Shown piece by piece: positions 1-64,000 of a stretch of 64,000 nucleotides of DNA. The translations under genes and the position numbers were made by a program. The DNA comes from Kaistia adipata DSM 17808 (GTDB taxonomy: Bacteria; Pseudomonadota; Alphaproteobacteria; Rhizobiales; Kaistiaceae). Below the pieces are notes generated by a model, which had not been told where the DNA came from, did no database searches, and was given only the letters and a program-made list of their open reading frames with translations. Position 1 is the stretch's first letter. Every line of letters begins with the position of its first letter. Location: assembly GCF_000423225.1 (NCBI RefSeq), contig NZ_KE383991.1, forward strand, positions 1,312,217 to 1,376,216, read 5' to 3'.

Positions 1-657
1 ATCGGCGCCCTTCATCGCCTCGACGAACTTGTCCGCCGTCGCATCGAGCAGGCCGAACGTGGCGTAGTGGCAGGGAATCACGGTGTCGAAATGGAAGAAG
101 CGGCGTGCCGCCAGCGCCGCCACCTTGCCGCCCATGGTGAAGCGGTCGCCGATCGGCAGGATGCCGATCTTCGGCTGGTAGATCTCGTCGATCAGCGCCA
201 TGTCGGAGAAGATGTCGGTGTCGCCGGCGTGGTAGAGTGTCTTCTCGCCCGGCGCGCGGAGAACGAGGCCATGCGGCAGGCCCAACGACATGGCGACGCC
301 GTTCCTGTCGATCATGCCCGACGAATGATGCGCCACGGTCATCGAGACGCGGAAGGCGCCGAGGTCGATCGTGCCGCCCGAGTTCATCGCCTCGAGCTTG
401 CCGACGCCATGGTGGCCGAGATAGGCGGCGAGGTCGGCATCCGCGACGACGGTGGCGCCGGTCGCCCTGGCGATCGGGATGGTATCGCCGAGATGATCGC
501 CATGGCCATGCGTCAGCAGGATGTGCGTCAGGCCGCGGGTCCATCGCGCGGTGTCGCCCTTGAAGGACGGATTCCCGCTCAGGAACGGATCGATCAGGAT
601 GACGGCGCCGTCGATCTCGATGTGGAAGGCGGCATGGCCGAGCCAGGTGAGCTTCAT
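1..657 (-). CDS. UPF0173-type metal-dependent hydrolase (3' end cut by window edge)
   Basis: Partial minus-strand gene; the start codon is at 657 and the 3' end lies outside the window. The translation begins [17 protein letters not shown] and contains the metallo-beta-lactamase signature HGHGDH near residue 50, then VAHHSSG and YHAGDT, as expected for the UPF0173/YtnP-like branch that binds two metal ions through His and Asp. The substrate of this family is not established; related folds are lactonases, phosphodiesterases and RNases. No signal peptide is visible, so it is probably cytoplasmic. It is divergent from the YqaA-like gene that starts about 130 bp away. The family call is secure; the function is not. 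Confidence 0.85.
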
Positions 658-791
658 GATGTCGTATCCATCCTCTGTCGGTTCCTCGGGGCAATATGGC
701 GACGCGCGCCGAATTGACCAGCCCCGCCGCGCTGCAAGCTTGCCGTGCCGGGCGCGATCCCCGATAAGGGCGTGAGCAAATCAGGAGGATC

Positions 792-1415
792 GTGTCGGAG
801 ATGGAAGCGCGCGTACCGCAGGCCGAGCGCAAGGGCGTGATGAAGCGCCTGTTCGACCGCATCATGGTCCTGTCGGCCGGCAAGCACGCCCTGTGGCTGC
901 TGGCCGTGGTCTCGTTCACCGAGGCCTCGTTCTTCCCGATTCCGCCCGATCCGGTGCTGGCCGCCATCGTGCTGGCGCGGCGCGACCGCGCCTGGCTGGC
1001 GGCGCTCGTCTGCACCCTCGCCTCGGTGCTCGGCGGCCTGTTCGGCTACGCCATCGGCTACGGCCTGTACGAGGCGATCGGCGCGCCGGTCATCGCCTTC
1101 TACAATCTCCAGGAAGCCTTCCATACCTTCCAGCTTCGCTTCGACGAATGGGGCGGCTGGATCATCGTCGCCAAGGGGCTGACGCCGATCCCGTTCAAGC
1201 TGGTGACGATCGCCTCCGGCGTTGCCCACCTCAACCTGTGGACCTTCGTCATCGCCTGCGTGGTCACGCGCGGCCTGCGCTTCCTGCTGGTCGCGGCGCT
1301 GTTCTACGCCTTCGGCCCGCAGGCGCGCGCCATCATCGACAAGCATTTCTCGACGGTGATGATCCTCGGCACGATCCTCGTCATCCTCGGCTTCGTCGCC
1401 ATCATCTACATCTGA
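792..1415 (+). CDS. YqaA/DedA-family (SNARE-associated) inner membrane protein
   Basis: 207-residue polytopic membrane protein. A GTG start at 792 is preceded by AGGAGG at 783-788, which favours it over the in-frame ATG at 801. Hydrophobic segments lie near residues 32-70, 75-95, 140-170 and 185-207. The family features are the acidic-Pro-rich [15 protein letters not shown] segment and the [18 protein letters not shown] re-entrant-like segment. DedA-superfamily proteins are implicated in membrane homeostasis and undecaprenyl-phosphate or phospholipid flipping; the YqaA branch has no assigned substrate. It is followed 8 bp later by ruvX, suggesting co-transcription. The specific role is inferred from family only. 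Confidence 0.85.
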
Positions 1416-1423
1416 GGCCCGGC

Positions 1424-1945
1424 ATGAGCGGCACGATCCTGGAACTGGGCGAACTGGAGCTGGCGCTGCCTCAGGCGGCGCCCCTCATCGGCCTCGATCT
1501 CGGCACCAAGACGATCGGCGTCGCGATCTCCGATCTCGGCCGGCGCATCGCCTCGCCGCTCGTCCTGATCAACCGCGTCAAGTTCACGCTCGACGCCGAG
1601 GCGCTGATCAAGCTGATCGGCGAGCGCCAGGTGGCGGCGATCGTCATCGGGCTGCCCCTCAACATGGACGGTTCGGAGGGCCCGCGCGCCCAGGCGACGC
1701 GAGCCTTCGTGCGCAACCTGCTGCCGAAGATCGAGATCCCGGTCGCGTTCTGGGACGAACGGCTCTCGACCGTCGCCGTGACGCGCACGCTGCTCGAGGC
1801 CGACACCAGCCGCAAGCGGCGCGGCGAGCTGGTCGACAAGATGGCCGCCGCCTTCATCCTGCAGGGCGCGCTCGACCGGCTGCAGAAGCTGCTGCGCGAC
1901 CGCCAGCCGGACGATGAGGACGATCAGCCCTTCGGGCAGATGTAG
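1424..1945 (+). CDS. ruvX: Putative pre-16S rRNA nuclease / Holliday junction resolvase RuvX (YqgF)
   Basis: 173-residue cytoplasmic protein of the YqgF family, an RNase H-like nuclease required for 16S rRNA 5' processing and long described as a Holliday-junction resolvase homologue. Visible motifs are the first catalytic Asp region [15 protein letters not shown] (residues 25-39), the [16 protein letters not shown] loop, the DERLSTV motif with acidic catalytic residues, and the C-terminal [10 protein letters not shown]. The ATG at 1424 lies 8 bp after the upstream stop. The N-terminus is about 20 residues longer than the E. coli protein, which is common in Rhizobiales. The 3' end overlaps the convergent acyl-CoA dehydrogenase gene by 22 bp. 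Confidence 0.93.
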
Positions 1946-3567
1946 TCGATGAAGGCGCGCGCGTCGAAGCGGGCGTCGAGCATGCCGTAGGTCGAGCGCC
2001 AGGGCTTGCCGAGGCGCGATTCCAGGAAGGCGTCCGCGACCACGGCGGGGAAACGCCGGCGCATCGCCGCCGCCGCCACCGTCATGGCGAGCTGCTCGAC
2101 GAGGATGCGGGCCGAGCCCTCGTCCGCGAGGCCGACCGCCGTCGCCGCGCGAAGCACGTTGAGCGTCGAGCGCGCCGCCTGGCCGAGGCCATCCTCGATC
2201 ACCCGAAGCACCGCCTCGAGCGAATCCGACGAACGCCGCAGGATGCGCAGCACGTCGAGGCAGAGCGTGTTGCCCGGCCCGTCGGCCAGCGCCGGCGCCA
2301 GCGCGTCGCGATAGAGCCGCGCGAGCGGGCCTTCCTCGACAAAGCCGTTGCCGCCGGCGCATTCGATCGCCTCGGCGACGATCGCCGGCGTCACCTTGGT
2401 GACCCAGTACTTGACCACCGGCGTCATCAGCCGGGCGAAGGCCGCCTCGACCGGATCGTCATGCGAGCGGTCGACGGCTTCCGCGAGGCGGAAGACGAGC
2501 GCCGCCGACGCCGTGACGTCGAGCGCCATGTCGGCGAGCACGCGGGTCATCAGCGGCTGGTCGATCAGCGGCGCGCCGAAGGCGCGGCGATGCCGGGCAT
2601 GATGCACGGCTTCCGACAGCGCGGCGCGGGAAATGCCGGCCGAGGTCAGCGCACCGTCGACGCGGGTCAGCGTCACTGTCTCGTTGATGGTCGAGACGCC
2701 GCGGCCGGCCTCGCCGACGAGGAAGCCCGTCGTGCCGGGGAATTCGACTTCCGCCGCCGCGTTGGAGCGCGTGCCGAGCTTGTCCTTGAGCCGCACGAGG
2801 CGGATCGGGTTGCGCTTGCCGTCGGGCAGGAAGCGCGGCACCAGGAAGAAGGAGAGCCCTTCCAGCGTCTGCGCCAGCACCAGCAGCGCGTCGCTCATCG
2901 GCGCCGAGACGAACCATTTGTGGCCGACCAGGCGGTAGCTGCCGTCGCCGAGCGCATCGGCCCGCGTCGTGCTGGCGCGCAGATCCGAGCCGCCCTGCTT
3001 CTCGGTGGTGGCGAAGGCGAACAGCGCGCCCGCCTTCTGCGACGCCGGGATGACGCGCGAATCGTAGCGCCGCGAGCGGATCATCGGCAGCCAGGTCTCG
3101 GCGAGACGCGGCGCATGGGCGAGCGCGGCGACGCTGGCACTGGTCAGCGACATGGCGCCGACATGGCCGGCCTCGACCTGCGCCGTCATGTAGATGCGGG
3201 CGGCGCGCGCCACGGCGCGCACGCTCGCCTCGTCGCCGGTGGCGTCCCAGATCGACGCCTGCAGGCCGGCGGCGACGCTGCGCCGCATCAGCGCGTGATA
3301 GGCGGGATGGAACTCGACCGTGTCGGCGCGGCGGCCGCTGGCGTCATAGGCCTTGAGGACGGGCGGAACCTGGTTGGCGAGGCGCGCCAGATCGGCCATC
3401 TCGGTCGAGCCCCACTGCGCGCCATGCGCGGAAAGGCCCTCGACGACCGGACGCGGCAACCCTTCGACCAGCGCCGCCAGCACCGGATCCGAGGCATAGA
3501 GGTTTTCCCCGACGCGCGGCGCGACCTGGTTGTTGACTTCGTGCGTCTCGTAATCCGGCGAAACCAT
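1924..3567 (-). CDS. AidB-like acyl-CoA dehydrogenase family flavoprotein
   Basis: 547-residue protein, the size of the AidB branch (about 540), longer than ordinary acyl-CoA dehydrogenases. The ATG at 3567 has a GCAGGAG ribosome site just upstream; the frame stays open to 3630 but those residues are Arg-rich and not family-like. Signatures are [16 protein letters not shown] (flavin/substrate loop), [12 protein letters not shown], the [15 protein letters not shown] helix, and [21 protein letters not shown] near the C-terminal third. E. coli AidB is a FAD protein of the adaptive response to alkylation that binds DNA; other members may act on acyl-CoAs. No alkylation-response genes are adjacent, so the role here is open. 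It converges on ruvX. Confidence 0.9.
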
Positions 3568-3723
3568 GCGTCTCCTGCCCCGTCCTCGGTCCGCGCCCCT
3601 TATCTGCCGGCGAGGGTTAATCGCGGGCAAAGGCGCGGCCTTTCTACCTCAAGGATATGCGCTTTTCGCTGGAACGTTCATCGCTTCATCGAAGCGCCGA
3701 ACGTCCCCGCTCCTGGTTTGATC

Positions 3724-3768
3724 GCGTTTTCCACACGCGAACCGGCATCCCCTTCGCTCGAAAACGCT
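3724..3768. repeat. Palindromic intergenic repeat-like element (GCGTTTTC...GAAAACGC)
   Basis: Between the acyl-CoA dehydrogenase and rnr there is an imperfect palindrome whose outer arms are GCGTTTTC (about 3724-3731) and GAAAACGC (about 3760-3767), with GCGAACCGG inside. From memory, very similar strings (exterior GCGTTTTC, interior GAACCGG and CTTCGCT) recur in intergenic DNA of many Rhizobiales. It abuts the rnr stop codon, so it could form the 3' hairpin of the rnr transcript. Only one copy is visible in this window; repeat status therefore rests on recall. Confidence 0.45.
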
Positions 3769-6155
3769 TAGCGACGCTTGCCCCCCGGCTTGCTCTTGAA
3801 CGATCCCCCGGCCGGCCGGCCGCGACGGCCGCGGAAGCCGCCATTGTCGGCCACCTTGCGTTCGCCCTTGGGCAGCATCCGACCGTCCGACATCAGCTCG
3901 AAGCGGAGCGCGCCGGCGACCGGCGCGACCTCGACCAGCTTGACCTCGACCGTATCGCCGAGCCGGAACATCTCGCCCGTCCGCGAGCCGATCACCGCCT
4001 GGCGCGCCTCGTCGAACTGGTAGTAGTCCGAGCCGATCGAGCCAATCGGCACGAAGCCGTCGGCGCCCGTCTCGTCCAGCTTGACGAACAGGCCGGCGCG
4101 CGTGACGCCGGCGATGCGGCCCTGGAAATGCGCGCCGATGCGATCGGCGAGCCAATGCGCGACGAGACGGTCGATCGTCTCGCGCTCGGCCGCCATCGCC
4201 CGGCGCTCGGCGCCGGAGATCTCCTGCGCGATCGCCTCGAGATCCCGCTCGATGCCGTCCTGCAGCCCGCCCTCGCCCATGTCGAGCGAACGGACCAGCG
4301 CGCGATGCACGATCAGGTCGGCATAGCGGCGGATCGGCGAGGTGAAGTGCGCGTAGCGGCGCAGGTTAAGACCGAAGTGACCGATGTTCTCGGGGCTGTA
4401 GACGGCCTGGCTCTGCGAGCGCAGCACCACCTCGTTGACGAGCGCGGCGTTCTCGCTGTCCTTGACCCGGTCGAGGATCAGGTTGAACTGGCTCGGGCGG
4501 AGATTGCCGCTCTTCGGCAGGTTCATCTCGATCGAGGCGAGGAACTCGCGCAACGCCTCGAGCTTGGCCAGCGACGGCGCGTCGTGCACGCGATAGACCA
4601 GCGGCGACCCCTTGCGCTCCAGCGTCTCCGCCGCGGCGACGTTCGCCTGGATCATGAACTCCTCGATCAGCTTGTGCGCGTCGAGGCGTTCGGGAACGAT
4701 GATGCGGTCGATGGCGCCGTCGGGTCCGACGATCAGCTTGCGCTCGGGCAGCTCCAGATCGAGCGGCTCGCGGTTGTCGCGGCCGCGCTTCATCACCGCA
4801 TAGGCGGCCCAGAGCGGCTTCAGGATCGGCTCGAGCAGCGGGCCGGTCTTGTCGTCCGGCCGGCCGTCGATCGCCTCCTGCGCCTGGGCATAGGCGAGCT
4901 TGGCGGCCGACCGCATCATGATGCGGTGGAACCAGTGGAACTTCTTCTTGCCCTCGGCGGTGAACTGCATCTTGACCGCGAGCGCCGGGCGATCCTCGCC
5001 CTCGCGCAGCGAGCAGAGATCGTTCGAGATCCGCTCCGGCAGCATCGGCACGACGCGGTCCGGGAAATAGACCGAATTGCCGCGCTTCAGCGCCTCGCGG
5101 TCGAGCGGCGAGTTCGGCCGCACATACCAGGCGACGTCGGCGATCGCGACGGTGACGAGGAAGCCGCCAGGGTTCTCGGGATCCGGATCCGGCTCGGCAT
5201 AGACGGCGTCGTCATGATCCTTGGCGTCGGGCGGATCGATGGTGACGAGCGGCACGTGCCGCCAGTCCTCGCGGCCACCGGAAATCACCGCCGGCTTCGC
5301 CCGCTCGGCCTCGTCGAGCACCGCCTGCGGGAAGACATAGGGGATGTCGTGTGCATGGATGGCGATCATCGAGACCGCCTTCTCGCTCGTCATCGCGCCG
5401 ACGATCTCGACGACGCGCACGCGCGGCGGCCCGTAGCGGGTCGAGCGCTTCGGCTCAACCGCAACGAGGTCGCCGTCGCGGGCGCCATTCAGGTCGTCGG
5501 GATCGACATCCGCCTCGCGCTGCTTGCGATCGACCGGCTCGATGCGCGCGCCATGCGGCGTCAGGCGCACCACGCCGAGGATCGAGGCGGCCCGCTTTTC
5601 GATCACCTTGATGATGCGACCGGTATGGGCATAGCCCGTCGCCTCGAGATCGGCGGGATCGACATGCGACAGCACGCGGTCGCCGATGCCGGGCGCGGGA
5701 ACCAGCGGCTTGCCGCGGTTCGCCCGGATCAGGACGCGTGGCGCGTCGCCATGGTCCTTGTCCCAGTTCGCCGGCTGGGCGACGAACTCGCCCTCGTCGT
5801 CGCGCTCAACGATCGTCAGCACGGTGACGGGCGGAATGTCGCCCGGACGCGTCAGCTTCTTGCGGTTCTTCTCGACGAGCCCGTCCTCGCTCAATTCCTT
5901 GAGCGTGCGCTTCAGCGCGATGCGGGCGCCGCCGGAAATGCCGAAATGCTTCGAGATCTCGCGCTTGGTCGCCTTGCCGGGATGCTCGGCGATGAAGGCG
6001 AGGATCGCCTCGCGCGTCGGCATGCCGTTCGCCGGCGGCTCGACGGGAGCCGCCTTGCCGGAAGCTTTCGCGAAAGCCTGGGAACGCGTCGCGGATCTCG
6101 CGCCGGGCGTCCGGACCTTCGGGGATTTGGGGGGAGTGTCTGGCTTCTTGGCCAA
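3768..6155 (-). CDS. rnr: Ribonuclease R (3'-5' exoribonuclease)
   Basis: 795 residues from a TTG start at 6155 (MAKKPDTPP...). An open frame continues to 6254 but that stretch is not family-like; the exact start is uncertain because neither option has a strong ribosome site. Order of parts: N-terminal winged helix (around residues 45-100, REAILAFIAEHPGKATKREI), two cold-shock-like domains, the RNB catalytic domain with the Mg-binding acidic cluster DAKDHDDAVY (around residue 310), the NIGHFGLNLRRYAHFTSPIRRYADL motif, an S1 domain (GRIAGVTRAGLFVKLDETGADG) and a basic Gly/Lys/Arg tail. RNase R degrades structured RNA and takes part in rRNA and tmRNA quality control. It lies downstream of topA in the same orientation, a common alphaproteobacterial linkage. 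Confidence 0.93.
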   Translation of the reverse strand: MAKKPDTPPKSPKVRTPGARSATRSQAFAKASGKAAPVEPPANGMPTREAILAFIAEHPGKATKREISKHFGISGGARIALKRTLKELSEDGLVEKNRKKLTRPGDIPPVTVLTIVERDDEGEFVAQPANWDKDHGDAPRVLIRANRGKPLVPAPGIGDRVLSHVDPADLEATGYAHTGRIIKVIEKRAASILGVVRLTPHGARIEPVDRKQREADVDPDDLNGARDGDLVAVEPKRSTRYGPPRVRVVEIVGAMTSEKAVSMIAIHAHDIPYVFPQAVLDEAERAKPAVISGGREDWRHVPLVTIDPPDAKDHDDAVYAEPDPDPENPGGFLVTVAIADVAWYVRPNSPLDREALKRGNSVYFPDRVVPMLPERISNDLCSLREGEDRPALAVKMQFTAEGKKKFHWFHRIMMRSAAKLAYAQAQEAIDGRPDDKTGPLLEPILKPLWAAYAVMKRGRDNREPLDLELPERKLIVGPDGAIDRIIVPERLDAHKLIEEFMIQANVAAAETLERKGSPLVYRVHDAPSLAKLEALREFLASIEMNLPKSGNLRPSQFNLILDRVKDSENAALVNEVVLRSQSQAVYSPENIGHFGLNLRRYAHFTSPIRRYADLIVHRALVRSLDMGEGGLQDGIERDLEAIAQEISGAERRAMAAERETIDRLVAHWLADRIGAHFQGRIAGVTRAGLFVKLDETGADGFVPIGSIGSDYYQFDEARQAVIGSRTGEMFRLGDTVEVKLVEVAPVAGALRFELMSDGRMLPKGERKVADNGGFRGRRGRPAGGSFKSKPGGKRR

Positions 6156-6287
6156 GTAGTTTACGTCCAGTTCGGAATGAGTGTGGCAAGGGCGAAGGCC
6201 CCTGCTCTCCCCGTGGGGAGAAACGAGAATGGCCGGCCGCGCCATTTCTGGCAACAGCCGGCCTCGATGGTGCGACGCTTCCGCCGG

Positions 6288-9032
6288 CTAGCCGGCGTCC
6301 GCCTCCGTCGCCGCCTTCTTGGCGGTGGTCTTCTTGGCGGCCGGCTTCTTGGCCGGGGCCTTCTTGACCGGCGCCGCGTCGTCCGCGGCCTCGGCCTTCT
6401 TGGTGGTAGCCTTCTTCGCCGCCGGCTTCTTGGCCGGGGCCTTCTCGGCCTTCGGCTTGGCGGCGGCGCGCGTCTTCTTGACCGGCGTCTTGCCCGCCTT
6501 CTCGGCGATCAGCGCGACGGCCTCTTCGAGCGAAACGGTCTCGGGCGGCAGCGTCTTCGGCAGCGTCGCGTTGACGGCGCCATGCTTGACGTAGGGACCA
6601 TACTTGCCAGCATGGACCGTGATCGCCCCGCCCAATGTCGGATGGTCGCCAAGCGTCTTCAAGGGCTCGGCGCCGGCGCGTGCCGGGCGGCCCCCGCGCG
6701 CCTTCTTCTCGGCGATGACCGCGACGGCGCGGTTGATGCCGACGTCGAAGACCTCGTCGACGCTTTCGAGATTGGCGTATTTGCCGTCATGCAGCAGGAA
6801 CGGCCCGTAGCGGCCGATGCCCGCCTGGATCGGCTTGCCGTCCTCGGGATGCATGCCGACCTCGCGCGGCAGTGACAGCAGCGCCAACGCCTTCTCGAGC
6901 GTCAGGCTTCCCGCCTCCCAGCCCTTGGGCAGGCTCGACCGTTTCGGCTTCTCCTTGCCCTCCGGCTCGCCGAGCTGGACATAGGGGCCGAAGCGGCCGG
7001 TGCGCAAAGTCACCTCGAGGCCCGTCTCCGGATCGGTGCCGAGCACCTTGGTGCCGTCGGCGCCGAGCGCCGAACCGTTCTCGCCGTTCTCGCCGGGCGA
7101 GGCCTCATCGCCGGAGACGGCGAGCTGGCGCGTGTAGCGGCACTCCGGGTAGTTCGAGCAGCCGATGAACGAACCGAACTTGCCGAGCTTCAGCGACAGG
7201 CGGCCGGTGCCGCAGGACGGGCAGGCGCGCGGATCGCTGCCATCGGCCTTGGCCGGGAAGATATGCGGGCCGAGCAGGTCGTTGAGCGCGTCCAGGACCT
7301 GCGCCACGCGCAGCTCCTTGGTGTCGCCGACATTGGCCGAAAACTGCTGCCAGAACTCGCGCAGCACGTCCTTCCAGGCGATTTCGCCGGCCGAGATCTG
7401 GTCGAGCTTCTCTTCGAGATCGGCGGTGAAGTCGTACTCGACATAGCGGGAGAAGAAGCTCTGCAGGAAGGCCGTCACGAGGCGGCCCTTGTCTTCCGGC
7501 ACCAGGCGCTTCTTCTCGATCCGCACATATTCGCGGTCGCGCAGCACGCCGAGCGTCGCGGCATAGGTCGAGGGACGGCCGATGCCGAGCTCTTCCATGC
7601 GCTTCACCAGCGTCGCCTCGCTGTAGCGCGGCGGCGGCTCGGTGAAATGCTGGGTCTTGGCGATCGCCTTCTTGGTCAGCGTCTCGCCCTTCTCCATGCG
7701 CGGCAGGCGGCCTTCGTCCTCGTCGCCGTCGTCGTCCTTGTCCTCGTTGTAGAGGGCGAGGAAGCCGTCGAAGGTCATGACCTGGCCCGAGGCGCGGAGA
7801 TCGATCTTGCGGCCGCCGGCGTCGACCAGGATGTCGACGGCGGTGCGCTGCATCTCGGCCGATTCCATCTGGCTCGCGACCGTGCGCTTCCAGATCAGCT
7901 CGTACAGGCGGGCCTGGTCCTCGTCGACATAGCGGGCGACGTCGCGCGGGCGGCGCTGCGGGTCGGTCGGACGGATCGCCTCGTGCGCTTCCTGGGCGTT
8001 CTTCGCCTTCACCTGGTATTTGCGCGGCGCGCCGGGCAGGTGCCTGGCGGAAAAGTCCTGGCCGATGACACCGCGCACGGCGTCGACCGCCTCCGGCGCC
8101 ATGTCGACGCCGTCGGTACGCATATAGGTGATGAGACCGACCGTCTCGCCGCCGATGTCGACGCCTTCATAGAGGCGCTGCGCCAGCTGCATGGTGCGGT
8201 TCGGCGCGAAGCCGAGCTTGCGGCTCGCTTCCTGCTGCAGGGTCGAGGTGGTGAAGGGCGCGAAGGGATGGCGCTTGGCCGGCTTCGACTCGATCTCGGC
8301 GACGGTGTAGCGACCGGCGTCGAGCGCGGCGCGGAACGCTTCCGCCTCCTCGGCGGTGCCGACGTCGAGGCGGCTGATCTTCTTGCCGTCGGCGCCGACC
8401 AGGCGCGCCTCGAACTCGTCGCCGCGCGGCGTCGCCAGCGTCGCCACCAGCGACCAGTATTCGCGCGGCTTGAAGATCTCGATCTCGTTCTCGCGGTCGC
8501 AGACGAGGCGGAGCGCCACCGACTGCACGCGGCCGGCCGAACGGGCGCCCGGCAGCTTGCGCCACAGCACCGGCGACAGCGTGAAGCCGACCAGATAGTC
8601 GAGCGCGCGGCGCGCCAGATAGGCATCGACCAGCGCCTCGTCGATCGGGCGCGGGTTCTTCATCGCCTCGAGCACGGCCTGCTTGGTGATCGCGTTGAAG
8701 ACGACGCGCTCGACCGGCTTGTCCTTGAGCGCGCGCTTCTGCTTCAAGACCTCGAGCACGTGCCAGGAAATCGCCTCCCCTTCGCGATCCGGGTCGGTTG
8801 CGAGGATGATGCGGTCGGCGGCCTTGGCGGCGGCGGCCATGTCGGTGAGGCGCTTGGCGGACTTCGGGTCCGCCTCCCAGCTCATGGCGAAGTCCTCGTC
8901 CGGCAGCACCGAGCCGTCCTTCGACGGCAGGTCGCGCACATGACCATAGGACGCCACGACCTGGTAGGACGAGCCGAGGTATTTGTTGATCGTTTTCGCC
9001 TTTGCAGGCGACTCCACGATGACGAGATTCAT
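6288..9032 (-). CDS. topA: DNA topoisomerase I (type IA)
   Basis: 914 residues beginning MNLVIVESPAKAKTINKYLG; a start three codons upstream (9041) is possible. It relaxes negatively supercoiled DNA by transient single-strand breaks. Parts in order: Toprim domain (residues 1-120, with DPDREGEA), the ARRALDYLVGFTLSP region, active-site Tyr near residue 303 in GLITYMRTDGVDM, one four-cysteine zinc ribbon (CPSCG...CSNYPEC) around residue 610, several Topo_C-like repeats (RFGPYVQLGE, RYGPFLLHDG, KYGPYVKHG), then a long Lys/Ala/Pro-rich tail with repeated KKPAAKK units. Such tails in alphaproteobacterial TopA are thought to bind DNA nonspecifically. It sits between dprA and rnr on the same strand. 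Confidence 0.96.
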   Translation of the reverse strand: MNLVIVESPAKAKTINKYLGSSYQVVASYGHVRDLPSKDGSVLPDEDFAMSWEADPKSAKRLTDMAAAAKAADRIILATDPDREGEAISWHVLEVLKQKRALKDKPVERVVFNAITKQAVLEAMKNPRPIDEALVDAYLARRALDYLVGFTLSPVLWRKLPGARSAGRVQSVALRLVCDRENEIEIFKPREYWSLVATLATPRGDEFEARLVGADGKKISRLDVGTAEEAEAFRAALDAGRYTVAEIESKPAKRHPFAPFTTSTLQQEASRKLGFAPNRTMQLAQRLYEGVDIGGETVGLITYMRTDGVDMAPEAVDAVRGVIGQDFSARHLPGAPRKYQVKAKNAQEAHEAIRPTDPQRRPRDVARYVDEDQARLYELIWKRTVASQMESAEMQRTAVDILVDAGGRKIDLRASGQVMTFDGFLALYNEDKDDDGDEDEGRLPRMEKGETLTKKAIAKTQHFTEPPPRYSEATLVKRMEELGIGRPSTYAATLGVLRDREYVRIEKKRLVPEDKGRLVTAFLQSFFSRYVEYDFTADLEEKLDQISAGEIAWKDVLREFWQQFSANVGDTKELRVAQVLDALNDLLGPHIFPAKADGSDPRACPSCGTGRLSLKLGKFGSFIGCSNYPECRYTRQLAVSGDEASPGENGENGSALGADGTKVLGTDPETGLEVTLRTGRFGPYVQLGEPEGKEKPKRSSLPKGWEAGSLTLEKALALLSLPREVGMHPEDGKPIQAGIGRYGPFLLHDGKYANLESVDEVFDVGINRAVAVIAEKKARGGRPARAGAEPLKTLGDHPTLGGAITVHAGKYGPYVKHGAVNATLPKTLPPETVSLEEAVALIAEKAGKTPVKKTRAAAKPKAEKAPAKKPAAKKATTKKAEAADDAAPVKKAPAKKPAAKKTTAKKAATEADAG

Positions 9033-9240
9033 CAATGCCATTTACGAAAAGGTCGAACGAGCCAACGCGCCCGGTCAGACGAGGAATGGAACGAGGCGGT
9101 CGCGCCGCCACTCCCACGGTCGTGGGCGCAGTCGGGCTGGACAATCCCGGAAAGCACCCGGCCTGTCAATGAAGCCCTCGCCCGCTTCGGCGCGACGAGA
9201 ACCAGCATAGGCTGCCCAAACCGCCCCGAACCCCGATGGG

Positions 9241-9273
9241 TTGCATATATTTCGACCTTGCAATTATATTCGA
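9241..9273 (+). promoter_or_regulatory. AT-rich promoter-like segment with a 15-16 bp imperfect direct repeat
   Basis: Two similar strings, TTGCATATATTTCGA (9241-9255) and TTGCAATTATATTCGA (9258-9273), follow each other in an otherwise GC-rich gap. They give a sigma70-like pair, TTGCAT at 9241-9246 and TATATT at 9265-9270, with 18 bp between, about 40 bp upstream of the small plus-strand gene at 9310. The direct repeat could also be a regulator site. This is inferred from sequence only. Confidence 0.4.
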
Positions 9274-9309
9274 GGCTGGGCTGATGCAACCACCATCGAG
9301 GACCCTGAT

Positions 9310-9570
9310 ATGGCGCCTTCGCAAGGGCAAACAAGCGCCACGGAAGTGGCGACTGAACCGATTCACGAACTGAAGCTCGGCATCTCCGGCTACATCGCCG
9401 AGATGACGAAGGATCTGAAGGGGCTCGCCACCAACGCGGAGTTCGAGTTCCTGGCCTACCTGCTCTCGGTCGCCGAGGAGGAGGCAAGAGGCATCCACCG
9501 GACGATGCGCAGCCGTCTGGCCTCCGCGACCGCAGACTTCGAATTCTCTCCAAGCCCCGACGACGCCTAG
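9310..9570 (+). CDS. Conserved small protein of unknown function
   Basis: 86-residue acidic, helical-looking protein ([13 protein letters not shown]...), with an [20 protein letters not shown]-like amphipathic stretch and a second helix ending in [15 protein letters not shown]. The ATG at 9310 is chosen because a GAGG sequence lies at 9297-9300 and a promoter-like segment is 40 bp upstream; the frame is open further upstream but without ribosome site. No signal peptide, membrane segment or known motif is seen. I recall similar small proteins in Rhizobiales but cannot name a family. It is alone on the plus strand between topA and dprA and overlaps the 3' end of dprA by 4 bp. Confidence 0.6.
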
Positions 9571-10721
9571 CCCGGCCCGGCCCCGATCAGCGACACGCGC
9601 TGGCCTGGATGCCGCTCGATGCGCCCGGCAAGGTCGAGCTCCAGCAGCAGCACGCTGACCAGACCGGCCGCGAGGCCGGTCAGGCGAATCACGGCGTCGA
9701 TCTCGGTCGGGACCGGCCCCAGCGCCTCGACCAGCAGCGCCCGGTCGCGCTCGTCCGGCGACGCCGGCTCGCCGAGCCCGGCCTCCGACGCCTCGCCCTC
9801 GGGCCAGGCATCGGTCCTGGGCCGGCCTCGCCCCAGCATCGGCGCGACGACGTCGAGGATGTCGTCGACATCGGTCACCAGATGCGCGCCTTGCTTGATC
9901 AGCCGGTTGGCGCCGGCGGCGCGCGGATCGAGCGGCGAACCCGGCACGGCGAACACCACCCTGCCCTGCTCGCCGGCGAGCCGCGCCGTGATCAGCGAGC
10001 CCGAGCGCTCCGCCGCCTCGACCACCACCACGCCGGCCGCCATGCCGGAGACCAGCCGGTTCCGCCTCGGAAAATCCCGCGCGCGCGGCTCCCAGCCGAG
10101 CGGCATCTCGGAGAGGTGGACGCCGCCCGCCGCCAGGATGCGGTCGGCGAGCGCCGCGTTCTCCGGCGGATAGAGCCGGTCGAGCCCGCCGGCGAAGACC
10201 GCCACCGTGCCGCCGGCGAGCGCCGCCTCATGCGCCGCCGCGTCGATGCCGCGCGCCAGGCCCGACACCACGACATGGCCGGCCGCGCCCAGCCCCGCGG
10301 CGAGAAGCTGCGCCATGCGCCGCCCGGCGACGGAGGCGTTGCGGGCGCCGACGACGGCGATCATCGGCCGCGACAGCTGCGCCGATGCGCCGCGGATGGC
10401 GAGGAGCGGCGGCGGCGCGTCGATCTCGGCCAGCCAGGAAGGATAGTCCGGCTCGCCCAGCCCGACGAAGCGCCCGCCGAGCCGCGCCAGCGCGGCGATC
10501 TCGCGCTCGGCCTCGGCAGGCGCCGCCAGGCGGATGCGACGGCCGCCGCGCGCCGCCAGCTCCGGCAGGCGGGCCAGCGCCGCGGCGGCGCTGCCGCAAT
10601 GATGGAGAAGGTCGCGAAAGGTCGCCGGGCCGACATTCTCGCTCCGGATCAGGCGGAGCCAATCCAGGCGCTCGGCATCGGTGAGCGGGACGGCGCGGGG
10701 AATTCCGGTCCCGCGCGCCAT
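9567..10721 (-). CDS. dprA: DNA-processing protein DprA
   Basis: 384 residues. DprA binds incoming single-stranded DNA during natural transformation and loads RecA. Order of parts: an N-terminal SAM/helix-hairpin-like region ([15 protein letters not shown]), the extended Rossmann DprA core with [33 protein letters not shown] and the signature [14 protein letters not shown], then [14 protein letters not shown] and [21 protein letters not shown], and a C-terminal winged-helix (DML1-like) domain from about residue 320. All expected core motifs are intact. Its stop overlaps the small plus-strand gene, and plsY ends 4 bp upstream of its start, so the two genes are probably co-transcribed. Confidence 0.95.
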
Positions 10722-10725
10722 CGCC

Positions 10726-11337
10726 TCAGCCCTTCTGGCCGATCCGGCTTTCGGTGCCGGAAAGCAGCCGCGCGATGTTCGGCCGGTGCTTCAGGAAGAG
10801 GAGCAAGGCGAGGATGATGAACAGGATCGCCTTGTCGTATTGCCCGAGCCCGAGAAAGGCGAGCGGCGCGGCGACGCTGGCGGTCAGCGCCGAGAGCGAC
10901 GAATAGCGCGTCAGATAGGCCATCGCGAGCCAGACAATGGCGAACAGGATCGCCACCGGCCAGGCGAGGCCGATCAGCACGCCGAGATAGGTGGCGACGC
11001 CCTTGCCGCCCCGGAAGCGCAGCCAGACCGGGAAGATGTGGCCAAGGAAGGCGCCGAGGCCGGCGACGATCGCCGCCTGCGGGCCCCAGAGCCAGCCGGC
11101 GAGCAGCACCGCCGCCGTGCCCTTCAGCGCGTCGCCGAGAAGCGTCGCCGCGGCGAGCTTCTTGTTGCCGGTCCGGAGCACGTTGGTGGCGCCGATATTG
11201 CCCGAGCCGATCGAGCGGATGTCACCGAGGCCGGCGGAACGGGTCAGGAGCAGGCCGAACGGAATCGAGCCGAACAGATAGCCGAGCACCAGCGCCGCGA
11301 GCGCCAGCGCGGCGCTCAGATCCCAGCCGAACGGCAT
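10726..11337 (-). CDS. plsY: Glycerol-3-phosphate acyltransferase PlsY
   Basis: 203-residue inner membrane protein with about five hydrophobic segments. It transfers the acyl group from acyl-phosphate to glycerol-3-phosphate, the first step of phospholipid synthesis. The three PlsY motifs are visible: [13 protein letters not shown] near residue 25, the [16 protein letters not shown] glycerol-3-phosphate loop near residues 46-60, and [19 protein letters not shown] near residues 97-115. The gene lies between the pyrC-like gene (30 bp upstream) and dprA (4 bp downstream), a linkage seen across Rhizobiales. Confidence 0.96.
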
Positions 11338-11367
11338 GGCAGTTTCCCCCGAATTGATCCGTGCGCG

Positions 11368-12690
11368 TCAGTCGGCAGCGTATTCGTAGACCGTGCGTCC
11401 TGCAACGATGGTCCGCAGCACCCGGCCCTCGAAACGCGCGCCTTCGAACGGCGTGTTCTTCGAGCGCGAGCGCAGCTTCTCGCCGTCGCAGATCCACGGC
11501 ATCGCCGGATCGACGAGGATGAGGTCGGCCGGCGCGCCCTCGGTCAGGCGGCCGCCGGGCAGGCCGAGCAGATCGGCCGGGCGGGTCGAGAGCGCCCGCG
11601 CCACGGCGGAAAGCGTCGCCTCGCCATTGTTGACGAGGCGGAGCGCCGCCGCGAGCAGCGTCTCGAGGCCGACCGCGCCGTCGGCCGCTTCCGCGAACGG
11701 ATGGCGCTTGGTGTCGACGTCCTGCGGATCGTGGCTGGAGACGATGACGTCGATCGTGCCGTCCGCGATGCCCTCGATCATCGCCTGGCGGTCGTCCTCC
11801 GAACGGAGCGGCGGCGACAGGCGGAAGAAGGTGCGGTACGGGCCGATGTCGAGCTCGTTCAGCGTCAGATGCGTCGCCGAGACGCCGCAGGAGACGGAGA
11901 GACCCGCCTTCTTGGCGCGGCGGATGATCTCGAGCGATTCGGCGCAAGAGATCTGCGCCGCGTGATAGCGGCCGCGCGTCAGCGCCGCGAGCCGCAGGTC
12001 GCGCTCCAGCATGATGATCTCGGCTTCCCTAGGGATGCCGGAGAGGCCGAGCCGGGTCGCCGTCTCGCCCTCGTTCATCACGCCCGATCCGGTCAGATCG
12101 GGATCGGCCGCGTGGTGCATGACCAGCGCGCCGAAATCGCGCGCATAGGTCAGCGCCCGGCGCAGCACCAGCGCGTTGGTGATCGAATGCCGCCCGTCGG
12201 TGAAGGCGACGGCGCCGGCCTCGCGCAAGAGGCCGAACTCGGTCATCTCGCGGCCCTTGAGGCCCTTGGTGATCGCGGCCATCGGCAGCACGCGCACCAG
12301 CGTCGTGTCGCGCGTGCGGCGGGCGATGTAGTCGACCAGCGCCACGTCGTCGATCACCGGGTCGGTGTCCGGCATGGTGATCATGGTGGTGACGCCGCCG
12401 GCGGCGGCGGACTGGCCGGCCGAGGCGAAGGTCTCGCGGTGCTCGGCGCCGGGCTCGCCGACGAAGACGCGCATGTCGATCAGGCCGGGCATGACGACCT
12501 TGCCGCGGCAGTCGACGATCTCGGCGCCTTCGGGGCGCGCGGCCGCGTCGGCCTCGGGGCCGGCGGCGACGATCAGGCCATTGGCGACGATGACGCTGCC
12601 CGGCGCGTCGAGATCCCGCGAGGGATCGACGACGCGGGCGTTTTCGAGGACGAGCGGACGCTCGGTCGGGTTCAGGCGGTCGGCGTTCAT
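11368..12690 (-). CDS. Dihydroorotase homologue lacking metal ligands (PyrC-like, probably non-catalytic ATCase partner)
   Basis: 440 residues, amidohydrolase fold, closest to class I dihydroorotase in length and context. In active enzymes the first strand carries HxH followed by an REP sequence; here the position reads DMRVFVGEPG, so residues 74 and 76 are Arg and Phe. The later TDHAPH-type Asp site reads SSHDPQD, with Ser319 where the metal-binding Asp should be, and the HVST-like His site reads AAQISC. A metal-dependent hydrolase mechanism is therefore unlikely. Inactive PyrC' proteins that scaffold aspartate transcarbamoylase are known in Pseudomonas. Position 8 bp downstream of pyrB fits that role. 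A separate active dihydroorotase would be expected elsewhere in the genome. Confidence 0.85.
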   Translation of the reverse strand: MNADRLNPTERPLVLENARVVDPSRDLDAPGSVIVANGLIVAAGPEADAAARPEGAEIVDCRGKVVMPGLIDMRVFVGEPGAEHRETFASAGQSAAAGGVTTMITMPDTDPVIDDVALVDYIARRTRDTTLVRVLPMAAITKGLKGREMTEFGLLREAGAVAFTDGRHSITNALVLRRALTYARDFGALVMHHAADPDLTGSGVMNEGETATRLGLSGIPREAEIIMLERDLRLAALTRGRYHAAQISCAESLEIIRRAKKAGLSVSCGVSATHLTLNELDIGPYRTFFRLSPPLRSEDDRQAMIEGIADGTIDVIVSSHDPQDVDTKRHPFAEAADGAVGLETLLAAALRLVNNGEATLSAVARALSTRPADLLGLPGGRLTEGAPADLILVDPAMPWICDGEKLRSRSKNTPFEGARFEGRVLRTIVAGRTVYEYAAD

Positions 12691-12697
12691 CTCGCCC

Positions 12698-13654
12698 TCA
12701 TCCGTTCGGAAGGTTCTGGGCCAGGGCTTCGAGCACCGCCATGCGCACGGCGACGCCCATCTCGACCTGGTCGCGGATCAGGCTCTGCGGACCGTCGGCG
12801 ATGGCCGAGTCGATCTCGACGCCGCGGTTCATCGGGCCGGGATGCATGACGAGCGCATCGGGCTTCGCCAGCGCCAGCTTTTCCGCGTCGAGACCGAAGA
12901 AGTGGAAATATTCGCGCGTCGACGGCACGAAGGAGCCGTCCATGCGCTCGCGCTGCAGGCGCAGCATCATGACGATGTCGACGTCTTTCAGGCCCCGCCG
13001 CATGTCGGTGTAGATCTCGACGCCGAGGCGATCGAGGCCCTTGGGCAGCAGCGTCGACGGGCCAATGCAGCGCACCCGCGCGCCGAGCGCGTTCAAAAGC
13101 ATGATGTTCGAGCGGGCGACGCGCGAATGCAGGATGTCGCCGCAGATCGCCACCGTCAGGTCGTGGATCGGGCCCTTGTGCCGGCGGATCGTCAGCGCGT
13201 CGAGCAGCGCCTGGGTCGGGTGCTCGTGGGCGCCATCGCCGGCGTTGATCACCGAGCAGCCGACCTTCTGCGCGAGCAGATGCACCGCGCCGGCGGCGTG
13301 GTGGCGCACGACCAGGATGTCCGGGTTCATGGCGTTCAGCGTCATCGCCGTATCGATGAGCGTCTCGCCCTTCTTCACCGAGGACGAGCCGACTGACATG
13401 TTCATGACGTCGGCGCCGAGGCGCTTGCCGGCGAGCTCGAACGAGGACTGGGTCCGCGTCGAGGCCTCGAAGAACAGGTTGATCTGGGTGCGTCCGCGCA
13501 GGACGGACTTCTTCTTCTCGACCTGTCGGCTGACTTCGACGGCCTGTTCGGCCAGATCGAGAAGGGCGGTGATCTCCTCAGGCAGGAGACCTTCGATGCC
13601 GAGCAGGTGGCGATGCGCGAACACTGCGGCGGGACTGGCTTTGAGCGCGTTCAT
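12698..13654 (-). CDS. pyrB: Aspartate carbamoyltransferase catalytic chain
   Basis: 318 residues. It joins carbamoyl phosphate and aspartate to N-carbamoylaspartate, the committed step of pyrimidine synthesis. Seen: carbamoyl-phosphate loop [16 protein letters not shown] (Ser65-Thr68 and following), [30 protein letters not shown], and the aspartate-binding part [10 protein letters not shown] and [12 protein letters not shown]. No regulatory chain pyrI is near; the following PyrC-like protein is the likely structural partner. The start at 13654 is the only family-consistent one. Confidence 0.96.
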
Positions 13655-13850
13655 TTGAAGCGATCCCTATATTGAGAATCACCCCGGGGGACAAGGCCGC
13701 CCGACCGGTTCGATCACTTTTGTCATGCGGCATAGCCGCTTTCGGCGCCAGCCGCTTTCGACCACCGCCGGCCCGCCAGCGCGGTGGATTGCCGCGTCGG
13801 CTTGTACCACGAGACCCAGTCGCGATATCAACCGCGTCAAGGAGATGCGG

Positions 13851-14288
13851 ATGAACGAGTGGATCAGCAGTTCGGAGCAGGCGGCGCGGCCCAAGCGTTC
13901 CTTGTGGCAGGCGATGTCGCGCGGCTTCCTCTGCCGCTGCCCGGCCTGTGGCGAAGGGCGCCTGTTCAACGGCTACCTGGCGGTGGTCGATGCCTGCCCT
14001 TCCTGTGGCGAGGACCTCTCGCACCAGCGCGCCGATGACGCCCCGCCCTATTTCACCATCACCATCGTCGCCCACATCGTCGTGCCGGCGATGCTGATGG
14101 TCGAGATGGCCTGGCACCTCTCCAACGTGACGCATCTGGCGATCTGGCTGCCGCTGACGGCGGTGCTGACCATCGGCCTCCTGCGCCCGATCAAGGGCTC
14201 CGTCGTCGGCCTGCAATGGGCGATGTACATGCACGGCTTCGACCCGGACGGCGACCCGGACGAACACGGACTGGCGCCGCGCGGCTGA
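13851..14288 (+). CDS. DUF983 zinc-ribbon membrane protein
   Basis: 145 residues. The ATG at 13851 has AAGGAG at 13839-13844; an ATG two codons earlier overlaps this site and is less likely. The N-terminal half holds a four-cysteine ribbon (CRCPACGEGRLF ... CPSCGEDL) followed by HQRADDAPPYFTI, the DUF983 hallmark; the second half has two membrane helices (residues about 65-88 and 92-115). The function of DUF983 is unknown; members are often found near cytochrome oxidase assembly genes, which is not the case here. It is divergent from pyrB with a gap of about 195 bp. Confidence 0.88.
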   Translation: MNEWISSSEQAARPKRSLWQAMSRGFLCRCPACGEGRLFNGYLAVVDACPSCGEDLSHQRADDAPPYFTITIVAHIVVPAMLMVEMAWHLSNVTHLAIWLPLTAVLTIGLLRPIKGSVVGLQWAMYMHGFDPDGDPDEHGLAPRG

Positions 14289-14337
14289 GCCGGCCCTCGA
14301 CCGCGACGGAAGCAGCGTCTAGAACGGCGCCCGTCGC

Positions 14338-14360
14338 GGGTGGATGCTGCGCATCCATCC
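14338..14360. other. Short perfect hairpin between DUF983 and MFS genes
   Basis: TGGATGC (14341-14347) and GCATCCA (14351-14357) form a 7-bp perfect stem with a TGC loop, extendable by GGG/CCC with one mismatch. There is no T-run, so it is a weak terminator at best; it may be an operator or mRNA hairpin before the MFS gene. Confidence 0.4.
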
Positions 14361-14397
14361 CATACCCAGTTCCGCATACAGTACCCGAGGCGAATCG

Positions 14398-15576
14398 ATG
14401 ACCATGCCCCCCGAGCGACGGACCGATGGTGGCGGCATGCTCGGCCTCGTCGCGGCGATCGGCTCCGTTCCGGCCGTCGGGCTCGCCTTCTCGATCAGCC
14501 TGCCGCTGCTGGCGCTGACGCTCGAGGACCGCGGCATCTCCTCGACCTGGATCGGCCTCAACTCGGCGACCTGGGGCCTGGCGGCGATCGCCATCACCCC
14601 CTTCGTGCCGAAACTCGCCGCCCGCATCGGCACGGCGCAGCTGCTGGCGCTCTCGATCCTGATGCTCGCCGCGGCGCTGCCCCTCTTCTATCTCGCGCCG
14701 TTCTGGGCCTGGTTCATCCTGCGCCTCGTCGCCGGCGCGGCCGTCACCATCACTTTCGTGCTCTCGGAATTCTGGATCAGCACCGCGGCGCCACCCGCCC
14801 GGCGCGGCGTCATCATGGGGCTCTACGCCTCAATGCTGGCGATCGGCTTCGCGATGGGACCCGTGATCCTGTCGCTGACCGGCACGCGCGGCATGCTGCC
14901 CTTCGTCGTCGGTTCCTGCGTGCTGATGCTCGGCGTGCTGCCGGTGCTCTGCGGCCTCAAGGTCGCGCCCAGGCTGGATCGCCGCGAGAAGCACGCCTTT
15001 GGCCGCTTCCTGTTCCTCGTGCCGGCGGCGACCGGCGCGGCGCTCCTGTTCGGCACGATCGAGAGCGGCGCCTTCGCCATGCTGCCGGTCTATGGCCAGC
15101 GCGTCGGCCACAGCCGCGAGACGGTCATCCTGCTCGGCATCGCGGTCACCATCGGCAACATCCTGCTGCAGATGCCGATGGGCCTGCTCTCGGACCGCAT
15201 GGACCGCCGCAAGCTGCTGGCCTTCATCGCCACCTTCGGCCTCCTCGGCGCCGGCGTGCTGCCGTTCGTCGCCGCCTCGTTCTGGCCGCTGATGATCGCG
15301 CTCGCCATCTGGGGCGGCGTCATCGGCTCGCTCTACACGGTCGGCCTCGCCCATCTCGGCTCGCGCTTCCGCGGCGCCGATCTCGCCGCCGCCAACGCCG
15401 CCTTCATCTTCTGCTACTCGCTCGGCGGGCTGATCGGCCCGGCGACGCTCGGCGTCGCCATGGACGTCTGGGACCCGCACGGATTCGCCGTCGGTTTCGG
15501 CCTGTTCTTCGCGGGCTACCTGCTGATGCTGCTCATTCGCATGGGACGATCCCGCCGCGCGCAGAACCTTTCTTGA
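14398..15576 (+). CDS. MFS transporter (12 TM, YcaD-like)
   Basis: 392-residue major facilitator. The ATG at 14398 with GAGGCG a few bases upstream is preferred to an open extension from 14344 that covers the hairpin. About twelve hydrophobic segments are spread along the length. MFS loop signature between TM2 and TM3: PFVPKLAARIGTAQLL; the equivalent in the second half: MGLLSDRMDRRKLLAF. The substrate is unknown. Located between DUF983 and rpmG, probably its own transcription unit. Confidence 0.88.
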   Translation: MTMPPERRTDGGGMLGLVAAIGSVPAVGLAFSISLPLLALTLEDRGISSTWIGLNSATWGLAAIAITPFVPKLAARIGTAQLLALSILMLAAALPLFYLAPFWAWFILRLVAGAAVTITFVLSEFWISTAAPPARRGVIMGLYASMLAIGFAMGPVILSLTGTRGMLPFVVGSCVLMLGVLPVLCGLKVAPRLDRREKHAFGRFLFLVPAATGAALLFGTIESGAFAMLPVYGQRVGHSRETVILLGIAVTIGNILLQMPMGLLSDRMDRRKLLAFIATFGLLGAGVLPFVAASFWPLMIALAIWGGVIGSLYTVGLAHLGSRFRGADLAAANAAFIFCYSLGGLIGPATLGVAMDVWDPHGFAVGFGLFFAGYLLMLLIRMGRSRRAQNLS

Positions 15577-15600
15577 CTTTCATCCGTGAATCCGTAGGGT
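15573..15600 (+). promoter_or_regulatory. Putative sigma70-type promoter of rpmG
   Basis: TTGACT at 15573-15578 and TAGGGT at 15595-15600 are separated by 16 bp, matching the usual alphaproteobacterial housekeeping pattern, and lie about 65 bp upstream of rpmG. The -35 box overlaps the stop region of the MFS gene. A perfect 12-bp palindrome GTTGCGCGCAAC at 15635-15646 lies in the predicted leader. Not tested. Confidence 0.4.
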
Positions 15601-15663
15601 GCGCGCACAAAGGCGCCGGGCCGGTTTCTGCTACGTTGCGCGCAACAATTTTGAGGTTTGACC

Positions 15664-15831
15664 ATGGCCAAGGCCACCACGATCAAGATCAAGCTCGTGA
15701 GCTCCGCTGACACCGGCTTCTTCTACGTCACCAAGAAGAACTCGCGTACCATGACCGAGAAGTTCTCGGCCAAGAAGTACGACCCGGTCGCGCGCAAGCA
15801 CGTCGAGTTCCGCGAAGCCAAGATCAAGTAA
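15664..15831 (+). CDS. rpmG: 50S ribosomal protein L33
   Basis: 55-residue basic protein, [20 protein letters not shown]..., with [14 protein letters not shown] and the ending [10 protein letters not shown]. It matches the cysteine-free alphaproteobacterial form of L33, a small protein of the large ribosomal subunit near the E site. Length and sequence leave little doubt. It is followed 20 bp later by a strong terminator, so it is the last gene of its unit. Confidence 0.97.
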
Positions 15832-15851
15832 GATCGGTTTCGACCGTTTCG

Positions 15852-15880
15852 AAAAGGGCGCCGTTTCGGCGCCTTTTTTG
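15852..15880 (+). terminator. Rho-independent terminator of rpmG
   Basis: GGCGCC (15857-15862) and GGCGCC (15868-15873) form a GC stem around a GTTTC loop, followed by TTTTTT; the AAAA before it pairs with part of the T-run. It is placed just after the rpmG stop codon. Confidence 0.9.
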
Positions 15881-15969
15881 TTGGGCGCTTGCTGGATTCG
15901 CAACGCTCGGCCTTGGCGGCGTGTACCCCGCCGAACCCTGCGGCTGCATGCCGTGCAGCGTGCTCCGCC

Positions 15970-16110
15970 GTCATCCTGAGGTGCTTCGCGCAAGCGAAGC
16001 CTCGAAGGAGCATCCAGCGGGCCACCCCGGCGAATCCGCATGCCACCGGCATCCGGAAGATCCCTGAACCCTCCTTCGAGGCCCGGCTCCGCCGGGCACC
16101 TCAGGATGAC
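15970..16110. repeat. Inverted doublet of REP-like elements
   Basis: One element runs 15970-16010 on the plus strand (GTCATCCTGAGGTGC ... GCCTCGAAGGAG), and the same element is present in inverse orientation at 16071-16110. The outer blocks are identical, but the inner hairpin differs: TTCGC-gcaa-GCGAA in the first, CCGGC-gga-GCCGG in the second. Pairing is kept while sequence changes. It lies in the gap between rpmG and divK and contains no gene. Confidence 0.8.
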
Positions 16111-16198
16111 GGTCATGCGCGGGAAATCCGTCCGGATGCGTCCGCATTCGAGGAATCACGCGGGACGGCCAAGACGGAAGCACCACGCAGTCACGCCC

Positions 16199-16570
16199 TC
16201 AGCTGTCGCCAATGTAGGTTTTCACCGTCTCGATGAACTTGCCGATCGAGATCGGCTTGGAGAGATAGGCCTCGCAGCCGCCCTGGCGGATGCGCTCCTC
16301 GTCGCCCTTCATGGCGAAGGCGGTGACGGCGATGATCGGGATCGCGCGGAGCTCCTCGTCCTCCTTGATCCACTTGGTCACCTCCAGCCCCGAAACCTCG
16401 GGCAGCTGGATGTCCATCAGGATCAGGTCGGGCCGGTGCGCGCGGGCAAGGTCGAGCGCTTCCAGGCCGTTGCGGGTCTGGATGATATTGTAGCCATGTG
16501 CTTCGAGCAGGTCGTGGAAGAGCTTCATGTTGAGCTCGTTGTCTTCCACGACGAGAACGGTCTTTGCCAT
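16199..16570 (-). CDS. divK: Single-domain response regulator DivK
   Basis: 123 residues, a stand-alone receiver domain. The phosphoacceptor is Asp53 in [13 protein letters not shown]; the acidic pocket (VVEDNE), switch Thr ([12 protein letters not shown]) and Lys ([11 protein letters not shown]) are present. In Caulobacter and Rhizobiales DivK is phosphorylated by DivJ and dephosphorylated by PleC and, by binding DivL, lowers CckA-ChpT-CtrA phosphorylation. The ATG at 16570 with GAAGGGG upstream gives the family-standard N-terminus [10 protein letters not shown]. The neighbours ctrA and chpT a few kb away are in the same pathway. The usual partner pleD is not visible next to it. Confidence 0.92.
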
Positions 16571-16665
16571 TCGCCCCTTCTCGCGGCCCTCGATCCCGTC
16601 GACGGCGTCTACTAGATGGTATCGCAACTGGATTTAGCGAAGATTCGTTTCGGAAAGGCAAATGC

Positions 16666-16959
16666 ATGATCCGTCAGAAGGAGCCGCCGCTCGACCTCGA
16701 GGGTGCCGAGCGGCTGGCGATCGAGGCGCTGGCCTTCCTGGCGTCCGAGCCGGAGGAGCTGGGCCGCTTCCTGGCGCTCGTCGGCCTCGGGCCGGAAACG
16801 CTGCGGGACGCTGCCGCCGATCCCGGCTTCCTGGCCGGGGTGCTCGAATATTTCATGGAGAACGAGGCGCTGCTGCTGGTCTTCGCCGCGCGGGCGAACA
16901 TCCGCCCGACGATGTTCGCCGCCGCCCGCTACCTGCTCGACCGGGAAATCACGGAATGA
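16666..16959 (+). CDS. DUF3572 protein
   Basis: 97 residues, acidic and mostly helical, starting MIRQKEPPLDLEG. The core AIEALAFLASEPEELGRFLALVGLGPETLRDAA is the DUF3572 signature; the function is unknown. It is divergent from divK (about 95 bp), a linkage I recall from other Rhizobiales, so it may have a cell-cycle link. Its TGA overlaps the ATG of the downstream acetyltransferase (ATGA), indicating translational coupling. Confidence 0.85.
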   Translation: MIRQKEPPLDLEGAERLAIEALAFLASEPEELGRFLALVGLGPETLRDAAADPGFLAGVLEYFMENEALLLVFAARANIRPTMFAAARYLLDREITE

Positions 16960-17579
16960 CCGAGACCATCGCCCTCGACCTCGACGGCTACACCGACCTG
17001 CCGCCCGGCCGGATCGCCAATGTCGTCACCTATCTCGAAATGCCGGCGCGGCCGGAGACGGCCCCTGCCCCGGCCGCCTCGGGGCGCACCGTGCGCCATG
17101 TCGCGGAACCGGAGCTCGGCGCCTATCGCGGCCTCTATTCCCGCATCGGCATGGAGTGGCTCTGGTTCTCGCGCGCGGTGATGTCGGACGGGGAGCTGGC
17201 GGCGCTGCTGGCGAAGCCGACGACGGAGATCCACTTCCTGGAGCAGGACGGCGAGCCGATCGGCCTGGCCGAGCTGCATCGCGGCGAAGGCGGTCCGGAC
17301 AATGTCGAGATCGCGATGTTCGGCGTGGTGCCGGAGGCGACCGGCACGGGCGCGGCGCGGCAGCTGATGGAGGCGGCGCTGGCGGCGGCCTGGAGCGGCG
17401 GCACGAAGCGCGTCTGGCTCCACACCTGCTCGTTCGATCATCCGGCGGCCCTGCGCTTCTACAAGCGCTCCGGCTTCACGCCGTTCAAGCTGGCGATCGA
17501 GGTCTCGACCGACCCGCGCCTCGACGGCCACCTGCCGCGCACGGCGGGGCCGCATGTGCCGCTGATCGACCCCGCCTGA
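16956..17579 (+). CDS. GNAT-family N-acetyltransferase
   Basis: 207 residues. A GCN5-type acetyltransferase domain covers roughly residues 45-180: MFGVVPEATGTGAARQLMEAAL is the acetyl-CoA-binding motif A (GTGAAR in place of QGxGxG), and HTCSFDHPAALRFYKRSGF is motif B. The substrate is unknown. It starts inside the stop codon of the DUF3572 gene (ATGA overlap), so the pair form an operon. No signal peptide. Confidence 0.87.
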   Translation: MTETIALDLDGYTDLPPGRIANVVTYLEMPARPETAPAPAASGRTVRHVAEPELGAYRGLYSRIGMEWLWFSRAVMSDGELAALLAKPTTEIHFLEQDGEPIGLAELHRGEGGPDNVEIAMFGVVPEATGTGAARQLMEAALAAAWSGGTKRVWLHTCSFDHPAALRFYKRSGFTPFKLAIEVSTDPRLDGHLPRTAGPHVPLIDPA

Positions 17580-17614
17580 GGCCGGCAGGGTTAACGAAAG
17601 GCTAACAGCCGACG

Positions 17615-18043
17615 CTACCAGGAACGACGATCGGCACCCGCCGAGCGGGCCGGCCGGCGGGCGGCGAGATCGGGCGCGTGGGCGCGCTGGCCGGTGCCCG
17701 CGGTGCCTCGGTCCTGGTCGCGCGTCGCCATCAGCTCCGCCTTCTTCAGTTCGTCGAGGGCGAGGTTGAGCCCTTCCTGGGCGGCAGCGAGCTGGCTCTC
17801 GAGGTCCTGCGCCGAGGCGCGGAGATTGTCGCGCCGCTGCATCGCCGCCTTGGCGAAGGTCGGATAGGCGAAATGGGAGGTATCGCGGATGCCGGCGCGT
17901 TCCTGCTCGACGTTGATCTGATCCTCGAGATCGCGCGCCATGCGCTCGAACTCGGCGACCATCGTCTGGATCTGATTGACCTGGCGACGCTTTTCGTCGG
18001 CCTGGAACCGCTTCAGCCGAATGATGCTCTCACGCGACTTCAT
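17615..18043 (-). CDS. fliJ: FliJ-like flagellar export chaperone
   Basis: 142 residues; the ATG at 18043 is preceded by CAGGGAG. The first 110 residues form a continuous heptad-like coiled coil (SIIRLKRFQADEKRRQVNQI, RMARDLEDQINVEQ), as in FliJ, the soluble stalk protein that couples the FliI ATPase ring to the flagellar export gate. The C-terminal 30 residues are Arg/Pro/Ala-rich and low in complexity. A FliJ gene next to ctrA is usual in Rhizobiales. No other flagellar gene is in the window, so the name rests on coiled-coil pattern and position. Confidence 0.75.
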   Translation of the reverse strand: MKSRESIIRLKRFQADEKRRQVNQIQTMVAEFERMARDLEDQINVEQERAGIRDTSHFAYPTFAKAAMQRRDNLRASAQDLESQLAAAQEGLNLALDELKKAELMATRDQDRGTAGTGQRAHAPDLAARRPARSAGADRRSW

Positions 18044-18261
18044 ACTCGTTACTCCCTGAACACAGAGACGCAAAGCTGCGGGATTGGCGGCGGCGACGGA
18101 CCGTTTTCCACATTGTCGCTGCCAAAAGGCCATCAGGCTTGTCAAAACCTTAAGCCACCCACCTCGCGCTAACCTTTCATTTACGTCTCGCGTTAATCAT
18201 GGCGCAGGAGGGCTTAAGGGCGGGTAAACCCCGTCCTGCGGTACCTTCATCCTAATTCCGT

Positions 18262-18429
18262 GAGTCCGACCAATTGGTTACCGGATTTCGTGCAATTGAA
18301 TGATGCGGTGCTTTCCACACCAAATCGTTCGGAATCTCAAAGACGTCAGGCGATTCTCGAATAAATCGCATGAGGCCCTTGTGAGCACGAATCAGAATTT
18401 GTTAACCATTACGCGTTAGCCTTCGAATC
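18262..18429 (+). promoter_or_regulatory. ctrA upstream region with five GANTC (CcrM) sites
   Basis: The 463-bp gap 18044-18506 before ctrA holds GAGTC 18262-18266, GAATC 18332-18336, GATTC 18352-18356, GAATC 18389-18393 and GAATC 18425-18429. GANTC is methylated by CcrM, and in Caulobacter methylation of such a site represses ctrA P1. TTAA-type half sites also occur: TTAACC at about 18402-18407, TTAAT at about 18193, and a degenerate CTAA-N7-TTTAC at 18169-18184, which may be CtrA autoregulatory sites. The region is less GC-rich than its surroundings. Promoter start points cannot be fixed by reading. Confidence 0.65.
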
Positions 18430-18506
18430 GGGGTGAGCCGTTTTCCAAGCACCGGTCTGCAAGGCCCGGAGCGCCAAGCCCAGGATAGGCAATTGAGGGG
18501 ATTGGT

Positions 18507-19208
18507 ATGCGAGTTCTGCTGATCGAGGACGACAGCGCCACTGCGCAGAGCATCGAGCTGATGCTCAAGTCCGAGAATTTTAACGTCTACACGACGGATC
18601 TCGGCGAAGAGGGTGTCGATCTCGGCAAGCTCTACGACTACGATATCATTCTGCTCGACCTGAACCTGCCGGACATGTCCGGCTACGAGGTCCTGCGGTC
18701 GTTGCGCGTCGCCAAGGTCAAGACGCCGATCCTGATCCTCTCCGGCCTCGCCGGCATTGAGGACAAGGTGCGCGGCCTCGGCTTCGGCGCCGACGACTAC
18801 ATGACCAAGCCGTTCCACAAGGACGAGCTGGTCGCCCGCATCCACGCCATCGTCCGCCGCTCGAAGGGCCATGCCCAGTCGGTGATCATCACCGGCGAGC
18901 TGACCGTCAACCTCGACACCAAGACCGTCGAAGTTCATGGCAGCCGCGTGCACCTGACCGGCAAGGAATACCAGATGCTGGAGCTGCTCTCGCTCCGCAA
19001 GGGCACGACGCTGACCAAGGAAATGTTCCTGAACCACCTTTATGGCGGCATGGACGAGCCCGAACTGAAGATCATCGACGTCTTCATCTGCAAGCTGCGC
19101 AAGAAGCTGGCGACCGCCACCAACGGCCTCAACTACATCGAGACCGTCTGGGGTCGTGGCTACGTGCTGCGCGAGCCGGATGAAGCCGAGATGCGCGCGA
19201 GCGCATAG
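18507..19208 (+). CDS. ctrA: Cell-cycle transcriptional regulator CtrA
   Basis: 233 residues; ATG with GAGGGG upstream. Receiver domain (1-115) with phosphoacceptor Asp51 in [15 protein letters not shown] and Lys in [11 protein letters not shown]; OmpR-type winged helix (125-225) with [19 protein letters not shown] and [18 protein letters not shown], nearly invariant in alphaproteobacterial CtrA. It is phosphorylated via CckA and ChpT, binds TTAA-N7-TTAAC, blocks origin firing and activates flagellar and envelope genes. The C-terminus ends in Ala-Ser-Ala, similar to the short alanine-rich degron used for ClpXP proteolysis in Caulobacter. The promoter region holds clustered GANTC sites. A terminator follows. 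Confidence 0.97.
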
Positions 19209-19232
19209 CCGGCCCTCCCCCGGCTCAGACTG

Positions 19233-19259
19233 AAAACCCCGCTGCGGCGGGGTTTTTTG
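19233..19259 (+). terminator. Rho-independent terminator of ctrA
   Basis: AAAACCCCGC and GCGGGGTTTTTT form a 6-bp GC stem flanked by A and T runs, 25 bp after the ctrA stop. It can also work, more weakly, in the opposite direction. Confidence 0.92.
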
Positions 19260-19366
19260 TGCCCGCAATCCGACCTCCGAGCTCCGGACAAACAAAAACC
19301 GCGCCGATCGGACGATCGACGCGGTCAGAATTCGAAGTCCGGATCGGACGCGCGGCGAATGCCGCC

Positions 19367-20110
19367 TCAGGCCTCGGCTGAGGCGACCGGCGCGGCGGCC
19401 TGCTCCTCGGTCACCTCGGTCACCTCGGTCACGGGCTCGTCGGCGACGGGCTCCACGACCTCGGCAGCCGCCGGGCGTGCCGTGATGATGACATCGGCGC
19501 CGTCGAGCACCGCCGCCACGGTCATGCCGCTGACGCGGGCCAGCAGGCCGGCGTAATAGGGCTGCACGGCATGGGCATCGATGTTGACGTCGACGATCGC
19601 GCCGGGGATCAGCTTCTCGAAGGCGGCGGGAATGCGGGCGCTCGGGCCCGAGCAGTGGAAGGTCACTTCCGGCTTCGCCGGCTCGCCCGTGATCGTCACC
19701 TTGATCAGACCGCCGCGCGGCACGGCCGCCACCGCCATCAGCACCAGGTTGAGGATGAGCTTGACCTGATTCTTCGGCATCAGCGCGCGCGGCGCGGTCC
19801 ATTCGAACGAGGCCTTCTCGCCCTCCATGTAGCCGCGCGCCACCTTCTCGGCGTCGCCGATGTCGATCTCGGCGCCGGCGGAACCGGCCGCGCCGAAGGC
19901 GAGACGGGCGAACTGCAGCTTGGCCGAAGCCTGGCGCGCGCTCTTGCGGATCAGGTCGAAGGCAAAGGCCTTCATCTCCTCGCCGTTCTCCTCGTCGAGA
20001 ACCTCGAGTCCGTTGTTGATGGCGCCGACCGGGGAGATGATGTCGTGGCAGACGCGGCTGCAGAGCAGCGCCGCGAGATCGAGGGCTTCGAGTTCGATCT
20101 CATTGGTCAT
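19367..20110 (-). CDS. chpT: Histidine phosphotransferase ChpT
   Basis: 247 residues. ChpT relays phosphate from the hybrid kinase CckA to CtrA and CpdR. The phosphoacceptor helix is seen near the start: LLCSRVCHDIISPVGAINNG, with His22 followed by Asp23. The rest is a degenerate ATPase-like domain (KNQVKLILNLVLMAVAAVP, then GLIKVTITG) as in the DHp/CA-like fold of Caulobacter ChpT. The last 35 residues are Val/Glu/Ala-rich with a VTEVTEVTEE repeat and look disordered. It converges on ctrA, its phosphorylation target, which strongly supports the call. Confidence 0.92.
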   Translation of the reverse strand: MTNEIELEALDLAALLCSRVCHDIISPVGAINNGLEVLDEENGEEMKAFAFDLIRKSARQASAKLQFARLAFGAAGSAGAEIDIGDAEKVARGYMEGEKASFEWTAPRALMPKNQVKLILNLVLMAVAAVPRGGLIKVTITGEPAKPEVTFHCSGPSARIPAAFEKLIPGAIVDVNIDAHAVQPYYAGLLARVSGMTVAAVLDGADVIITARPAAAEVVEPVADEPVTEVTEVTEEQAAAPVASAEA

Positions 20111-20361
20111 GACGCGTCATTCCCTCTTGTTTCAGCGCGAATCAGCCCATCAAAAGGGCGCTTCGGGGATACACCGATGGGCCGATGCTGCCAACCGCCG
20201 GCCGGTTGCCGCCCGGGACGGGCGATCGGCCCCGTGCCCAGATCCCGCCCAGATTTTTGAACTACACTTCGACGGTGATTCGCGCGCCTGCTGCCGGTCT
20301 CCACCCGTCGGGGATCGGGCCCGTGCCATGAAGCCGCCACGACACGAAGGAGCCGACCGAC

Positions 20362-20937
20362 ATGCATCGCAGCCTGCGACTGACCTTTCTCATTGCCCTG
20401 ATCGCGCTGGCCGCCCCGTTCCTCGCGCTCGGTTCCGCGAAGGCCCAGAGTCCGGACCGCTATTCCTCCGACGAGCTCATCAATACCGGCCACAGCTTCT
20501 TCGGCGAAGTGTCGGGCAGCCTCGCCTCGGTGGTCGAGCACGCCGTCTCGAAATACGGCCTGCCCAATGGCTACATCCTCGGCGAGCAGGGCTCCGGCGC
20601 GCTGTTCGCGGGCCTGCGCTACGGCAACGGCACGCTCTACACCAAGAATGCCGGCCAGCATCAGGTCTTCTTCCAGGGCCCGTCGCTCGGCTGGGACATC
20701 GGCGGCGACGGCTCGCGCGTCATGATGCTGGTCTACAACCTGCCTTCGGTCAGCGCGCTCTACACCCGCTATGGCGGCGTCAACGGCTCGGCCTATCTGG
20801 TCGGCGGCGTCGGCATGACCGTACTGTCGCGCAACGACGTCTTCATCGTGCCGATCGTCTCCGGCGTCGGCGCCCGCCTCGGCCTCAATGTCGGCTATCT
20901 GAAGTTCACCGACCGCCAGACCTGGAACCCCTTCTGA
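20362..20937 (+). CDS. eipA: Periplasmic envelope protein EipA (DUF1134)
   Basis: 191 residues with a Sec signal peptide (residues 1-28, cut after AKA). The mature part is the DUF1134 domain: ELINTGHSFFGEVSGSLA, YGLPNGYILGEQGSGAL, GPSLGWDIGGDGSRVM and GVGMTVLSRNDVFIVPI. In Brucella abortus the DUF1134 protein EipA is a small periplasmic beta-barrel-like protein needed for envelope stress resistance, and its gene is controlled by CtrA. Here it lies just beyond chpT, consistent with that link, although I see no perfect TTAA-N7-TTAAC site in the 250-bp gap upstream. It is divergent from chpT. Confidence 0.88.
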   Translation: MHRSLRLTFLIALIALAAPFLALGSAKAQSPDRYSSDELINTGHSFFGEVSGSLASVVEHAVSKYGLPNGYILGEQGSGALFAGLRYGNGTLYTKNAGQHQVFFQGPSLGWDIGGDGSRVMMLVYNLPSVSALYTRYGGVNGSAYLVGGVGMTVLSRNDVFIVPIVSGVGARLGLNVGYLKFTDRQTWNPF

Positions 20938-21165
20938 TCGGCCGCTGGCGGTCCCTTCGCCGCATCGGCCTGTGACGACCGTCACGGCGCCGCCGCAACA
21001 CCGGCGCCAGAATGACGCGAGCGACCGGCGCGCGCACGGTTACGCTGGACTCTCGACTTCCGAGGATGTCATTAGGGAGAAGCGCGCCGGGCGCGCGACG
21101 CCGATGCCTGAAGGGCCGGCCGTTTCGGCTCCCCACAGGCATGACCGACATCGGGAGACGATGCG

Positions 21166-22281
21166 TTGATCGAAGCAGTGATGTATTTCGCACTCGGCTT
21201 CCTGTCGGCGGGGATCGTCGCGCTTCTGCTCGGGCCGCCGCTGTGGCGACGCGCGCTGCGGCTGACCCGACGCGACATGGAACGGACGCTGCCGATGACG
21301 CGCGCCGAGATCCAAGCCGAGAAGGACCAGATCCGCGCCGGCTTCGCGCTGTCGATCAGCTCGCTCAACCAGACGATCGAGCGTCTGAAGGCGCAGGTCA
21401 CCGAGCAGTTCATCGACATCAACCGCAAGCGCGAGGTGATCACCCACCTCACCGCGCAGGGATCGCTCTCCGCCGATGACATCGTCGCGCTCGAGACGCG
21501 TCGCGCCGAGCTGGAAGCGCGCGTCGCCGAGAGCGACCTGGCGCTCGCCACCGGCATGGCGGAGCAGGCGACCACCGAGCGGGCGCTGGCGCTGACCCGC
21601 GAGAACCTCGCCGCCGCCGAGCTGGCCGCGCAGCAATCGGCGGCCGAGCGCGAGGCGCAGCGCCTGGAAATCATCGCCCGCGACACCGAGCTCGACAATC
21701 TGCGCGACGCGCTCGCCGCGATGAAGATGAGCTCGACGGTCAGCACGGTGGAGAGCGCCGGCTTCGAGAGCGAGATGGCCGCGCTCAAGGCCAACCTCGC
21801 CATCCAGCGCCGCATGAGCGAGGAACAGAGCGGACGCCAGAGCGAGAGCGAGGCGGCGATCAGCGCCGCCGTCGCCGAGCTGAAGAAGCGCGAGGCCGAC
21901 CTCGAGGCGGCGCATGGCCGCATCGAGGATCTCTCCGTGCGTCTGGTCGAGGCCGAAGCGGCCGAAATGGGCGCGATCGCCGTCAAGGAAGAGCGCGGCG
22001 CGCTCGCCAGCCGGATCACCGCGCTCGAAGACCTGAACGCCCGCCTCGAGGCCGAGGTCGCGACGCTGAAGCAGCGCACCGGCACCGCCAGCGCCGAGGA
22101 GACCGAACTGCTCCGCGGCAAGCTGATCGAATTCGGCGCCGCCGTCGCGCGGCTGGCGTCCGAGCGCGGCGACGGGCCGAGCCTCGTCACCGAATTGCCG
22201 CCGCCACCGGAGGAGCCCGCGCCGGCCGGTGGCCTGGCCGAGCGCATCCGCGCGCTGCAGCACGCCAGCGGCAATTCCTGA
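21166..22281 (+). CDS. Membrane-anchored coiled-coil protein of unknown function
   Basis: 371 residues. TTG start at 21166 with GGGAG upstream; an ATG at 21181 is the alternative. One N-terminal membrane helix (residues 6-26, YFALGFLSAGIVALLLGPP) is followed by about 300 residues of Ala/Glu/Arg-rich coiled coil with many heptads, then a Pro-rich and short amphipathic tail (LAERIRALQHA). Topology suggests a single anchor with a long cytoplasmic rod. It resembles unnamed coiled-coil proteins conserved in Rhizobiales. Its neighbourhood of ctrA, chpT and eipA suggests an envelope or cell-division role, which is inference. Its stop abuts that of the convergent epimerase. Confidence 0.75.
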   Translation: MIEAVMYFALGFLSAGIVALLLGPPLWRRALRLTRRDMERTLPMTRAEIQAEKDQIRAGFALSISSLNQTIERLKAQVTEQFIDINRKREVITHLTAQGSLSADDIVALETRRAELEARVAESDLALATGMAEQATTERALALTRENLAAAELAAQQSAAEREAQRLEIIARDTELDNLRDALAAMKMSSTVSTVESAGFESEMAALKANLAIQRRMSEEQSGRQSESEAAISAAVAELKKREADLEAAHGRIEDLSVRLVEAEAAEMGAIAVKEERGALASRITALEDLNARLEAEVATLKQRTGTASAEETELLRGKLIEFGAAVARLASERGDGPSLVTELPPPPEEPAPAGGLAERIRALQHASGNS

Positions 22282-23292
22282 TCAGTTCGCCCGCGCCAGC
22301 CCGGTTCCGGGCGGCATCGGCGCGACCGCCGGCATGCAGCCCATGCCGACCAGCGTTTCCCGCAGCGCCGTGACGAGCGGCGTGTGCGGCTCGGCGCCGA
22401 GGAAGGCGACCAGCCTGCGATTGTCGAGCTCGAGCCGCTCGCGCCAGAGATAGCGCATCTCCAGCAACTCCCGGAACGTCTCGATGAACGGCGCACCGAG
22501 CCTGACGGCGAGCCATGGGAAGCGCCGGATCGGCATGTCGGGCCGGCCGAGAACCTCGCGCACCGCCTCCGCGATCTCGATGCCACGCTCGAAATAGTGG
22601 CCGCGGAAATGGAACGTCTCGAACGGGCCGAGATCGTCGGCGCGTTCGACGAGGCGTGCGAAGGTTTCCGCCAGATCCGGCAGATAGGCCCAGGCGTGGC
22701 CGACTTCGGGATCGCCGGGATAGCTGATCCGCTTTGCCGCCCCGCCCGCCTTGACGATGCCCGCCCCGAACCAGTTGTTGCCGGCCCGGGGGCCGAAGAA
22801 GTCGCCGGCCCGCACGATCAGCACCGGCGTGCCCTCCCCCGCCGCCTGGCGGAGCCGCGTTTCCATCGCCACGCGGATCCGCCCCTTGCGGGTGACCGGG
22901 TTCTGTGGCGATCGCTCGTCGACGAGAGGACCTGCGTCCGGTCCGAAATTATAGACCGTGCCGGGAAAGACGATGCGGGCGCCGGCAGCCTTCGCCGCCG
23001 TGATGGTGCTTTCCAGCATCGGCAGGGCGAGGCCCTTCCAGTTGCGATAGCCGGGCGGGTTGGCGCCATGGAAGGCGATCGACGCGCCCTTCGACGCCGC
23101 GACCACCTCGGCCGCGTTCATGGCGTCGCCCTTGATCCAGGTGATGCCCGCGCTCCCCGGCTTCGCGGCGGCTGCTTTCGGCGACCGCGCCAGTCCGCGC
23201 ACCGTCCAGCCCCGGGCGAGAAGCGCCCGCGCCACCGCGCCGCCGACCCCGCCCGTTGCGCCAACCACCAAAGCGATCCTGTTCTCCATCAT
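22282..23292 (-). CDS. NAD(P)-dependent epimerase/dehydratase (extended SDR)
   Basis: 336 residues; the ATG at 23292 has AAGGAG upstream, with a second ATG one codon later. N-terminal Rossmann nucleotide-binding motif is VVGATGGVGGAVARALL (GxxGxxG), and the mid part has PGTVYNFGPDAGP, with Tyr in place of the classical YxxxK start, and RAGDFFGPRAGNNW. The substrate cannot be deduced. It is divergent from a LysR regulator about 100 bp away, which probably controls it. Not an operon with neighbours; its stop abuts that of the coiled-coil gene. Confidence 0.82.
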   Translation of the reverse strand: MMENRIALVVGATGGVGGAVARALLARGWTVRGLARSPKAAAAKPGSAGITWIKGDAMNAAEVVAASKGASIAFHGANPPGYRNWKGLALPMLESTITAAKAAGARIVFPGTVYNFGPDAGPLVDERSPQNPVTRKGRIRVAMETRLRQAAGEGTPVLIVRAGDFFGPRAGNNWFGAGIVKAGGAAKRISYPGDPEVGHAWAYLPDLAETFARLVERADDLGPFETFHFRGHYFERGIEIAEAVREVLGRPDMPIRRFPWLAVRLGAPFIETFRELLEMRYLWRERLELDNRRLVAFLGAEPHTPLVTALRETLVGMGCMPAVAPMPPGTGLARAN

Positions 23293-23375
23293 GATCCGGC
23301 TCCTTGTCCGAGTTGCTGCAGACAAGATCGGCCCGAACGCCATCATCCGGAATTGTTGAAGTTCGACTGGTGATC

Positions 23376-23389
23376 ATGCATTTTTGCAT
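23376..23389. promoter_or_regulatory. Palindrome ATGCA-TTTT-TGCAT between epimerase and LysR genes
   Basis: Perfect 5-bp inverted repeat with a 4-bp T spacer, ending two bases before the proposed LysR start at 23391 and about 85 bp from the divergent epimerase start. A dyad in the shared region of a LysR gene and its neighbour is typical of the autoregulatory LysR site. Confidence 0.45.
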
Positions 23390-23390
23390 A

Positions 23391-24296
23391 ATGACGCCGT
23401 CGTGGGATCACCTCCGCTCCTTCCTCGCCGTGCTGCGCGAGGGCAGTCTCTCCGCCGCCGCGCGCGGCCTGCGCCTGACGCAGCCGACCGTCGGCCGCCA
23501 CATCGACGAGCTGGAATCAGCCCTCGGCGTCGTGCTGTTCACGCGGTCGCAGTTGGGCCTCGCGCCGACCGAGGCCGCGCTGGAGCTGCGCCCGCATGCC
23601 GAAACCATGGCGGCGGCGGCCGAAGCGCTGGCGCGCACCGCCTCCGGGGAAGCGGCGGAGGCGCGGGGCGCGGTCCGGATCGCGGCGAGCGAGGTGGTCG
23701 GCGTCGAGATCCTGCCGCGCCTGCTGGAACCGTTTCAGCGTCTCTATCCGCAGATCGCGATCGAGCTGGTGGTGTCGAACCGCAACGAGGACCTTTTGCG
23801 GCGCGAGGCGGATATCGCGGTCCGCATGGTGGCGCCGACGCAGGCCGCTCTGCTGGCGCGGCGCATCGGTGCGATCGAGCTCGGCCTGCACGCGCATCGC
23901 CGCTATCTGGATCGGCGCGGAACGCCGGCGACGCTCGACGCCCTTGCCGGCCACGCGCTCATCGGCTTCGACCGCGAAACGACGGCGGTGCGCGCGCTGC
24001 AGAAGCTCGGCCTGCCGCTGACGCGCGAGATGTTCGCGATCCGCACCGACAGCGACACGACCCAGTTCTCCGCGATCCGCGCCGGCCTCGGCATCGGCGT
24101 CTGCCAGGCGCCGCTCGCGGCGCGCGATCCCGACCTCGTCCGCCTGCTGCCGGACGCGTTCGCCTATCCGCTCGAATGCTGGGTCGCCATGCACGAGGAT
24201 CTGAAGACGGTGCGGCGCATGCGGCTTGCCTTCGATCATCTCGTCGCCGGGCTCGACGCCTATGTCCGCGCCCGGGAGACGACGCCTTCCAAATAG
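23391..24296 (+). CDS. LysR-family transcriptional regulator
   Basis: 301 residues from ATG 23391 (MTPSWDHLRSFLAVLREGSL); another in-frame ATG at 23376 lies inside the palindrome, and neither has a good ribosome site. The N-terminal helix-turn-helix is seen in LSAAARGLRLTQPTVGRHIDELESALG, followed by the periplasmic-binding-like effector domain (VRIAASEVVGVEILPRLL, QFSAIRAGLGIGVCQAPLA). It probably controls the divergent epimerase gene; the effector is unknown. It converges on the phytase-like gene. Confidence 0.9.
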   Translation: MTPSWDHLRSFLAVLREGSLSAAARGLRLTQPTVGRHIDELESALGVVLFTRSQLGLAPTEAALELRPHAETMAAAAEALARTASGEAAEARGAVRIAASEVVGVEILPRLLEPFQRLYPQIAIELVVSNRNEDLLRREADIAVRMVAPTQAALLARRIGAIELGLHAHRRYLDRRGTPATLDALAGHALIGFDRETTAVRALQKLGLPLTREMFAIRTDSDTTQFSAIRAGLGIGVCQAPLAARDPDLVRLLPDAFAYPLECWVAMHEDLKTVRRMRLAFDHLVAGLDAYVRARETTPSK

Positions 24297-24332
24297 AAAG
24301 AGCGCGCCGGGCCGAAGCCGGACGCGCCCCTG
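24297..24332 (-). terminator. Terminator hairpin downstream of the phytase-like gene
   Basis: Read on the minus strand, GCGCG-t-CCGG and CCGG-CGCGC form a stem of about 9 bp with a short loop, followed by TCTTTCTATTT. It lies between the convergent stops at 24296 and 24365. Confidence 0.6.
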
Positions 24333-24364
24333 ATGCGTTTGAAGTACCGGCGGCGGCTGACGCC

Positions 24365-25720
24365 TTACTTCGCGGCGAGGAAATCCGCCACGTCGAGCAG
24401 GATGAACTCGTTGTCGGCGGCCTTGCCGATCTCGCGACCGCCCGAGAACGGCAGGTTGTTGTCGTTCGCCACCATGATGTGGGTGTCGTCGACGCGCATC
24501 ACGTCCTCGATGGTGAAGAACGGGAAGGTGAAGACGCCCTTCAAGTCACGGTCGGCGGCGGTCTTGACGATCGCCTTGCCGTCGGGATCGGCGACGTTCA
24601 TCAGGTCGATCTGCGCGACGCGGCGGATGAAGCCGTCCTTGTCGACGCTGGCGGTATCGACCAGCACGATGTTCTTGACCTTGGCCGGCAGCGGGTAGCA
24701 GGCCGACTTGTCCTCGCCCTTGCATTCGAGGCTCGGATCGCCCTCGCCATTGTCGCGCTCGATCACCAGCGCGCGGGTGTCGTCGATGAAGTTGAAGTCG
24801 CCGATCGCGGTCGCGCCGTCGGCGAGACGGAAGCGGAAGCTGTCGCCGGTCCAGGCGCCCTTGCCGGTATCGAAGGTCATGACCCGCAGGAAGCCGCCTT
24901 CCGGCTTGCCGTCGGCGCCCAGCAGCGGTTTCTCCAGCATCGCCCAGAGCAGGTCGGTCTTCGGCTGCAGGGCCATGCCCTCATAGCCGCCGGAGCGCTG
25001 CACGCGGAAATCCTTGCCCGGCGCGGCCGGCACGGTGACGCCGGGGGAGTCCGGCCCGCGCAGCACTTCGCCGTCGAGCTCGGTCGCGTAGACGGCGAGC
25101 ACGCGGCCATCGAGCGTGGCGCGGATGATCGACGGGCCGAATTCCTCGCCGATCCAGACCTCGTCGCCGAGCACCTGGATGCTCTCGGGATCGAAGTCGG
25201 CGCCGGTCAGGTAGCGGCTCTCCGTGCCCTCATAGGCGATGCGGAAGGGCACCTTGTGGTCGGGATCCCTGAGGAACACCGACTCCATCCGCTCGACCTT
25301 GCCGGTCTGGAAGTCGGGCTTCATGCGGTGGAAGAACAGCAGCGCGTCGGGGCTGTTCGCCTTGCTGCCGAAGCCGTTGTCGGTCAGCGTGTAGAGGCTG
25401 CCGTCGGGGGCGCGGTTCATGGCGAAGCCGGACATGCCCTGCACGGGCTGGCCGAGGAAGGGCAGCGAGATGCCGGTCGGATGGCTGCCATAGGCGGCGC
25501 CGACGTCGCCCATCACGCTCATCGGCGCTTCATTGCGCGTCTTGCCCGTGAACTTGCCGGAGACGAAGGCATCGCGCGGCGCGTCGGCCGGCGGCGCGAT
25601 CATCGTCATGGCCGGGAGATAGGCATGCCCCGCCAGCTTGGCGGGGAAGGTCTCGGCCGCCACGGCCGGGCCGGCCAGGGCCACCACGGCCACGGCGGCG
25701 AGAAGGGAGCGCAAACGCAT
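24365..25720 (-). CDS. Exported esterase-like activity of phytase family protein
   Basis: 451 residues; ATG at 25720 with AAAGGA upstream. A Sec signal peptide covers residues 1-22 (MRLRSLLAAVAVVALAGPAVAA), so the protein is periplasmic or secreted. The mature part fits the phytase-like esterase domain, a beta-propeller with acidic Ca-type loops: GMSGFAMNRAPDGSLYTLTDNGFG, TGADFDPESIQVLGDEVWIGEEFGPSIIRA, YEGMALQPKTDLLWAMLEKP and DNNLPFSGG near the end. Members are annotated as phosphoesterases; activity is mostly untested. It is a single gene with its own terminator, 120 bp from the hydantoinase gene. Confidence 0.85.
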   Translation of the reverse strand: MRLRSLLAAVAVVALAGPAVAAETFPAKLAGHAYLPAMTMIAPPADAPRDAFVSGKFTGKTRNEAPMSVMGDVGAAYGSHPTGISLPFLGQPVQGMSGFAMNRAPDGSLYTLTDNGFGSKANSPDALLFFHRMKPDFQTGKVERMESVFLRDPDHKVPFRIAYEGTESRYLTGADFDPESIQVLGDEVWIGEEFGPSIIRATLDGRVLAVYATELDGEVLRGPDSPGVTVPAAPGKDFRVQRSGGYEGMALQPKTDLLWAMLEKPLLGADGKPEGGFLRVMTFDTGKGAWTGDSFRFRLADGATAIGDFNFIDDTRALVIERDNGEGDPSLECKGEDKSACYPLPAKVKNIVLVDTASVDKDGFIRRVAQIDLMNVADPDGKAIVKTAADRDLKGVFTFPFFTIEDVMRVDDTHIMVANDNNLPFSGGREIGKAADNEFILLDVADFLAAK

Positions 25721-25843
25721 CGGGACGTCCTTTCGGAGAGGAAAATGCCCGCTCCGCATAAGCGCCCGACGTGACGCTCGCGTCTCAGCCCCATGGCAGT
25801 TTGATGAACCGCCCGGTTGTGCCGGACCCGGACCGTCGCCGCC

Positions 25844-27268
25844 TCAGGGCCGCGCCGGTCTAGCCGGTCGAGGCCGTTCGCACCGCAGGAACTGCCCCGC
25901 CCCCGCCGAGCCGGAGAACGCCCCGTCATGCCAGACGACGGTGCCGCGCAGGATGGTCGTGATCGGCCGCCCGCGCAGCTCCATGCCCTCATAGGGCGTG
26001 TAGTCGACATTGTGGTGCAGCGCCTCGTTGGTGATCGTCCAGGAGACATCCGGATCCCAGATGGCGATGTCGGCGTCGGAGCCGACCGCGATCGTCCCCT
26101 TGCGCGGATAGAGCCCGTAGATCTTGGCCGGGTTGGTGGACGTCAGCGCCACGAAGCGGTTGATGTCGATCCGGCCGCCGAGCACGCCTTCCGAGAACAG
26201 GAGGGGCAGCCGCGTCTCCAGCCCCGGAATGCCGTTCGGGATGCACTGGAACGACGCGCATTCGCCGAACGCCTTCTTGCCGAGCGGGTCGTCATAGCGG
26301 AACGGCGCGTGGTCGGAGGAGAACACCTCGAACACGCCGGTCGCGAGCCCGTTCCAGATCGCCTCGTGATTGGCCTCGTCGCGCGGCGGCGGGCTGCAGA
26401 CGAACTTGGCGCCCTCGAAGCCGTCGCGATGCAGGTGCTTCTCGGTCAGGAACAGATATTGCGGGCAGGTTTCGGCGAAGACGCGATGGCCGCGCGCCTG
26501 CGCCCAGCGGATCTGCTCCGTCGCCTCGATGCCGGAGACGTGCACGATCAGGATCGGCACGTCGACGAGCTCGGCCAGCGACAGCGCCCGATGCGTCGCC
26601 TCGCGCTCGACAAGGGACGGCCGCGCCGTGGCATGGAAGCGGGGCGCGGTATGGCCGGCCGCTTCCAGCGCCTCGGTCAGCCAGGCGATGCAATCGGCGT
26701 TCTCGGCGTGGATCATCGTCATCGCGCCCTCGCGCCGCGCGGCCGCCAGGCATTCCAGGATCTGGCGGTCGTCGAGCTTGAGGTCGTCATAGGTCATGTA
26801 GATCTTGAACGAGGTGTAGCCTTCGTCGACGAGGGCCGGCAGCTCCTCGGCGATCACCGGCCGCGACGGGTCGGTGACGATCATGTGGAAGGCGTAGTCG
26901 ACGCAGGCGCGCCCCGCGGCGCGGCGGTGATAGTCGTCGACGGCGCCGCGCAGGCTTTCCCCCTTCACCTGCGCCGCGAAGGGGATCACCGTCGTGGTGC
27001 CGCCGCAGGCGGCCGAGCGGGTGCCGGTCTCGAAATCATCGGCCATGCGCAGTCCCGGCCCCATCGGCTGGTCGAGATGGCAATGGCCGTCGACACCGCC
27101 GGGCAGCACATATTGCCCTGTCGCGTCGATCTCCTTGTGCCCGTGCGGCAGAGCCTCGCCCAGCGCCACGATCCGCCCCTCGCGGATCGCGATGTCGCAG
27201 ACCACCGAGTCGGCGGCGGTGACCACCGTGCCGTTGCGGATGACGAGATCGAAGGGAAACTCGTTCAT
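25844..27268 (-). CDS. hydA: Dihydropyrimidinase / D-hydantoinase
   Basis: 474 residues, the usual length. It hydrolyses cyclic ureides (dihydropyrimidines, hydantoins, possibly other cyclic amides) to N-carbamoyl or ureido acids. All binuclear-zinc ligands are seen: His62 and His64 in GHCHLDQP, the carboxylatable Lys155 in TSFKIYMTYDD, His187 in MIHAEN, His243 in IVHVSG and Asp319 in SSDHAPF. Substrate loop TSTNPAKIYGLYPRKG is present. Contrast with the ligand-less PyrC-like protein at 11.4 kb. It is the last gene of the ten-gene importer/catabolic operon; the reaction is secure at family level, the true substrate is not. Confidence 0.93.
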   Translation of the reverse strand: MNEFPFDLVIRNGTVVTAADSVVCDIAIREGRIVALGEALPHGHKEIDATGQYVLPGGVDGHCHLDQPMGPGLRMADDFETGTRSAACGGTTTVIPFAAQVKGESLRGAVDDYHRRAAGRACVDYAFHMIVTDPSRPVIAEELPALVDEGYTSFKIYMTYDDLKLDDRQILECLAAARREGAMTMIHAENADCIAWLTEALEAAGHTAPRFHATARPSLVEREATHRALSLAELVDVPILIVHVSGIEATEQIRWAQARGHRVFAETCPQYLFLTEKHLHRDGFEGAKFVCSPPPRDEANHEAIWNGLATGVFEVFSSDHAPFRYDDPLGKKAFGECASFQCIPNGIPGLETRLPLLFSEGVLGGRIDINRFVALTSTNPAKIYGLYPRKGTIAVGSDADIAIWDPDVSWTITNEALHHNVDYTPYEGMELRGRPITTILRGTVVWHDGAFSGSAGAGQFLRCERPRPARPARP

Positions 27269-27289
27269 GACTGCGCCCCCTCCCGCGCC

Positions 27290-28024
27290 TCAGCGCAGGT
27301 CCCCGAAAAGACGGCCCCAGCCCTGGATGCGCGCCGTGTCGATGCCGGTCATCTGCAGGGCCTTCCAGACTGTCGCGCTGACGGAATCGTAGATCGGAAT
27401 GCCGGTCTCGCGTTCGAGCTGCTCGACCAGCGGCGCGCCGCGGAAATTGGTGCAGAGCACGATGATCGCTTCCGGCTTGTCGGCGGCGACCTCGCGGATC
27501 AGGCGCGTGATCGTCGCCTCGTCGAATTCGGCGAAGGAGAAATTGTCCTTCTCGCCCATGTGGCGCTCGGTCGTGACCGTGTGGCCGGCGGCGTCGTAGT
27601 TGGCGATGATCTGCTGCTGCACGTCGCCGATATACGGTGTCACCAGCCCCAGGCTGCGGACCTCGGTGCGATCGAGGATCTCGTTCAGGGCGAGCACGCT
27701 GGTCGTCGCCGGCGCGCCGGTTGCCTCGGTGATCTCGGCGCAGAGTCGCTGGTCGATCTCGAAGCCGCGCCATCCCGCCGCCGTGCCGGCCCAGGCGATC
27801 ACGTCCATATGTGCGTCGTTGAGGATGCAGGCCGCCTCGACGAGCGACGAGTTGGTGAACTGCGCCATCGCCTTCTCGCCGAGCGTGATCTCCTTGACGG
27901 TGAAGCGCTGGAAATGCGCCGTCACCTCCGGCAGCAGATCGTGCAGGATCGCGCCCATATAGGGCTCGAGGACGGTGTTGGACGACGGCGTCAGCATGCC
28001 GATCAGCGTGCGATTGAGTGCCAT
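27290..28024 (-). CDS. Asp/Glu racemase-superfamily enzyme (maleate isomerase / arylmalonate decarboxylase-like, one-cysteine type)
   Basis: 244 residues. Start MALNRTLIGMLTPSSNTVLEP, with the TPSSNT phosphate/carboxylate-binding-like turn typical of maleate cis-trans isomerase and arylmalonate decarboxylase. Members with racemase or isomerase action use two cysteines. Here the second is present (Cys191 in IIVLCTNFRG) but the first position reads AWAGTAAG, with Gly80-Thr81. A single C-terminal cysteine facing glycine is the arrangement of arylmalonate decarboxylase. The protein may therefore decarboxylate or protonate a malonate-like intermediate rather than isomerise. It lies 21 bp upstream of hydA in the operon. 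Confidence 0.82.
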   Translation of the reverse strand: MALNRTLIGMLTPSSNTVLEPYMGAILHDLLPEVTAHFQRFTVKEITLGEKAMAQFTNSSLVEAACILNDAHMDVIAWAGTAAGWRGFEIDQRLCAEITEATGAPATTSVLALNEILDRTEVRSLGLVTPYIGDVQQQIIANYDAAGHTVTTERHMGEKDNFSFAEFDEATITRLIREVAADKPEAIIVLCTNFRGAPLVEQLERETGIPIYDSVSATVWKALQMTGIDTARIQGWGRLFGDLR

Positions 28025-28077
28025 GGATGGCTCCAGCCTGAAAGGTCAAACAAGGAAAGGTCGGGGTTCCGGCCGGG

Positions 28078-28836
28078 CTACTCGCCGCGATAGTTCGCCG
28101 GCTTTCCTTCCAGGAAGGAGCCGATGCCCTCGTGCAGGTCGCGCGTGCCGAACATCAGCTGCCAGCGGCTCCGCTCCATGGCGATGCCGGCTTCCGAGGT
28201 GGTGTCGAGGCCGAGCCGGACGACTTCCTTGATCTGCTGCACGGTGATCGGCGGCTTCGTCGCGATCAACGCCGCGAGCTCGATCGCACGCGATGTCGCG
28301 TCGCCCTCGACGATCTCGCTGACCAGCCCCATGCGCCGCGCTTCGACGGCCGGGATCGGCGTCGCCGTCAGCAATGCATACATCGCGTTCTGACGCCCGA
28401 TGGCGCGCGGCAGGCGCTGCGTCGCGCCGCCGCCCGGCACGAAGCCGAGATTGACCTCCGGCTGGCAGAAGCGGGCATTCGCCGAGGCGATGACGAAGTC
28501 GCATTGCAGCACCAGCTCGCAGCCGCCGCCAAAGGCGTCGCCATTGACGGCCGCGATCACCGGCTTCGGCGACTTCCAGAGCGCATGGGTCGTGAAGGTC
28601 TGGATCGCGCCGGGGACGGTGCGGCCAAGCTGCTCCTTCAAGTCGGCGCCGACGGCGAAGACCGTGTCGTTGCCGGCGAGCACGATGGCGCGGATGCCCG
28701 GATCGGCGTTCAGCTCATCGACATATTGCTCGATCAACAGGCGGACCTCGGTGGTCAGCGCGTTGCGGACTTCGGGCCGGTTGAGCCGGATGACGGCGAC
28801 GCCCGCGACGGGCTTTTCCAGGAGAACGACCGACAT
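28078..28836 (-). CDS. Enoyl-CoA hydratase/isomerase (crotonase family)
   Basis: 252 residues; ATG at 28836 follows GGAAGGA. Crotonase fold with the oxyanion-hole segments (AVGADLKEQ and AFGGGCELVLQCD) and both catalytic glutamates of true hydratases, one in GGCELVL and one in CQPEVNLGF. C-terminal helices end EGIGSFLEGKPANYRGE. It would hydrate a 2-enoyl-CoA or act on a related CoA thioester. No acyl-CoA ligase or dehydrogenase is next to it, so how a CoA ester arises in this operon is unclear. It lies 54 bp upstream of the racemase-like gene. Confidence 0.9.
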   Translation of the reverse strand: MSVVLLEKPVAGVAVIRLNRPEVRNALTTEVRLLIEQYVDELNADPGIRAIVLAGNDTVFAVGADLKEQLGRTVPGAIQTFTTHALWKSPKPVIAAVNGDAFGGGCELVLQCDFVIASANARFCQPEVNLGFVPGGGATQRLPRAIGRQNAMYALLTATPIPAVEARRMGLVSEIVEGDATSRAIELAALIATKPPITVQQIKEVVRLGLDTTSEAGIAMERSRWQLMFGTRDLHEGIGSFLEGKPANYRGE

Positions 28837-28884
28837 GACGGTTCCTTCCAACAGGTTATGAACGAATGGGCGGGACGGTCGGCG

Positions 28885-29262
28885 TCAGGCCGCCGGCCGG
28901 TCGACCGCATGTTCGAGGAGGGCGGAAAGCGGGACGATCTCGAGCGTCGCCTCATTGGTCGCCGACAGGACCACGGGACAGGCATTCCCGGCCTGGTAGG
29001 CCTCGAACCACTTGGCCGCGATCACGCACCAGCGGTCGCCGGGGACGAGGCCGGGAAAGCGCAGATCCGGCCGGATCGTCGTCAGATCGTTGCCGACGCT
29101 CGCCTGAAACTCGATGAAGGCCGAGGTCATGATCGCGCAGATGGTGTGGCGAAGCGGATTTTCGGGGCCGGTAGTGCAGCAGCCATCGCGGAGATAGCCG
29201 GTCAGGGGATCCGTCGAGCAGAGGTCGAGCGGACCCCCGAGGACGTTGCGCTGTTCAGTCAT
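28885..29262 (-). CDS. DUF2237 protein
   Basis: 125 residues, soluble. The whole protein matches DUF2237: RNVLGGPLDLCSTDPLTGYL, DGCCTTGPENPLRHTICAIM, FIEFQASVGNDLTTIRPDL, FPGLVPGDRWCVIAAKWFEAY and ATNEATLEIVPLSALLEHA. Conserved cysteines (DLCST, DGCC, HTICAIM, RWCVIA) suggest metal binding or redox chemistry, but no function is established. The gene lies 23 bp from the amidase gene, co-oriented within the catabolic operon; this could give a first functional context. Confidence 0.88.
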   Translation of the reverse strand: MTEQRNVLGGPLDLCSTDPLTGYLRDGCCTTGPENPLRHTICAIMTSAFIEFQASVGNDLTTIRPDLRFPGLVPGDRWCVIAAKWFEAYQAGNACPVVLSATNEATLEIVPLSALLEHAVDRPAA

Positions 29263-29284
29263 GCGAAATCTCCATGAGCCGGCC

Positions 29285-30835
29285 TCACGACCGGGCGCGC
29301 CCGGACGGCGGCGTCGGGCAGGCGAAAAGATGGGTCTGGATCTGATGCGCCACGTTGAGGAGCAGCGCGTCCTGCATCGGCCGGGCGACCAGCAGCATGC
29401 CGACCGGCAGACCGTCGATCAGGCCGCAGGGAAGGCTGAGCGCCGGATGGCCGGTCAGGTTGGTCGCGCAATTGTTGTCATGCATCTGGAAGGCGAGCCG
29501 CTGGTGCTCGGCCGGCGGCAACGGTCCGGTCGGCAGACGATGCGGCAACATCGGGCAGGTCGGCATGACGAGGACGTCATGCTCCGCCAGCGCCGCGTCA
29601 TACTGGGCGCGCAGCACGCGCCGCAGCCGCTGCGCCAGCGCCAGGACGCGGCCCTTGCTCTCGGCGCGGAGGATGGTGCCGGCGATCAGCGACGCCTTCG
29701 CATTGAGCGGCAGGCGGGCGGCGCCGGTCTCGAGCGCCTCTCCGAACGCGCGGGCGAGTTCGCCGTCATAGACGCCGAGGTGATTGGCGCCCTGCGTGCC
29801 CTGCTCGAACACCGTCGCGAGGCCGCCCTCGCAGGAGATCGGCGCGTGGATATCCGTCGCCTGCTTGTGCAGCGGCACCGAGGCCGCGCCGACCTTCGCG
29901 CCGAGACCAGCAAGCGACAGGGCCGCCGCGCGGACCATCGCGTCGAGACGCGGGTCGGAACCCGCCCAGCCGAAGCCGTCGTCGACGATGCCGATCCGGA
30001 GCCCACCCAAGCCTTCGTCGAGCGTCTCGACGGCGGGCCCTTCCAGCGCCGGAACGCCGGCCTGGCGCGGATCGCTGTCGCTGTAGCCCGCGACCGCGTC
30101 GAGCAAACGGGCGACATCGCGCGCCGTCCGGGCCATCAGGCCGAGATGATCCATGCTGAACTCGGTCGCCACCGCGCCGGTATAGGGCACGAGGCCGAAG
30201 GTCGGCTTCAGCGCGGTGATGCCCGACCAAGCGGCCGGGTTGCGCACGGAACCGCCGAGATCGGTGCCGAGCGCCAGGTCCGCCTCGCCGGTGGCGAGCA
30301 GCACGCCGCAGCCGGACGAGGAACCGCCGGCCGAGCGCGTCTGGTCATAGGGGTTGAGCACCGCCCCGGTAACGGAGGTGAAGCTCGAACCGGAATAGCA
30401 GAGGTCCTCGCAGACGGCGGTGCCGACCAGCTCCGCGCCGGCGTCGAGCGCCCGCTCGACGGCAAGCGCGCTCCTCGCCGGCACGAAATCACGCAGGAAG
30501 TCGCCGCCGAGCGTCATCGGCACGCCGGCGACGGCGATCGAATCCTTGACCACCAGGCGCGCCCCGGCGAGCGGCCCGGCCAAGGTTCGCCGGTCCTCGG
30601 TGCGATACATCCAGGCATGGTGCTCGTCGGCGCCGCCGATGCGCTCGACGGTCCAGTCGACGGCCGGGACCGTCTCGGTCCCGAACACCACCTCGGCCAG
30701 GGCCTCGATGCGACCATAGGTGCGGCGGGAATTGCCGACCGCCATCTCGATGCCGGCGACGTCGTCGGCGCCGAGATGGAAGCGCTCGGCGACGCGCGCG
30801 ATCTCGTCGGCGTCGTTGTGCTTGGCTGCGGTCAT
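29285..30835 (-). CDS. Amidase-signature hydrolase
   Basis: 516 residues; ATG at 30835 overlaps the stop of the DUF1116 gene (ATGA), so translation is coupled. The Ser-cisSer-Lys triad of the amidase-signature family is complete: Lys97 in LVVKDSIAV, the Ser172-Ser174 run in AGGSSSGCG, and nucleophile Ser196 in GTDLGGSVRNPAAW. Family members hydrolyse amides, ureido acids (ureidomalonase, N-carbamoyl amino acids) and allophanate. With a hydantoinase in the same operon, the likely job is cleavage of the ring-opened ureido or amide product; the specific substrate is unknown. Confidence 0.9.
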   Translation of the reverse strand: MTAAKHNDADEIARVAERFHLGADDVAGIEMAVGNSRRTYGRIEALAEVVFGTETVPAVDWTVERIGGADEHHAWMYRTEDRRTLAGPLAGARLVVKDSIAVAGVPMTLGGDFLRDFVPARSALAVERALDAGAELVGTAVCEDLCYSGSSFTSVTGAVLNPYDQTRSAGGSSSGCGVLLATGEADLALGTDLGGSVRNPAAWSGITALKPTFGLVPYTGAVATEFSMDHLGLMARTARDVARLLDAVAGYSDSDPRQAGVPALEGPAVETLDEGLGGLRIGIVDDGFGWAGSDPRLDAMVRAAALSLAGLGAKVGAASVPLHKQATDIHAPISCEGGLATVFEQGTQGANHLGVYDGELARAFGEALETGAARLPLNAKASLIAGTILRAESKGRVLALAQRLRRVLRAQYDAALAEHDVLVMPTCPMLPHRLPTGPLPPAEHQRLAFQMHDNNCATNLTGHPALSLPCGLIDGLPVGMLLVARPMQDALLLNVAHQIQTHLFACPTPPSGRARS

Positions 30836-32097
30836 CGGGCCGCCGCCATAGCTTCGAGCGCGCGGCTCGCCTCGACGAACGGCTCGACCGGAATGCGGGT
30901 GATGCCCGCGCCGATGCGGCCATGGCCCGGCAGACGGTGCGACAGACCGTTGTTGATCATCGGCGCGATGCCGGTCTCGCGGACCCGGTGGACGTTGATG
31001 CCGATGGGACTGCCGCGATGTTCCTCGGCCGGGATGAGGAAGCGCGAGCTGGTGCCCGAGCAGATCCGGCGCATCTCCTCGACCATGTGGACGCCCTGCT
31101 CCACCGTGCCGCCGACGAAGGACATGATGGCGGGGGCGGCCGACATGGCGAAGGCGCCGAAGCCGGCCGTCTCGGAGATCATCGAGTCGCCCATGGTCGG
31201 GTTGACGTCCTCCATCTTGCCGCCGGGGATGAGCTTGGGCTCGCCGATCGGCGACGGGCACAGGAACCAGCGATCGCCGGTGCCGCTGACGCGGATGCCG
31301 AATTCGCGGCCGTTGCCGGACATGGTGGTGACAACAGGGCTGTCGGAAATGTCGGCGGCGGCCAGCGTCATCGCCTTGGCGGCCGAAATCGCGAAGGGCA
31401 GCGCGAAATGGCCATTGCCAGCCATGATGGCGACGGTCTTCGCCACGGCGTCGCGGTCCCGGCCGCTTGAGATCAGCGCCGGAGCCAGCCGAACGATCAG
31501 GCTGGCGGTGGTGGCGATCAAGCGGTTGTGGCAATCGTCGCCGCGGCGCAGGCCCTCCGCGACCATGCCGCCCAGCTCGATCGGATCGGTCGCCCGGATG
31601 GCGTCGTCGAGGACGCCGGCCATGTCGGTCGCCATCCAGCGCAGCCGCGCCAGCGTCTCGTCGTCATAGGAGCCGTAGCGGACGGCGCCGCCGGTGCCCT
31701 CGTTCAGCGGCGAGAACGTCGTGTGGCCGGCCGATTTCGCGACCACTACCGGCATGCTCGGCGTGATCACGCCCGCCATCGCGCCGAGCGCGCCGGCGTC
31801 GTGGCAGGGCAAAAGCTCCAGTTCGCCGGCGTCGAGGATCGCCTCGGCCTCGGCCACGTCCCTCGCCTCGCCCTCGAAGATCAGGCCACCGATCAGCGCG
31901 CCGCGCATCGGTCCCGGCACGTCCTCGAGGCGGATCGGCGGTCCGGCATGCAGGAAGCGGCGCGGGCCGACCTGGCGGGTGACGTCGCCGGCGGCGCAGA
32001 CGCCGACGAGATGCACCTGCGTCGTGTCGAGCGCGGCGACGGATTTGGCCGCGGCGGCCTCGACGGCCGGGAGCGAAGCTTGGATCGTGTCGGACAT
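30832..32097 (-). CDS. DUF1116 (YlbE/AllG-like) protein
   Basis: 421 residues; ATG at 32097 with AGGAACC upstream. The sequence closely follows the YlbE/DUF1116 pattern: LHAGPPIRLEDVPGPMRGA, EGEARDVAEAEAILDAGE, GAMAGVITPSMPVVV, LNEGTGGAVRYG, GMVAEGLRRGDDCHNR, NGREFGIRVSGTGDRWF and NPTMGDSMISETAGFGAFA. In E. coli the DUF1116 protein AllG works with FdrA/AllF and a DUF2877 protein/AllH as oxamate carbamoyltransferase in anaerobic allantoin use. Neither partner nor a carbamate kinase is in this window. That makes it an orphan member, perhaps acting on another carbamoyl or ureido substrate. Confidence 0.87.
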   Translation of the reverse strand: MSDTIQASLPAVEAAAAKSVAALDTTQVHLVGVCAAGDVTRQVGPRRFLHAGPPIRLEDVPGPMRGALIGGLIFEGEARDVAEAEAILDAGELELLPCHDAGALGAMAGVITPSMPVVVAKSAGHTTFSPLNEGTGGAVRYGSYDDETLARLRWMATDMAGVLDDAIRATDPIELGGMVAEGLRRGDDCHNRLIATTASLIVRLAPALISSGRDRDAVAKTVAIMAGNGHFALPFAISAAKAMTLAAADISDSPVVTTMSGNGREFGIRVSGTGDRWFLCPSPIGEPKLIPGGKMEDVNPTMGDSMISETAGFGAFAMSAAPAIMSFVGGTVEQGVHMVEEMRRICSGTSSRFLIPAEEHRGSPIGINVHRVRETGIAPMINNGLSHRLPGHGRIGAGITRIPVEPFVEASRALEAMAAAR

Positions 32098-32217
32098 CGT
32101 CTTGGTTCCTGCTGATCGATCGAGGCGGCGCACGAAGGGGCGCGCGCGGCCGGTCTTGAGCTTTGGACCGGGACGTTCAGCCCCGGCCGGGCCTGTCGCG
32201 GCGCGCACCTCCCCGCT

Positions 32218-32240
32218 CCGGTCCTGCGCGGCAGGACCGG
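32218..32240 (-). other. Strong intercistronic hairpin between importer and catabolic genes
   Basis: CCGGTCCTG (32218-32226) and CAGGACCGG (32232-32240) form a perfect 9-bp stem with a 5-base loop, 28 bp after the stop of the binding-protein gene. There is no T-run, so it more likely stabilises the 3' end of the importer mRNA or lowers read-through than terminates fully. Confidence 0.55.
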
Positions 32241-32268
32241 TCATGCGAGACGCACGTCGTGGATCCGG

Positions 32269-33348
32269 CTATTTCGGGATCGTCGTATCGATGCCCTTGA
32301 CCAGGAAGTTCATGCCCTTGATGGCGCCGTCGTCGAGCGACGTGCCGGCGGGCACGGCTTCCTTGTCCTCGTTCGAGGTGATCGGGCCGGTGAAGGGCTT
32401 GAAGGTGCCGGCGCCCATCTCGTCCTGACGCGCCAGGATCTGCGCCCGCTGCTCGTCCGACAGGTCCTTGCTCAGGCCGGCGACCGAGACGGCATTGTCG
32501 GCGATGCCGGCGAAGACGTCGTCGCCCTTGAAGTTGCCGGCCATCGCCTCCTCGACCTTCTGGATCATCACCGGGCCGAAGTTGAGCTGGCCGGCGCAGA
32601 GGTGCTTGGTCGGAGCGAACTTCGAATTGTCGCTATGGGTGACGGTGCCGTAGATGCCGAGCTGCTCGGCGGCGGCCATCGGGCCGGGCGTCCCCGGGAA
32701 GAGCGAGAAGACGACGTCGGTCCCCTGCGAGGCGAGCGATTCCGTTGACGCCTTCTCCATCGCCGGATCGAACCAGGAATTGAGCCAGATCACCTTGACC
32801 GGCTTCAGGTTGGCATTGGTGCTCTGCGCGCCCAGCACATAGGCGTTCATGACGTTGAGCACTTCGGGCAGCGGGAACGCGGCGATGACGCCGAGCGTCT
32901 CCGACTTGGTCACCATGCCGGCGGCCATGCCGCAGAGATAGGCCGCCTCGTAGTGGCGCGGCGTCAGCGTCGAGAAATTCGGCGCGTTCATGTAGCCGCC
33001 GATATGGACGACCGAAAGCTTCGGATAGCGCTTGGCCAGCTTCATGCCGTCCTGCTGGTAGCCGAAGGAGCCGAGCACCAGCATGTCGACGCCGTCGGCG
33101 GCCATCTTGTTCATGACGCGCGTCGCGTCCGGCCCCTCGCCGAGGCTGTTGACGAACTGGATCTCGACCTGGTCGCCGAACTTCTCGGCGATGGCGCGGC
33201 CGCCGCGATCAAGCTCGTAGGACCAGCCGAGCTCGCCGACCGGGTTGGGCAGCAGATAGCCGATCTTGAACGGATCGGCCTTGGCCGAGACGGTGAGCGC
33301 GACGCCCAGCGCAGCGGTGGTCAACGCTGTCCTAATCCAGTGACGCAT
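32269..33348 (-). CDS. BMP-family ABC transporter substrate-binding protein (nucleoside-type)
   Basis: 359 residues; ATG at 33348 directly after GGAGGAATCAAC. A cleaved signal peptide spans residues 1-24 (ALTVSAKA); no lipobox Cys, so it is a soluble periplasmic protein. The BMP/PnrA-like fold is recognised by IGYLLPNPVGELGWSYELDRG, VNSLGEGPDATRVMNKMA, DMLVLGSFGYQQDGMKLA, HIGGYMNAPNFSTLTPRHYEAAYLCGMAAGM and FSLFPGTPGPMAAA. BMP proteins deliver nucleosides, purines or related heterocycles to the cognate permeases. It is the fourth gene of the operon, behind the ATPase and permeases. Confidence 0.92.
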   Translation of the reverse strand: MRHWIRTALTTAALGVALTVSAKADPFKIGYLLPNPVGELGWSYELDRGGRAIAEKFGDQVEIQFVNSLGEGPDATRVMNKMAADGVDMLVLGSFGYQQDGMKLAKRYPKLSVVHIGGYMNAPNFSTLTPRHYEAAYLCGMAAGMVTKSETLGVIAAFPLPEVLNVMNAYVLGAQSTNANLKPVKVIWLNSWFDPAMEKASTESLASQGTDVVFSLFPGTPGPMAAAEQLGIYGTVTHSDNSKFAPTKHLCAGQLNFGPVMIQKVEEAMAGNFKGDDVFAGIADNAVSVAGLSKDLSDEQRAQILARQDEMGAGTFKPFTGPITSNEDKEAVPAGTSLDDGAIKGMNFLVKGIDTTIPK

Positions 33349-33397
33349 GTTGATTCCTCCCCAAATATGCGTTTCTCGCCAACAGTCCGGCGGCCCC

Positions 33398-34321
33398 TCA
33401 GCTCGCCGGTCGATAGCTTTCCCCAAGTGCTGCCGGCGCATTCAGTCGAACCCGGACCTTGTCGGCCGAGATCGCCACCAGCACGACGATGGTCAGGACG
33501 TAAGGCAGGCAAGTCATGATCTGGGCCGGAATGCCGATGCCCATCGCCTGCAGCGCCAACCCGAGCAGCGACACCGCGCCGAAGAGATAGGCGCCGACCG
33601 CCACCCGGCCCGGCCGCCAGGTGCCGAACACCACCAGCGCCACCGCGATCCAGCCGCGGCCGGCGATCATGTCCTGCGACCAGAGCGGGGTCAGGACCGT
33701 CGAGGCATAGGCGCCGGCAAAGCCCGCCATGACGCCGCCGAACAGGATCGCCAGGAAGCGGACGCCGACCGGCCGCATGCCGAGCGCATGGGCGGTGTTC
33801 GGATTCTCGCCGATCACCCGCAGCGTCAGGCCCGCCTTGGTCCGGTACAGGAACCACGCGACCAGCGCCGTCGCGGCGATGGCGGCGTAGACGACGACGT
33901 CCTGCGTGAACAGGATCCGCCCGAGGACCGGGATGTCCGAAAGGCCCGGCAGCGCGATCTTGCCGAGACCGGGAAGCGTCATGCCCTCGAAGCTGCGCCC
34001 GAGCAGGCCCGACAGGCCGAGGCCCAGAATGCCGACGGCGAGGCCGGCCGCGACCTGGTTGGCCATGAAGCCGAGCACCAGCACGGCGAACACGGTCGCA
34101 AGCAGCGCCCCGCTCAGCCCGCCGGCGACGAAGCCGACGAGATGCGACCCTGTCTGCAGCGTCACCATGAAGGCGATGGCGGCGGAAAGCGCCATCATGC
34201 CTTCGACGCTCAGGTTGAGGACGCCGGATTTCTCGACCACGAGCTCGCCGAGCGCCGCCAGCAACAACGGCGTCGCGGTCGCGAACGCGCCGGCCAGAAC
34301 GAAGATGAGCGCGTCCATCAT
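33398..34321 (-). CDS. ABC transporter permease (BPD_transp_2, nucleoside-type)
   Basis: 307-residue membrane protein with about nine hydrophobic segments. Family features: KSGVLNLSVEGMMALSAAIAF near residue 31 and GENPNTAHALGMRPVGVRFLAILFGGVMAGFAGAYAS in the middle, the ATPase-contact loop. Second membrane subunit of the BMP-type importer (YufQ/NupC-like). The ATG overlaps the TGA of the preceding permease gene, so the two are translationally coupled. Confidence 0.92.
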   Translation of the reverse strand: MMDALIFVLAGAFATATPLLLAALGELVVEKSGVLNLSVEGMMALSAAIAFMVTLQTGSHLVGFVAGGLSGALLATVFAVLVLGFMANQVAAGLAVGILGLGLSGLLGRSFEGMTLPGLGKIALPGLSDIPVLGRILFTQDVVVYAAIAATALVAWFLYRTKAGLTLRVIGENPNTAHALGMRPVGVRFLAILFGGVMAGFAGAYASTVLTPLWSQDMIAGRGWIAVALVVFGTWRPGRVAVGAYLFGAVSLLGLALQAMGIGIPAQIMTCLPYVLTIVVLVAISADKVRVRLNAPAALGESYRPAS

Positions 34322-35415
34322 GCCGCCCCCCGCAGGCGTGTGTCTTGCGGAACGCGGCGAACCTCGTGCCGGACAAAGAAGTAGGAGGCGAGGTAGAAGA
34401 CCAGCAGCAGCCCCTGGAACACCACCGGTGCCGATGCCGGGATGCCAGCGCTGACCAGCGCGATGTCGCCGCCGACATAGACCAGCGCCATGAACAGGCC
34501 GGCGAAGAAGATGCCGACCGGATGCAGGCCGCCCAGGAAGGCGACGATGATCGCCGCATAGCCATAGCCCGGCGACAGGATCGGCTGCAGCTTGCCGATC
34601 GGCCCGGCGATCTCGCCGACGCCGGCAAGGCCGGCGGCGGCGCCGCCGATCAGGAGCGACATCCAGATGGCGCGGCGCTGCGAGAAGCCGGCATAGCGCG
34701 CGGCATCCGACGCCACGCCGCCGACCATCAGGCGAAACGCCGCGAAGCTCCGGGTGACGAAGATCCAGCAGCCGATCGTCACCACCAGCGTGATGATGAC
34801 GGAGAGATTGGCGCGCACGCCGTCGCCGCCGAATGTCGGGTAGAGGCCAGCATCCGGGAACATGACGGATTGCGGGAAATTATAGCCGGACGGATCGCGC
34901 AGCGGCCCCGTCAGCAGGTAGTAGAGCACCTGCTTGGCGATCTCGGTCAGCATCAGCGTCACGATGATCTCGCTGGCGTTGAAGCTGGCCTTCAGGTAGG
35001 CGGCGATCCCTGCCCAGGCCATGCCGGCCAGCGCGCCGACCACGATCATGCCGGGCAGCATCCAGGCGGATTCGCTGTCGGACCAGAAGATCGGCAGCAG
35101 GCTGGCGCAGATCGCGCCGATGATCAGCTGCCCCTCGGCGCCGATGTTCCAGACGCGGGCCCGGAAACCTATCGCCAGCCCCTGCGCGATCAGGATCAGC
35201 GGGCTCGCCTTGATCAGCACCTCGCCGAGATTGTAGCTCGACGAAAGCGGCTCGATGAAGAAGCTGTAGAGCACGACGCCGGGATCGGCCCCGAGAGCCG
35301 AGAACATGACGACCATGGTGATGATCGACAGGACGACCGTCACCAGCGGCACGGCGAGCAGCGCCAGGGGCGACGTCTCGGTGCGCGACAGGACGGTGAA
35401 GCCGAGGAAGCTCAT
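34318..35415 (-). CDS. ABC transporter permease (BPD_transp_2, nucleoside-type)
   Basis: 365-residue permease with an N-terminal helix and about nine further membrane segments. Recognised by GEVLIKASPLILIAQGLAIG, ARVWNIGAEGQLIIGAI, FNASEIIVTLMLTEIA, and YAGFSQRRAIWMSLLIGGAAAGLAG. First membrane subunit of the importer (YufP/NupB-like). Start and stop both overlap the neighbouring importer genes by 4 bp. Confidence 0.92.
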   Translation of the reverse strand: MSFLGFTVLSRTETSPLALLAVPLVTVVLSIITMVVMFSALGADPGVVLYSFFIEPLSSSYNLGEVLIKASPLILIAQGLAIGFRARVWNIGAEGQLIIGAICASLLPIFWSDSESAWMLPGMIVVGALAGMAWAGIAAYLKASFNASEIIVTLMLTEIAKQVLYYLLTGPLRDPSGYNFPQSVMFPDAGLYPTFGGDGVRANLSVIITLVVTIGCWIFVTRSFAAFRLMVGGVASDAARYAGFSQRRAIWMSLLIGGAAAGLAGVGEIAGPIGKLQPILSPGYGYAAIIVAFLGGLHPVGIFFAGLFMALVYVGGDIALVSAGIPASAPVVFQGLLLVFYLASYFFVRHEVRRVPQDTRLRGAA

Positions 35416-36986
35416 TGCGCCGCCTCCGCCGCCATTTCGTCGGATGCCTCGAACAGGCCGACCATCATCTGGCCGATCCGCTCCGGCGTCGTCGCCCGGG
35501 TCCGCACGGGCTGCGACATGCGCCCCTCGAACATGACGGCCATGCGATCAGAAATCTCGAACAGCTCTTCCAGCTCCTCGGAGATCAGCAGGATCGAGAC
35601 GCCCTCGTCGCGGAGCGCGATCAGCTTCTGGCGCACCATCGCGGCGGCGCCGATGTCGATGCCCCAGGTCGGCTGCGCGACCACCATCACCTTCGGCCGC
35701 AGCATCATCTCGCGGCCGACGATGAACTTCTGCAGATTGCCGCCGGAGAGGCTCGACGCGTTGGCGCCGGAGCCGCCGCAGCGCACATCCATCTCGCGAA
35801 TGCAGCGCTCGGCATGGTCGTCTCGCACCCGCTTGCGGATGAACCCGCGCGAAACCATGCCAAGGCGATGGGCGGTCAAGAGCATGTTGTCGGTGAGCGA
35901 CAGTCCCGGCGCCGCGCCGCGTCCGAGCCGCTCCTCCGGAATGAAGGAGAGCCCCTGCCGGCGGCGCTCGGCCGGGCCGAGGTGGCCGACGGCGTCGCCG
36001 AGGATCTCGATTTCCCCCCTGCGCGCGACGGGCAAGGTTTCCTCGCCGGAGAGATAGCGCGACAGCGCCTGCTGGCCGTTGCCCGAAACGCCGGCGATAC
36101 CCAGGATCTCGCCATGCCGGACTTCCAGATTGACGGCCTGGAGGTTGACGGCATGGGGATCGCGCTCGCGCGTCGACAGCCCGCTCACCCGCAGCGCGAC
36201 TTTCCCGTCCGGCCTGGCCTCGGCATGGGCCGAGCGCGGAATGTCCCGGCCAACCATCATCTTGGCGAGGCTGTGCGAGGTTTCCTCGCGCGGATCGACC
36301 TGCCCCGTCACCTGGCCATGGCGGAGGATCGTCGCCGAATGGCAGAGCGCGCGGATCTCCTCCAGCTTGTGGCTGATATAGAGGATGGCGATGCCCCTGT
36401 CGGACAGCATCCGCAGCGTCACGAACAGCTTCTCGACCGCCTGCGGCGTCAGCACCGAGGTCGGCTCGTCGAGGATGAGCAGCGAGGGCTCCTGCAGCAG
36501 GCAGCGGACGAGTTCCACGCGCTGCCGCTCGCCGACCGACAATTTGTAGACCAGCGCATCCGGCTCGACCGCCAGCCCGAAGGCCTCGGACGCCGCGCGG
36601 ATCCGCTGCGACAACTCGCGAATGTCGCCCGGCACCGTGAAGGAGATGTTCTCGGCGACCGTGATCGTCTCGAACAGCGAAAAATGCTGGAACACCATGC
36701 CGATGCCGAGCGCGCGGGCGCGTGCCGGGCTGGTGATCTCGGTCGGTTGGCCCTTCCAGTAGATCGTGCCGGCATTGGGCTGGGTCACCCCGAAGATCAT
36801 CTTCATCAGGGTCGACTTGCCGGCGCCGTTCTCGCCGAGGACGGCGTGGATCTCACCGGGACGGATGTCGATGTTGACCTTGTCGTTGGCGACCAGGGAT
36901 CCGTAGTTCTTGCTGATATTCTCAAGCCTGAGCAGGCTCGCCGATGGCACACCGGGTACGGGGGTGCTCCCGCTGGCCATCAGCAT
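35412..36986 (-). CDS. ABC transporter ATP-binding protein with two ABC domains (nucleoside-type)
   Basis: 524 residues, two fused ABC domains like RbsA/NupA. First domain: Walker A GENGAGKSTLMK, signature LSVGERQRVELVRCL, Walker B LLILDEPTSVLT. Second domain: degenerate Walker A (GVSGNGQQALSRYLSG), signature LSGGNLQKFIVGREM, Walker B VMVVAQPTWGID. The degenerate second site is normal for this subfamily. It energises import of the ligand held by the BMP protein. First gene of the operon; start at 36986, an in-frame ATG two codons later is possible. The promoter must lie in the 351-bp gap before the divergent LysR gene. Confidence 0.93.
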   Translation of the reverse strand: MLMASGSTPVPGVPSASLLRLENISKNYGSLVANDKVNIDIRPGEIHAVLGENGAGKSTLMKMIFGVTQPNAGTIYWKGQPTEITSPARARALGIGMVFQHFSLFETITVAENISFTVPGDIRELSQRIRAASEAFGLAVEPDALVYKLSVGERQRVELVRCLLQEPSLLILDEPTSVLTPQAVEKLFVTLRMLSDRGIAILYISHKLEEIRALCHSATILRHGQVTGQVDPREETSHSLAKMMVGRDIPRSAHAEARPDGKVALRVSGLSTRERDPHAVNLQAVNLEVRHGEILGIAGVSGNGQQALSRYLSGEETLPVARRGEIEILGDAVGHLGPAERRRQGLSFIPEERLGRGAAPGLSLTDNMLLTAHRLGMVSRGFIRKRVRDDHAERCIREMDVRCGGSGANASSLSGGNLQKFIVGREMMLRPKVMVVAQPTWGIDIGAAAMVRQKLIALRDEGVSILLISEELEELFEISDRMAVMFEGRMSQPVRTRATTPERIGQMMVGLFEASDEMAAEAAQ

Positions 36987-37337
36987 GAGGCCGGCCCCGC
37001 CTGGCGACGGTAAGACCGAACTCCTGTCAACAACACCGCGTCAAAGCGGTCGCGAACCGCCGCGCCGGCGCGACGCCACAGACTTGCGACAGTTTCCGTA
37101 GCGGAATTATCCGCGCCGCCGGTATTCGTAATACGATAGTATTGGTGCGATACTGCATGCCCATGCGGGCACGCCTTCCCGATCGCACAATTGCTTGTGC
37201 CCAGCCGTGTATCCACGGACTCTCCTCCGCAGGTGCCTTAAGGGTGCCTTCTTTTCTTATTGAGAAGGATTATAAGCAGGGTTAGGCTCCAAGATAGATT
37301 ATTTTGATGGACCAATCGTTCGGGATCTTGGACGCCC
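36987..37337. promoter_or_regulatory. Palindrome-rich divergent control region of the catabolic operon and its LysR regulator
   Basis: 351 bp, unusually AT-rich toward the LysR gene. It holds alternating arms GTATT-cgt-AATAC-gata-GTATT (37122-37143), then GATAC at 37149; an inverted repeat GCACAA-TTGC-TTGTGC (37185-37200); CCTTCT/AGAAGG (37247-37268); and an 8-bp pair TCCAAGAT (37288-37295) / ATCTTGGA (37325-37332) ending six bases before the LysR start. The GTATT/AATAC array is the best candidate for the LysR recognition and activation sites. No open frame with coding character is visible. Confidence 0.6.
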
Positions 37338-38285
37338 ATGTCGTACCCCTATGAACTGAAGGACATCAGCTGCTTCCTCTGGATTGCACGCGCAGGTAGC
37401 ATTTCCCGCGCCGCGACGACGTACAGCGTCCCCAAGGCGACGCTCAGCCACCACCTGCGCCGGCTCGAGGATGCGCTGCAGGTCGAGCTGTTCGTCCGCA
37501 AGGCGAAGGGGCTGGAGCTGACCGACGCCGGCAAGGAATATCTCGACAATTGCTCGGCGATCTTCGACTCGTGCGAGAACGCCGCGAGCGCCGCCCAGCG
37601 CGCCCATTCGACCATCAGCGGCCGCATCCGGATCGTCGCCAGCACGGCCTTCGGCACGTCGATCATCGGCGCCGCGGCGAGCTATTTCGCGACCGCCAAC
37701 CCGCATATCGACTTCGACCTGCAGATGTATCCGGATGACAAGATCATCGCCGGCCAGTTCGATTTCGACTGCATGATCTTCGTCGGCGAGCCGCCGGCAT
37801 CCAGCCTGCTACGGCGGAAAATGGGCGACGTTTCCTTCGGTCTCTACGCCAGCCCGCGCTTTGTCGAGGCGCATGGCATGCCGGCCTCGCTGGACGACAT
37901 CAACCGCTCGAGCGGCGTCGTCTACATGCGCAACGGCATGCCCGAGCGCTGGGCGCTGCGCAACCAGCGCAACCTCGTCCACCTGGAGCCGCTGGCGAAA
38001 TTCAACGTCAACGAATACTGGCTGGCGAAATACTTTACGGTCGAGGGCCTGGTGATCGGCTACCTGCCGGACTTCTTCGTGAAATACGAGGTCGAGCAGG
38101 GCGCGCTCGTCCCCCTGATGCCGCAATGGCGCTCCGACGACACGCCGGTCTACGTCATCTATCCGGCGCAGCGGCATCGGAATCCGCGCGTCATGAAACT
38201 GGTCGACGCAATGTGCAACCGGTTCGAGGATTTCGTCCGGTCGCCGATCTATTCGGTCACGCGGATCGACTACGGCCAGGGCTGA
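37338..38285 (+). CDS. LysR-family regulator of the importer/catabolic operon
   Basis: 315 residues. N-terminal winged helix: DISCFLWIARAGSISRAATTYSVPKATLSHHLRRLEDALQ region (residues 9-47); effector domain follows (IRIVASTAFGTSIIGAAASYF, VEGLVIGYLPDFFVKYEVEQG). It is divergent from the ABC ATPase gene, the usual layout for a LysR regulator and its target. It also lies between that operon and the convergent Rieske cluster, so it may control both. The effector is presumably the substrate or an intermediate. The ATG at 37338 has no clear ribosome site. Confidence 0.92.
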   Translation: MSYPYELKDISCFLWIARAGSISRAATTYSVPKATLSHHLRRLEDALQVELFVRKAKGLELTDAGKEYLDNCSAIFDSCENAASAAQRAHSTISGRIRIVASTAFGTSIIGAAASYFATANPHIDFDLQMYPDDKIIAGQFDFDCMIFVGEPPASSLLRRKMGDVSFGLYASPRFVEAHGMPASLDDINRSSGVVYMRNGMPERWALRNQRNLVHLEPLAKFNVNEYWLAKYFTVEGLVIGYLPDFFVKYEVEQGALVPLMPQWRSDDTPVYVIYPAQRHRNPRVMKLVDAMCNRFEDFVRSPIYSVTRIDYGQG

Positions 38286-38310
38286 CAGGATCCGGAAAAG
38301 CAACAAGGCG

Positions 38311-38345
38311 CCCGGCCAGCGTTCGGAAATCCCGAACGCCGGCGA
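38311..38345. other. Hairpin between convergent LysR and 151-residue gene
   Basis: GCGTTCGG (38319-38326) and CCGAACGC (38332-38339) form a perfect 8-bp stem, extendable by CCGGC/CCGGCG outside. There is no T-run; it may stop transcription from both sides only weakly. Confidence 0.5.
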
Positions 38346-38381
38346 GACGCCTCGCGCACGAAGGGGCCTCGCTGGCCCCGA

Positions 38382-38837
38382 TCAGTGATGGTGCGCGTGC
38401 TCGCCCGGCAACCGCTCGAACACGTCCGTGCCCTTGTTGATCCAGCGAACCCCGTCATCGGTCGCGACGCTGCCCTCGAGGCCGACGGCGCCGATATAGG
38501 TGACCATGTACCAGACCAGTTCGGCGGCAAACATCGAGGGATGCTGGCGCGGATTGCGGATGCCGACGCGCTTGCCCCAGGCCGTCAGCGCCGTCGCCAT
38601 GTCGATCCGGTAGCCATAGAGTTCGTCGGGCTCATCGACCGGGGTGAAGGTGATCGTCAATCCCGGCGCCTCCTGCCATATCTCGACGCCATGGAAGCGC
38701 ATGTCCGGCCAGAACTGCCGCTCGCGCAGATGTTCTTCCTTGTCGTGCCCGCCATGACGAACCGTCCGGTATTTGCGGGTCAGGATGGTGGCGATGTCCG
38801 TCCGGACGGCTTCGTCAAAGGCATCGACGGTCTGCAT
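38382..38837 (-). CDS. Unknown protein with His-rich C-terminus, linked to Rieske oxygenase
   Basis: 151 residues, soluble, no signal peptide. I do not recognise the family. Seen: an N-terminal helix (AFDEAVRTDIATILTRKY), a charged segment with HGGHDKEEHLRERQFW, then EIWQEAPGLTITFTP, RIDMATALTAWGKRVG, PSMFAAELVWYMVTYIG, and the end EHAHHH. His and acidic residues could bind metal. It is last in the minus-strand run Rieske oxygenase, ferredoxin, reductase, unknown, 65 bp behind the reductase, so it is probably co-expressed and might be a small effector, isomerase or accessory factor of that system. Confidence 0.65.
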   Translation of the reverse strand: MQTVDAFDEAVRTDIATILTRKYRTVRHGGHDKEEHLRERQFWPDMRFHGVEIWQEAPGLTITFTPVDEPDELYGYRIDMATALTAWGKRVGIRNPRQHPSMFAAELVWYMVTYIGAVGLEGSVATDDGVRWINKGTDVFERLPGEHAHHH

Positions 38838-38902
38838 GGCTCGGCTCTCGTGACTGAACTTTCGAATGACGGAACACCGCCCGCGGCGGCGCGGCGACGG
38901 CT

Positions 38903-40123
38903 TCAGCAGGGTTCGGCGACGCGGTCGCGCGCCTTCACCTCATCCTCGATCTGCTTGCGGTAGCGCATCACGGCGCGCGAGGCGTTGACGCCGGCGGCCG
39001 CGACCAGCTGGCCCCCGCGATGGAAGGTCAGGAGCGGATGGGCGCGGTCCGCCGTCTCCTGCATCTCGATATGGTCATGGCCATCATGGCGGCCGACCAT
39101 CTGCAGCTTGAGTCCGTACTGGTCCGACCAGAAATAGGGAACGTCGGCGAAGGCGACCGGCGCCTCGCTCGAGCCGACGCCGCTCCGCGCCAGGTTGCGC
39201 GCCGCCGCCCTGCCCTGCGCCGATGCACTGGTCCAGTGCTCGACGCGCATCTCCGCGCCGTAATAGGGATTGTGCCAGCGCGCGATGTCGCCGGCGGCGT
39301 AGATGCCGGGATGCGAGCTCGCCAGCGTGGCGTCGCAGACGACGCCATCCGACAGCGCCAGGCCGGAGCCTTCCAGCCACCCTGTCGCCGGCGCCGATCC
39401 CGCCCCGACCAGCACCAGGTCGGTCTCGATCACCTGCCCGTCCGAAAGCCGCGCCGCCGCCACGCGGCCGTCGCGCGCCTCCAGCGCCTCGATCGTGGCG
39501 CCGGTCAGAACCGCGACGCCGTTGCGCTCATGCAGCTCGCGGACATAGTCGCCGAGCACGGCGCCAAAGGTGCGACCGAGCAGCATCGGCGCCCCCTCGA
39601 TCAGCGTGATCTCGAAGCCGAAGCTGCGCATCGAGGCCGCCAGCTCGCAGCCGATCAGACCGCCGCCCAGGATGGCGATCCTCGGCCTGCGCGCCAGCTC
39701 CGCCTTGATCGCCAGCGCGTCCTCCAGCGTCCGCAGGCCGAGGACGCCCTCCATGCCGCGCGTGATGGCCGGCATGCGGGCGGTCGCGCCGGTGCACAGG
39801 ATGAGCCCGTCGAATTCGATCGACGCGCCATCGTCCAGATGCACGATCCGCCGCTCCGCCTCGAGCGAACGGCACTTCACGTTACGGAGAATACGGAGAT
39901 TGCCACGAGGATCCGCGATCTCGGGCAGGAACAGCTCGGAATGCTCCGATTTGCCCTGGAGGAACTCCTTCGAGAGGGCGGGCTTGCTGTAGGCGCCCTC
40001 CTTCTCCCCCGTCACCCAGACGATCTCGCCGGAAAAATCGGCGGCCAGCAGCTCCGAAACGGCGGAATAGCCAGCGAGCGAGCCGCCCGCGACCACGATG
40101 CGTCGAATTCCCTCGAATGCCAT
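38903..40123 (-). CDS. FAD-dependent ferredoxin-NAD(P) reductase (Rieske/oxygenase type)
   Basis: 406 residues from ATG 40123 (MAFEGIRRIVVAGGSLAGYSA). Glutathione-reductase-like fold: FAD motif VVAGGSLAGYSA, NAD(P) motif IAILGGGLIGCELAASM around residue 150, second FAD motif GIYAAGDIARW near residue 280, and a C-terminal reductase-C domain (FADVPYFWSDQYGLKLQMVG). It passes electrons from NAD(P)H to a small ferredoxin. The ferredoxin gene lies 125 bp upstream and the oxygenase gene further up, giving a full electron-transfer chain. The open frame upstream of 40123 is Arg/Pro-rich and rejected. Confidence 0.9.
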   Translation of the reverse strand: MAFEGIRRIVVAGGSLAGYSAVSELLAADFSGEIVWVTGEKEGAYSKPALSKEFLQGKSEHSELFLPEIADPRGNLRILRNVKCRSLEAERRIVHLDDGASIEFDGLILCTGATARMPAITRGMEGVLGLRTLEDALAIKAELARRPRIAILGGGLIGCELAASMRSFGFEITLIEGAPMLLGRTFGAVLGDYVRELHERNGVAVLTGATIEALEARDGRVAAARLSDGQVIETDLVLVGAGSAPATGWLEGSGLALSDGVVCDATLASSHPGIYAAGDIARWHNPYYGAEMRVEHWTSASAQGRAAARNLARSGVGSSEAPVAFADVPYFWSDQYGLKLQMVGRHDGHDHIEMQETADRAHPLLTFHRGGQLVAAAGVNASRAVMRYRKQIEDEVKARDRVAEPC

Positions 40124-40248
40124 TGCGCCCACGCCAGTTGGAGGTGGATCGGGTTCGAAAGGCCGCGACCGGATGTCGACCGGGCCGGCGGGTGGCGAGG
40201 CTCCGACGAACGGAGCCGCGCCCCTCCGGCCCGGCGTCGATGCCGGCG

Positions 40249-40446
40249 TCAGCCCTCCACCAGCTTCAGCGCCAGGATCGGGCAGGACGTCACCGCCTGC
40301 CGCACCCGCGCGCGGATCTCGCCGTCCTCCGGGATCGGCTCGGCGACGTGCAGGTAGAGATCGTCGTCGACGTCGAACACCTCGGGCGCAATGCCCATGC
40401 AGACGCCGTTTCCATCGCAAGTCTGTCGGTTGACGATGATCTTCAT
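40249..40446 (-). CDS. Small [3Fe-4S]-type ferredoxin
   Basis: 65 residues; ATG at 40446 after GCGGAGGAACTC. Three cysteines are seen, Cys10 and Cys16 (CDGNGVC, with Gly where the second Cys of a 4Fe-4S motif would be) and Cys55 in SCPILAL. This is the [3Fe-4S] pattern of ferredoxins that serve cytochromes P450 and some ring-hydroxylating oxygenases, not a Rieske or plant-type ferredoxin. The C-terminal half is acidic. Encoded between reductase and oxygenase, so it is their electron carrier. Confidence 0.9.
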   Translation of the reverse strand: MKIIVNRQTCDGNGVCMGIAPEVFDVDDDLYLHVAEPIPEDGEIRARVRQAVTSCPILALKLVEG

Positions 40447-40507
40447 GAGTTCCTCCGCGATTTTTTTCTGATTGGTTCGGGCCGGCCGTCCGGCCGGACC
40501 CGCTTGC

Positions 40508-41764
40508 CTACTCGGCGGCGACCGGGTGCTCGGCGGCCGCTTCGGCCTGCACCTCGTTGGCGTAGTCGCGGTAGCGCTTGGCGAGCCACTGGTAGAACTG
40601 CAGCAGCGACTCCTCCTGGAACGAGTAGCGGCCGGGCTTGCGGAAGCGCGAGCGGTTGCCGCGCTGCACCGATTCCGTCGAGCTCGCATCCTGGTTGTGG
40701 AACAGCACCAGGCCGTCCTGGGCGATCTTGTAGAGATGCTCGAACAGCGGATGCTTGGTGCTCGCCTCCGGATAGAGGTGGCCGATGCGCAGGTTGAGCT
40801 TGCCGGGGCCGGCCGGCAGAACGAGGTAGTAGAACAGGCCTTCCGGAACCGCCCCAAAGCCGAGATTGGGCGGGATCGACGCGAAGATGACCTCGTTCCT
40901 CTCCTTCTCGCCCAGCGTCTCGATGATCGGCAGCAGCGCCTTGCCGGTCGGGTTGAAGCCGGCGTCCGGATAGTAGAAGCCGGTCGGGTGGTAGACGGCG
41001 CCGTCATCCTCCTCGAACTCGACGAAGCTGGTCAGGCGGACATGCGCGAAGTCGTGCAGCATGCCGTGCAGGTAGGCGCTGTGGTACGGCTCGATGCCGT
41101 TCTCGAGCTGCGGCTTCCAGTTCCACTCGCAGCCCTTGATCTCGGCGACCGGCATCGAGACCATCTCGCCGATATGATAGGGGGCGAGCGCCTTCTCCAG
41201 CTTGTGCAGGGTTGGGGCGAGCGGCTTGGCGTTCGGATCAAGGTTCGCAAACACGAAGCCGTTCCAGATCTCGACCTTGTGCGACGGCAGATGCGCCTCG
41301 GTCTTGAGCTCCTTCAGGCCGATCGTGTCGTTCATCGACGGCGCCGCGATCAGATGGCCGTCCAGGCCATAGGCCCAGGCATGGAACGGGCAGCGGAACA
41401 GGCGGCCGGCATTGCCCGATCCCTCGCACAGGATATGGCCGCGATGGGCGCAGATCGGCGAGAAGACGCGGATCTCCATGTTCTGGTCGCGCACCATGAC
41501 CAGCGGCTCGTCGCCCATGTCGACCCGCACGAAGTCGCCCGGCTTGGCGATCTCGTCGGTGCGGCCGAGGCAGAGCCAGCTGCGCATGAAGACCGCTTCC
41601 TGCTCGAACTCGTAGAATTCGGGGTCGACATAGCATTCGCGCGGCAGATTGAAGCCGGTCTCCATGTTCCGGCAGCCCTCCTCGATCGTCTTCACGACCT
41701 CGAGGATGCGGTCCGAAACGACCTTCCGGTCCTTCTTGTTCGAGCTATGCGGGCACTGAGTCAC
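40508..41764 (-). CDS. Rieske non-heme iron oxygenase, catalytic (alpha) subunit
   Basis: 418 residues. A GTG start at 41764 is chosen because GGAGGAA lies 3 bases upstream; an ATG at 41782 would put that site inside the gene. Rieske [2Fe-2S] ligands: Cys105 and His107 (CAHRGH), Cys125 and His128 (CPFHAW). Catalytic iron: His228 and His233 in EPYHSAYLH, with Glu225 where most family members have the bridging Asp. Glu at this place is known in the carnitine oxygenase CntA group that attacks quaternary or N-methyl amines. No beta subunit gene is present, so an alpha-only trimer is likely. First gene of a four-gene unit. Confidence 0.92.
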   Translation of the reverse strand: MTQCPHSSNKKDRKVVSDRILEVVKTIEEGCRNMETGFNLPRECYVDPEFYEFEQEAVFMRSWLCLGRTDEIAKPGDFVRVDMGDEPLVMVRDQNMEIRVFSPICAHRGHILCEGSGNAGRLFRCPFHAWAYGLDGHLIAAPSMNDTIGLKELKTEAHLPSHKVEIWNGFVFANLDPNAKPLAPTLHKLEKALAPYHIGEMVSMPVAEIKGCEWNWKPQLENGIEPYHSAYLHGMLHDFAHVRLTSFVEFEEDDGAVYHPTGFYYPDAGFNPTGKALLPIIETLGEKERNEVIFASIPPNLGFGAVPEGLFYYLVLPAGPGKLNLRIGHLYPEASTKHPLFEHLYKIAQDGLVLFHNQDASSTESVQRGNRSRFRKPGRYSFQEESLLQFYQWLAKRYRDYANEVQAEAAAEHPVAAE

Positions 41765-42402
41765 GTGTTCCTCCGGTATCATTCTGGAAATCTCGTCGAA
41801 TTCCGCGCCGCTTCCTCCGCTGCATGTTCCCTGCAGTTCGGATCGGACGAGCGGGTGCGGTCCCGGCTGCGGATGCCTGGATCAGTCGGTGGCCCGACGC
41901 GGGACCGGCGAGGTCCGGCGCGAGGCGAATGGAGGCGCGAATGGCGACGTCGCGGCGCGCCCTCTCCACGAGGGACATCCGGCGGCCACCGGGATCGATG
42001 CGATTGCGACGGCTTCAACCGATACAGGGCTTCGTCCAAGGCATCCGGCGAACAACAGCGTCATCGTCATCATCGCTCCTGGGCGTCGCCGAGAGGTGTG
42101 GTGGCTCGGCGACCGCGTGGGTGATGAGGACGATAGGAAGCTCGGGTCGTTCGGAATAGACCTATGATTTGGACGTAGCGTTCAGGTTGCTGGACGGAAA
42201 ACGCGTCGGGTCGTGGCCGGACGCATGGCAGTCGATACAGGCGGGAAAGTCGCGCGAAACCGCGAACGGCCAGCTGACAGCGTCCGGAATCCTGGATCGT
42301 TCGTCCAGGAACACGCATGCTCGGAGCCGATCGCGTCCGGCGGACCGATCCGGTCACGTGGCGATTCAGCAGGGGATTTTGTCGGGAGAAGCGAGCAAAC
42401 GT
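41765..42402. other. 638-bp intergenic region upstream of the Rieske operon
   Basis: Between the oxygenase start and tRNA-Glu I see no convincing gene. It must hold the oxygenase promoter (minus strand). One inverted repeat, CCTGGA-N7-TCCAGG, lies at 42291-42309. A 63-codon minus-strand frame at 41882-42073 begins with two ATGs after AGGAG and has an LFAGC lipobox-like string, but the rest is Arg/Pro-rich and looks non-coding. The remaining frames lack family features. Confidence 0.5.
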
Positions 42403-42477
42403 TGGTACGCCCTAGGGGAATCGAACCCCTGCTTTCGCCGTGAGAGGGCGATGTCCTAACCGCTAGACGAAGGGCGC
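42403..42477 (-). tRNA. tRNA-Glu (anticodon CTC)
   Basis: 75 nt on the minus strand. The acceptor stem pairs GCGCCCT with AGGGCGT, ending A-CCA (CCA encoded, 42403-42405). D-arm TCTAGCGGTTAGGA, anticodon stem TCGCC/GGCGA around the loop CTCTCAC with anticodon CTC, and T-arm AGGGGTTCGATTCCCCT are all present. It reads GAG glutamate codons. Confidence 0.96.
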
Positions 42478-42614
42478 ACAATCCGTTTGCATCGGATGAA
42501 CGGGGGTATACCGATCGCTTCGGAGCTTGGCAAGGCCGGGATGAAAACTTCTTGCACGAGCCTGTGAAGAACTTTTTCCGCCCGGCCCCATGCCGTCGCG
42601 TCGCGCTCGGATCC

Positions 42615-43004
42615 TCAGGGCGCGAGCTCGATCCGGCGCACGACGGCGCCCGTGCCGACGTCGACGACGACGATGCGCGTCGCGCCGGATACCTCGATGG
42701 TCAGCGCCAGAAGGCTGCCGTCGAGCGCCGTCGAGACGATGCGCGCGCCCTCCGGCAGCACGTTGGCGATGGCAACGTCCTCGGCGCCCGTCGGCAGAGC
42801 GGACTTGCTTCGGTCGGGAGCGATCTTGTACATGACGGCGAACAGCACGGCGAGAAAGCCGACCAGGACCGTCGTGCCCGAAACCAGGATCAACCGCCGC
42901 AGTTTCAGCCGGACGCGCTCCATCGCGGGATCGAGCGGCGCGTCGTCCTGATGTGGCGACGGATCGGGCGCGTTCTGGGTCGAAGAGGAAGAAGTATTAG
43001 CCAT
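42615..43004 (-). CDS. Small single-pass membrane protein (DUF6476-like)
   Basis: 129 residues. Ser/Pro/Asp-rich N-terminus, a basic MERVRLKLRRL stretch, one membrane helix (about residues 38-60, LILVSGTTVLVGFLAVLFAVMY), then a C-terminal domain of short beta strands (ARIVSTALDGSLLALTIEV, TRIVVVDVGTGAVVRRIEL). Topology suggests a cytoplasmic N-tail and periplasmic C-domain. I recall this type as DUF6476 beside rluD and rpoH in Rhizobiales; the family name is from memory. Its start codon shares two bases with the rluD-type start on the other strand. Confidence 0.72.
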   Translation of the reverse strand: MANTSSSSTQNAPDPSPHQDDAPLDPAMERVRLKLRRLILVSGTTVLVGFLAVLFAVMYKIAPDRSKSALPTGAEDVAIANVLPEGARIVSTALDGSLLALTIEVSGATRIVVVDVGTGAVVRRIELAP

Positions 43005-44013
43005 GGACCAGTTTCCGGATGACGGCGAGGAAATCGTCGACCTCGTGGTCGAACCGGACGCGGCAGGCCGACGCCTCGATGCCTATCTGGCCGCCGCGAT
43101 CGCCGATCTGTCCCGCAGCCGCCTCAAATCCCTGATCGAGGCCGGTCACGTCTCGATCGGCGGCGCGACCATAATGGAGGCCAAAAAGGCGGTCAACGCG
43201 GGCGACGTCATCCGCGTCGCCGTGCCGCCGGCCGTGCCGGCCGAGCCCGAGGGCGAGCCGATTCCGCTCGACGTCGTCTATGAGGACGACGACTTGCTGG
43301 TGATCGACAAGCAGGCCGGCCTGGTGGTGCATCCCGCCGCCGGCAACTGGAGCGGCACGCTGGTCAACGCGCTGATCGCCCATTGCGGCGACAGCCTGTC
43401 CGGCATTGGCGGCGTGCGCCGCCCGGGCATCGTGCACCGGCTCGACAAGGATACCACCGGCCTGATGGTCGTCGCCAAGAACGACCGCGCCCACAAGGGA
43501 CTGGCCAAGCAGTTCGCCGACCATGGCCGTACCGGGCCGCTGGAGCGCGGCTATCGCGCCATCGTCTGGGGCGTGCCGGCCCTGCCCTATGGCATGGTCG
43601 ATGCGCCGATCGGTCGCTCGCCGACCAGCCGACTGAAGATGGCCATCCTGAAGACCGGCGGCAAGGAAGCGATCACCCACTACACGCTCGAACAGCGCTT
43701 CGGCGACCCTTCGGCGCCGATCGCCAGCCTGCTCGACCTGCGGCTCGAGACGGGCCGCACGCACCAGATCCGCGTCCACATGGCCGCCATGGGCCTGCCG
43801 CTGATCGGCGACCAGGAGTATGGCAAGGGCTTCCTGACCAAGGCGGCGCGCCTGCCGGAGCCGGCCCGCAGCGTGGTGTCGCGCTTCCATCGCCAGGCGC
43901 TGCATGCCTGGCTGCTCGGCTTCGAGCATCCGGTCACGGGCGAGACGCTGCGCTTCGAATCGGAGCCGCCGGCGGATCTGGCGGAACTGATCGAGACATT
44001 CAACGCTCTGTGA
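43003..44013 (+). CDS. rluD: RluA-family 23S rRNA pseudouridine synthase (RluD-type)
   Basis: 336 residues. N-terminal S4 RNA-binding domain (about residues 20-75, RRLDAYLAAAIADLSRSRLKSLIEAG), then the pseudouridine synthase domain with catalytic Asp148 in PGIVHRLDKDTTGLMVVAK, and the LRLETGRTHQIRVHMAAMGLPLIGD motif. RluD makes pseudouridines in helix 69 of 23S rRNA; RluC is the alternative, but the S4 domain and length fit RluD. The ATG at 43003 overlaps the opposite gene's start codon, and a GAGGAAG ribosome site lies inside that gene. rpoH follows 123 bp later. Confidence 0.9.
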   Translation: MDQFPDDGEEIVDLVVEPDAAGRRLDAYLAAAIADLSRSRLKSLIEAGHVSIGGATIMEAKKAVNAGDVIRVAVPPAVPAEPEGEPIPLDVVYEDDDLLVIDKQAGLVVHPAAGNWSGTLVNALIAHCGDSLSGIGGVRRPGIVHRLDKDTTGLMVVAKNDRAHKGLAKQFADHGRTGPLERGYRAIVWGVPALPYGMVDAPIGRSPTSRLKMAILKTGGKEAITHYTLEQRFGDPSAPIASLLDLRLETGRTHQIRVHMAAMGLPLIGDQEYGKGFLTKAARLPEPARSVVSRFHRQALHAWLLGFEHPVTGETLRFESEPPADLAELIETFNAL

Positions 44014-44035
44014 ACCGAAACCGCACGCCGCGGTC

Positions 44036-44066
44036 CTGTTAAACCTGTATTTCGTGCCTATATATC
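44036..44066 (+). promoter_or_regulatory. Putative rpoH promoter
   Basis: A TATATATCC string at 44059-44067 in GC-rich DNA, with CTGTTA at 44036-44041 about 18 bp upstream, lies 70-100 bp before the rpoH start. It could be a housekeeping or heat-shock-type promoter; the boxes match neither consensus well. Confidence 0.3.
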
Positions 44067-44136
44067 CTCATGCGGGCCAGAGTGGCCGCGATCGGCGCTG
44101 GCTTTCGGGGAGCGCCGACAAGAACGGAGGGGGCAC

Positions 44137-45054
44137 ATGGCTGCCAGAGCAAGTCTTCCTGTCATCGCGTCCGGCGAAGCCGGACTCTCTCGCTATCTCG
44201 ACGATATCCGGCGCTTTCCCATGCTCGCGCCGGATGAAGAGTACATGCTTGCCAAAGCATATAAGGAGCATGACGACCGCAGCGCCGCGCACAAGCTGGT
44301 GACGAGCCATCTGCGCCTCGTGGCGAAGATCGCCATGGGCTATCGCGGCTATGGCCTGCCGATCGGCGAGGTGATCTCCGAGGGCAATGTCGGCCTGATG
44401 CAGGCGGTGAAGCGGTTCGAGCCCGAAAAGGGCTTCCGCCTCGCGACCTATGCGATGTGGTGGATCAAGGCCTCGATCCAGGAGTACATCCTGCGCTCGT
44501 GGAGCCTGGTCAAGATGGGCACGACCGCCAACCAGAAGCGTCTGTTCTTCAATCTGCGCAAGATGAAGAGCCAGATCCAGGCGCTCGAGGAAGGCGATCT
44601 GAAGCCGCACCAGGTCGAGCAGATCGCCACCAAGCTCGGCGTCACCACCGAGGACGTCATCTCGATGAACCGCCGTCTCGGCGGCGACGCCTCGCTGAAC
44701 GCGCCGCTGCGCGCCGACGCCGAGGGCGGCGAGTGGCAGGACTGGCTGGTCGACGACAGCGACAACCAGGAAACCATCCTCGCCGACCAGGAAGAGGCCG
44801 ACAACCGCCGCAAGCTGCTGCGCGACGCGATGGACGTGCTGAACGAGCGCGAACGCCGCATCTTCGAGGCGCGCCGTCTCGCCGACGACCCGATGACGCT
44901 GGAGGAGCTCTCCGCCGAATTCGGCGTCAGCCGCGAGCGCGTCCGCCAGATCGAGGTGCGCGCGTTCGAGAAGGTGCAGAAGGCCGTGCGCCGCGGGGCG
45001 CGCGACCTCGAGCGCGGCCATGGCGACGATGAATTGCTGACCAGCGACGCCTGA
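44137..45054 (+). CDS. rpoH: RNA polymerase sigma-32 factor RpoH
   Basis: 305 residues; start MAARASLPVIASGEAGLSRYL, typical of alphaproteobacterial RpoH. Sigma region 2 (SHLRLVAKIAMGYRGYGLPIGEVISEGNVGLMQAV, then FEPEKGFRLATYAMWWIKASIQEYI), the RpoH box NQKRLFFNLRKMK that separates heat-shock from vegetative sigma factors, and region 4 (LNERERRIFEARRL, LSAEFGVSRERVRQIEVRAF) are all seen. It directs heat-shock gene transcription. Many Rhizobiales carry two rpoH genes; which paralogue this is cannot be settled here. Linkage with rluD is common. Confidence 0.96.
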   Translation: MAARASLPVIASGEAGLSRYLDDIRRFPMLAPDEEYMLAKAYKEHDDRSAAHKLVTSHLRLVAKIAMGYRGYGLPIGEVISEGNVGLMQAVKRFEPEKGFRLATYAMWWIKASIQEYILRSWSLVKMGTTANQKRLFFNLRKMKSQIQALEEGDLKPHQVEQIATKLGVTTEDVISMNRRLGGDASLNAPLRADAEGGEWQDWLVDDSDNQETILADQEEADNRRKLLRDAMDVLNERERRIFEARRLADDPMTLEELSAEFGVSRERVRQIEVRAFEKVQKAVRRGARDLERGHGDDELLTSDA

Positions 45055-45235
45055 GCGCGGGCCAGGATAGCGGTCCGTTTCGACCGCCGAGCCCGCTCGC
45101 GCCAGAATATTTCACATCTCTTTCGCAGCGAACCTATTGCGAAGGTCGCCCCTATGTTGTATCCGGCGATAGGGCATTCCGTCGCGTAAATCACGAATGC
45201 CGTCATAGCTCATCATCATGGGTTAGAGGTTCGGC

Positions 45236-47092
45236 ATGGCGCGCCCGCGTCGTCGTCTGACAGTGATCGCCGCTCTGGACGTGGTCGGTTATTCCGAGCT
45301 CATCCAGCGTGACGAGCTGGGCGCGATCCGGGAGATGCGCGCGATCTACCGCACGCTGGTCCGTCCCAACCTTTCCCGCTACGGCGCCCACATCATCAAG
45401 ACGATGGGTGACGGCGGCCTGATCGAGTTTCCGAGCGTGCTCGACGCGGTCGAGTGGACCATGGCCTTCCAGAACGCCATGGCCGCCCGCAACGCGGCGC
45501 GCAACCGGGCCCCGGTCGAGGTCCGCGCCGCCATCGTGCTGGCCGACATCATCCTGACGGACGATGACCGCTTCGGCGCCGCGATCGGCTTCGCGATGCG
45601 CATGCAGACGGCGGCCCCTCCCGGCGGCATCGCCATCACCCATTCCGTCCGCTGGCAGCTGCTCGGCGAACCGGCGGCGGCCTTCCGCCCGGCCGGCTTC
45701 CTGCACCTGCGCAGCATCCCCTACCCGGTCGAGGCCTGGTTCTGGATGCCGGCCGGCAAGACCATGCCGAATCTGGCGCCGACGCCAGGACAGATGCTGA
45801 CGCCCGAGACGCTGGGCGGGTCGCGGCAGCGGGCACAGACGCCCGACCTCCGCCCCCTTGCCGTGGTGCTGCCGTTCGACGACCTCTCGCCGGGGCGCGA
45901 CCAGGAGAGCTTTGCCGATGGCGTCGTCGAGGAGATGACGGCGACGCTGTCGCGCGTGCGCGACATCCGCGTCATCGCCCGCAACTCCGCCTTCACCTAC
46001 AAGAACAAGCCGACCGACGTGCGCGCCCTCGCGCGCGATCTCGGCGTGCGCTACGTCATCGAGGGCAGCGTCCGCAAGGCCGGCGACACGCTGCGCGTCA
46101 CCGCGCAGCTGGTCGAGGCCGAGACGGGGGCGCATCTGTGGTCCGGCCGCAAGGACGGCACGGTCCACGACCCGCTCACCCTGCAGGACGATGTCGCGAC
46201 GTTGGTCGCCGGCGCGCTTCGGCCGGCCGTCCGTGACGCCGAAATCGACCGCGCCCGGCGCAAGGCCGCCGATTCGCTCCGCACGCACGACCTCGTCCTC
46301 AAGGCCATGCCGCATTTCTGGGCGCACCGGCGCGAGGACAACGCCGCGGCGCTGACGCTGCTCGAGCAGGCGCTCGCCTCGGACCCGCATTCCGGCGTGG
46401 CGCTTAGCCTCAAGGCCTGGTGCCTGAGCCAGCAGATCACCTATCTCTGGTCGGACGATCCGGTGCGCGACCGCACCCTCGCGCTCGCGCTCGCCGAACA
46501 GGCCGCCGAGACGGGCGAGGCCGACCCGCTGGTGATGACGGCGATCGGCGCGACCTTCTCGATCCTGATGACCGACCAGACGCGCGCCCTCGTCTATATC
46601 GACCGCGCCATCGCGCTCGACTCGACCTTTGCCTGGGCCTGGACCCGGCTCGGCTATGCCAGGGCCTATTCCGGCCAGCCCGAGGAAGGCATCGCGAGCT
46701 TCGAGAAGGCGATTGTCCTCAGCCCCGAGGATCCGATCCAGTTCAATGCCTATGCCGGGATCGCGACCTGCCATTTCCTGCTCGGCCAATATGCCGAGGC
46801 GGCGCATTTCGCCGGGCGCGCGCTGCATGGCCGGCCCGGCATGGTCTGGGCCTACCGACTTCTGGCGACGTCTGCGGCGCTCGCCGGCCAGACCACGCAG
46901 GCCCGCGGCGCCGTGCGGCGGCTCCTGGCCGAGAACCCGGACCTCACCATCGGCGGCATCGCCGCGGGCATCAAGAACCTCGCCGGTCCGCAGCTGGAGC
47001 TTTATCTCGAGGGCCTGCGCCTCGCCGGGCTTCCCGACGATCTGGACACCACGCCGCCGATGCAGACCGAGATCGCCGACACGCCGGCCTGA
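45236..47092 (+). CDS. Class III adenylate cyclase-like / TolB-N / TPR fusion protein
   Basis: 618 residues. Residues 8-140 form a class III cyclase domain: metal Asp15 in AALDVVGYSEL, Lys55 and Asp59 in IIKTMGDGGL, and Arg122. The usual Asn of the GVNVAAR-type helix is absent (GAAIGFAMRM, Gly118), so transition-state stabilisation may be impaired. Residues 205-320 match the TolB N-terminal-like domain (AVVLPFDDLSPGRDQESFADGVVEEM), and 330-600 hold TPR-like helical repeats (AWTRLGYARAYSGQPEEGI). Such three-part proteins are frequent in Rhizobiales. No transmembrane helix or signal peptide. It may make cAMP or act as a nucleotide sensor. Confidence 0.85.
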   Translation: MARPRRRLTVIAALDVVGYSELIQRDELGAIREMRAIYRTLVRPNLSRYGAHIIKTMGDGGLIEFPSVLDAVEWTMAFQNAMAARNAARNRAPVEVRAAIVLADIILTDDDRFGAAIGFAMRMQTAAPPGGIAITHSVRWQLLGEPAAAFRPAGFLHLRSIPYPVEAWFWMPAGKTMPNLAPTPGQMLTPETLGGSRQRAQTPDLRPLAVVLPFDDLSPGRDQESFADGVVEEMTATLSRVRDIRVIARNSAFTYKNKPTDVRALARDLGVRYVIEGSVRKAGDTLRVTAQLVEAETGAHLWSGRKDGTVHDPLTLQDDVATLVAGALRPAVRDAEIDRARRKAADSLRTHDLVLKAMPHFWAHRREDNAAALTLLEQALASDPHSGVALSLKAWCLSQQITYLWSDDPVRDRTLALALAEQAAETGEADPLVMTAIGATFSILMTDQTRALVYIDRAIALDSTFAWAWTRLGYARAYSGQPEEGIASFEKAIVLSPEDPIQFNAYAGIATCHFLLGQYAEAAHFAGRALHGRPGMVWAYRLLATSAALAGQTTQARGAVRRLLAENPDLTIGGIAAGIKNLAGPQLELYLEGLRLAGLPDDLDTTPPMQTEIADTPA

Positions 47093-47095
47093 GAC

Positions 47096-47123
47096 CCCGG
47101 CCACCCGCGTGCGGATGGCCGGG
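47096..47123. terminator. Hairpin between convergent cyclase and thiY-like genes
   Basis: CCCGGCCA (47096-47103) and TGGCCGGG (47116-47123) form a perfect 8-bp stem in the 43-bp gap between two convergent stop codons. There is no clear T-run, so the terminator call is moderate. Confidence 0.5.
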
Positions 47124-47135
47124 TGTCCCGTTTCG

Positions 47136-48080
47136 TCAGCGCGGCGCGATCGCGTAGCTGTCGACCGGCGGAATCGTGTCGATCAGCCCCTTCTCCTTCA
47201 TGAACGCCGCGAAGCGCTCGTAGCGGCCGACGTCGAGCGCGGCGGGCCGCTTGGCGAAGCGCGGCAGCGTGGCGCGGAAGGAATCGCGGTTCAGCTGGTC
47301 GTCGAGCTCGCGGTGCGACTTGACGAACACCTCCTGCGCCTCGTCCGGATGGTTGGTCAGGTAGATCGTCGCCTCCTCGACCGCGGCGAGGAAGCGCGGC
47401 AGGCGCGGATCGTCGCGCAGGGCGTTCCGCGTCACATAGATCAGCTCGTCATAGGCCGGGACGCCATGCTCCTCGAGGAAGAAGGCCTTGCCGGGCTTGC
47501 CCTCGAGGCGGAGGCTGATCAGCTCGACATTGCGGTAGCCGTCGATGATCGCGTCGACCTGGCCCGACATCAGCGAGGTCGACAGGTTGAAGTTGACGTT
47601 GACCATCTCGACGTCCTTCTCGCTCAGGCCGACCGAGGCGAGGACCGTGCCGATATAAGCGTTCTGCAGGCTGGCGACCGAATAGCCGATCTTCTTGCCC
47701 TTGAGGTCGGCGAGTTCCTTCACCGGCCCGTCCTGGAGGACGATCAGCGCGTTGAGCGGCGTCTCGATCAGCGTGCCGATCCGGGTCAGCGGCAAGCCTT
47801 GCTTCACCTGCAGCATCAGGTCGGGCTGGTAGGTGATGGCGATGTCGGCCTGGCCGGCGGCGACCAGCCGCGGCGGCGCGCTGGCATCGGCCGGCGCGAT
47901 CATCTCGACATCGAGGCCATGCTTCGCGAAGATCCCCTTCTCCTGGGCGATCACCAGCGGCGCATGGTCGGGGTTGTAGAACCAGTCGAGCAGCAGGGTG
48001 AGCTTGTCGGCCGCCTGGGCCGGAGCGATCGAGAGGGCGGCTGCCAGGCCGAGGGCCGCCAGTCGCGTACCGAGTTTCAT
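47136..48080 (-). CDS. thiY: Thiamine-precursor (HMP-type) ABC transporter substrate-binding protein
   Basis: 314 residues; ATG at 48080 with AAAGGA upstream. Signal peptide residues 1-24 (SIAPAQA). NMT1/THI5-like fold: LTLLLDWFYNPDHAPLVIAQEKGIF, the pattern of proteins binding hydroxymethylpyrimidine or formylamino-HMP; also AGQADIAITYQPDLMLQ and IGYSVASLQNAYIGTVLASVG. The TPP riboswitch at the head of the unit makes a thiamine-precursor role firm. It follows the permease gene by 28 bp. No ATPase gene is seen downstream; the next gene is convergent. Confidence 0.88.
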   Translation of the reverse strand: MKLGTRLAALGLAAALSIAPAQAADKLTLLLDWFYNPDHAPLVIAQEKGIFAKHGLDVEMIAPADASAPPRLVAAGQADIAITYQPDLMLQVKQGLPLTRIGTLIETPLNALIVLQDGPVKELADLKGKKIGYSVASLQNAYIGTVLASVGLSEKDVEMVNVNFNLSTSLMSGQVDAIIDGYRNVELISLRLEGKPGKAFFLEEHGVPAYDELIYVTRNALRDDPRLPRFLAAVEEATIYLTNHPDEAQEVFVKSHRELDDQLNRDSFRATLPRFAKRPAALDVGRYERFAAFMKEKGLIDTIPPVDSYAIAPR

Positions 48081-48108
48081 GGCTGCGTTTCCTTTGCAGT
48101 TTCTGGTT

Positions 48109-48906
48109 TCAGGAAAGGGTTTCCGGCGCCCAGGGGGCGATCCGGCGTGTGGCGAAATCGACGGCGGCGCGGACCAGCACGGCCATGGCGGCGAGCAGCA
48201 CCAGCGCGGCGAACATGACGTCGGTCTGGGCGCGGCCATTCGCCATCAGCATGGCGTAGCCGAGGCCGGACGAGGCGCCGACCCACTCGCCGATCAGCGC
48301 GCCGACCGGCGCATAGACGGCGGCGACGCGGAGACCCGAGGCCAGCGCCGGCAGCGCATAGGGCACGCGGAGATAGAGGATTTCCTGCCAGCGCCGCGCC
48401 CGGTAGAGGCGGCCGAGATCGACGAGGCCGGCATCGGTTCGCGTCAGGCCATCGTGGAAGGCGGAGGCGACGGGAAAGAAGATGGCGATCGTCGCCATGA
48501 CGATCTTCGAGCCGATGCCGAAGCCGAACCAGAGCACCAGGAGCGGTGCGATGGCAAAGACGGGAAAGGCCTGGGTGACGATCAGGAGCGGCATCAGGAT
48601 GCGGCGGATCGCCGGGACGAACACCATCACCAGCGCCAGCGCGATGCCGGCGAGCGCGCCGGTGAACAGCCCGGCCACGGTCTCGATCAGGGTGGTGACG
48701 GCATCGCGCCGCCAGAGGTCCGGCCGCTCGACCAGCGCCCGCCAGACGCGCGAAGGCGGCGGCAGCATGAAGGGCGGCGGCGCGAAGATCAGGATCACCG
48801 CCTGCCAGACGGCGAGAACCGCCACGGCGACGACGAACGCCCGCACCAGGCCGTCCAGCCAAACTCTCCGTCGATCGGGCGTATCGAACTCTGCCCTTGC
48901 CACCAT
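48109..48906 (-). CDS. thiX: Thiamine-precursor ABC transporter permease
   Basis: 265 residues; ATG at 48906 with GGAGGAG ten bases upstream. Binding-protein-dependent permease (SsuC/ThiX-like) with about six membrane segments. The cytoplasmic EAA-type loop is seen in LYRARRWQEILYLRVPYALPALASGLRVA. It is the first gene after the TPP riboswitch and precedes thiY. Energy coupling needs an ATPase (ThiZ-like) that is not encoded here. Confidence 0.87.
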   Translation of the reverse strand: MVARAEFDTPDRRRVWLDGLVRAFVVAVAVLAVWQAVILIFAPPPFMLPPPSRVWRALVERPDLWRRDAVTTLIETVAGLFTGALAGIALALVMVFVPAIRRILMPLLIVTQAFPVFAIAPLLVLWFGFGIGSKIVMATIAIFFPVASAFHDGLTRTDAGLVDLGRLYRARRWQEILYLRVPYALPALASGLRVAAVYAPVGALIGEWVGASSGLGYAMLMANGRAQTDVMFAALVLLAAMAVLVRAAVDFATRRIAPWAPETLS

Positions 48907-48980
48907 GGCGCAGCCGCTCCTCCGGACTACGGACGAGACATGCCTATGGCGTAGAACGAGGTGACGACTTGAACCAGCTT

Positions 48981-49064
48981 CCCGTCCCTTCGCCGGCATG
49001 ACCCGGATCAGGTTCGAAGGGTTCGGCCCCTGGCCATCTCAGCTCGCGTCAGCGAACACCCCTC
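48981..49064 (-). promoter_or_regulatory. TPP riboswitch (THI box)
   Basis: On the minus strand the conserved order is complete: GGGGTG start, CTGAGAT (pyrimidine-sensor arm), AACCCTTCGAACCTGATCCGG, GGTCATGCCGGCG, then AAGGGA. CTGAGA and CCTGATC are the thiamine pyrophosphate-binding elements. It lies 75 bp upstream of the permease start, where ligand binding would sequester the ribosome site or stop transcription, shutting down precursor import when TPP is plentiful. Confidence 0.95.
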
Positions 49065-49124
49065 GGAATGGCGCGAGGATGGCCGAGGACGACCGCCGGG
49101 GCAAGAGCCCTGCGGACAGAGCAG

Positions 49125-50042
49125 CTATGCAGTGTGGAGAAGTGGCGTCGGCCCGAGATGGACGCGCAAGGCAGCCGGCCGACACGCGATGCGGAAAGCC
49201 CGCGCCTTCACCGGCTCGCCGTCGAGATTGACGGAAAGCTCCTCGTCCGACTCGAACTCGAACCAGGGCGAGCGCGCCGTCACCTGCAGGTTGGGAACCG
49301 CCGCCGCGCCCTGACGGAACAGCTGCGACACCGCGTCGAGGCGAGCCTCCCCGACGAGCTCCGGCAGGATCATCAGGTCGAGCGCGCCATCGTCGAGCCG
49401 CGCCTCGGGGCAGAGCACGATGCCGCCGCCCGCCTGGCGTCCATTGCCGATGGCGAGCGCCACGAAGCTGCCTTCCCAGTGGAAGCCCTCGCCGCGGATC
49501 CGGCCGTGGCTGGTGCCGAGCTCGCGGAAGCGCGCCACGCCCGTCACGACATAGGCGAGGCCGCCCAGCCGCCGCTTCAGTTCCGGATCGGTCTCGACGG
49601 TGACGCGCGATCCGAAGCCGCCCGACACCAGATTGACGAAGACGCGGCCGTTCAGCGTACCGATGTCGATCGCGCGGGCCGGCGTGGTGGTGACGAGGCG
49701 GAGGCAGGCGGCGAGATCGTCGACGGGCAGGCCGTTCGAGCGGGCGAAGTCATTGGCCGTACCGAGCGGCAGGATGCCGAAGCTGCAGGTATCCGGCGGA
49801 CCGGCCGCCAGCGCCAGCGCGAACACCTCGTTGACGGTGCCATCGCCGCCACCGGCCACGATCGCATCGACCAGGCCCCGCCTGGCCTCGGCGACCGCCT
49901 CGGCGGCGAAGCGACCGGCATCGCCCGCCTCCCACGTCACCCGAACCGAGATCTCGTGGCCATCGGCGCGGACGGCGCGAACCGCGGCGCGGACGCGGGG
50001 CTCGCGCGCCGCCTTGCCATGCAGGATGAGCCTCAGCTTCAT
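49125..50042 (-). CDS. YegS/DAGK-type lipid kinase
   Basis: 305 residues; ATG at 50042 preceded by GAGGCAGGGTG (a GTG two codons upstream is possible). Diacylglycerol-kinase catalytic domain: VDAIVAGGGDGTVNEVFALAL is the nucleotide-binding GGGDGT motif, then GILPLGTANDFARSNGLP and, in the C-terminal beta-sandwich, ARLDDGALDLMILPEL and ELSVNLDGEPV. YegS proteins phosphorylate lipids such as phosphatidylglycerol or diacylglycerol; the substrate is not known here. It lies between the riboswitch and a proline-rich membrane protein gene. Confidence 0.9.
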   Translation of the reverse strand: MKLRLILHGKAAREPRVRAAVRAVRADGHEISVRVTWEAGDAGRFAAEAVAEARRGLVDAIVAGGGDGTVNEVFALALAAGPPDTCSFGILPLGTANDFARSNGLPVDDLAACLRLVTTTPARAIDIGTLNGRVFVNLVSGGFGSRVTVETDPELKRRLGGLAYVVTGVARFRELGTSHGRIRGEGFHWEGSFVALAIGNGRQAGGGIVLCPEARLDDGALDLMILPELVGEARLDAVSQLFRQGAAAVPNLQVTARSPWFEFESDEELSVNLDGEPVKARAFRIACRPAALRVHLGPTPLLHTA

Positions 50043-50070
50043 GGTCACCCTGCCTCGGCTTGAAACCGCG

Positions 50071-51855
50071 CTAGTTGTCGCCCCAGGCGGCCAATGCCTT
50101 CTCGAACACGCGCTGTCCGGGCGTTCCCTTCTCGAAGGTCAGGATGGCGCGCTGATCGTTGTTGTAGACGATCGGCAGGTCGATCCAGTTGCGCTCGCGC
50201 AGCAGCGCGACATTCTGGGCCATCGGCCGGGCGTCGTTGGTGAAGGCGATCCAGAAGAAGCCGTCGGCCACCTTCGCGGCCGCGCCGTCGAGCGGCTGGC
50301 CGCGCGATTCCTCGGTCGGCTTCATGACCAGCGCCGGCACCGACTTGACGCCGCCGCCGGCGAAGTCGGACGGCGTGTCGACGACGATCTCGACGAGATG
50401 GCTGGCCGGCAGCGCGCTGTCGTTGTTCTTGCGGATGTTCAGCGTCACCTTCATGCCCTTCTCGGGCACCTCCAGATTGGCCTGGATCTCCGGGCCGTTG
50501 GAGGAGTTCGGATTGAACTTCCAGGTGGCGGTCGCCGGCACGATCTTGACGCTCTGGCTGCCATCGGTCGGCTGCTCGTAGAGAATCGCCTTCTGCGCGA
50601 CGAGCGAATCTTCCGCACCGGCGGTGGCCTGCGGCGGGGCGGTCTGTGGCGCCTCGGCGGGCGCCTCCGGAGCGCTGGCGGGACGCGTGCCCTCGGGCGC
50701 CACCACGCCGGCGAGCGGGTCCAGCTCCTGATCGCCAGGCGCGGGCTCGGCATCGACGGTACGCACGGCCTTTGGCGGCGTGTCGTCCGGCGCGCCGCCC
50801 AGGCGATCGGCATTCTTGGTGCTGGCCGGGGCCGGCTCGGGGTTCTCGCTGAGCGTCGGCTTCGGCCCGCTTTGCTCGGCGGAATCGATGAGGTCGCCGA
50901 TCACGTCCTTGACGACGCTGCGCTGCGACCAGGCCAGCGCGGCAATGCCGCCGAGCAGCAGGCCGATCAGGATCAGCAGGATCAGCGTCGGCCAGCGCGA
51001 CGACTTCTTGCGCTCGGAATAGGCGGGGCGTTCCGCGCCGCGGCCGCGATCCCGGCCGGCCTTGCGGGCCTTGCGGCCACGCGGCTCGTCGAGGTCGGCA
51101 TCTCCAAGCGGATCGTCATGGAAAGGTTCCGCCGCCCAATCGGAATCGGACGACAGCCGGCGTCCCGCCTCGATATCGTCATCGAGATCGAAATGCGGCT
51201 CGTCGTGATCGCGCGACAGGCGCGGCTCGCGCCGGCCTCCCCCCTGCGGGGCGGAACGGTCATGGGCGAAATCGGACTTCGGCGTCGCCTGCGGCCATTG
51301 CGGCTGGATCGGCGGCGCCTGGCGCAGCGTTCTCGGCTCGGGCTCGACTTCCGGCCAGTCATGCTCCGGCTCGACCGGGTCGACGGGGCCCTCGTCGATC
51401 TCCTCGACAAGGGGCAGCTCCGGCTCGGCGCGAGGCGGCGCCGGCGGCGGCACGGGGCGAGCCGGCTCCGCCGCGCGCGGCGCGGGGCGCGGCGGCACGG
51501 GTTCAGCACGAGGTGGTTCGACCGCCTCGACGGGCTCTTCCGGCTCCGGCTCGGCGACGACCGGCGCGGGCTCCGGCTCGGGAGCGGCGGCCAGCGCCTC
51601 GGCCACGGCGGCCGCGGCGCTGACCCGGACCGGCGTCGCGCGGGCGGCACTCGCCTCGCGCTCCACCTTGCGGATCGCCTCTTCCAGTTCCAGGCGCTGG
51701 CGGGAGATCTCGGAGGTCGTCAGCGGGGGATCGATCGACTTCAACTGGGCGATCAGCGCGGTGCGCGCCTTGTCGTAAACCGAACGACGCGCGTCTCCGG
51801 AATCGGTCTCGAAGCCGGAAACCGCCTTTTTCAATACCGCGTAATAGTCGGTCAT
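50071..51855 (-). CDS. Proline-rich single-pass membrane protein of unknown function
   Basis: 594 residues. N-terminal helical module of about 75 residues (DYYAVLKKAVSGFETDSGDA, then DPPLTTSEISRQRLELEEAI) conserved, as I recall, in Rhizobiales; then about 170 residues rich in Pro, Glu and Ala, an acidic/basic linker, a membrane helix near residues 288-310 (WPTLILLILIGLLLGGIAAL), a second disordered part, and a C-terminal domain from about residue 420 (QKAILYEQPTDGSQSVKIV, VTLNIRKNNDSALPASHLVEI, FWIAFTNDARPMAQNVALL) probably periplasmic. The function is unknown. It lies just downstream of purA, 52 bp away, on the same strand. Confidence 0.8.
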   Translation of the reverse strand: MTDYYAVLKKAVSGFETDSGDARRSVYDKARTALIAQLKSIDPPLTTSEISRQRLELEEAIRKVEREASAARATPVRVSAAAAVAEALAAAPEPEPAPVVAEPEPEEPVEAVEPPRAEPVPPRPAPRAAEPARPVPPPAPPRAEPELPLVEEIDEGPVDPVEPEHDWPEVEPEPRTLRQAPPIQPQWPQATPKSDFAHDRSAPQGGGRREPRLSRDHDEPHFDLDDDIEAGRRLSSDSDWAAEPFHDDPLGDADLDEPRGRKARKAGRDRGRGAERPAYSERKKSSRWPTLILLILIGLLLGGIAALAWSQRSVVKDVIGDLIDSAEQSGPKPTLSENPEPAPASTKNADRLGGAPDDTPPKAVRTVDAEPAPGDQELDPLAGVVAPEGTRPASAPEAPAEAPQTAPPQATAGAEDSLVAQKAILYEQPTDGSQSVKIVPATATWKFNPNSSNGPEIQANLEVPEKGMKVTLNIRKNNDSALPASHLVEIVVDTPSDFAGGGVKSVPALVMKPTEESRGQPLDGAAAKVADGFFWIAFTNDARPMAQNVALLRERNWIDLPIVYNNDQRAILTFEKGTPGQRVFEKALAAWGDN

Positions 51856-51907
51856 CGTCCCATTCTACTAACTGACACGTCCGAACCGGCGCCTGAGATC
51901 GGCAGCC

Positions 51908-53200
51908 TTAGTCCTGGAACGGATCCTGAACCAGAATTGTATCGTCGCGTTCCGGGCTGGTCGACAGGAGCGCGACCGGCGCGCCGATCAGCTCCTCGAC
52001 GTGGCGAACATACTTCACGGCCTGTGCCGGCAGGTCGTTCCAGCTGCGAGCCCCGGCGGTGGAATCCTTCCATCCCTCCAGCGTCTCGTAGATCGGCTCG
52101 ACCCGGGCCTGCGCCGCCTGCGAGGCCGGGAGATAATCGATCTCGCGGCCATCGAGCTTATATCCAACGCAAATCTTGATTTCTTCAAGGCCGTCGAGAA
52201 CATCGAGCTTGGTCAGCGCGATGCCGGTGATGCCGGAGGTGCGAACCGTCTGGCGAACCAGCACGGCATCGAACCAGCCGCAACGACGCTTGCGGCCCGT
52301 TACCGTACCGAATTCGTGGCCGCGCGTACCGAGGAAATCGCCGACTTCGCCGGTCTGCTCGGTCGGGAACGGACCCTCGCCGACGCGGGTCGTGTAGGCC
52401 TTGGTGATGCCGAGCACGTAGCCGACGGCGCCCGGGCCCATGCCCGAACCGGTCGCGGCCTGGCCGGCGACGGTGTTGGACGAGGTGACGAACGGATAGG
52501 TGCCGTGGTCGATGTCGAGCAGGGCGCCCTGCGCGCCTTCGAACAGGATGCGCTTGCCGGCGCGGCGCTCGCGGTCGAGCAGCTGCCAGACCGAATCCAT
52601 GAACGGCAGCACCTTGTCGGCGACCGAGGCGAGCTCCTCATAGAGCGAGTCGACAGAAATTTCGTCCTGACCGAGGCCGCGGCGCAGCGCGTTGTGGTGC
52701 GCCAGTAGGCGCTCGATCTTCTCGCGCAGCGCCGGCAGGTCGGCGAGGTCCATGACGCGGATGGCGCGACGGCCGACCTTGTCCTCATAGGCCGGGCCGA
52801 TGCCGCGCTTGGTGGTGCCGATGCGGGTGCCGGAGGTGCTGTTCTCGCGGAACGCGTCGAGGTCGCGATGCAGCGACAGGATCAGCGCGGCGTTCTCGGC
52901 GATGCGGAGATTGTCGGGCCCGACCTTGACGCCCTGCGCCTCGAGCCGGCCGATCTCGGCGACGAGCGCATGCGGATCGACGACGACGCCGTTGCCGATG
53001 ACGCCGAGCTTGCCCGGACGCACCACGCCCGACGGAAGCAGGCTGAGCTTGTAGGACACGCCGTCGATGACGAGCGTATGGCCGGCATTGTGACCGCCCT
53101 GGAAGCGCACGACGATGTCGGCGCGCTCGGAGAGCCAGTCGACGATCTTGCCCTTGCCTTCGTCGCCCCATTGCGATCCGACGACGACTACATTCGCCAT
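51908..53200 (-). CDS. purA: Adenylosuccinate synthetase
   Basis: 430 residues; ATG at 53200 gives the family start [18 protein letters not shown]. It condenses IMP and aspartate with GTP, the first step from IMP to AMP. Catalytic Asp13 (GDEGKGK) and His41 (GGHNAGHT) are present, as are [21 protein letters not shown], the [14 protein letters not shown] loop, the [13 protein letters not shown] arginines and the C-terminal GTP-site segment [12 protein letters not shown]. Complete. Confidence 0.97.
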
Positions 53201-53352
53201 TGAAACTACCCTTTTCGACGTGCTGCCACAGCTTATGCCGCGCGACCGGGCGCGCGATAGACCCCGTTGCCGGCGAACGACCGGCACAAGGCGCGCGGAC
53301 TATATAGACTCCGTATCACCGGCGCGACCCCCCGCCGCCCCATCTTGCGGCG

Positions 53353-55008
53353 TCAATTCGCCCAGAAAACCTCCTGATCAGCGGGCCAGCTGATCGAGAA
53401 GGCGTTTTGGATCTCCTTCGTCTCGCCCGGCGCGTAGTCATAGCGCCAGGCGACGACGCCGCGGCGGCCGTCGACGGCGGTCTCGGTCGGCGGCGTCGCC
53501 ACCGGCAGCGCCTCGATCGCGATCGCCTTCGCCTCGGCGACGGGCAGCTGGTCCAGCACGACGATCGCCATCGGACGCTTGTGCCGATTCTCGACCTTGA
53601 TCAGATAGCGCCGCTCATCCGTCCGCTGCGACGAGATCAGGCCGCGCTCGCCGGTCTGCTGCTGCACGGTGGTGCGCGAAACCGCGACCTTGTCGTCGAC
53701 GCCGAAGCCGAGCGTCACCTCGTCGTTCGGCGCGGTGAAGGGCAAAGCCACCGTCCCGGCGAAGGCGCCGTCGCGATAGAGCACGGCCTCGCCGCCGAGA
53801 TAGGGCGCGCCGGAGGCGTTCTTGAACCGCGCCGTCAGGTAGGCGGTCTCGCTGATCGCCGGCGCGGCGCGCACCTCGAGCCGCGGCGTCACGCTCTCGC
53901 CGCCGATGCGAATCGAGCGCTGCCCCTCCCCCGAGGCGACGGTGACCGGATCCGTGATCCGGTACTCGGCGCGGAAATCGCCGAAATCGGCGACCGCCTC
54001 GGCCTGGCCGATGGCGTCATAGCCGCCGCCCTGGGCCTCGGCGTGAATTGGCGGCGCGGCCGCCGGCATCGGACGGACGACCGCCAGCGATTCGCGATCC
54101 TTCGCCTCGTAGCGCGGCACGAAGCGGACGATGCTCTCGAAGAGTTCCGGCGCCTGCGTGCCCTCGGCCGGGCGTGCGGTCGAGAGCACCAGCGCGACCT
54201 TGTTCCAGTCCTCGCCCGTCTCCTGATGCAGTTCCGCGCGACGAACCAGGTCGAGCTTCGGCGCGCCGCCCGCCTCGTCGAGCGAAAGCGACATATCATA
54301 GGCCGGCGTCCAGCCGGCGGCCTGGGTGCGGTAGCGCAAGGTCAGCCGCCCGCTGGTGGGCTGTTCGGCCGCGATCTCGACACGGGCGACCCGCTTCGGC
54401 AGCGGCGGCGGCAGCATGTCGAGCGCGCGCTGGCGACCGGCGATCGTCTTTTCGAGCGCCCGCTTCTCGATCATCACTCCGGCGCGCAGGCCGGCGATCT
54501 TCTCGCGCTCGGAACCAAGCCCCTCGGCGGTGCCGGCCCAATCGCCGACCGGCTTGCCGTCGGCAAAGCCCTTGGCGAGGCCCTGCGGCAGGCTCTCGGC
54601 CAACCCGTCGACGAACTTCACCCGAAGGTCGAGCGCGGCGAGCCGGTCGTCGAGGCCGCGCATCTGGTCGTTCAGCCCGTCGATCTCGGCCTCGATGCCA
54701 TTGCGCACGGGATCGCTGTCGGGATCGGCGTCGCGCGGCTTCGTCTCGACCGAGCGAATGACGACGCCGCCCGCCGCCAGTCCCTCGACCCGGAGGCTGT
54801 CCTGCGCCATGTCGGCCGGCAGATCGTCCACCACCAGCACGCTGAGACCGGCCGGCACGGAGAAGCCCGCCTCGCGCTGGATCGCGGCGCTCTGCGGATG
54901 CACGGTCACGGCGGTGATCCGGCTCTCGATGGCGACGTCGCCGGCAAGGACCGGCGCCGTGGAAGCGGCGAGCACCGCAAGCGACAAAGCGAGGATCTTC
55001 ATGGGCAT
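53353..55008 (-). CDS. DUF4139/DUF4140 (mucoidy inhibitor MuiA-like) exported protein
   Basis: 551 residues from ATG 55008 after GGAAAG; ATG 55002 is also possible. Signal peptide about residues 1-22 (LAVLAASTAPVLAG). N-terminal DUF4140 (AVTVHPQSAAIQREAGFSVPAG), a coiled-coil middle (EAEIDGLNDQMRGLDDRLAAL and following), and C-terminal DUF4139 (LRYRTQAAGWTPAYDMSLSL, TGEDWNKVALVLSTARP, and near the end YDYAPGETKEIQNAFSISWP). Function poorly known; periplasmic, envelope-related in Streptomyces MuiA naming. Single gene between purA and the ClbS/DfsB gene. Confidence 0.85.
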   Translation of the reverse strand: MPMKILALSLAVLAASTAPVLAGDVAIESRITAVTVHPQSAAIQREAGFSVPAGLSVLVVDDLPADMAQDSLRVEGLAAGGVVIRSVETKPRDADPDSDPVRNGIEAEIDGLNDQMRGLDDRLAALDLRVKFVDGLAESLPQGLAKGFADGKPVGDWAGTAEGLGSEREKIAGLRAGVMIEKRALEKTIAGRQRALDMLPPPLPKRVARVEIAAEQPTSGRLTLRYRTQAAGWTPAYDMSLSLDEAGGAPKLDLVRRAELHQETGEDWNKVALVLSTARPAEGTQAPELFESIVRFVPRYEAKDRESLAVVRPMPAAAPPIHAEAQGGGYDAIGQAEAVADFGDFRAEYRITDPVTVASGEGQRSIRIGGESVTPRLEVRAAPAISETAYLTARFKNASGAPYLGGEAVLYRDGAFAGTVALPFTAPNDEVTLGFGVDDKVAVSRTTVQQQTGERGLISSQRTDERRYLIKVENRHKRPMAIVVLDQLPVAEAKAIAIEALPVATPPTETAVDGRRGVVAWRYDYAPGETKEIQNAFSISWPADQEVFWAN

Positions 55009-55128
55009 GCTGACTTTCCACAAAGGATGGTACACGGCAGGCTGGCAGGCCAATGCCCGCATAGCGCGCGATTGTGGTATCCCCGCGCCACAATTGCGCT
55101 CGTCATGTGGAAAATGCGGCGAACCCGG

Positions 55129-55641
55129 TCACGCGACGCCGCTCGTCTTCTTCCACTTGCGTAGCCGGCCGCGCGCATTGGCATAGGGCGACGACGTGTT
55201 GAACTGGATCATCCGGCCCATCGTGTAGGTCTCGTACCAGGGCGCGCCATAGAGCGCCGCGTCGTCCTGCCGCTCGATCAGCGCCACGAGGCGATCCTTC
55301 GCCGTCGCGAAGCGCCGCAGGAGTTCCTCGAAGGGAAGATCCGCATAGTCGGCGTAGAATTTCCGCGCGAGGGCGCCGAGCTCGTTCCACTTGTAGCCGG
55401 TCTCGGGGAAATCGACCGGCTCGCCCGCATCCCGCCGGACATGCCATTTCAGCACCAGTTCGCCCCATCCGGTCAGATAGGCGACAAGGTCATGCACGCT
55501 CATGTGGCTGCCCTTGGCGTGGCCTTCGAGCGTCTTCTCACCCGTCCGCCCGGGCGGAACCGTGGCGAGCTCCTTCATCAGCTTGTCGAAGTTGGAGCCG
55601 ATCGCATCGAGAAGCTCGCCCTTGCTAGCCGGTACGGCCAT
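55129..55641 (-). CDS. ClbS/DfsB-family four-helix bundle protein
   Basis: 170 residues; ATG at 55641 after AGGGGGAATCAG. The start MAVPASKGELLDAIGSNFDKLMKEL, the GSHMSVHDLVAYLTGWGELVLKW helix, and the end NTSSPYANARGRLRKWKK are diagnostic of ClbS/DfsB. The family is DinB-like; ClbS protects the producer from colibactin, but most members have no known role and are found without toxin clusters, as here. Repeat doublets lie in the gap upstream. Confidence 0.88.
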   Translation of the reverse strand: MAVPASKGELLDAIGSNFDKLMKELATVPPGRTGEKTLEGHAKGSHMSVHDLVAYLTGWGELVLKWHVRRDAGEPVDFPETGYKWNELGALARKFYADYADLPFEELLRRFATAKDRLVALIERQDDAALYGAPWYETYTMGRMIQFNTSSPYANARGRLRKWKKTSGVA

Positions 55642-55670
55642 CTGATTCCCCCTGAGGCGCACAATAGATC

Positions 55671-55804
55671 CCCTCCCCCTTGCGGGGAGGGTTAGGGAGG
55701 GGGTACCGGCGCAGACCGTCCGGCGGCCCCCGGCACCGCATCAGATCCATGGTCGCAGACCGAGGCAGTACCCTCACCCCGCCCCTCCCCACAAGGGGGA
55801 GGGA
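55671..55804. repeat. Inverted doublet of C-rich REP-like elements
   Basis: CCCTCCCCCTTGCGGGGAGGG with following TTAGGGAGGGGGTAC at 55671-55709 recurs in inverse orientation at 55768-55804 (CCCTCCCCCTTGTGGGGAGGGG, then GGGTGAGGGTAC). Each copy can form its own stem, and the two can pair together. This fills most of the 240-bp gap between the ClbS/DfsB gene and the EamA gene. Confidence 0.75.
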
Positions 55805-55881
55805 GAATAGAGGCCCGCCCACCCCTTGGCAGCAGCGGTCCGACAGGGCTATCCAGACCTCTTGCTGTCCGAGGCCAGTCC

Positions 55882-56811
55882 ATGTCGTTTCTCTCCGGGG
55901 CCTTCGCCTGGTTGTTCAACCGGCCCTATCTCCTGCTCGCGCTGACCTTCCTGTTCTGGGCGATCAACATCGTGCTCGGCCGCTATGTCGTCGGCTCGAT
56001 CCCGCCGGTGGCACTGGCGCAGATCCGCTGGCTCGGCGCATCGCTGATCATCCTGCCCTTCGCCTGGCCGCACCTGAAGCGCGACTGGCCGGCGATTCGC
56101 GGCAGCCTCGGCATCATGCTGCTGCTCGCCGCCTCCGGCATCGGCGCCTATAACACCCTCGCCTATTACGGCCTGCAATATACCGAGGCGCTGAACGGGC
56201 TTCTGATGCAGTCGATCGCGCCGCTGGTCATCGGCGTCTGGTCGCTGATCCTGTTCAGGGACCGCATGTCGGCCGCGCAGATCACCGGCGTCTGCCTGTC
56301 GCTCTGCGGCGTCATCCTGATCGTCTGCCGCGGCGATCCGGCCGTGCTGCTGCACCTGACGCTCAATATCGGCGACATCATCATGCTGGTCGCGATCAGC
56401 TGCTACGGCTTCTATTCGGCGCTTCTGAAGAAGGGGCCGCGCATCCACTATCTGTCGATGCTCGGCTTCACCATTCCCGCCGGCGCGGCGATGATCCTGC
56501 CCTTCTTCGCGTGGGAGATCGCTTCCGGCCAGGTGATGCACGCGACGCCGCTCACCTTCGCCGTGCTCGCCTATGTCGTCGTGATCCCCTCGGTCGTCGC
56601 CTACATGTTCTTCAATCGCGGCGTCGCGCTGATCGGGCCGAACCGCGCCGGACCGTTCTTCCACCTGCTGCCGGTGTTCGGTTCAGCGATCGCCATCGTC
56701 TTCCTCGGCGAACAGCCACGCTGGTTCCACGGCGCCGGCTATGCGCTGATCCTCGGCGGCATCGCCATCGCGCAACTGAGCCTGGCCCGCATTCGCGCCT
56801 TCGGGCGGTAG
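55882..56811 (+). CDS. EamA-family (DMT) transporter
   Basis: 309 residues with ten hydrophobic segments in two EamA repeats. The first repeat starts LALTFLFWAINIVLGRYV and includes ASGIGAYNTLAYYGLQYTEAL; the second starts DIIMLVAISCYGFYSALLKK and has VAYMFFNRGVALIGPNRAGPFFHLLPVFG. Members export amino acids or other metabolites; the substrate is not deducible. Flanked on both sides by repeat doublets and divergent from the ClbS/DfsB gene. Confidence 0.9.
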   Translation: MSFLSGAFAWLFNRPYLLLALTFLFWAINIVLGRYVVGSIPPVALAQIRWLGASLIILPFAWPHLKRDWPAIRGSLGIMLLLAASGIGAYNTLAYYGLQYTEALNGLLMQSIAPLVIGVWSLILFRDRMSAAQITGVCLSLCGVILIVCRGDPAVLLHLTLNIGDIIMLVAISCYGFYSALLKKGPRIHYLSMLGFTIPAGAAMILPFFAWEIASGQVMHATPLTFAVLAYVVVIPSVVAYMFFNRGVALIGPNRAGPFFHLLPVFGSAIAIVFLGEQPRWFHGAGYALILGGIAIAQLSLARIRAFGR

Positions 56812-56886
56812 CCCGTACGGGCCTGCCAGACACCGAATTCCATCATCCTGAGTGTCTGGCCCGAAATGCAGGGGACACTCTACTTT

Positions 56887-57010
56887 CACCTCTCCCTGAG
56901 GGAGAGGTCGACGGCCGAAGGCCGGCGGGTGAGGGTTTACGGCCTCACCGGATGGTTTCCTAAACCCTCACCCGGAGCTTCGCTCCGACCTCTCCCTCAG
57001 GGAGAGGTGA
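56887..57010. repeat. Inverted doublet of CTCTCCCTGAGGGAGAG elements
   Basis: Element 56887-56940 has the palindrome ACCTCTCCCTGAGGGAGAGGT, then an inner hairpin GGCC-gaa-GGCC, then GGGTGAGGGTTTA. The inverse copy at 56961-57010 has the same outer blocks with inner hairpin GGAGC-gaa-GCTCC. The loop GAA is kept and the stem letters are swapped in a paired manner. Part of the 470-bp gene-free stretch between the EamA gene and serA. Confidence 0.8.
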
Positions 57011-57054
57011 AGGGAAGGCGGCGTGGCGGGCCTTGTCCAATTACGGGCCAGACA

Positions 57055-57166
57055 CTGAGGAGGCTTTCGCAGAAAGCCGTCTCGAAGGACGCAGGACGGT
57101 ACTGCAGCGAGAATGCGCGGTTCTGCCTTGTGCGTGCTTCGAGACGGCCCTGCGGGCCTCCTCAGC
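57055..57166. repeat. Inverted doublet of CTGAGGAGGC...GCCGTCTCGAAG elements
   Basis: First copy 57055-57094: CTGAGGAGGC, hairpin GGCTTTC-gca-GAAAGCC, then GTCTCGAAGGACGCA. Inverse copy 57131-57166: same outer blocks with hairpin GGCCC-gca-GGGCC. Again the loop is kept and the stem covaries. Different family from the doublet just upstream; no gene inside. Confidence 0.8.
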
Positions 57167-57223
57167 ATGTTGAGGGTGGTGTCCATCCATGCGCACCAAC
57201 CATCAGCCACAACAGGACCAAAA

Positions 57224-57258
57224 CAAAAAAGAGGCGACGGTTGCCCGTCGCCCCTCTT
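57224..57258 (-). terminator. Rho-independent terminator of serA
   Basis: On the minus strand GAGGGGCGACGG and CCGTCGCCTC form a stem of about 10 bp around GCAA, followed by TTTTTTGTTTT. It starts about 25 bp after the serA stop. Confidence 0.9.
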
Positions 57259-57281
57259 CGATCCGGTGCTGAGACCTTGTC

Positions 57282-58868
57282 TCAGAAGGTCAGGCGCTTG
57301 GCCTGGACGACACCCTCGAGCGCGCTGACGCGGTCGAGCACGCTGTCCGAGATCGCCTCGTCGACACCGATCAGCGCGATCGCGTCCTCGCCCGGCGCCT
57401 TGCGGCCCAGGTTGAAGGTGGCGATGTTGATGCCCTCGCCGCCGAGCAGGCTGGCGAAGCGGCCGATGAAGCCCGGCTTGTCCTTGTTGGTGACGTAGAG
57501 CATGTGGGGGCCGAGCTCGGCCTCCATGTTGATGCCCTTGATCTGGATGATCCGCGGGTTGACGTCGCCGAACACGGTGCCGGCGACCGAACGCTCCTGC
57601 CGCTCGGTCGTGACCGTCAGGCGGATGTAGTTCTCGTAGGCGCCCTGCTGCTCGCGGCGGACTTCCTCGACGGCGATGCCGCGCTCCTTGGCGATCGCCG
57701 GCGCCGAGACCATGTTGACGGTCTGCAGCTGCGGGCGCAGCACGGCGGCCAGCGCCGCGGCGGTCAGCGCGCGGACGTTCATCTCCGCGACCTCGCCCTC
57801 ATATTCGAGCTTGATCGCCTTGATGCCGGTCTCGGTGAGCTGGCCGGCGAAGGAGCCGAGCTGCTCGGCGAGCTTGACGAACGGCGTCAGGCGCGGCGCT
57901 TCCTCGGCGGTGATCGACGGCATGTTCAAGGCGTTGGAGACAGCGCCCTTGACCAGATAGTCGGCCATCTGCTCGGCGACCTGCAGCGCGACGTTCTCCT
58001 GCGCTTCCGTGGTCGAGGCGCCGAGATGCGGCGTCGCGACGACGTTCGGCAGGCCAAACAGCACGTTCTCGGTCGCCGGCTCTTCCTCGAACACGTCGAA
58101 GCCTGCACCGGCGACCTTGCCGGACTTCAGCGCCTCGGCGAGGTCCTTCTCGACGACCAGGCCGCCGCGCGCGCAATTGATGATGCGGACGCCGTCCTTC
58201 ATCTTCTCGATCGCCTTGGCGTCGATGATGCCGCGGGTCTTGTCGATCAGCGGCGTGTGCAGGGTGATGAAGTCGGCGCGGCGGAACAGCTCGTCGAGGT
58301 CGACCTTCTCGACGCCGAGATCGATCGCCCGCTCCGGCGACAGGAACGGATCGAAGGCGATGACGCGCATCCGGAGGCCGACGCCGCGCTCGGCGACGAT
58401 CGAACCGATATTGCCGCAGCCGATGATGCCGAGCGTCTTGCCCGTCACCTCGACGCCCATGAAGCGGTTCTTCTCCCACTTGCCGGCCTGGGTCGAGGCA
58501 TTCGCCTCGGGGATCTGGCGGGCGGTCGCGAAGATCATCGCGATCGCATGCTCGGCGGTGGTGATCGAGTTGCCGAAGGGTGTGTTCATCACGATGATGC
58601 CCTTCGCCGTCGCGGCCGGAATGTCGACATTGTCGACGCCGATGCCGGCGCGGCCGATGACGCGGAGATTTTTCGCCGCGGCGATGACCTTCTCGGTCAC
58701 CTTGGTGTTGGAGCGGATGGCGAGACCATCATAATTGCCGATGATCTCGAGCAGCTTCTCCTTGTCCTTGCCGAGATCCGGCAGGTAGTCGACCTCGACG
58801 CCACGATCCTTGAAGATCTGGACGGCGGTCTTGGAGAGCTTGTCGGAAATGAGAACGCGCGGTGCCAT
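57282..58868 (-). CDS. serA: D-3-phosphoglycerate dehydrogenase
   Basis: 528 residues, the long form. It oxidises 3-phosphoglycerate to 3-phosphohydroxypyruvate, first step of serine synthesis. NAD motif GKTLGIIGCGNIGSIVAERG, active-site Arg in INCARGGLV, Glu in GFDVFEEEPA and His in TPHLGASTTEAQENVA are seen. It is followed by the allosteric substrate-binding domain and a C-terminal ACT domain (LYVTNKDKPGFIGRFASLLGGEGINIATFNLGR) that binds serine as feedback inhibitor. serC lies upstream on the same strand. Confidence 0.97.
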   Translation of the reverse strand: MAPRVLISDKLSKTAVQIFKDRGVEVDYLPDLGKDKEKLLEIIGNYDGLAIRSNTKVTEKVIAAAKNLRVIGRAGIGVDNVDIPAATAKGIIVMNTPFGNSITTAEHAIAMIFATARQIPEANASTQAGKWEKNRFMGVEVTGKTLGIIGCGNIGSIVAERGVGLRMRVIAFDPFLSPERAIDLGVEKVDLDELFRRADFITLHTPLIDKTRGIIDAKAIEKMKDGVRIINCARGGLVVEKDLAEALKSGKVAGAGFDVFEEEPATENVLFGLPNVVATPHLGASTTEAQENVALQVAEQMADYLVKGAVSNALNMPSITAEEAPRLTPFVKLAEQLGSFAGQLTETGIKAIKLEYEGEVAEMNVRALTAAALAAVLRPQLQTVNMVSAPAIAKERGIAVEEVRREQQGAYENYIRLTVTTERQERSVAGTVFGDVNPRIIQIKGINMEAELGPHMLYVTNKDKPGFIGRFASLLGGEGINIATFNLGRKAPGEDAIALIGVDEAISDSVLDRVSALEGVVQAKRLTF

Positions 58869-58900
58869 GTGCTTTGTGTCCCTGGTTACCTAGCGCCGTC

Positions 58901-58987
58901 GTCATCCCGGACGAAGCGAAGCGTAGATCCGGGATCCATGCAGCCGAAGCCTGGGGCCGTATGGATCCCCGCTTTCGCGGGGATGAC
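58901..58987. repeat. Inverted doublet of GTCATCCC...GGGATCCAT elements
   Basis: GTCATCCCGG ... CCGGGATCCAT (58901-58939) and, in inverse orientation, GTCATCCCCGCGAAAGCGGGGATCCAT (58961-58987). Outer blocks match; the inner part of the first is longer. It fills the gap between serA and serC and may separate their expression. Confidence 0.8.
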
Positions 58988-59065
58988 GCCTGAGGGCGTG
59001 CGGACGCTGGTATGAAACTGGAATATCGAGCGAACGGGCGGGGCCGAGGCCCCGCCGGCTGAAAC

Positions 59066-60238
<1,173 letters not shown>

Positions 60239-60241
60239 AGT

Positions 60242-60278
60242 CTATCCTCTCAGATAGTAGCCCCTCGTTGGGGAGGGG
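60242..60278 (-). promoter_or_regulatory. Structured leader before serC (candidate serC RNA motif)
   Basis: On the minus strand two short hairpins precede the serC start: CCCCTC-CCCAAC-GAGGGG (60278-60261), then CTATC-TGAGAG-GATAG (60257-60242) whose loop and 3' arm hold the ribosome site GAGAGG, 4 bases before the start region. A conserved serC leader RNA has been described in Alphaproteobacteria; I recall the position but cannot verify the consensus, so the identity is tentative. The masking of the ribosome site is seen directly. Confidence 0.45.
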
Positions 60279-60340
60279 TGTCCCGCCGACGCGTTTACGC
60301 CTCGGCCGGAGCGAATGCAAGAGAGGTCGACACGGAAATG

Positions 60341-60372
60341 GAAAGGCGCGCCGCGTTGCCGCGGCGCGCCCC
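60341..60372 (-). terminator. Terminator of the outer membrane protein gene
   Basis: Minus strand: GGCGCGCCGCG and CGCGGCGCGCC form a perfect 11-bp stem with loop GCAA, followed by TTTCCATTTCC. It lies 20 bp after the stop codon at 60393. The T-run is weak but the stem is strong. Confidence 0.75.
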
Positions 60373-60392
60373 GGAATTCGGACCAGGCCCGA

Positions 60393-61184
60393 TCAGTTGA
60401 ACAGGTAGCGGATGCCGAAGTTCACGTCGTGCGAGGTGATGTCCTTGAACTTGAAGCCGTCGTTCGGACGCGAATGGGACGGATCGACGTTGTAGGCCGT
60501 GTCGGTGGTCGCGTTGCCGAGGTCGACATAGGAGTAGCCGAGATCGAAGATCAGGTTCTCGGTGACGCGGAAACCGAGGCCGGCATGCAGCGCCCAGGCG
60601 AAATTCCACTGCGAATCGGACCCGGCATAGCCGCCCGCGTTCAACTCGGTGTTCACGTCGCGGAAGCCCGAGATGGTGTTGCGCGACGTGCCAATGCCGG
60701 CGCCGACATAGGGGGTGATGCCCTTGTAGGTGCCGAGGTCGACATAGCCGTTGGCGAGGAACAGCCACTCCGACTTGCGGGCGGTGTAGTCGTCGCTGAA
60801 GAATTCCGGCAGGTCGGGATTGTTCAGGTTGTGCACGCGCTGCGAAGCGTAGAAATCGGCCTTGCCGCGATACTGGCCGGTCAGGTCGGCGCGGAACCAG
60901 TCGTTGAACTGGTAGCCGGCGCCGAGGCTGAAGGTCGGGGCGGAGGAGAAATCGCCCTCGTTCATCCAGTCGGTGACGTAATTCGACTCGTTGAAATACT
61001 TGTATTCGAGATCGCCGAGGCGCTGGTTGCTCATGCCGATGGCGCCGCGCAGATACCAGCCGCCGGTGGCCAGCGGAACCGGCTCGACATAGGGCTCTAG
61101 ATCCGCCGCGACGGCCGTGCCGGTCAGCCCGCCGGCGCTCAGCCCGGCCGCGATCGCGATTGCCAAGATCCGCGAAGTGCTCAT
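60393..61184 (-). CDS. Omp25/31-type outer membrane beta-barrel protein
   Basis: 263 residues with a signal peptide (residues 1-27, GTAVAA). The mature part begins DLEPYVEPVPLATGGWYLRG, typical of Rhizobiales Omp25/RopB proteins, and shows alternating strands (FSLGAGYQFNDWFRADLTGQY, YVDLGTYKGITPYVGAGIG, NFAWALHAGLGFRVTENLIFDLGYSYVDLG), ending FGIRYLFN with the C-terminal Phe-X signal region of outer membrane proteins. Probable eight-stranded barrel that tethers or protects the envelope. The perfect CtrA box about 80 bp upstream predicts cell-cycle control. Confidence 0.9.
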   Translation of the reverse strand: MSTSRILAIAIAAGLSAGGLTGTAVAADLEPYVEPVPLATGGWYLRGAIGMSNQRLGDLEYKYFNESNYVTDWMNEGDFSSAPTFSLGAGYQFNDWFRADLTGQYRGKADFYASQRVHNLNNPDLPEFFSDDYTARKSEWLFLANGYVDLGTYKGITPYVGAGIGTSRNTISGFRDVNTELNAGGYAGSDSQWNFAWALHAGLGFRVTENLIFDLGYSYVDLGNATTDTAYNVDPSHSRPNDGFKFKDITSHDVNFGIRYLFN

Positions 61185-61263
61185 TCAGAACCCTCTCAAA
61201 GGTCGGACCGCGACAAGGCGCAATCCCGAAAACGCTCATGGGGCGTTTCTCAACCGGGACCCT

Positions 61264-61279
61264 TTAACATCGGATTAAC
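61264..61279 (-). promoter_or_regulatory. CtrA-binding site (TTAA-N7-TTAAC)
   Basis: TTAA (61264-61267), seven bases CATCGGA, TTAA (61275-61278), C: a perfect match to the full CtrA consensus. A further TTAACC half site lies at 61288-61293. It sits 80-95 bp upstream of the outer membrane protein start, a usual place for activation. Confidence 0.75.
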
Positions 61280-61370
61280 TACAACCTTTAACCACGATGT
61301 TTCCTCCGTAAGGGAGCCTTAGGCATAGATCGCGTGGCGCAATCGCCACACAGGTCCCACGCACAGATAC

Positions 61371-61405
61371 GAAAAAGGCGCCGCGCAGGAGCTGCGCGAC
61401 GCCTG
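61371..61405 (-). terminator. Terminator downstream of glmM
   Basis: Minus strand: GGCGTCGCGCAG and CTGCGCGGCGCC pair with one mismatch around a CTC loop and are followed by TTTTTC. It lies about 45 bp after the glmM stop at 61451. Confidence 0.85.
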
Positions 61406-61450
61406 GTTCGGAACGGGGAACGGGACCCGGACGGGTCGACGCGCGGGACG

Positions 61451-62794
61451 TCAGGCGACCTCTTTCAGCGCGCCGATGATGTCGTCGACCACCGCCTCGA
61501 CCAAGGCATGATCGTCGCCCTCCGCCATGACGCGGATCAGCGGCTCGGTGCCGGAGGGACGGATCACCACGCGGCCGGTGCGGCCGAGCCGCGCCTCACC
61601 CTCGGCGATCGCCGCCTGCACGCTCGCGACCTCGAGCGGCTTGCCGCCGCCGAAGCGGATGTTCTTCAGGATCTGCGGCACCGGCTCGAAGCGGCGGCAC
61701 ACCTCGCTGACCGGCTTGCCGGTCTTGCGCACCACGGCCAGGATCTGCAGCGCCGAGACGAGGCCGTCGCCCGTGGTCGAGAAGTCCGACAGGATCAGGT
61801 GGCCCGACTGCTCGCCGCCGACATTGAAGCCGTGGTTGCGCATGTGCTCGACGACGTAGCGGTCGCCGACCTTGGTGCGCGCCAGCGACAGGCCGAGCGA
61901 GCCGAGATAGCGCTCGAGGCCGAGATTGGACATGATCGTCGCGACGATGCCGGGCTGCGACAGCAGGCCGTCCTCGGCCCAGGACTGCGCCACAACGGCC
62001 ATCAGCTGGTCGCCATCGACGACCTCGCCATTCTCGTCGACGATGATGACGCGGTCGGCGTCGCCGTCGAGGGCGATGCCGATATCGGCGCGGACCTCGT
62101 GCACCTTCTTGCGCAGCGCGTCGGTCGCCGTCGAGCCGACATCGAGGTTGATGTTGAAGCCGTTCGGCTTGTCGCCGATCGTGATCACTTCGGCGCCGAG
62201 TTCCCAGAGAACCTCGGGCGCGACCTTGTAGGCGGCGCCATTGGCGCTGTCGATGACGATGCGCAGGCCCGCGAGATCGAGCGTCTTCGGCAGCGTGCGC
62301 TTGGCGAACTCGACATAGCGCTCCTGCGCGCCGTCGATACGCTTGGCGCGGCCGAGATCGGCCGAGGCGGCGAGCCGGCCCGACAGGTCCTCCTCGATCA
62401 GCGCCTCGATGCTGGCCTCGGTCTCGTCGGAGAGTTTGTAGCCGTCGGGGCCGAACAGCTTGATGCCGTTGTCCTCATACGGGTTGTGCGAGGCGGAGAT
62501 CATGACGCCGAGATCGGCGCGCAGCGAACGCGTCAGCATGGCGACGGCGGGCGTCGGCATCGGGCCGAGCAGGAACACGTCCATGCCGGCCGCGGTGAAG
62601 CCGGCGGTCAGCGCCGGCTCGATCATGTAGCCGGAAAGGCGCGTGTCCTTGCCGATCACCACGCGGTGCCGATGGCCGCCGTTCCGGAAAGCCAGCCCCG
62701 CGGCGATCCCGACCTGCAACGCGAGTTGCGGCGTGATCGGAAAGGCGTTGGCCTTGCCGCGGATGCCATCCGTGCCGAAGAATTTGCGTACCAT
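61451..62794 (-). CDS. glmM: Phosphoglucosamine mutase
   Basis: 447 residues. It converts glucosamine-6-phosphate to glucosamine-1-phosphate for UDP-GlcNAc and so peptidoglycan and lipopolysaccharide. Start [16 protein letters not shown], phosphoserine Ser102 in [15 protein letters not shown], metal loop [16 protein letters not shown], sugar-binding [18 protein letters not shown] and phosphate-binding [15 protein letters not shown] are all seen. In Rhizobiales it usually follows ftsH; here a plus-strand hydrolase gene is inserted between them. Confidence 0.97.
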
Positions 62795-63188
62795 GCGTCG
62801 TCGTTTCCCAAGGCGCGACCCGAAAGCTGGAGATTTTCCGGAACGGGGCCGTGCGTCAAATCAAGAACCCGAACCAGCGGCTCATCCGATCGGAGAGGCT
62901 CCGCTGCGGGCATTCGCGGCAGTCATAGACTAGCATGGCGCCGAAAGGGTTCAAAAATCATGAGCGGCTGTTACACGCTCCCCTCGCCACGACCGAGACG
63001 TCGCAACCGGCATCGATCGGCACCTTAAGTAATTTTACCATAAGGTCCAGATTTTACTGAGATTTCCGGAATTCTGCGATTACCGGCAGGCCGGCGCGGC
63101 GAATGTTTCAGGACGATATGGAATGTGCATTCCGCAGCGGGAGACGGGATGGCAAGGGAGGCTTCCTTCCCCCGAGCAGGAGCTGCCC
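62795..63188. promoter_or_regulatory. Divergent control region between glmM and the cysteine-hydrolase gene
   Basis: 394 bp without a gene. From about 63020 it becomes AT-rich: an inverted repeat ACCTTA (63022-63027) / TAAGGT (63041-63046), two ATTTTAC copies (63032-63038 and 63051-63057), and a 14-bp inverted repeat GGAATG-TG-CATTCC (63120-63133) 55 bp before the hydrolase start. These are candidate operator and promoter elements; no regulator gene is adjacent. Confidence 0.4.
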
Positions 63189-63749
63189 ATGAAGGCCCTC
63201 ATCATCATCGATATGCTGAACGACTTCTACACCGGCGTGCTGCAGAACCAGGCGCATGCCGCCAGGATCGTGCCCGTCATCCGCGATCTCATCGACCACG
63301 CCCGCGGCCGCTCCGACTGGCTGGTCGTCTATTCCAACGACGCGCATCGCGCCGACGACGCCGAGATCGCCGTCTGGGGCCCGCATGCCATGGCCGGCAC
63401 GCGCGGCGCCGACGTCATCGACGAGTTGACGCCGATCGGCGCGCCGCGCGAAATCGTCTCGCCGAAGCGCTTCTACGGCGCCTTCGACGAGACCGGGCTC
63501 GACGCGATCTTCAAGGAGTTCGGCGTCACCGACGTGGTGGTGGTCGGCCAGCACACCCATTGCTGCGTCCGCCACACCAGCTACGGCGCCTTCATCCGCG
63601 GCTACGGCATCGAGATCCCGGCCGACGGCGTCTGCGTCTTCGACGGCGTCGACAACGAAGCGGCGATCGACTACCTGCGCACGATCTACGGCGCGACGAT
63701 CACGGACTCGGCCACAATCATCGCGGCCGACATCGCCAAGGCGGCCTGA
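63189..63749 (+). CDS. Isochorismatase-family cysteine hydrolase (nicotinamidase-like)
   Basis: 186 residues; ATG at 63189 with CAGGAG upstream is preferred to an extension from 63123. Catalytic triad of the family: Asp9 in LIIIDMLNDFYTG, Lys in VSPKRFYGAF (near residue 98), and Cys in GQHTHCCVRHTSYGAF (near residue 132), with a cis-peptide-type VGQHTH turn before it. Members hydrolyse nicotinamide, isochorismate, carbamoylsarcosine, ureidoacrylate or biuret; the exact substrate is unknown. It sits alone between ftsH and glmM and ends in a shared terminator with ftsH. Confidence 0.88.
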   Translation: MKALIIIDMLNDFYTGVLQNQAHAARIVPVIRDLIDHARGRSDWLVVYSNDAHRADDAEIAVWGPHAMAGTRGADVIDELTPIGAPREIVSPKRFYGAFDETGLDAIFKEFGVTDVVVVGQHTHCCVRHTSYGAFIRGYGIEIPADGVCVFDGVDNEAAIDYLRTIYGATITDSATIIAADIAKAA

Positions 63750-63773
63750 TCCGCGCCGCGCCGAAAAGCGCGC

Positions 63774-63812
63774 ACGAAAAAGGGCGGGACCGCGAGGCCC
63801 CGCCCTTTTTTC
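63774..63812. terminator. Bidirectional terminator between hydrolase gene and ftsH
   Basis: AAAAAGGGCGGG and CCCGCCCTTTTTT form a stem of at least 8 GC pairs around ACCGCGAGGC, with A and T runs on both flanks. It lies in the 81-bp gap between two convergent stop codons and can serve both transcripts. Confidence 0.92.
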
Positions 63813-63830
63813 ATGTCTTCCGCCGCGCCA

Positions 63831-64000
63831 TCAGGACTGCGGCTGCGGCTCCAGGCCGGGGTCGCCCTTCGGGCGCGGGCCGCGCGTGGTCGGAACCACG
63901 GACGGGCGCGAGGGCGGCACGTCGTCGCCGGTGTCGCGGATCGGCGGCTTGCCGTCGAGCAGGTTCTTGATCTCCTCGCCGGACAGCGTCTCGTATTCGA
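63831..64000 (-). CDS. ftsH: ATP-dependent zinc metalloprotease FtsH, C-terminal fragment (cut by window edge)
   Basis: Only the last 55 residues are in the window. The stretch EYETLSGEEIKNLLDGKPP followed by a Pro/Asp/Arg-rich tail ending GLEPQPQS matches the C-terminus of Rhizobiales FtsH, an inner membrane AAA protease that removes misfolded membrane proteins and short-lived regulators. The AAA and HEXXH parts lie outside the window. Linkage with glmM supports the call. Confidence 0.88.
   Translation of the reverse strand, partial: EYETLSGEEIKNLLDGKPPIRDTGDDVPPSRPSVVPTTRGPRPKGDPGLEPQPQS

Follow-up and report, generated by a model that had tools for sequence, protein, structure and literature searches.

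The window, which is the whole stretch of 64,000 nucleotides analysed from the soil bacterium Kaistia adipata DSM 17808, appears on balance to hold a 14-gene catabolic cluster together with a LysR-type regulator. We lean towards the view that this cluster serves to take up a nucleobase-like N-heterocycle (a pteridine, a purine or similar) and to dismantle it in an oxygen-dependent way. Within this substrate class, the favoured candidate is a fused pyrimidinedione related to pteridines or purines, since related clusters add genes for xanthine-dehydrogenase-type enzymes and guanine-type deaminases. We infer the substrate class, the order of the steps and each reaction, as was also the case for the cyclic-ureide substrate named in a preliminary description of this DNA.

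Gene organisation and conservation of the cluster

An importer and catabolic operon of ten minus-strand genes had been placed at positions 25844-36986. An ORF check and Pfam confirmed that all ten frames are open and correctly named, with matches above the curated Pfam cut-offs for ABC_tran, BPD_transp_2 (twice), Bmp, AllG, Amidase, DUF2237, ECH_1, Amdase with Asp_Glu_race, and Amidohydro_1. The close spacing was found as described: three neighbouring pairs overlap by 4 bases, the gaps measure 21-53 nt apart from 171 nt between bmp and allG, and this arrangement is compatible with a single unit. The likely starts of bmp (33348), allG (32097) and the crotonase gene (28836), each giving a shorter frame than the longest ORF, were judged by eye as ATG codons with a plausible ribosome site. 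The LysR-type gene (37338-38285, plus strand; Pfam HTH_1 and LysR_substrate) is indeed divergent from the block, and 351 nt separate it from the importer operon. In a simple consensus scan of positions 25500-42500, no sigma-70-type promoter was detected, and the sole minus-strand terminator-like site lies inside perm1.

Although the ten genes are real, the original coordinates were too short, as the conserved unit extends to 41782. A minus-strand module at 38382-41782 had been overlooked. It encodes a 151-aa orphan protein (38382-38837), an FAD-dependent ferredoxin reductase (38903-40123; Pyr_redox_2 and Reductase_C), a small Fer4-type ferredoxin of 65 aa (40249-40446; Pfam Fer4_13, Fer4_15 and Fer4_19) and a Rieske oxygenase alpha subunit (40508-41782; Pfam Rieske and Ring_hydroxyl_A, with the Rieske and mononuclear-iron motifs). 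Because this module belongs to the unit, the purely hydrolytic ureide route proposed earlier is incomplete.

The preliminary description was to be refuted if the gene set proved not to be conserved together in any other genome. This condition does not apply, as the set is kept together in six clusters of three genera: the window, Kaistia granuli, Devosia limi, and the genomes G862, G1064 and G983 of one other genus. Protein identity by gene is 84-98% in K. granuli, 51-84% in D. limi, where the crotonase is absent, and 56-91% over ten shared core genes in the third genus. Since the set recurs in two other genera with 51-91% identity over the shared genes (a range that leaves out the importer of the third genus and the dihydropyrimidinase there), it is not considered a chance association. 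The Rieske, ferredoxin, reductase and orphan genes accompany those for AllG, the amidase, DUF2237 and the racemase-superfamily enzyme in all six clusters; in D. limi, the Rieske module lies at the opposite end and is still attached. In the other five clusters, the LysR regulator is 65-98% identical, and the ferredoxin reaches 84-94% in other clusters. The dihydropyrimidinase gene is present in five of the six; it is found further along the strand in G1064 and G983 (59-61% identity to that of the window), and G862 has no orthologue (best match 40%). In this genus, the strand continues with genes for a deaminase-family amidohydrolase, a xanthine-dehydrogenase-type enzyme (in G1064, its 2Fe-2S ORF was identified by eye), a BMP importer and an 8-oxoguanine-deaminase-family protein, whose G862 copy passed NCBIfam PRK08203 with 540 against 532 bits.

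The gene set is rare, occurring in 2 of 14 genomes of its own genus. The 151-aa orphan, conserved in the six clusters, has no Pfam or NCBIfam match and no match in plasmids, and it was found in 2 of 199 genomes, its own being one. No close plasmid copy of AllG was detected in 193 plasmid records, all matches being below 60% identity. A palindrome search for a LysR site yielded candidates, none of them common to the three other clusters examined.

Importer and enzymes of the proposed route

A complete BMP-type ABC importer is encoded, as had been stated, by genes for an ATPase with two ATP-binding stretches (35412-36986; ABC_tran), permease 1 (34318-35415) and permease 2 (33398-34321; both BPD_transp_2), and a solute-binding protein (32269-33348; Pfam Bmp), all on the minus strand, as are the hydrolase genes below. 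The importer would bring in a planar heterocyclic base. The closest solved structures to the binding protein are AtzT, with bound guanine, and 3s99, with bound purine. By alignment, the AtzT guanine contacts 97, 98, 165 and 194 are kept, 45 is Trp instead of Tyr, and 169, 218 and 220 are changed; the positions were counted by hand, and the alignment has a gap next to 218. In the G862/G1064/G983 genus, the BMP protein is only 26% identical to that of the window and has different pocket residues, so the two importers may carry different compounds.

The imported base would then be oxygenated by the Rieske enzyme, which the ferredoxin reductase and ferredoxin of the module would supply, and a cyclic-ureide ring would be opened by the dihydropyrimidinase/D-hydantoinase family amidohydrolase (25844-27268). 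The latter is a bona fide family member, as described before: it scores 575.8 bits with TIGR02033 (cut-off 393.25) and, aligned to its nearest solved relative 1yny, retains the HxH, Lys, two His and Asp that we take to be metal ligands, and the Tyr, Ser and Asn residues that presumably contact the substrate. The reductive pyrimidine pathway likewise uses a dihydropyrimidinase-family enzyme; in contrast to that pathway, no dihydropyrimidine dehydrogenase is found among the cluster genes, to which this comparison was confined.

The amidase-signature hydrolase (29285-30835; Pfam Amidase, with Lys and Ser motifs) would free ammonia from an amide. A role as a ureido hydrolase was not supported, the nearest solved structure being the amidase 3a1k, which we take to be a nitrile-pathway amidase of Rhodococcus N-771 and not a ureido hydrolase. 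The AllG-family protein (30832-32097; Pfam AllG, 223 bits; solved homologue 3clq) might act on the ureido or carbamoyl part without AllF and AllH. The leftover acid would be processed by an arylmalonate-decarboxylase-like enzyme of the racemase superfamily (27290-28024) and, where present, by the enoyl-CoA hydratase family crotonase (28078-28836; Pfam ECH_1, with both glutamate motifs). A gene for a CoA ligase is not evident in the cluster. None of the solved homologues of the DUF2237 protein (28885-29262; Pfam DUF2237), namely 3ush, 4ioh and 2lq3, bears a functional name.

The racemase-superfamily enzyme had been called a one-cysteine protein. It contains three cysteines, of which only C191 aligns with a catalytic position. 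C191, G80-T81 and Y131 align with Cys188, Gly74-Thr75 and Tyr126 of arylmalonate decarboxylase (AMDase), whose numbering and roles, with Cys188 as the single catalytic cysteine, are taken here as assumed; the residue after G80-T81 is Ala in the window enzyme and Ser in AMDase. Pfam Amdase was matched with 78.3 bits (cut-off 25.9), and NCBIfam arylmal_decarb was missed with 74.5 bits against a cut-off of 225. A maleate isomerase or two-cysteine racemase was rejected, as the position aligned to the first cysteine of 2xec is not Cys. As aligned, the residue pattern is that of an arylmalonate decarboxylase rather than a two-cysteine racemase, and the C191-type pattern is conserved across the six clusters. 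Plasmid relatives of this gene stand in varied contexts that give no clue to a substrate; the four annotated ones are 51-57% identical. The literature on the gene context of arylmalonate decarboxylases offered nothing usable.

Counted against the proposed route were the betaine-type kinship of the Rieske protein, the changed AtzT contacts, the dissimilar importer of the G862/G1064/G983 genus, the missing dihydropyrimidinase in G862, the missing crotonase in Devosia, the lack of an evident CoA ligase gene and the rarity of the set. No known pathway matching the cluster was found in the open-access literature, in agreement with the preliminary description; in the same literature, DUF1116 was not linked with a hydantoinase, and no pathway for pterin breakdown appeared, as judged by title and abstract. 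The closest logic is that of the lumichrome (riboflavin) operon of Nocardioides simplex. As described in PMC12746152, lumichrome is broken down by hydrolysis of its pyrimidine ring together with a Rieske dioxygenase and an enzyme of the xanthine-oxidase type. The window shares the ring hydrolysis and the Rieske oxygenase, and the xanthine-oxidase-type enzyme has a counterpart in the G862, G1064 and G983 clusters. Going by that description, the lum operon differs in its alpha/beta Rieske enzyme, P450, thiamin-dependent decarboxylase and catechol dioxygenase (PMC12746152). None of these was noticed among the window cluster genes, whose Pfam matches include no P450, thiamin decarboxylase or extradiol dioxygenase.

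A more far-reaching reading is put forward tentatively. The cluster could represent an aerobic route, so far undescribed, that degrades fused pyrimidinediones such as pteridines or purine analogues. A Rieske enzyme would here take the place of first steps of the uricase or dehydrogenase type, AllG would stand alone outside AllFGH as a carbamoyl- or amide-handling enzyme, and an arylmalonate-decarboxylase-type enzyme and DUF2237 would find a natural pathway. The cluster gives testable partners for AllG without AllF and AllH, for DUF2237, for the 151-aa orphan and for the arylmalonate-decarboxylase-like enzyme. Should a pteridine or a modified base prove to be the substrate, the cluster would provide genes for cofactor-type ring breakdown. 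Only vitamin B6, NAD and riboflavin are named as cofactors with well-characterised catabolic pathways in the Discussion of PMC12746152.

The Rieske module and its partnership with AllG

The nearest relatives of the Rieske protein are glycine betaine and carnitine monooxygenases, not heterocycle ring dioxygenases, and the demethylase 4qup is found lower in the list of structure matches. The glycine betaine monooxygenase GbcA itself was rejected (132.5 bits against a family cut-off of 670). Some relatives of the carnitine/betaine-monooxygenase type or of 4qup are presumably N-demethylases. This kinship would suit a pathway that degrades a nucleobase carrying methyl groups or another modification, with the Rieske enzyme as N-demethylase and the other enzymes handling a xanthine- or uracil-like ring, a reading that we consider unlikely. 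Caffeine demethylase structures have already been solved, but none is named among the 38 structure matches of the window Rieske protein. Furthermore, no methylated-base enzyme was identified, and the window cluster showed no formaldehyde-handling gene. In favour of a modified base are the guanine-type deaminase genes of the G862/G1064/G983 genus and the N2,N2-dimethylguanine hydrolases recently described as natural enzymes in the portion of PMC13054789 used here.

The same kinship, and the LysR gene with its flanking gaps of 96 and 351 nt that divides the two blocks in the window, would also fit two unrelated neighbours, i.e., an ordinary hydantoin or pyrimidine operon lying by chance next to a separate Rieske operon that serves betaine-type N-demethylation. 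This is improbable, as both blocks occur together in 6/6 clusters of three genera, even with the Rieske block end-swapped in Devosia, and distant AllG lineages (L039, L041, L042, L136 and L140) also have Rieske and amidase partners. In a set of 60 AllG loci, Rieske genes scoring 200 bits or more, a cut-off chosen after the scores were seen, were present in the examined stretch of 10/29 loci without AllF and 0/31 with AllF (p = 0.00027); with the count restricted to same-strand genes no more than 5 kb away, the figures were 5/29 and 0/31. When three AllF loci with Rieske matches of 93-120 bits (L095, L151 and L152) are counted, the figures become 10/29 and 3/31 (p = 0.028), and 8/27 and 3/31 (p = 0.09) once the two window-type loci are removed. 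Some of the sequences that seeded the Rieske profile came from loci inside this set, and related genomes among the 60 are not independent. Some distant AllF-less AllG lineages do pair with Rieske and amidase genes, with statistics that are fragile and dependent on the cut-off. For instance, the clusters of Paracoccus aminovorans (L136) and Ruegeria conchae (L140) combine Rieske, DUF1116 and amidase genes with no AllF nearby, as in the window. Their AllG proteins belong to a distant lineage whose tree position carries a long-branch warning, and, unlike the window, their stretches have no annotated BMP importer, DUF2237 or dihydropyrimidinase.

AllG without its transcarbamylase partners

DUF1116 had been treated as an unknown family, which is outdated, since it is now Pfam AllG, and the window protein matches this subunit family of oxamate transcarbamylase. 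In E. coli, AllG is one subunit of the oxamate transcarbamylase AllFGH, according to the part of PMC11326118 used here. No AllF was found within the cluster. In the five genomes searched, with Devosia left out, AllH was absent, and AllF gave only a match of 24-26% over residues 117-292 of 555 in each (E 4e-8 to 3e-6); E. coli was the sole positive among the 14 control genomes of the AllH search. Membership of the window AllG in an AllFGH complex was therefore rejected. Like AllFGH with AllK in E. coli, the window cluster has an AllG-family protein and would serve nitrogen-compound catabolism. It differs in having no adjoining AllK and in its Rieske, amidase, DUF2237, decarboxylase-like and dihydropyrimidinase genes.

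An oxalurate-branch variant of allantoin breakdown, in which the dihydropyrimidinase would convert parabanate to oxalurate, AllG would split oxalurate and the amidase would hydrolyse oxamate, agrees with the transcarbamylase kinship of AllG, with the induction of this transcarbamylase by parabanic acid (known from a title cited in PMC3364942) and with HpxZ-annotated genes adjoining AllF-less AllG in Azospirillum and Caballeronia, yet it is very doubtful given the absence of AllH and full-length AllF in the five genomes searched, a carbamate kinase gene in the examined stretch of 0/29 AllF-less loci against 23/31 AllF loci, and a Rieske module, decarboxylase-like enzyme, crotonase and DUF2237 that it leaves unexplained. 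The oxygen-dependent dismantling of a nucleobase-like heterocycle is preferred.

L144, L145 and L149 are sister AllG rows whose neighbourhoods, judged from ORF starts only, appeared uninformative. Across the AllG groups, 21 columns are shared, including G, D, H and R of a GDxxHxR motif. Plasmid pSR8 of Aminobacter sp. SR38 has no Rieske gene within the 21 kb examined and, unlike the window, carries AllF, AllH and AllK. Its cluster also combines AllG with a BMP importer and a ring-opening hydrolase, in the order FdrA, DUF1116, ring-opening amidohydrolase, carbamate kinase, amidohydrolase, BMP importer and DUF2877.

Gene content and distribution of the cluster

The ten-gene operon announced in the preliminary description is present in full. 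All ten ORFs lie on the minus strand (25844-36986) and code for the claimed domains: an ABC ATPase, two permeases, the BMP solute-binding protein, DUF1116, an amidase, DUF2237, a crotonase, a racemase-superfamily enzyme, and a dihydropyrimidinase. The DUF1116 family is now named 'AllG, oxamate carbamoyltransferase subunit' in Pfam. Neighboring genes overlap by 4 nt in three cases or are separated by gaps of 21-53 nt, with a single gap of 171 nt. On the far side of the divergent LysR gene, four more minus-strand genes (38382-41782) encode a 151-aa protein, an FAD ferredoxin reductase, a ferredoxin of 65 aa, and a Rieske oxygenase. Catalytic motifs are present in the Rieske protein as well as in the amidase, dihydropyrimidinase, and crotonase. 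The 151-aa protein (38382-38837) gave no family match, and its C-terminal end consists of three or four consecutive His residues in all six clusters of this type. Downstream of the dihydropyrimidinase gene, the same strand codes for a protein (24365-25759) that has a phytase-like esterase domain. The palindromic TTCCGTAGCGGAA (37094-37106), between the LysR and importer genes, is a possible regulator site, with a second candidate at 37254; neither is shared by the three other clusters compared.

The same gene set was found in few genomes. Exact peptide patterns run against 84,980 GTDB species genomes, an approach that detects close relatives only, matched two loci. Window-type AllG (identity of at least 71%) was then sought in whole-genome draws that overlap one another. 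Beyond the own genome, it was found in G003 (counted with Kaistia granuli) in the relatives draw (199 genomes), in genome G862 in the phylum draw (398 genomes), and in both in the order draw (397 genomes); the class draw (385 genomes) gave none, with a best other match of 45%. A family draw around G862 (247 genomes) gave three genomes, all of one genus. Within Kaistia, two of the 14 genomes in the relatives draw carry it. A tRNA-Glu gene (42403-42477) lies at the cluster edge, 620 bases past the Rieske gene; together with the patchy presence in the genus, it could mark an integration site.

The co-occurrence of DUF1116, DUF2237, hydantoinase, and BMP importer genes, which the preliminary description suggested looking for, recurs in other genomes. 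K. granuli, whose entries G003 and L045 were counted as one cluster, keeps 15/15 genes (identity 84-98%). Devosia limi keeps 14/15 (51-84%), lacks the crotonase, and has the Rieske module at the opposite cluster end. The three genomes of the further genus (G862, G1064, G983) retain the Rieske module, LysR, AllG, amidase, DUF2237, crotonase, and racemase-superfamily genes (56-91%). In all three, the strand runs on into an amidohydrolase (nearest structure of the G862 copy: MTA/SAH deaminase), a xanthine-dehydrogenase-type enzyme, another BMP importer, and an 8-oxoguanine-deaminase-family gene. The BMP protein of this importer in G862 shares 26% identity with that of the window. Two of these genomes have a dihydropyrimidinase gene next in line (59-61%); G862 has no orthologue (best match 40%).

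AllG phylogeny and neighborhoods

In the five cluster-bearing genomes other than Devosia, E. coli AllF matched at only 24-26% over residues 117-292 of 555, presumably a succinyl-CoA-synthetase-type protein, and AllH was found in none. In a tree of 72 AllG rows (one short row left out), the six window-type proteins form a single clade (100/100) on a long branch (1.52). The Rieske-linked L039, L041, L042, L136, and L140 form a separate distant group, although the tree program warned of false joining of long branches, L136 and L039 among them. L154, L155, L159, L160, and L162 make up a third group. The AllG genes of L144, L145, and L149, seemingly alone and without a nearby AllF, fall on the branch sister to the window clade. 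Twenty-one columns, among them the four invariant positions of GDxxHxR, satisfy the set sharing limits across all groups. Thirteen columns invariant in 33/33 AllF-linked AllGs are replaced in 6/6 window-type AllGs, and six further AllF-linked-fixed columns are replaced in some of them.

The surroundings of all 60 non-own AllG loci listed in three draws were scored with profiles (relatives draw, 21 loci, E limit 1e-20; class, 29, 1e-60; phylum, 10, 1e-80). AllF is nearby in 31 and missing in 29. With a 200-bit cut-off, picked once the scores were known, a Rieske gene occurs in 10/29 AllF-less versus 0/31 AllF loci (Fisher p = 0.00027), in 8/27 versus 0/31 after removal of the two window-type loci (p = 0.0012), and in 6/25 versus 0/31 when the two loci that seeded the profile are also omitted (p = 0.005). 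Counting in weak matches (93-120 bits) in the AllF loci L095, L151, and L152 gives 10/29 versus 3/31 (p = 0.028), or 8/27 versus 3/31 without the window-type loci (p = 0.09). A same-strand Rieske gene within 5 kb of AllG was seen in 5/29 versus 0/31 loci at any cut-off tried. Carbamate kinase genes occur in 0/29 AllF-less versus 23/31 AllF loci. The amidase alone makes no difference (6/29 versus 7/31), nor do xanthine-dehydrogenase-type genes significantly (4/29 versus 1/31, p = 0.19), and 16/29 AllF-less loci have neither these nor a Rieske gene. An AllG-Rieske partnership beyond the window clade is therefore suggestive, not proven, given the cut-off dependence, the short stretches (16/60 below 15 kb), and the non-independence of related genomes. 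A search of largely open-access literature, the AllFGH paper included, showed no link between DUF1116 and Rieske enzymes among the papers listed.

Candidate substrate and plasmid-borne relatives

The common gene set would provide for import and oxygenation, the opening of a cyclic ureide, hydrolysis of an amide, and acid processing, each a putative step. Since the cluster genes include no ring-cleaving catechol dioxygenase, a substrate without a benzene ring is suggested. The riboflavin pathway offers a precedent in which a fused heterocycle undergoes hydrolysis of its pyrimidine ring and is acted on, in sequence, by a xanthine-oxidase-type enzyme and a Rieske dioxygenase (PMC12746152).

The nearest relatives of the window BMP protein are AtzT and 3s99, the latter with a purine. 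AtzT retained guanine through purification (PMC6834077). By hand count on the printed alignment, its guanine contacts Ser97, Phe98, Glu165, and Trp194 are retained, Tyr45 is replaced by Trp, and Asn169, Asn218, and Asn220 are changed. As judged from these residues, the retained and changed contacts tentatively favor a flat heterocycle as ligand, though not guanine itself.

Relatives of DUF1116 also occur on plasmids; the following were hand-picked from two match lists (6/60 listed rows in one) as illustrations, not a count. In Paracoccus aminovorans, a divergent LysR gene is followed by Rieske, reductase, two NAD enzymes, DUF1116, a VOC protein, an amidase, and an ABC transporter. Ruegeria conchae has an aspartoacylase-family gene, aldehyde dehydrogenase, Rieske, two hypothetical proteins, DUF1116, and an amidase. 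DUF1116, HpxZ, and amidase accompany xanthine-dehydrogenase-type genes in Azospirillum and Caballeronia, and DUF1116 lies with such a set in Pacificitalea. Aminobacter sp. SR38 combines an FdrA set with a BMP importer. DUF1116 of Rhodococcus ruber has no Rieske or xanthine-dehydrogenase-type partner and adjoins genes for formate dehydrogenase and malate synthase. On this plasmid (L138, 1-10185), the formate dehydrogenase set lies between two DUF1116 genes.
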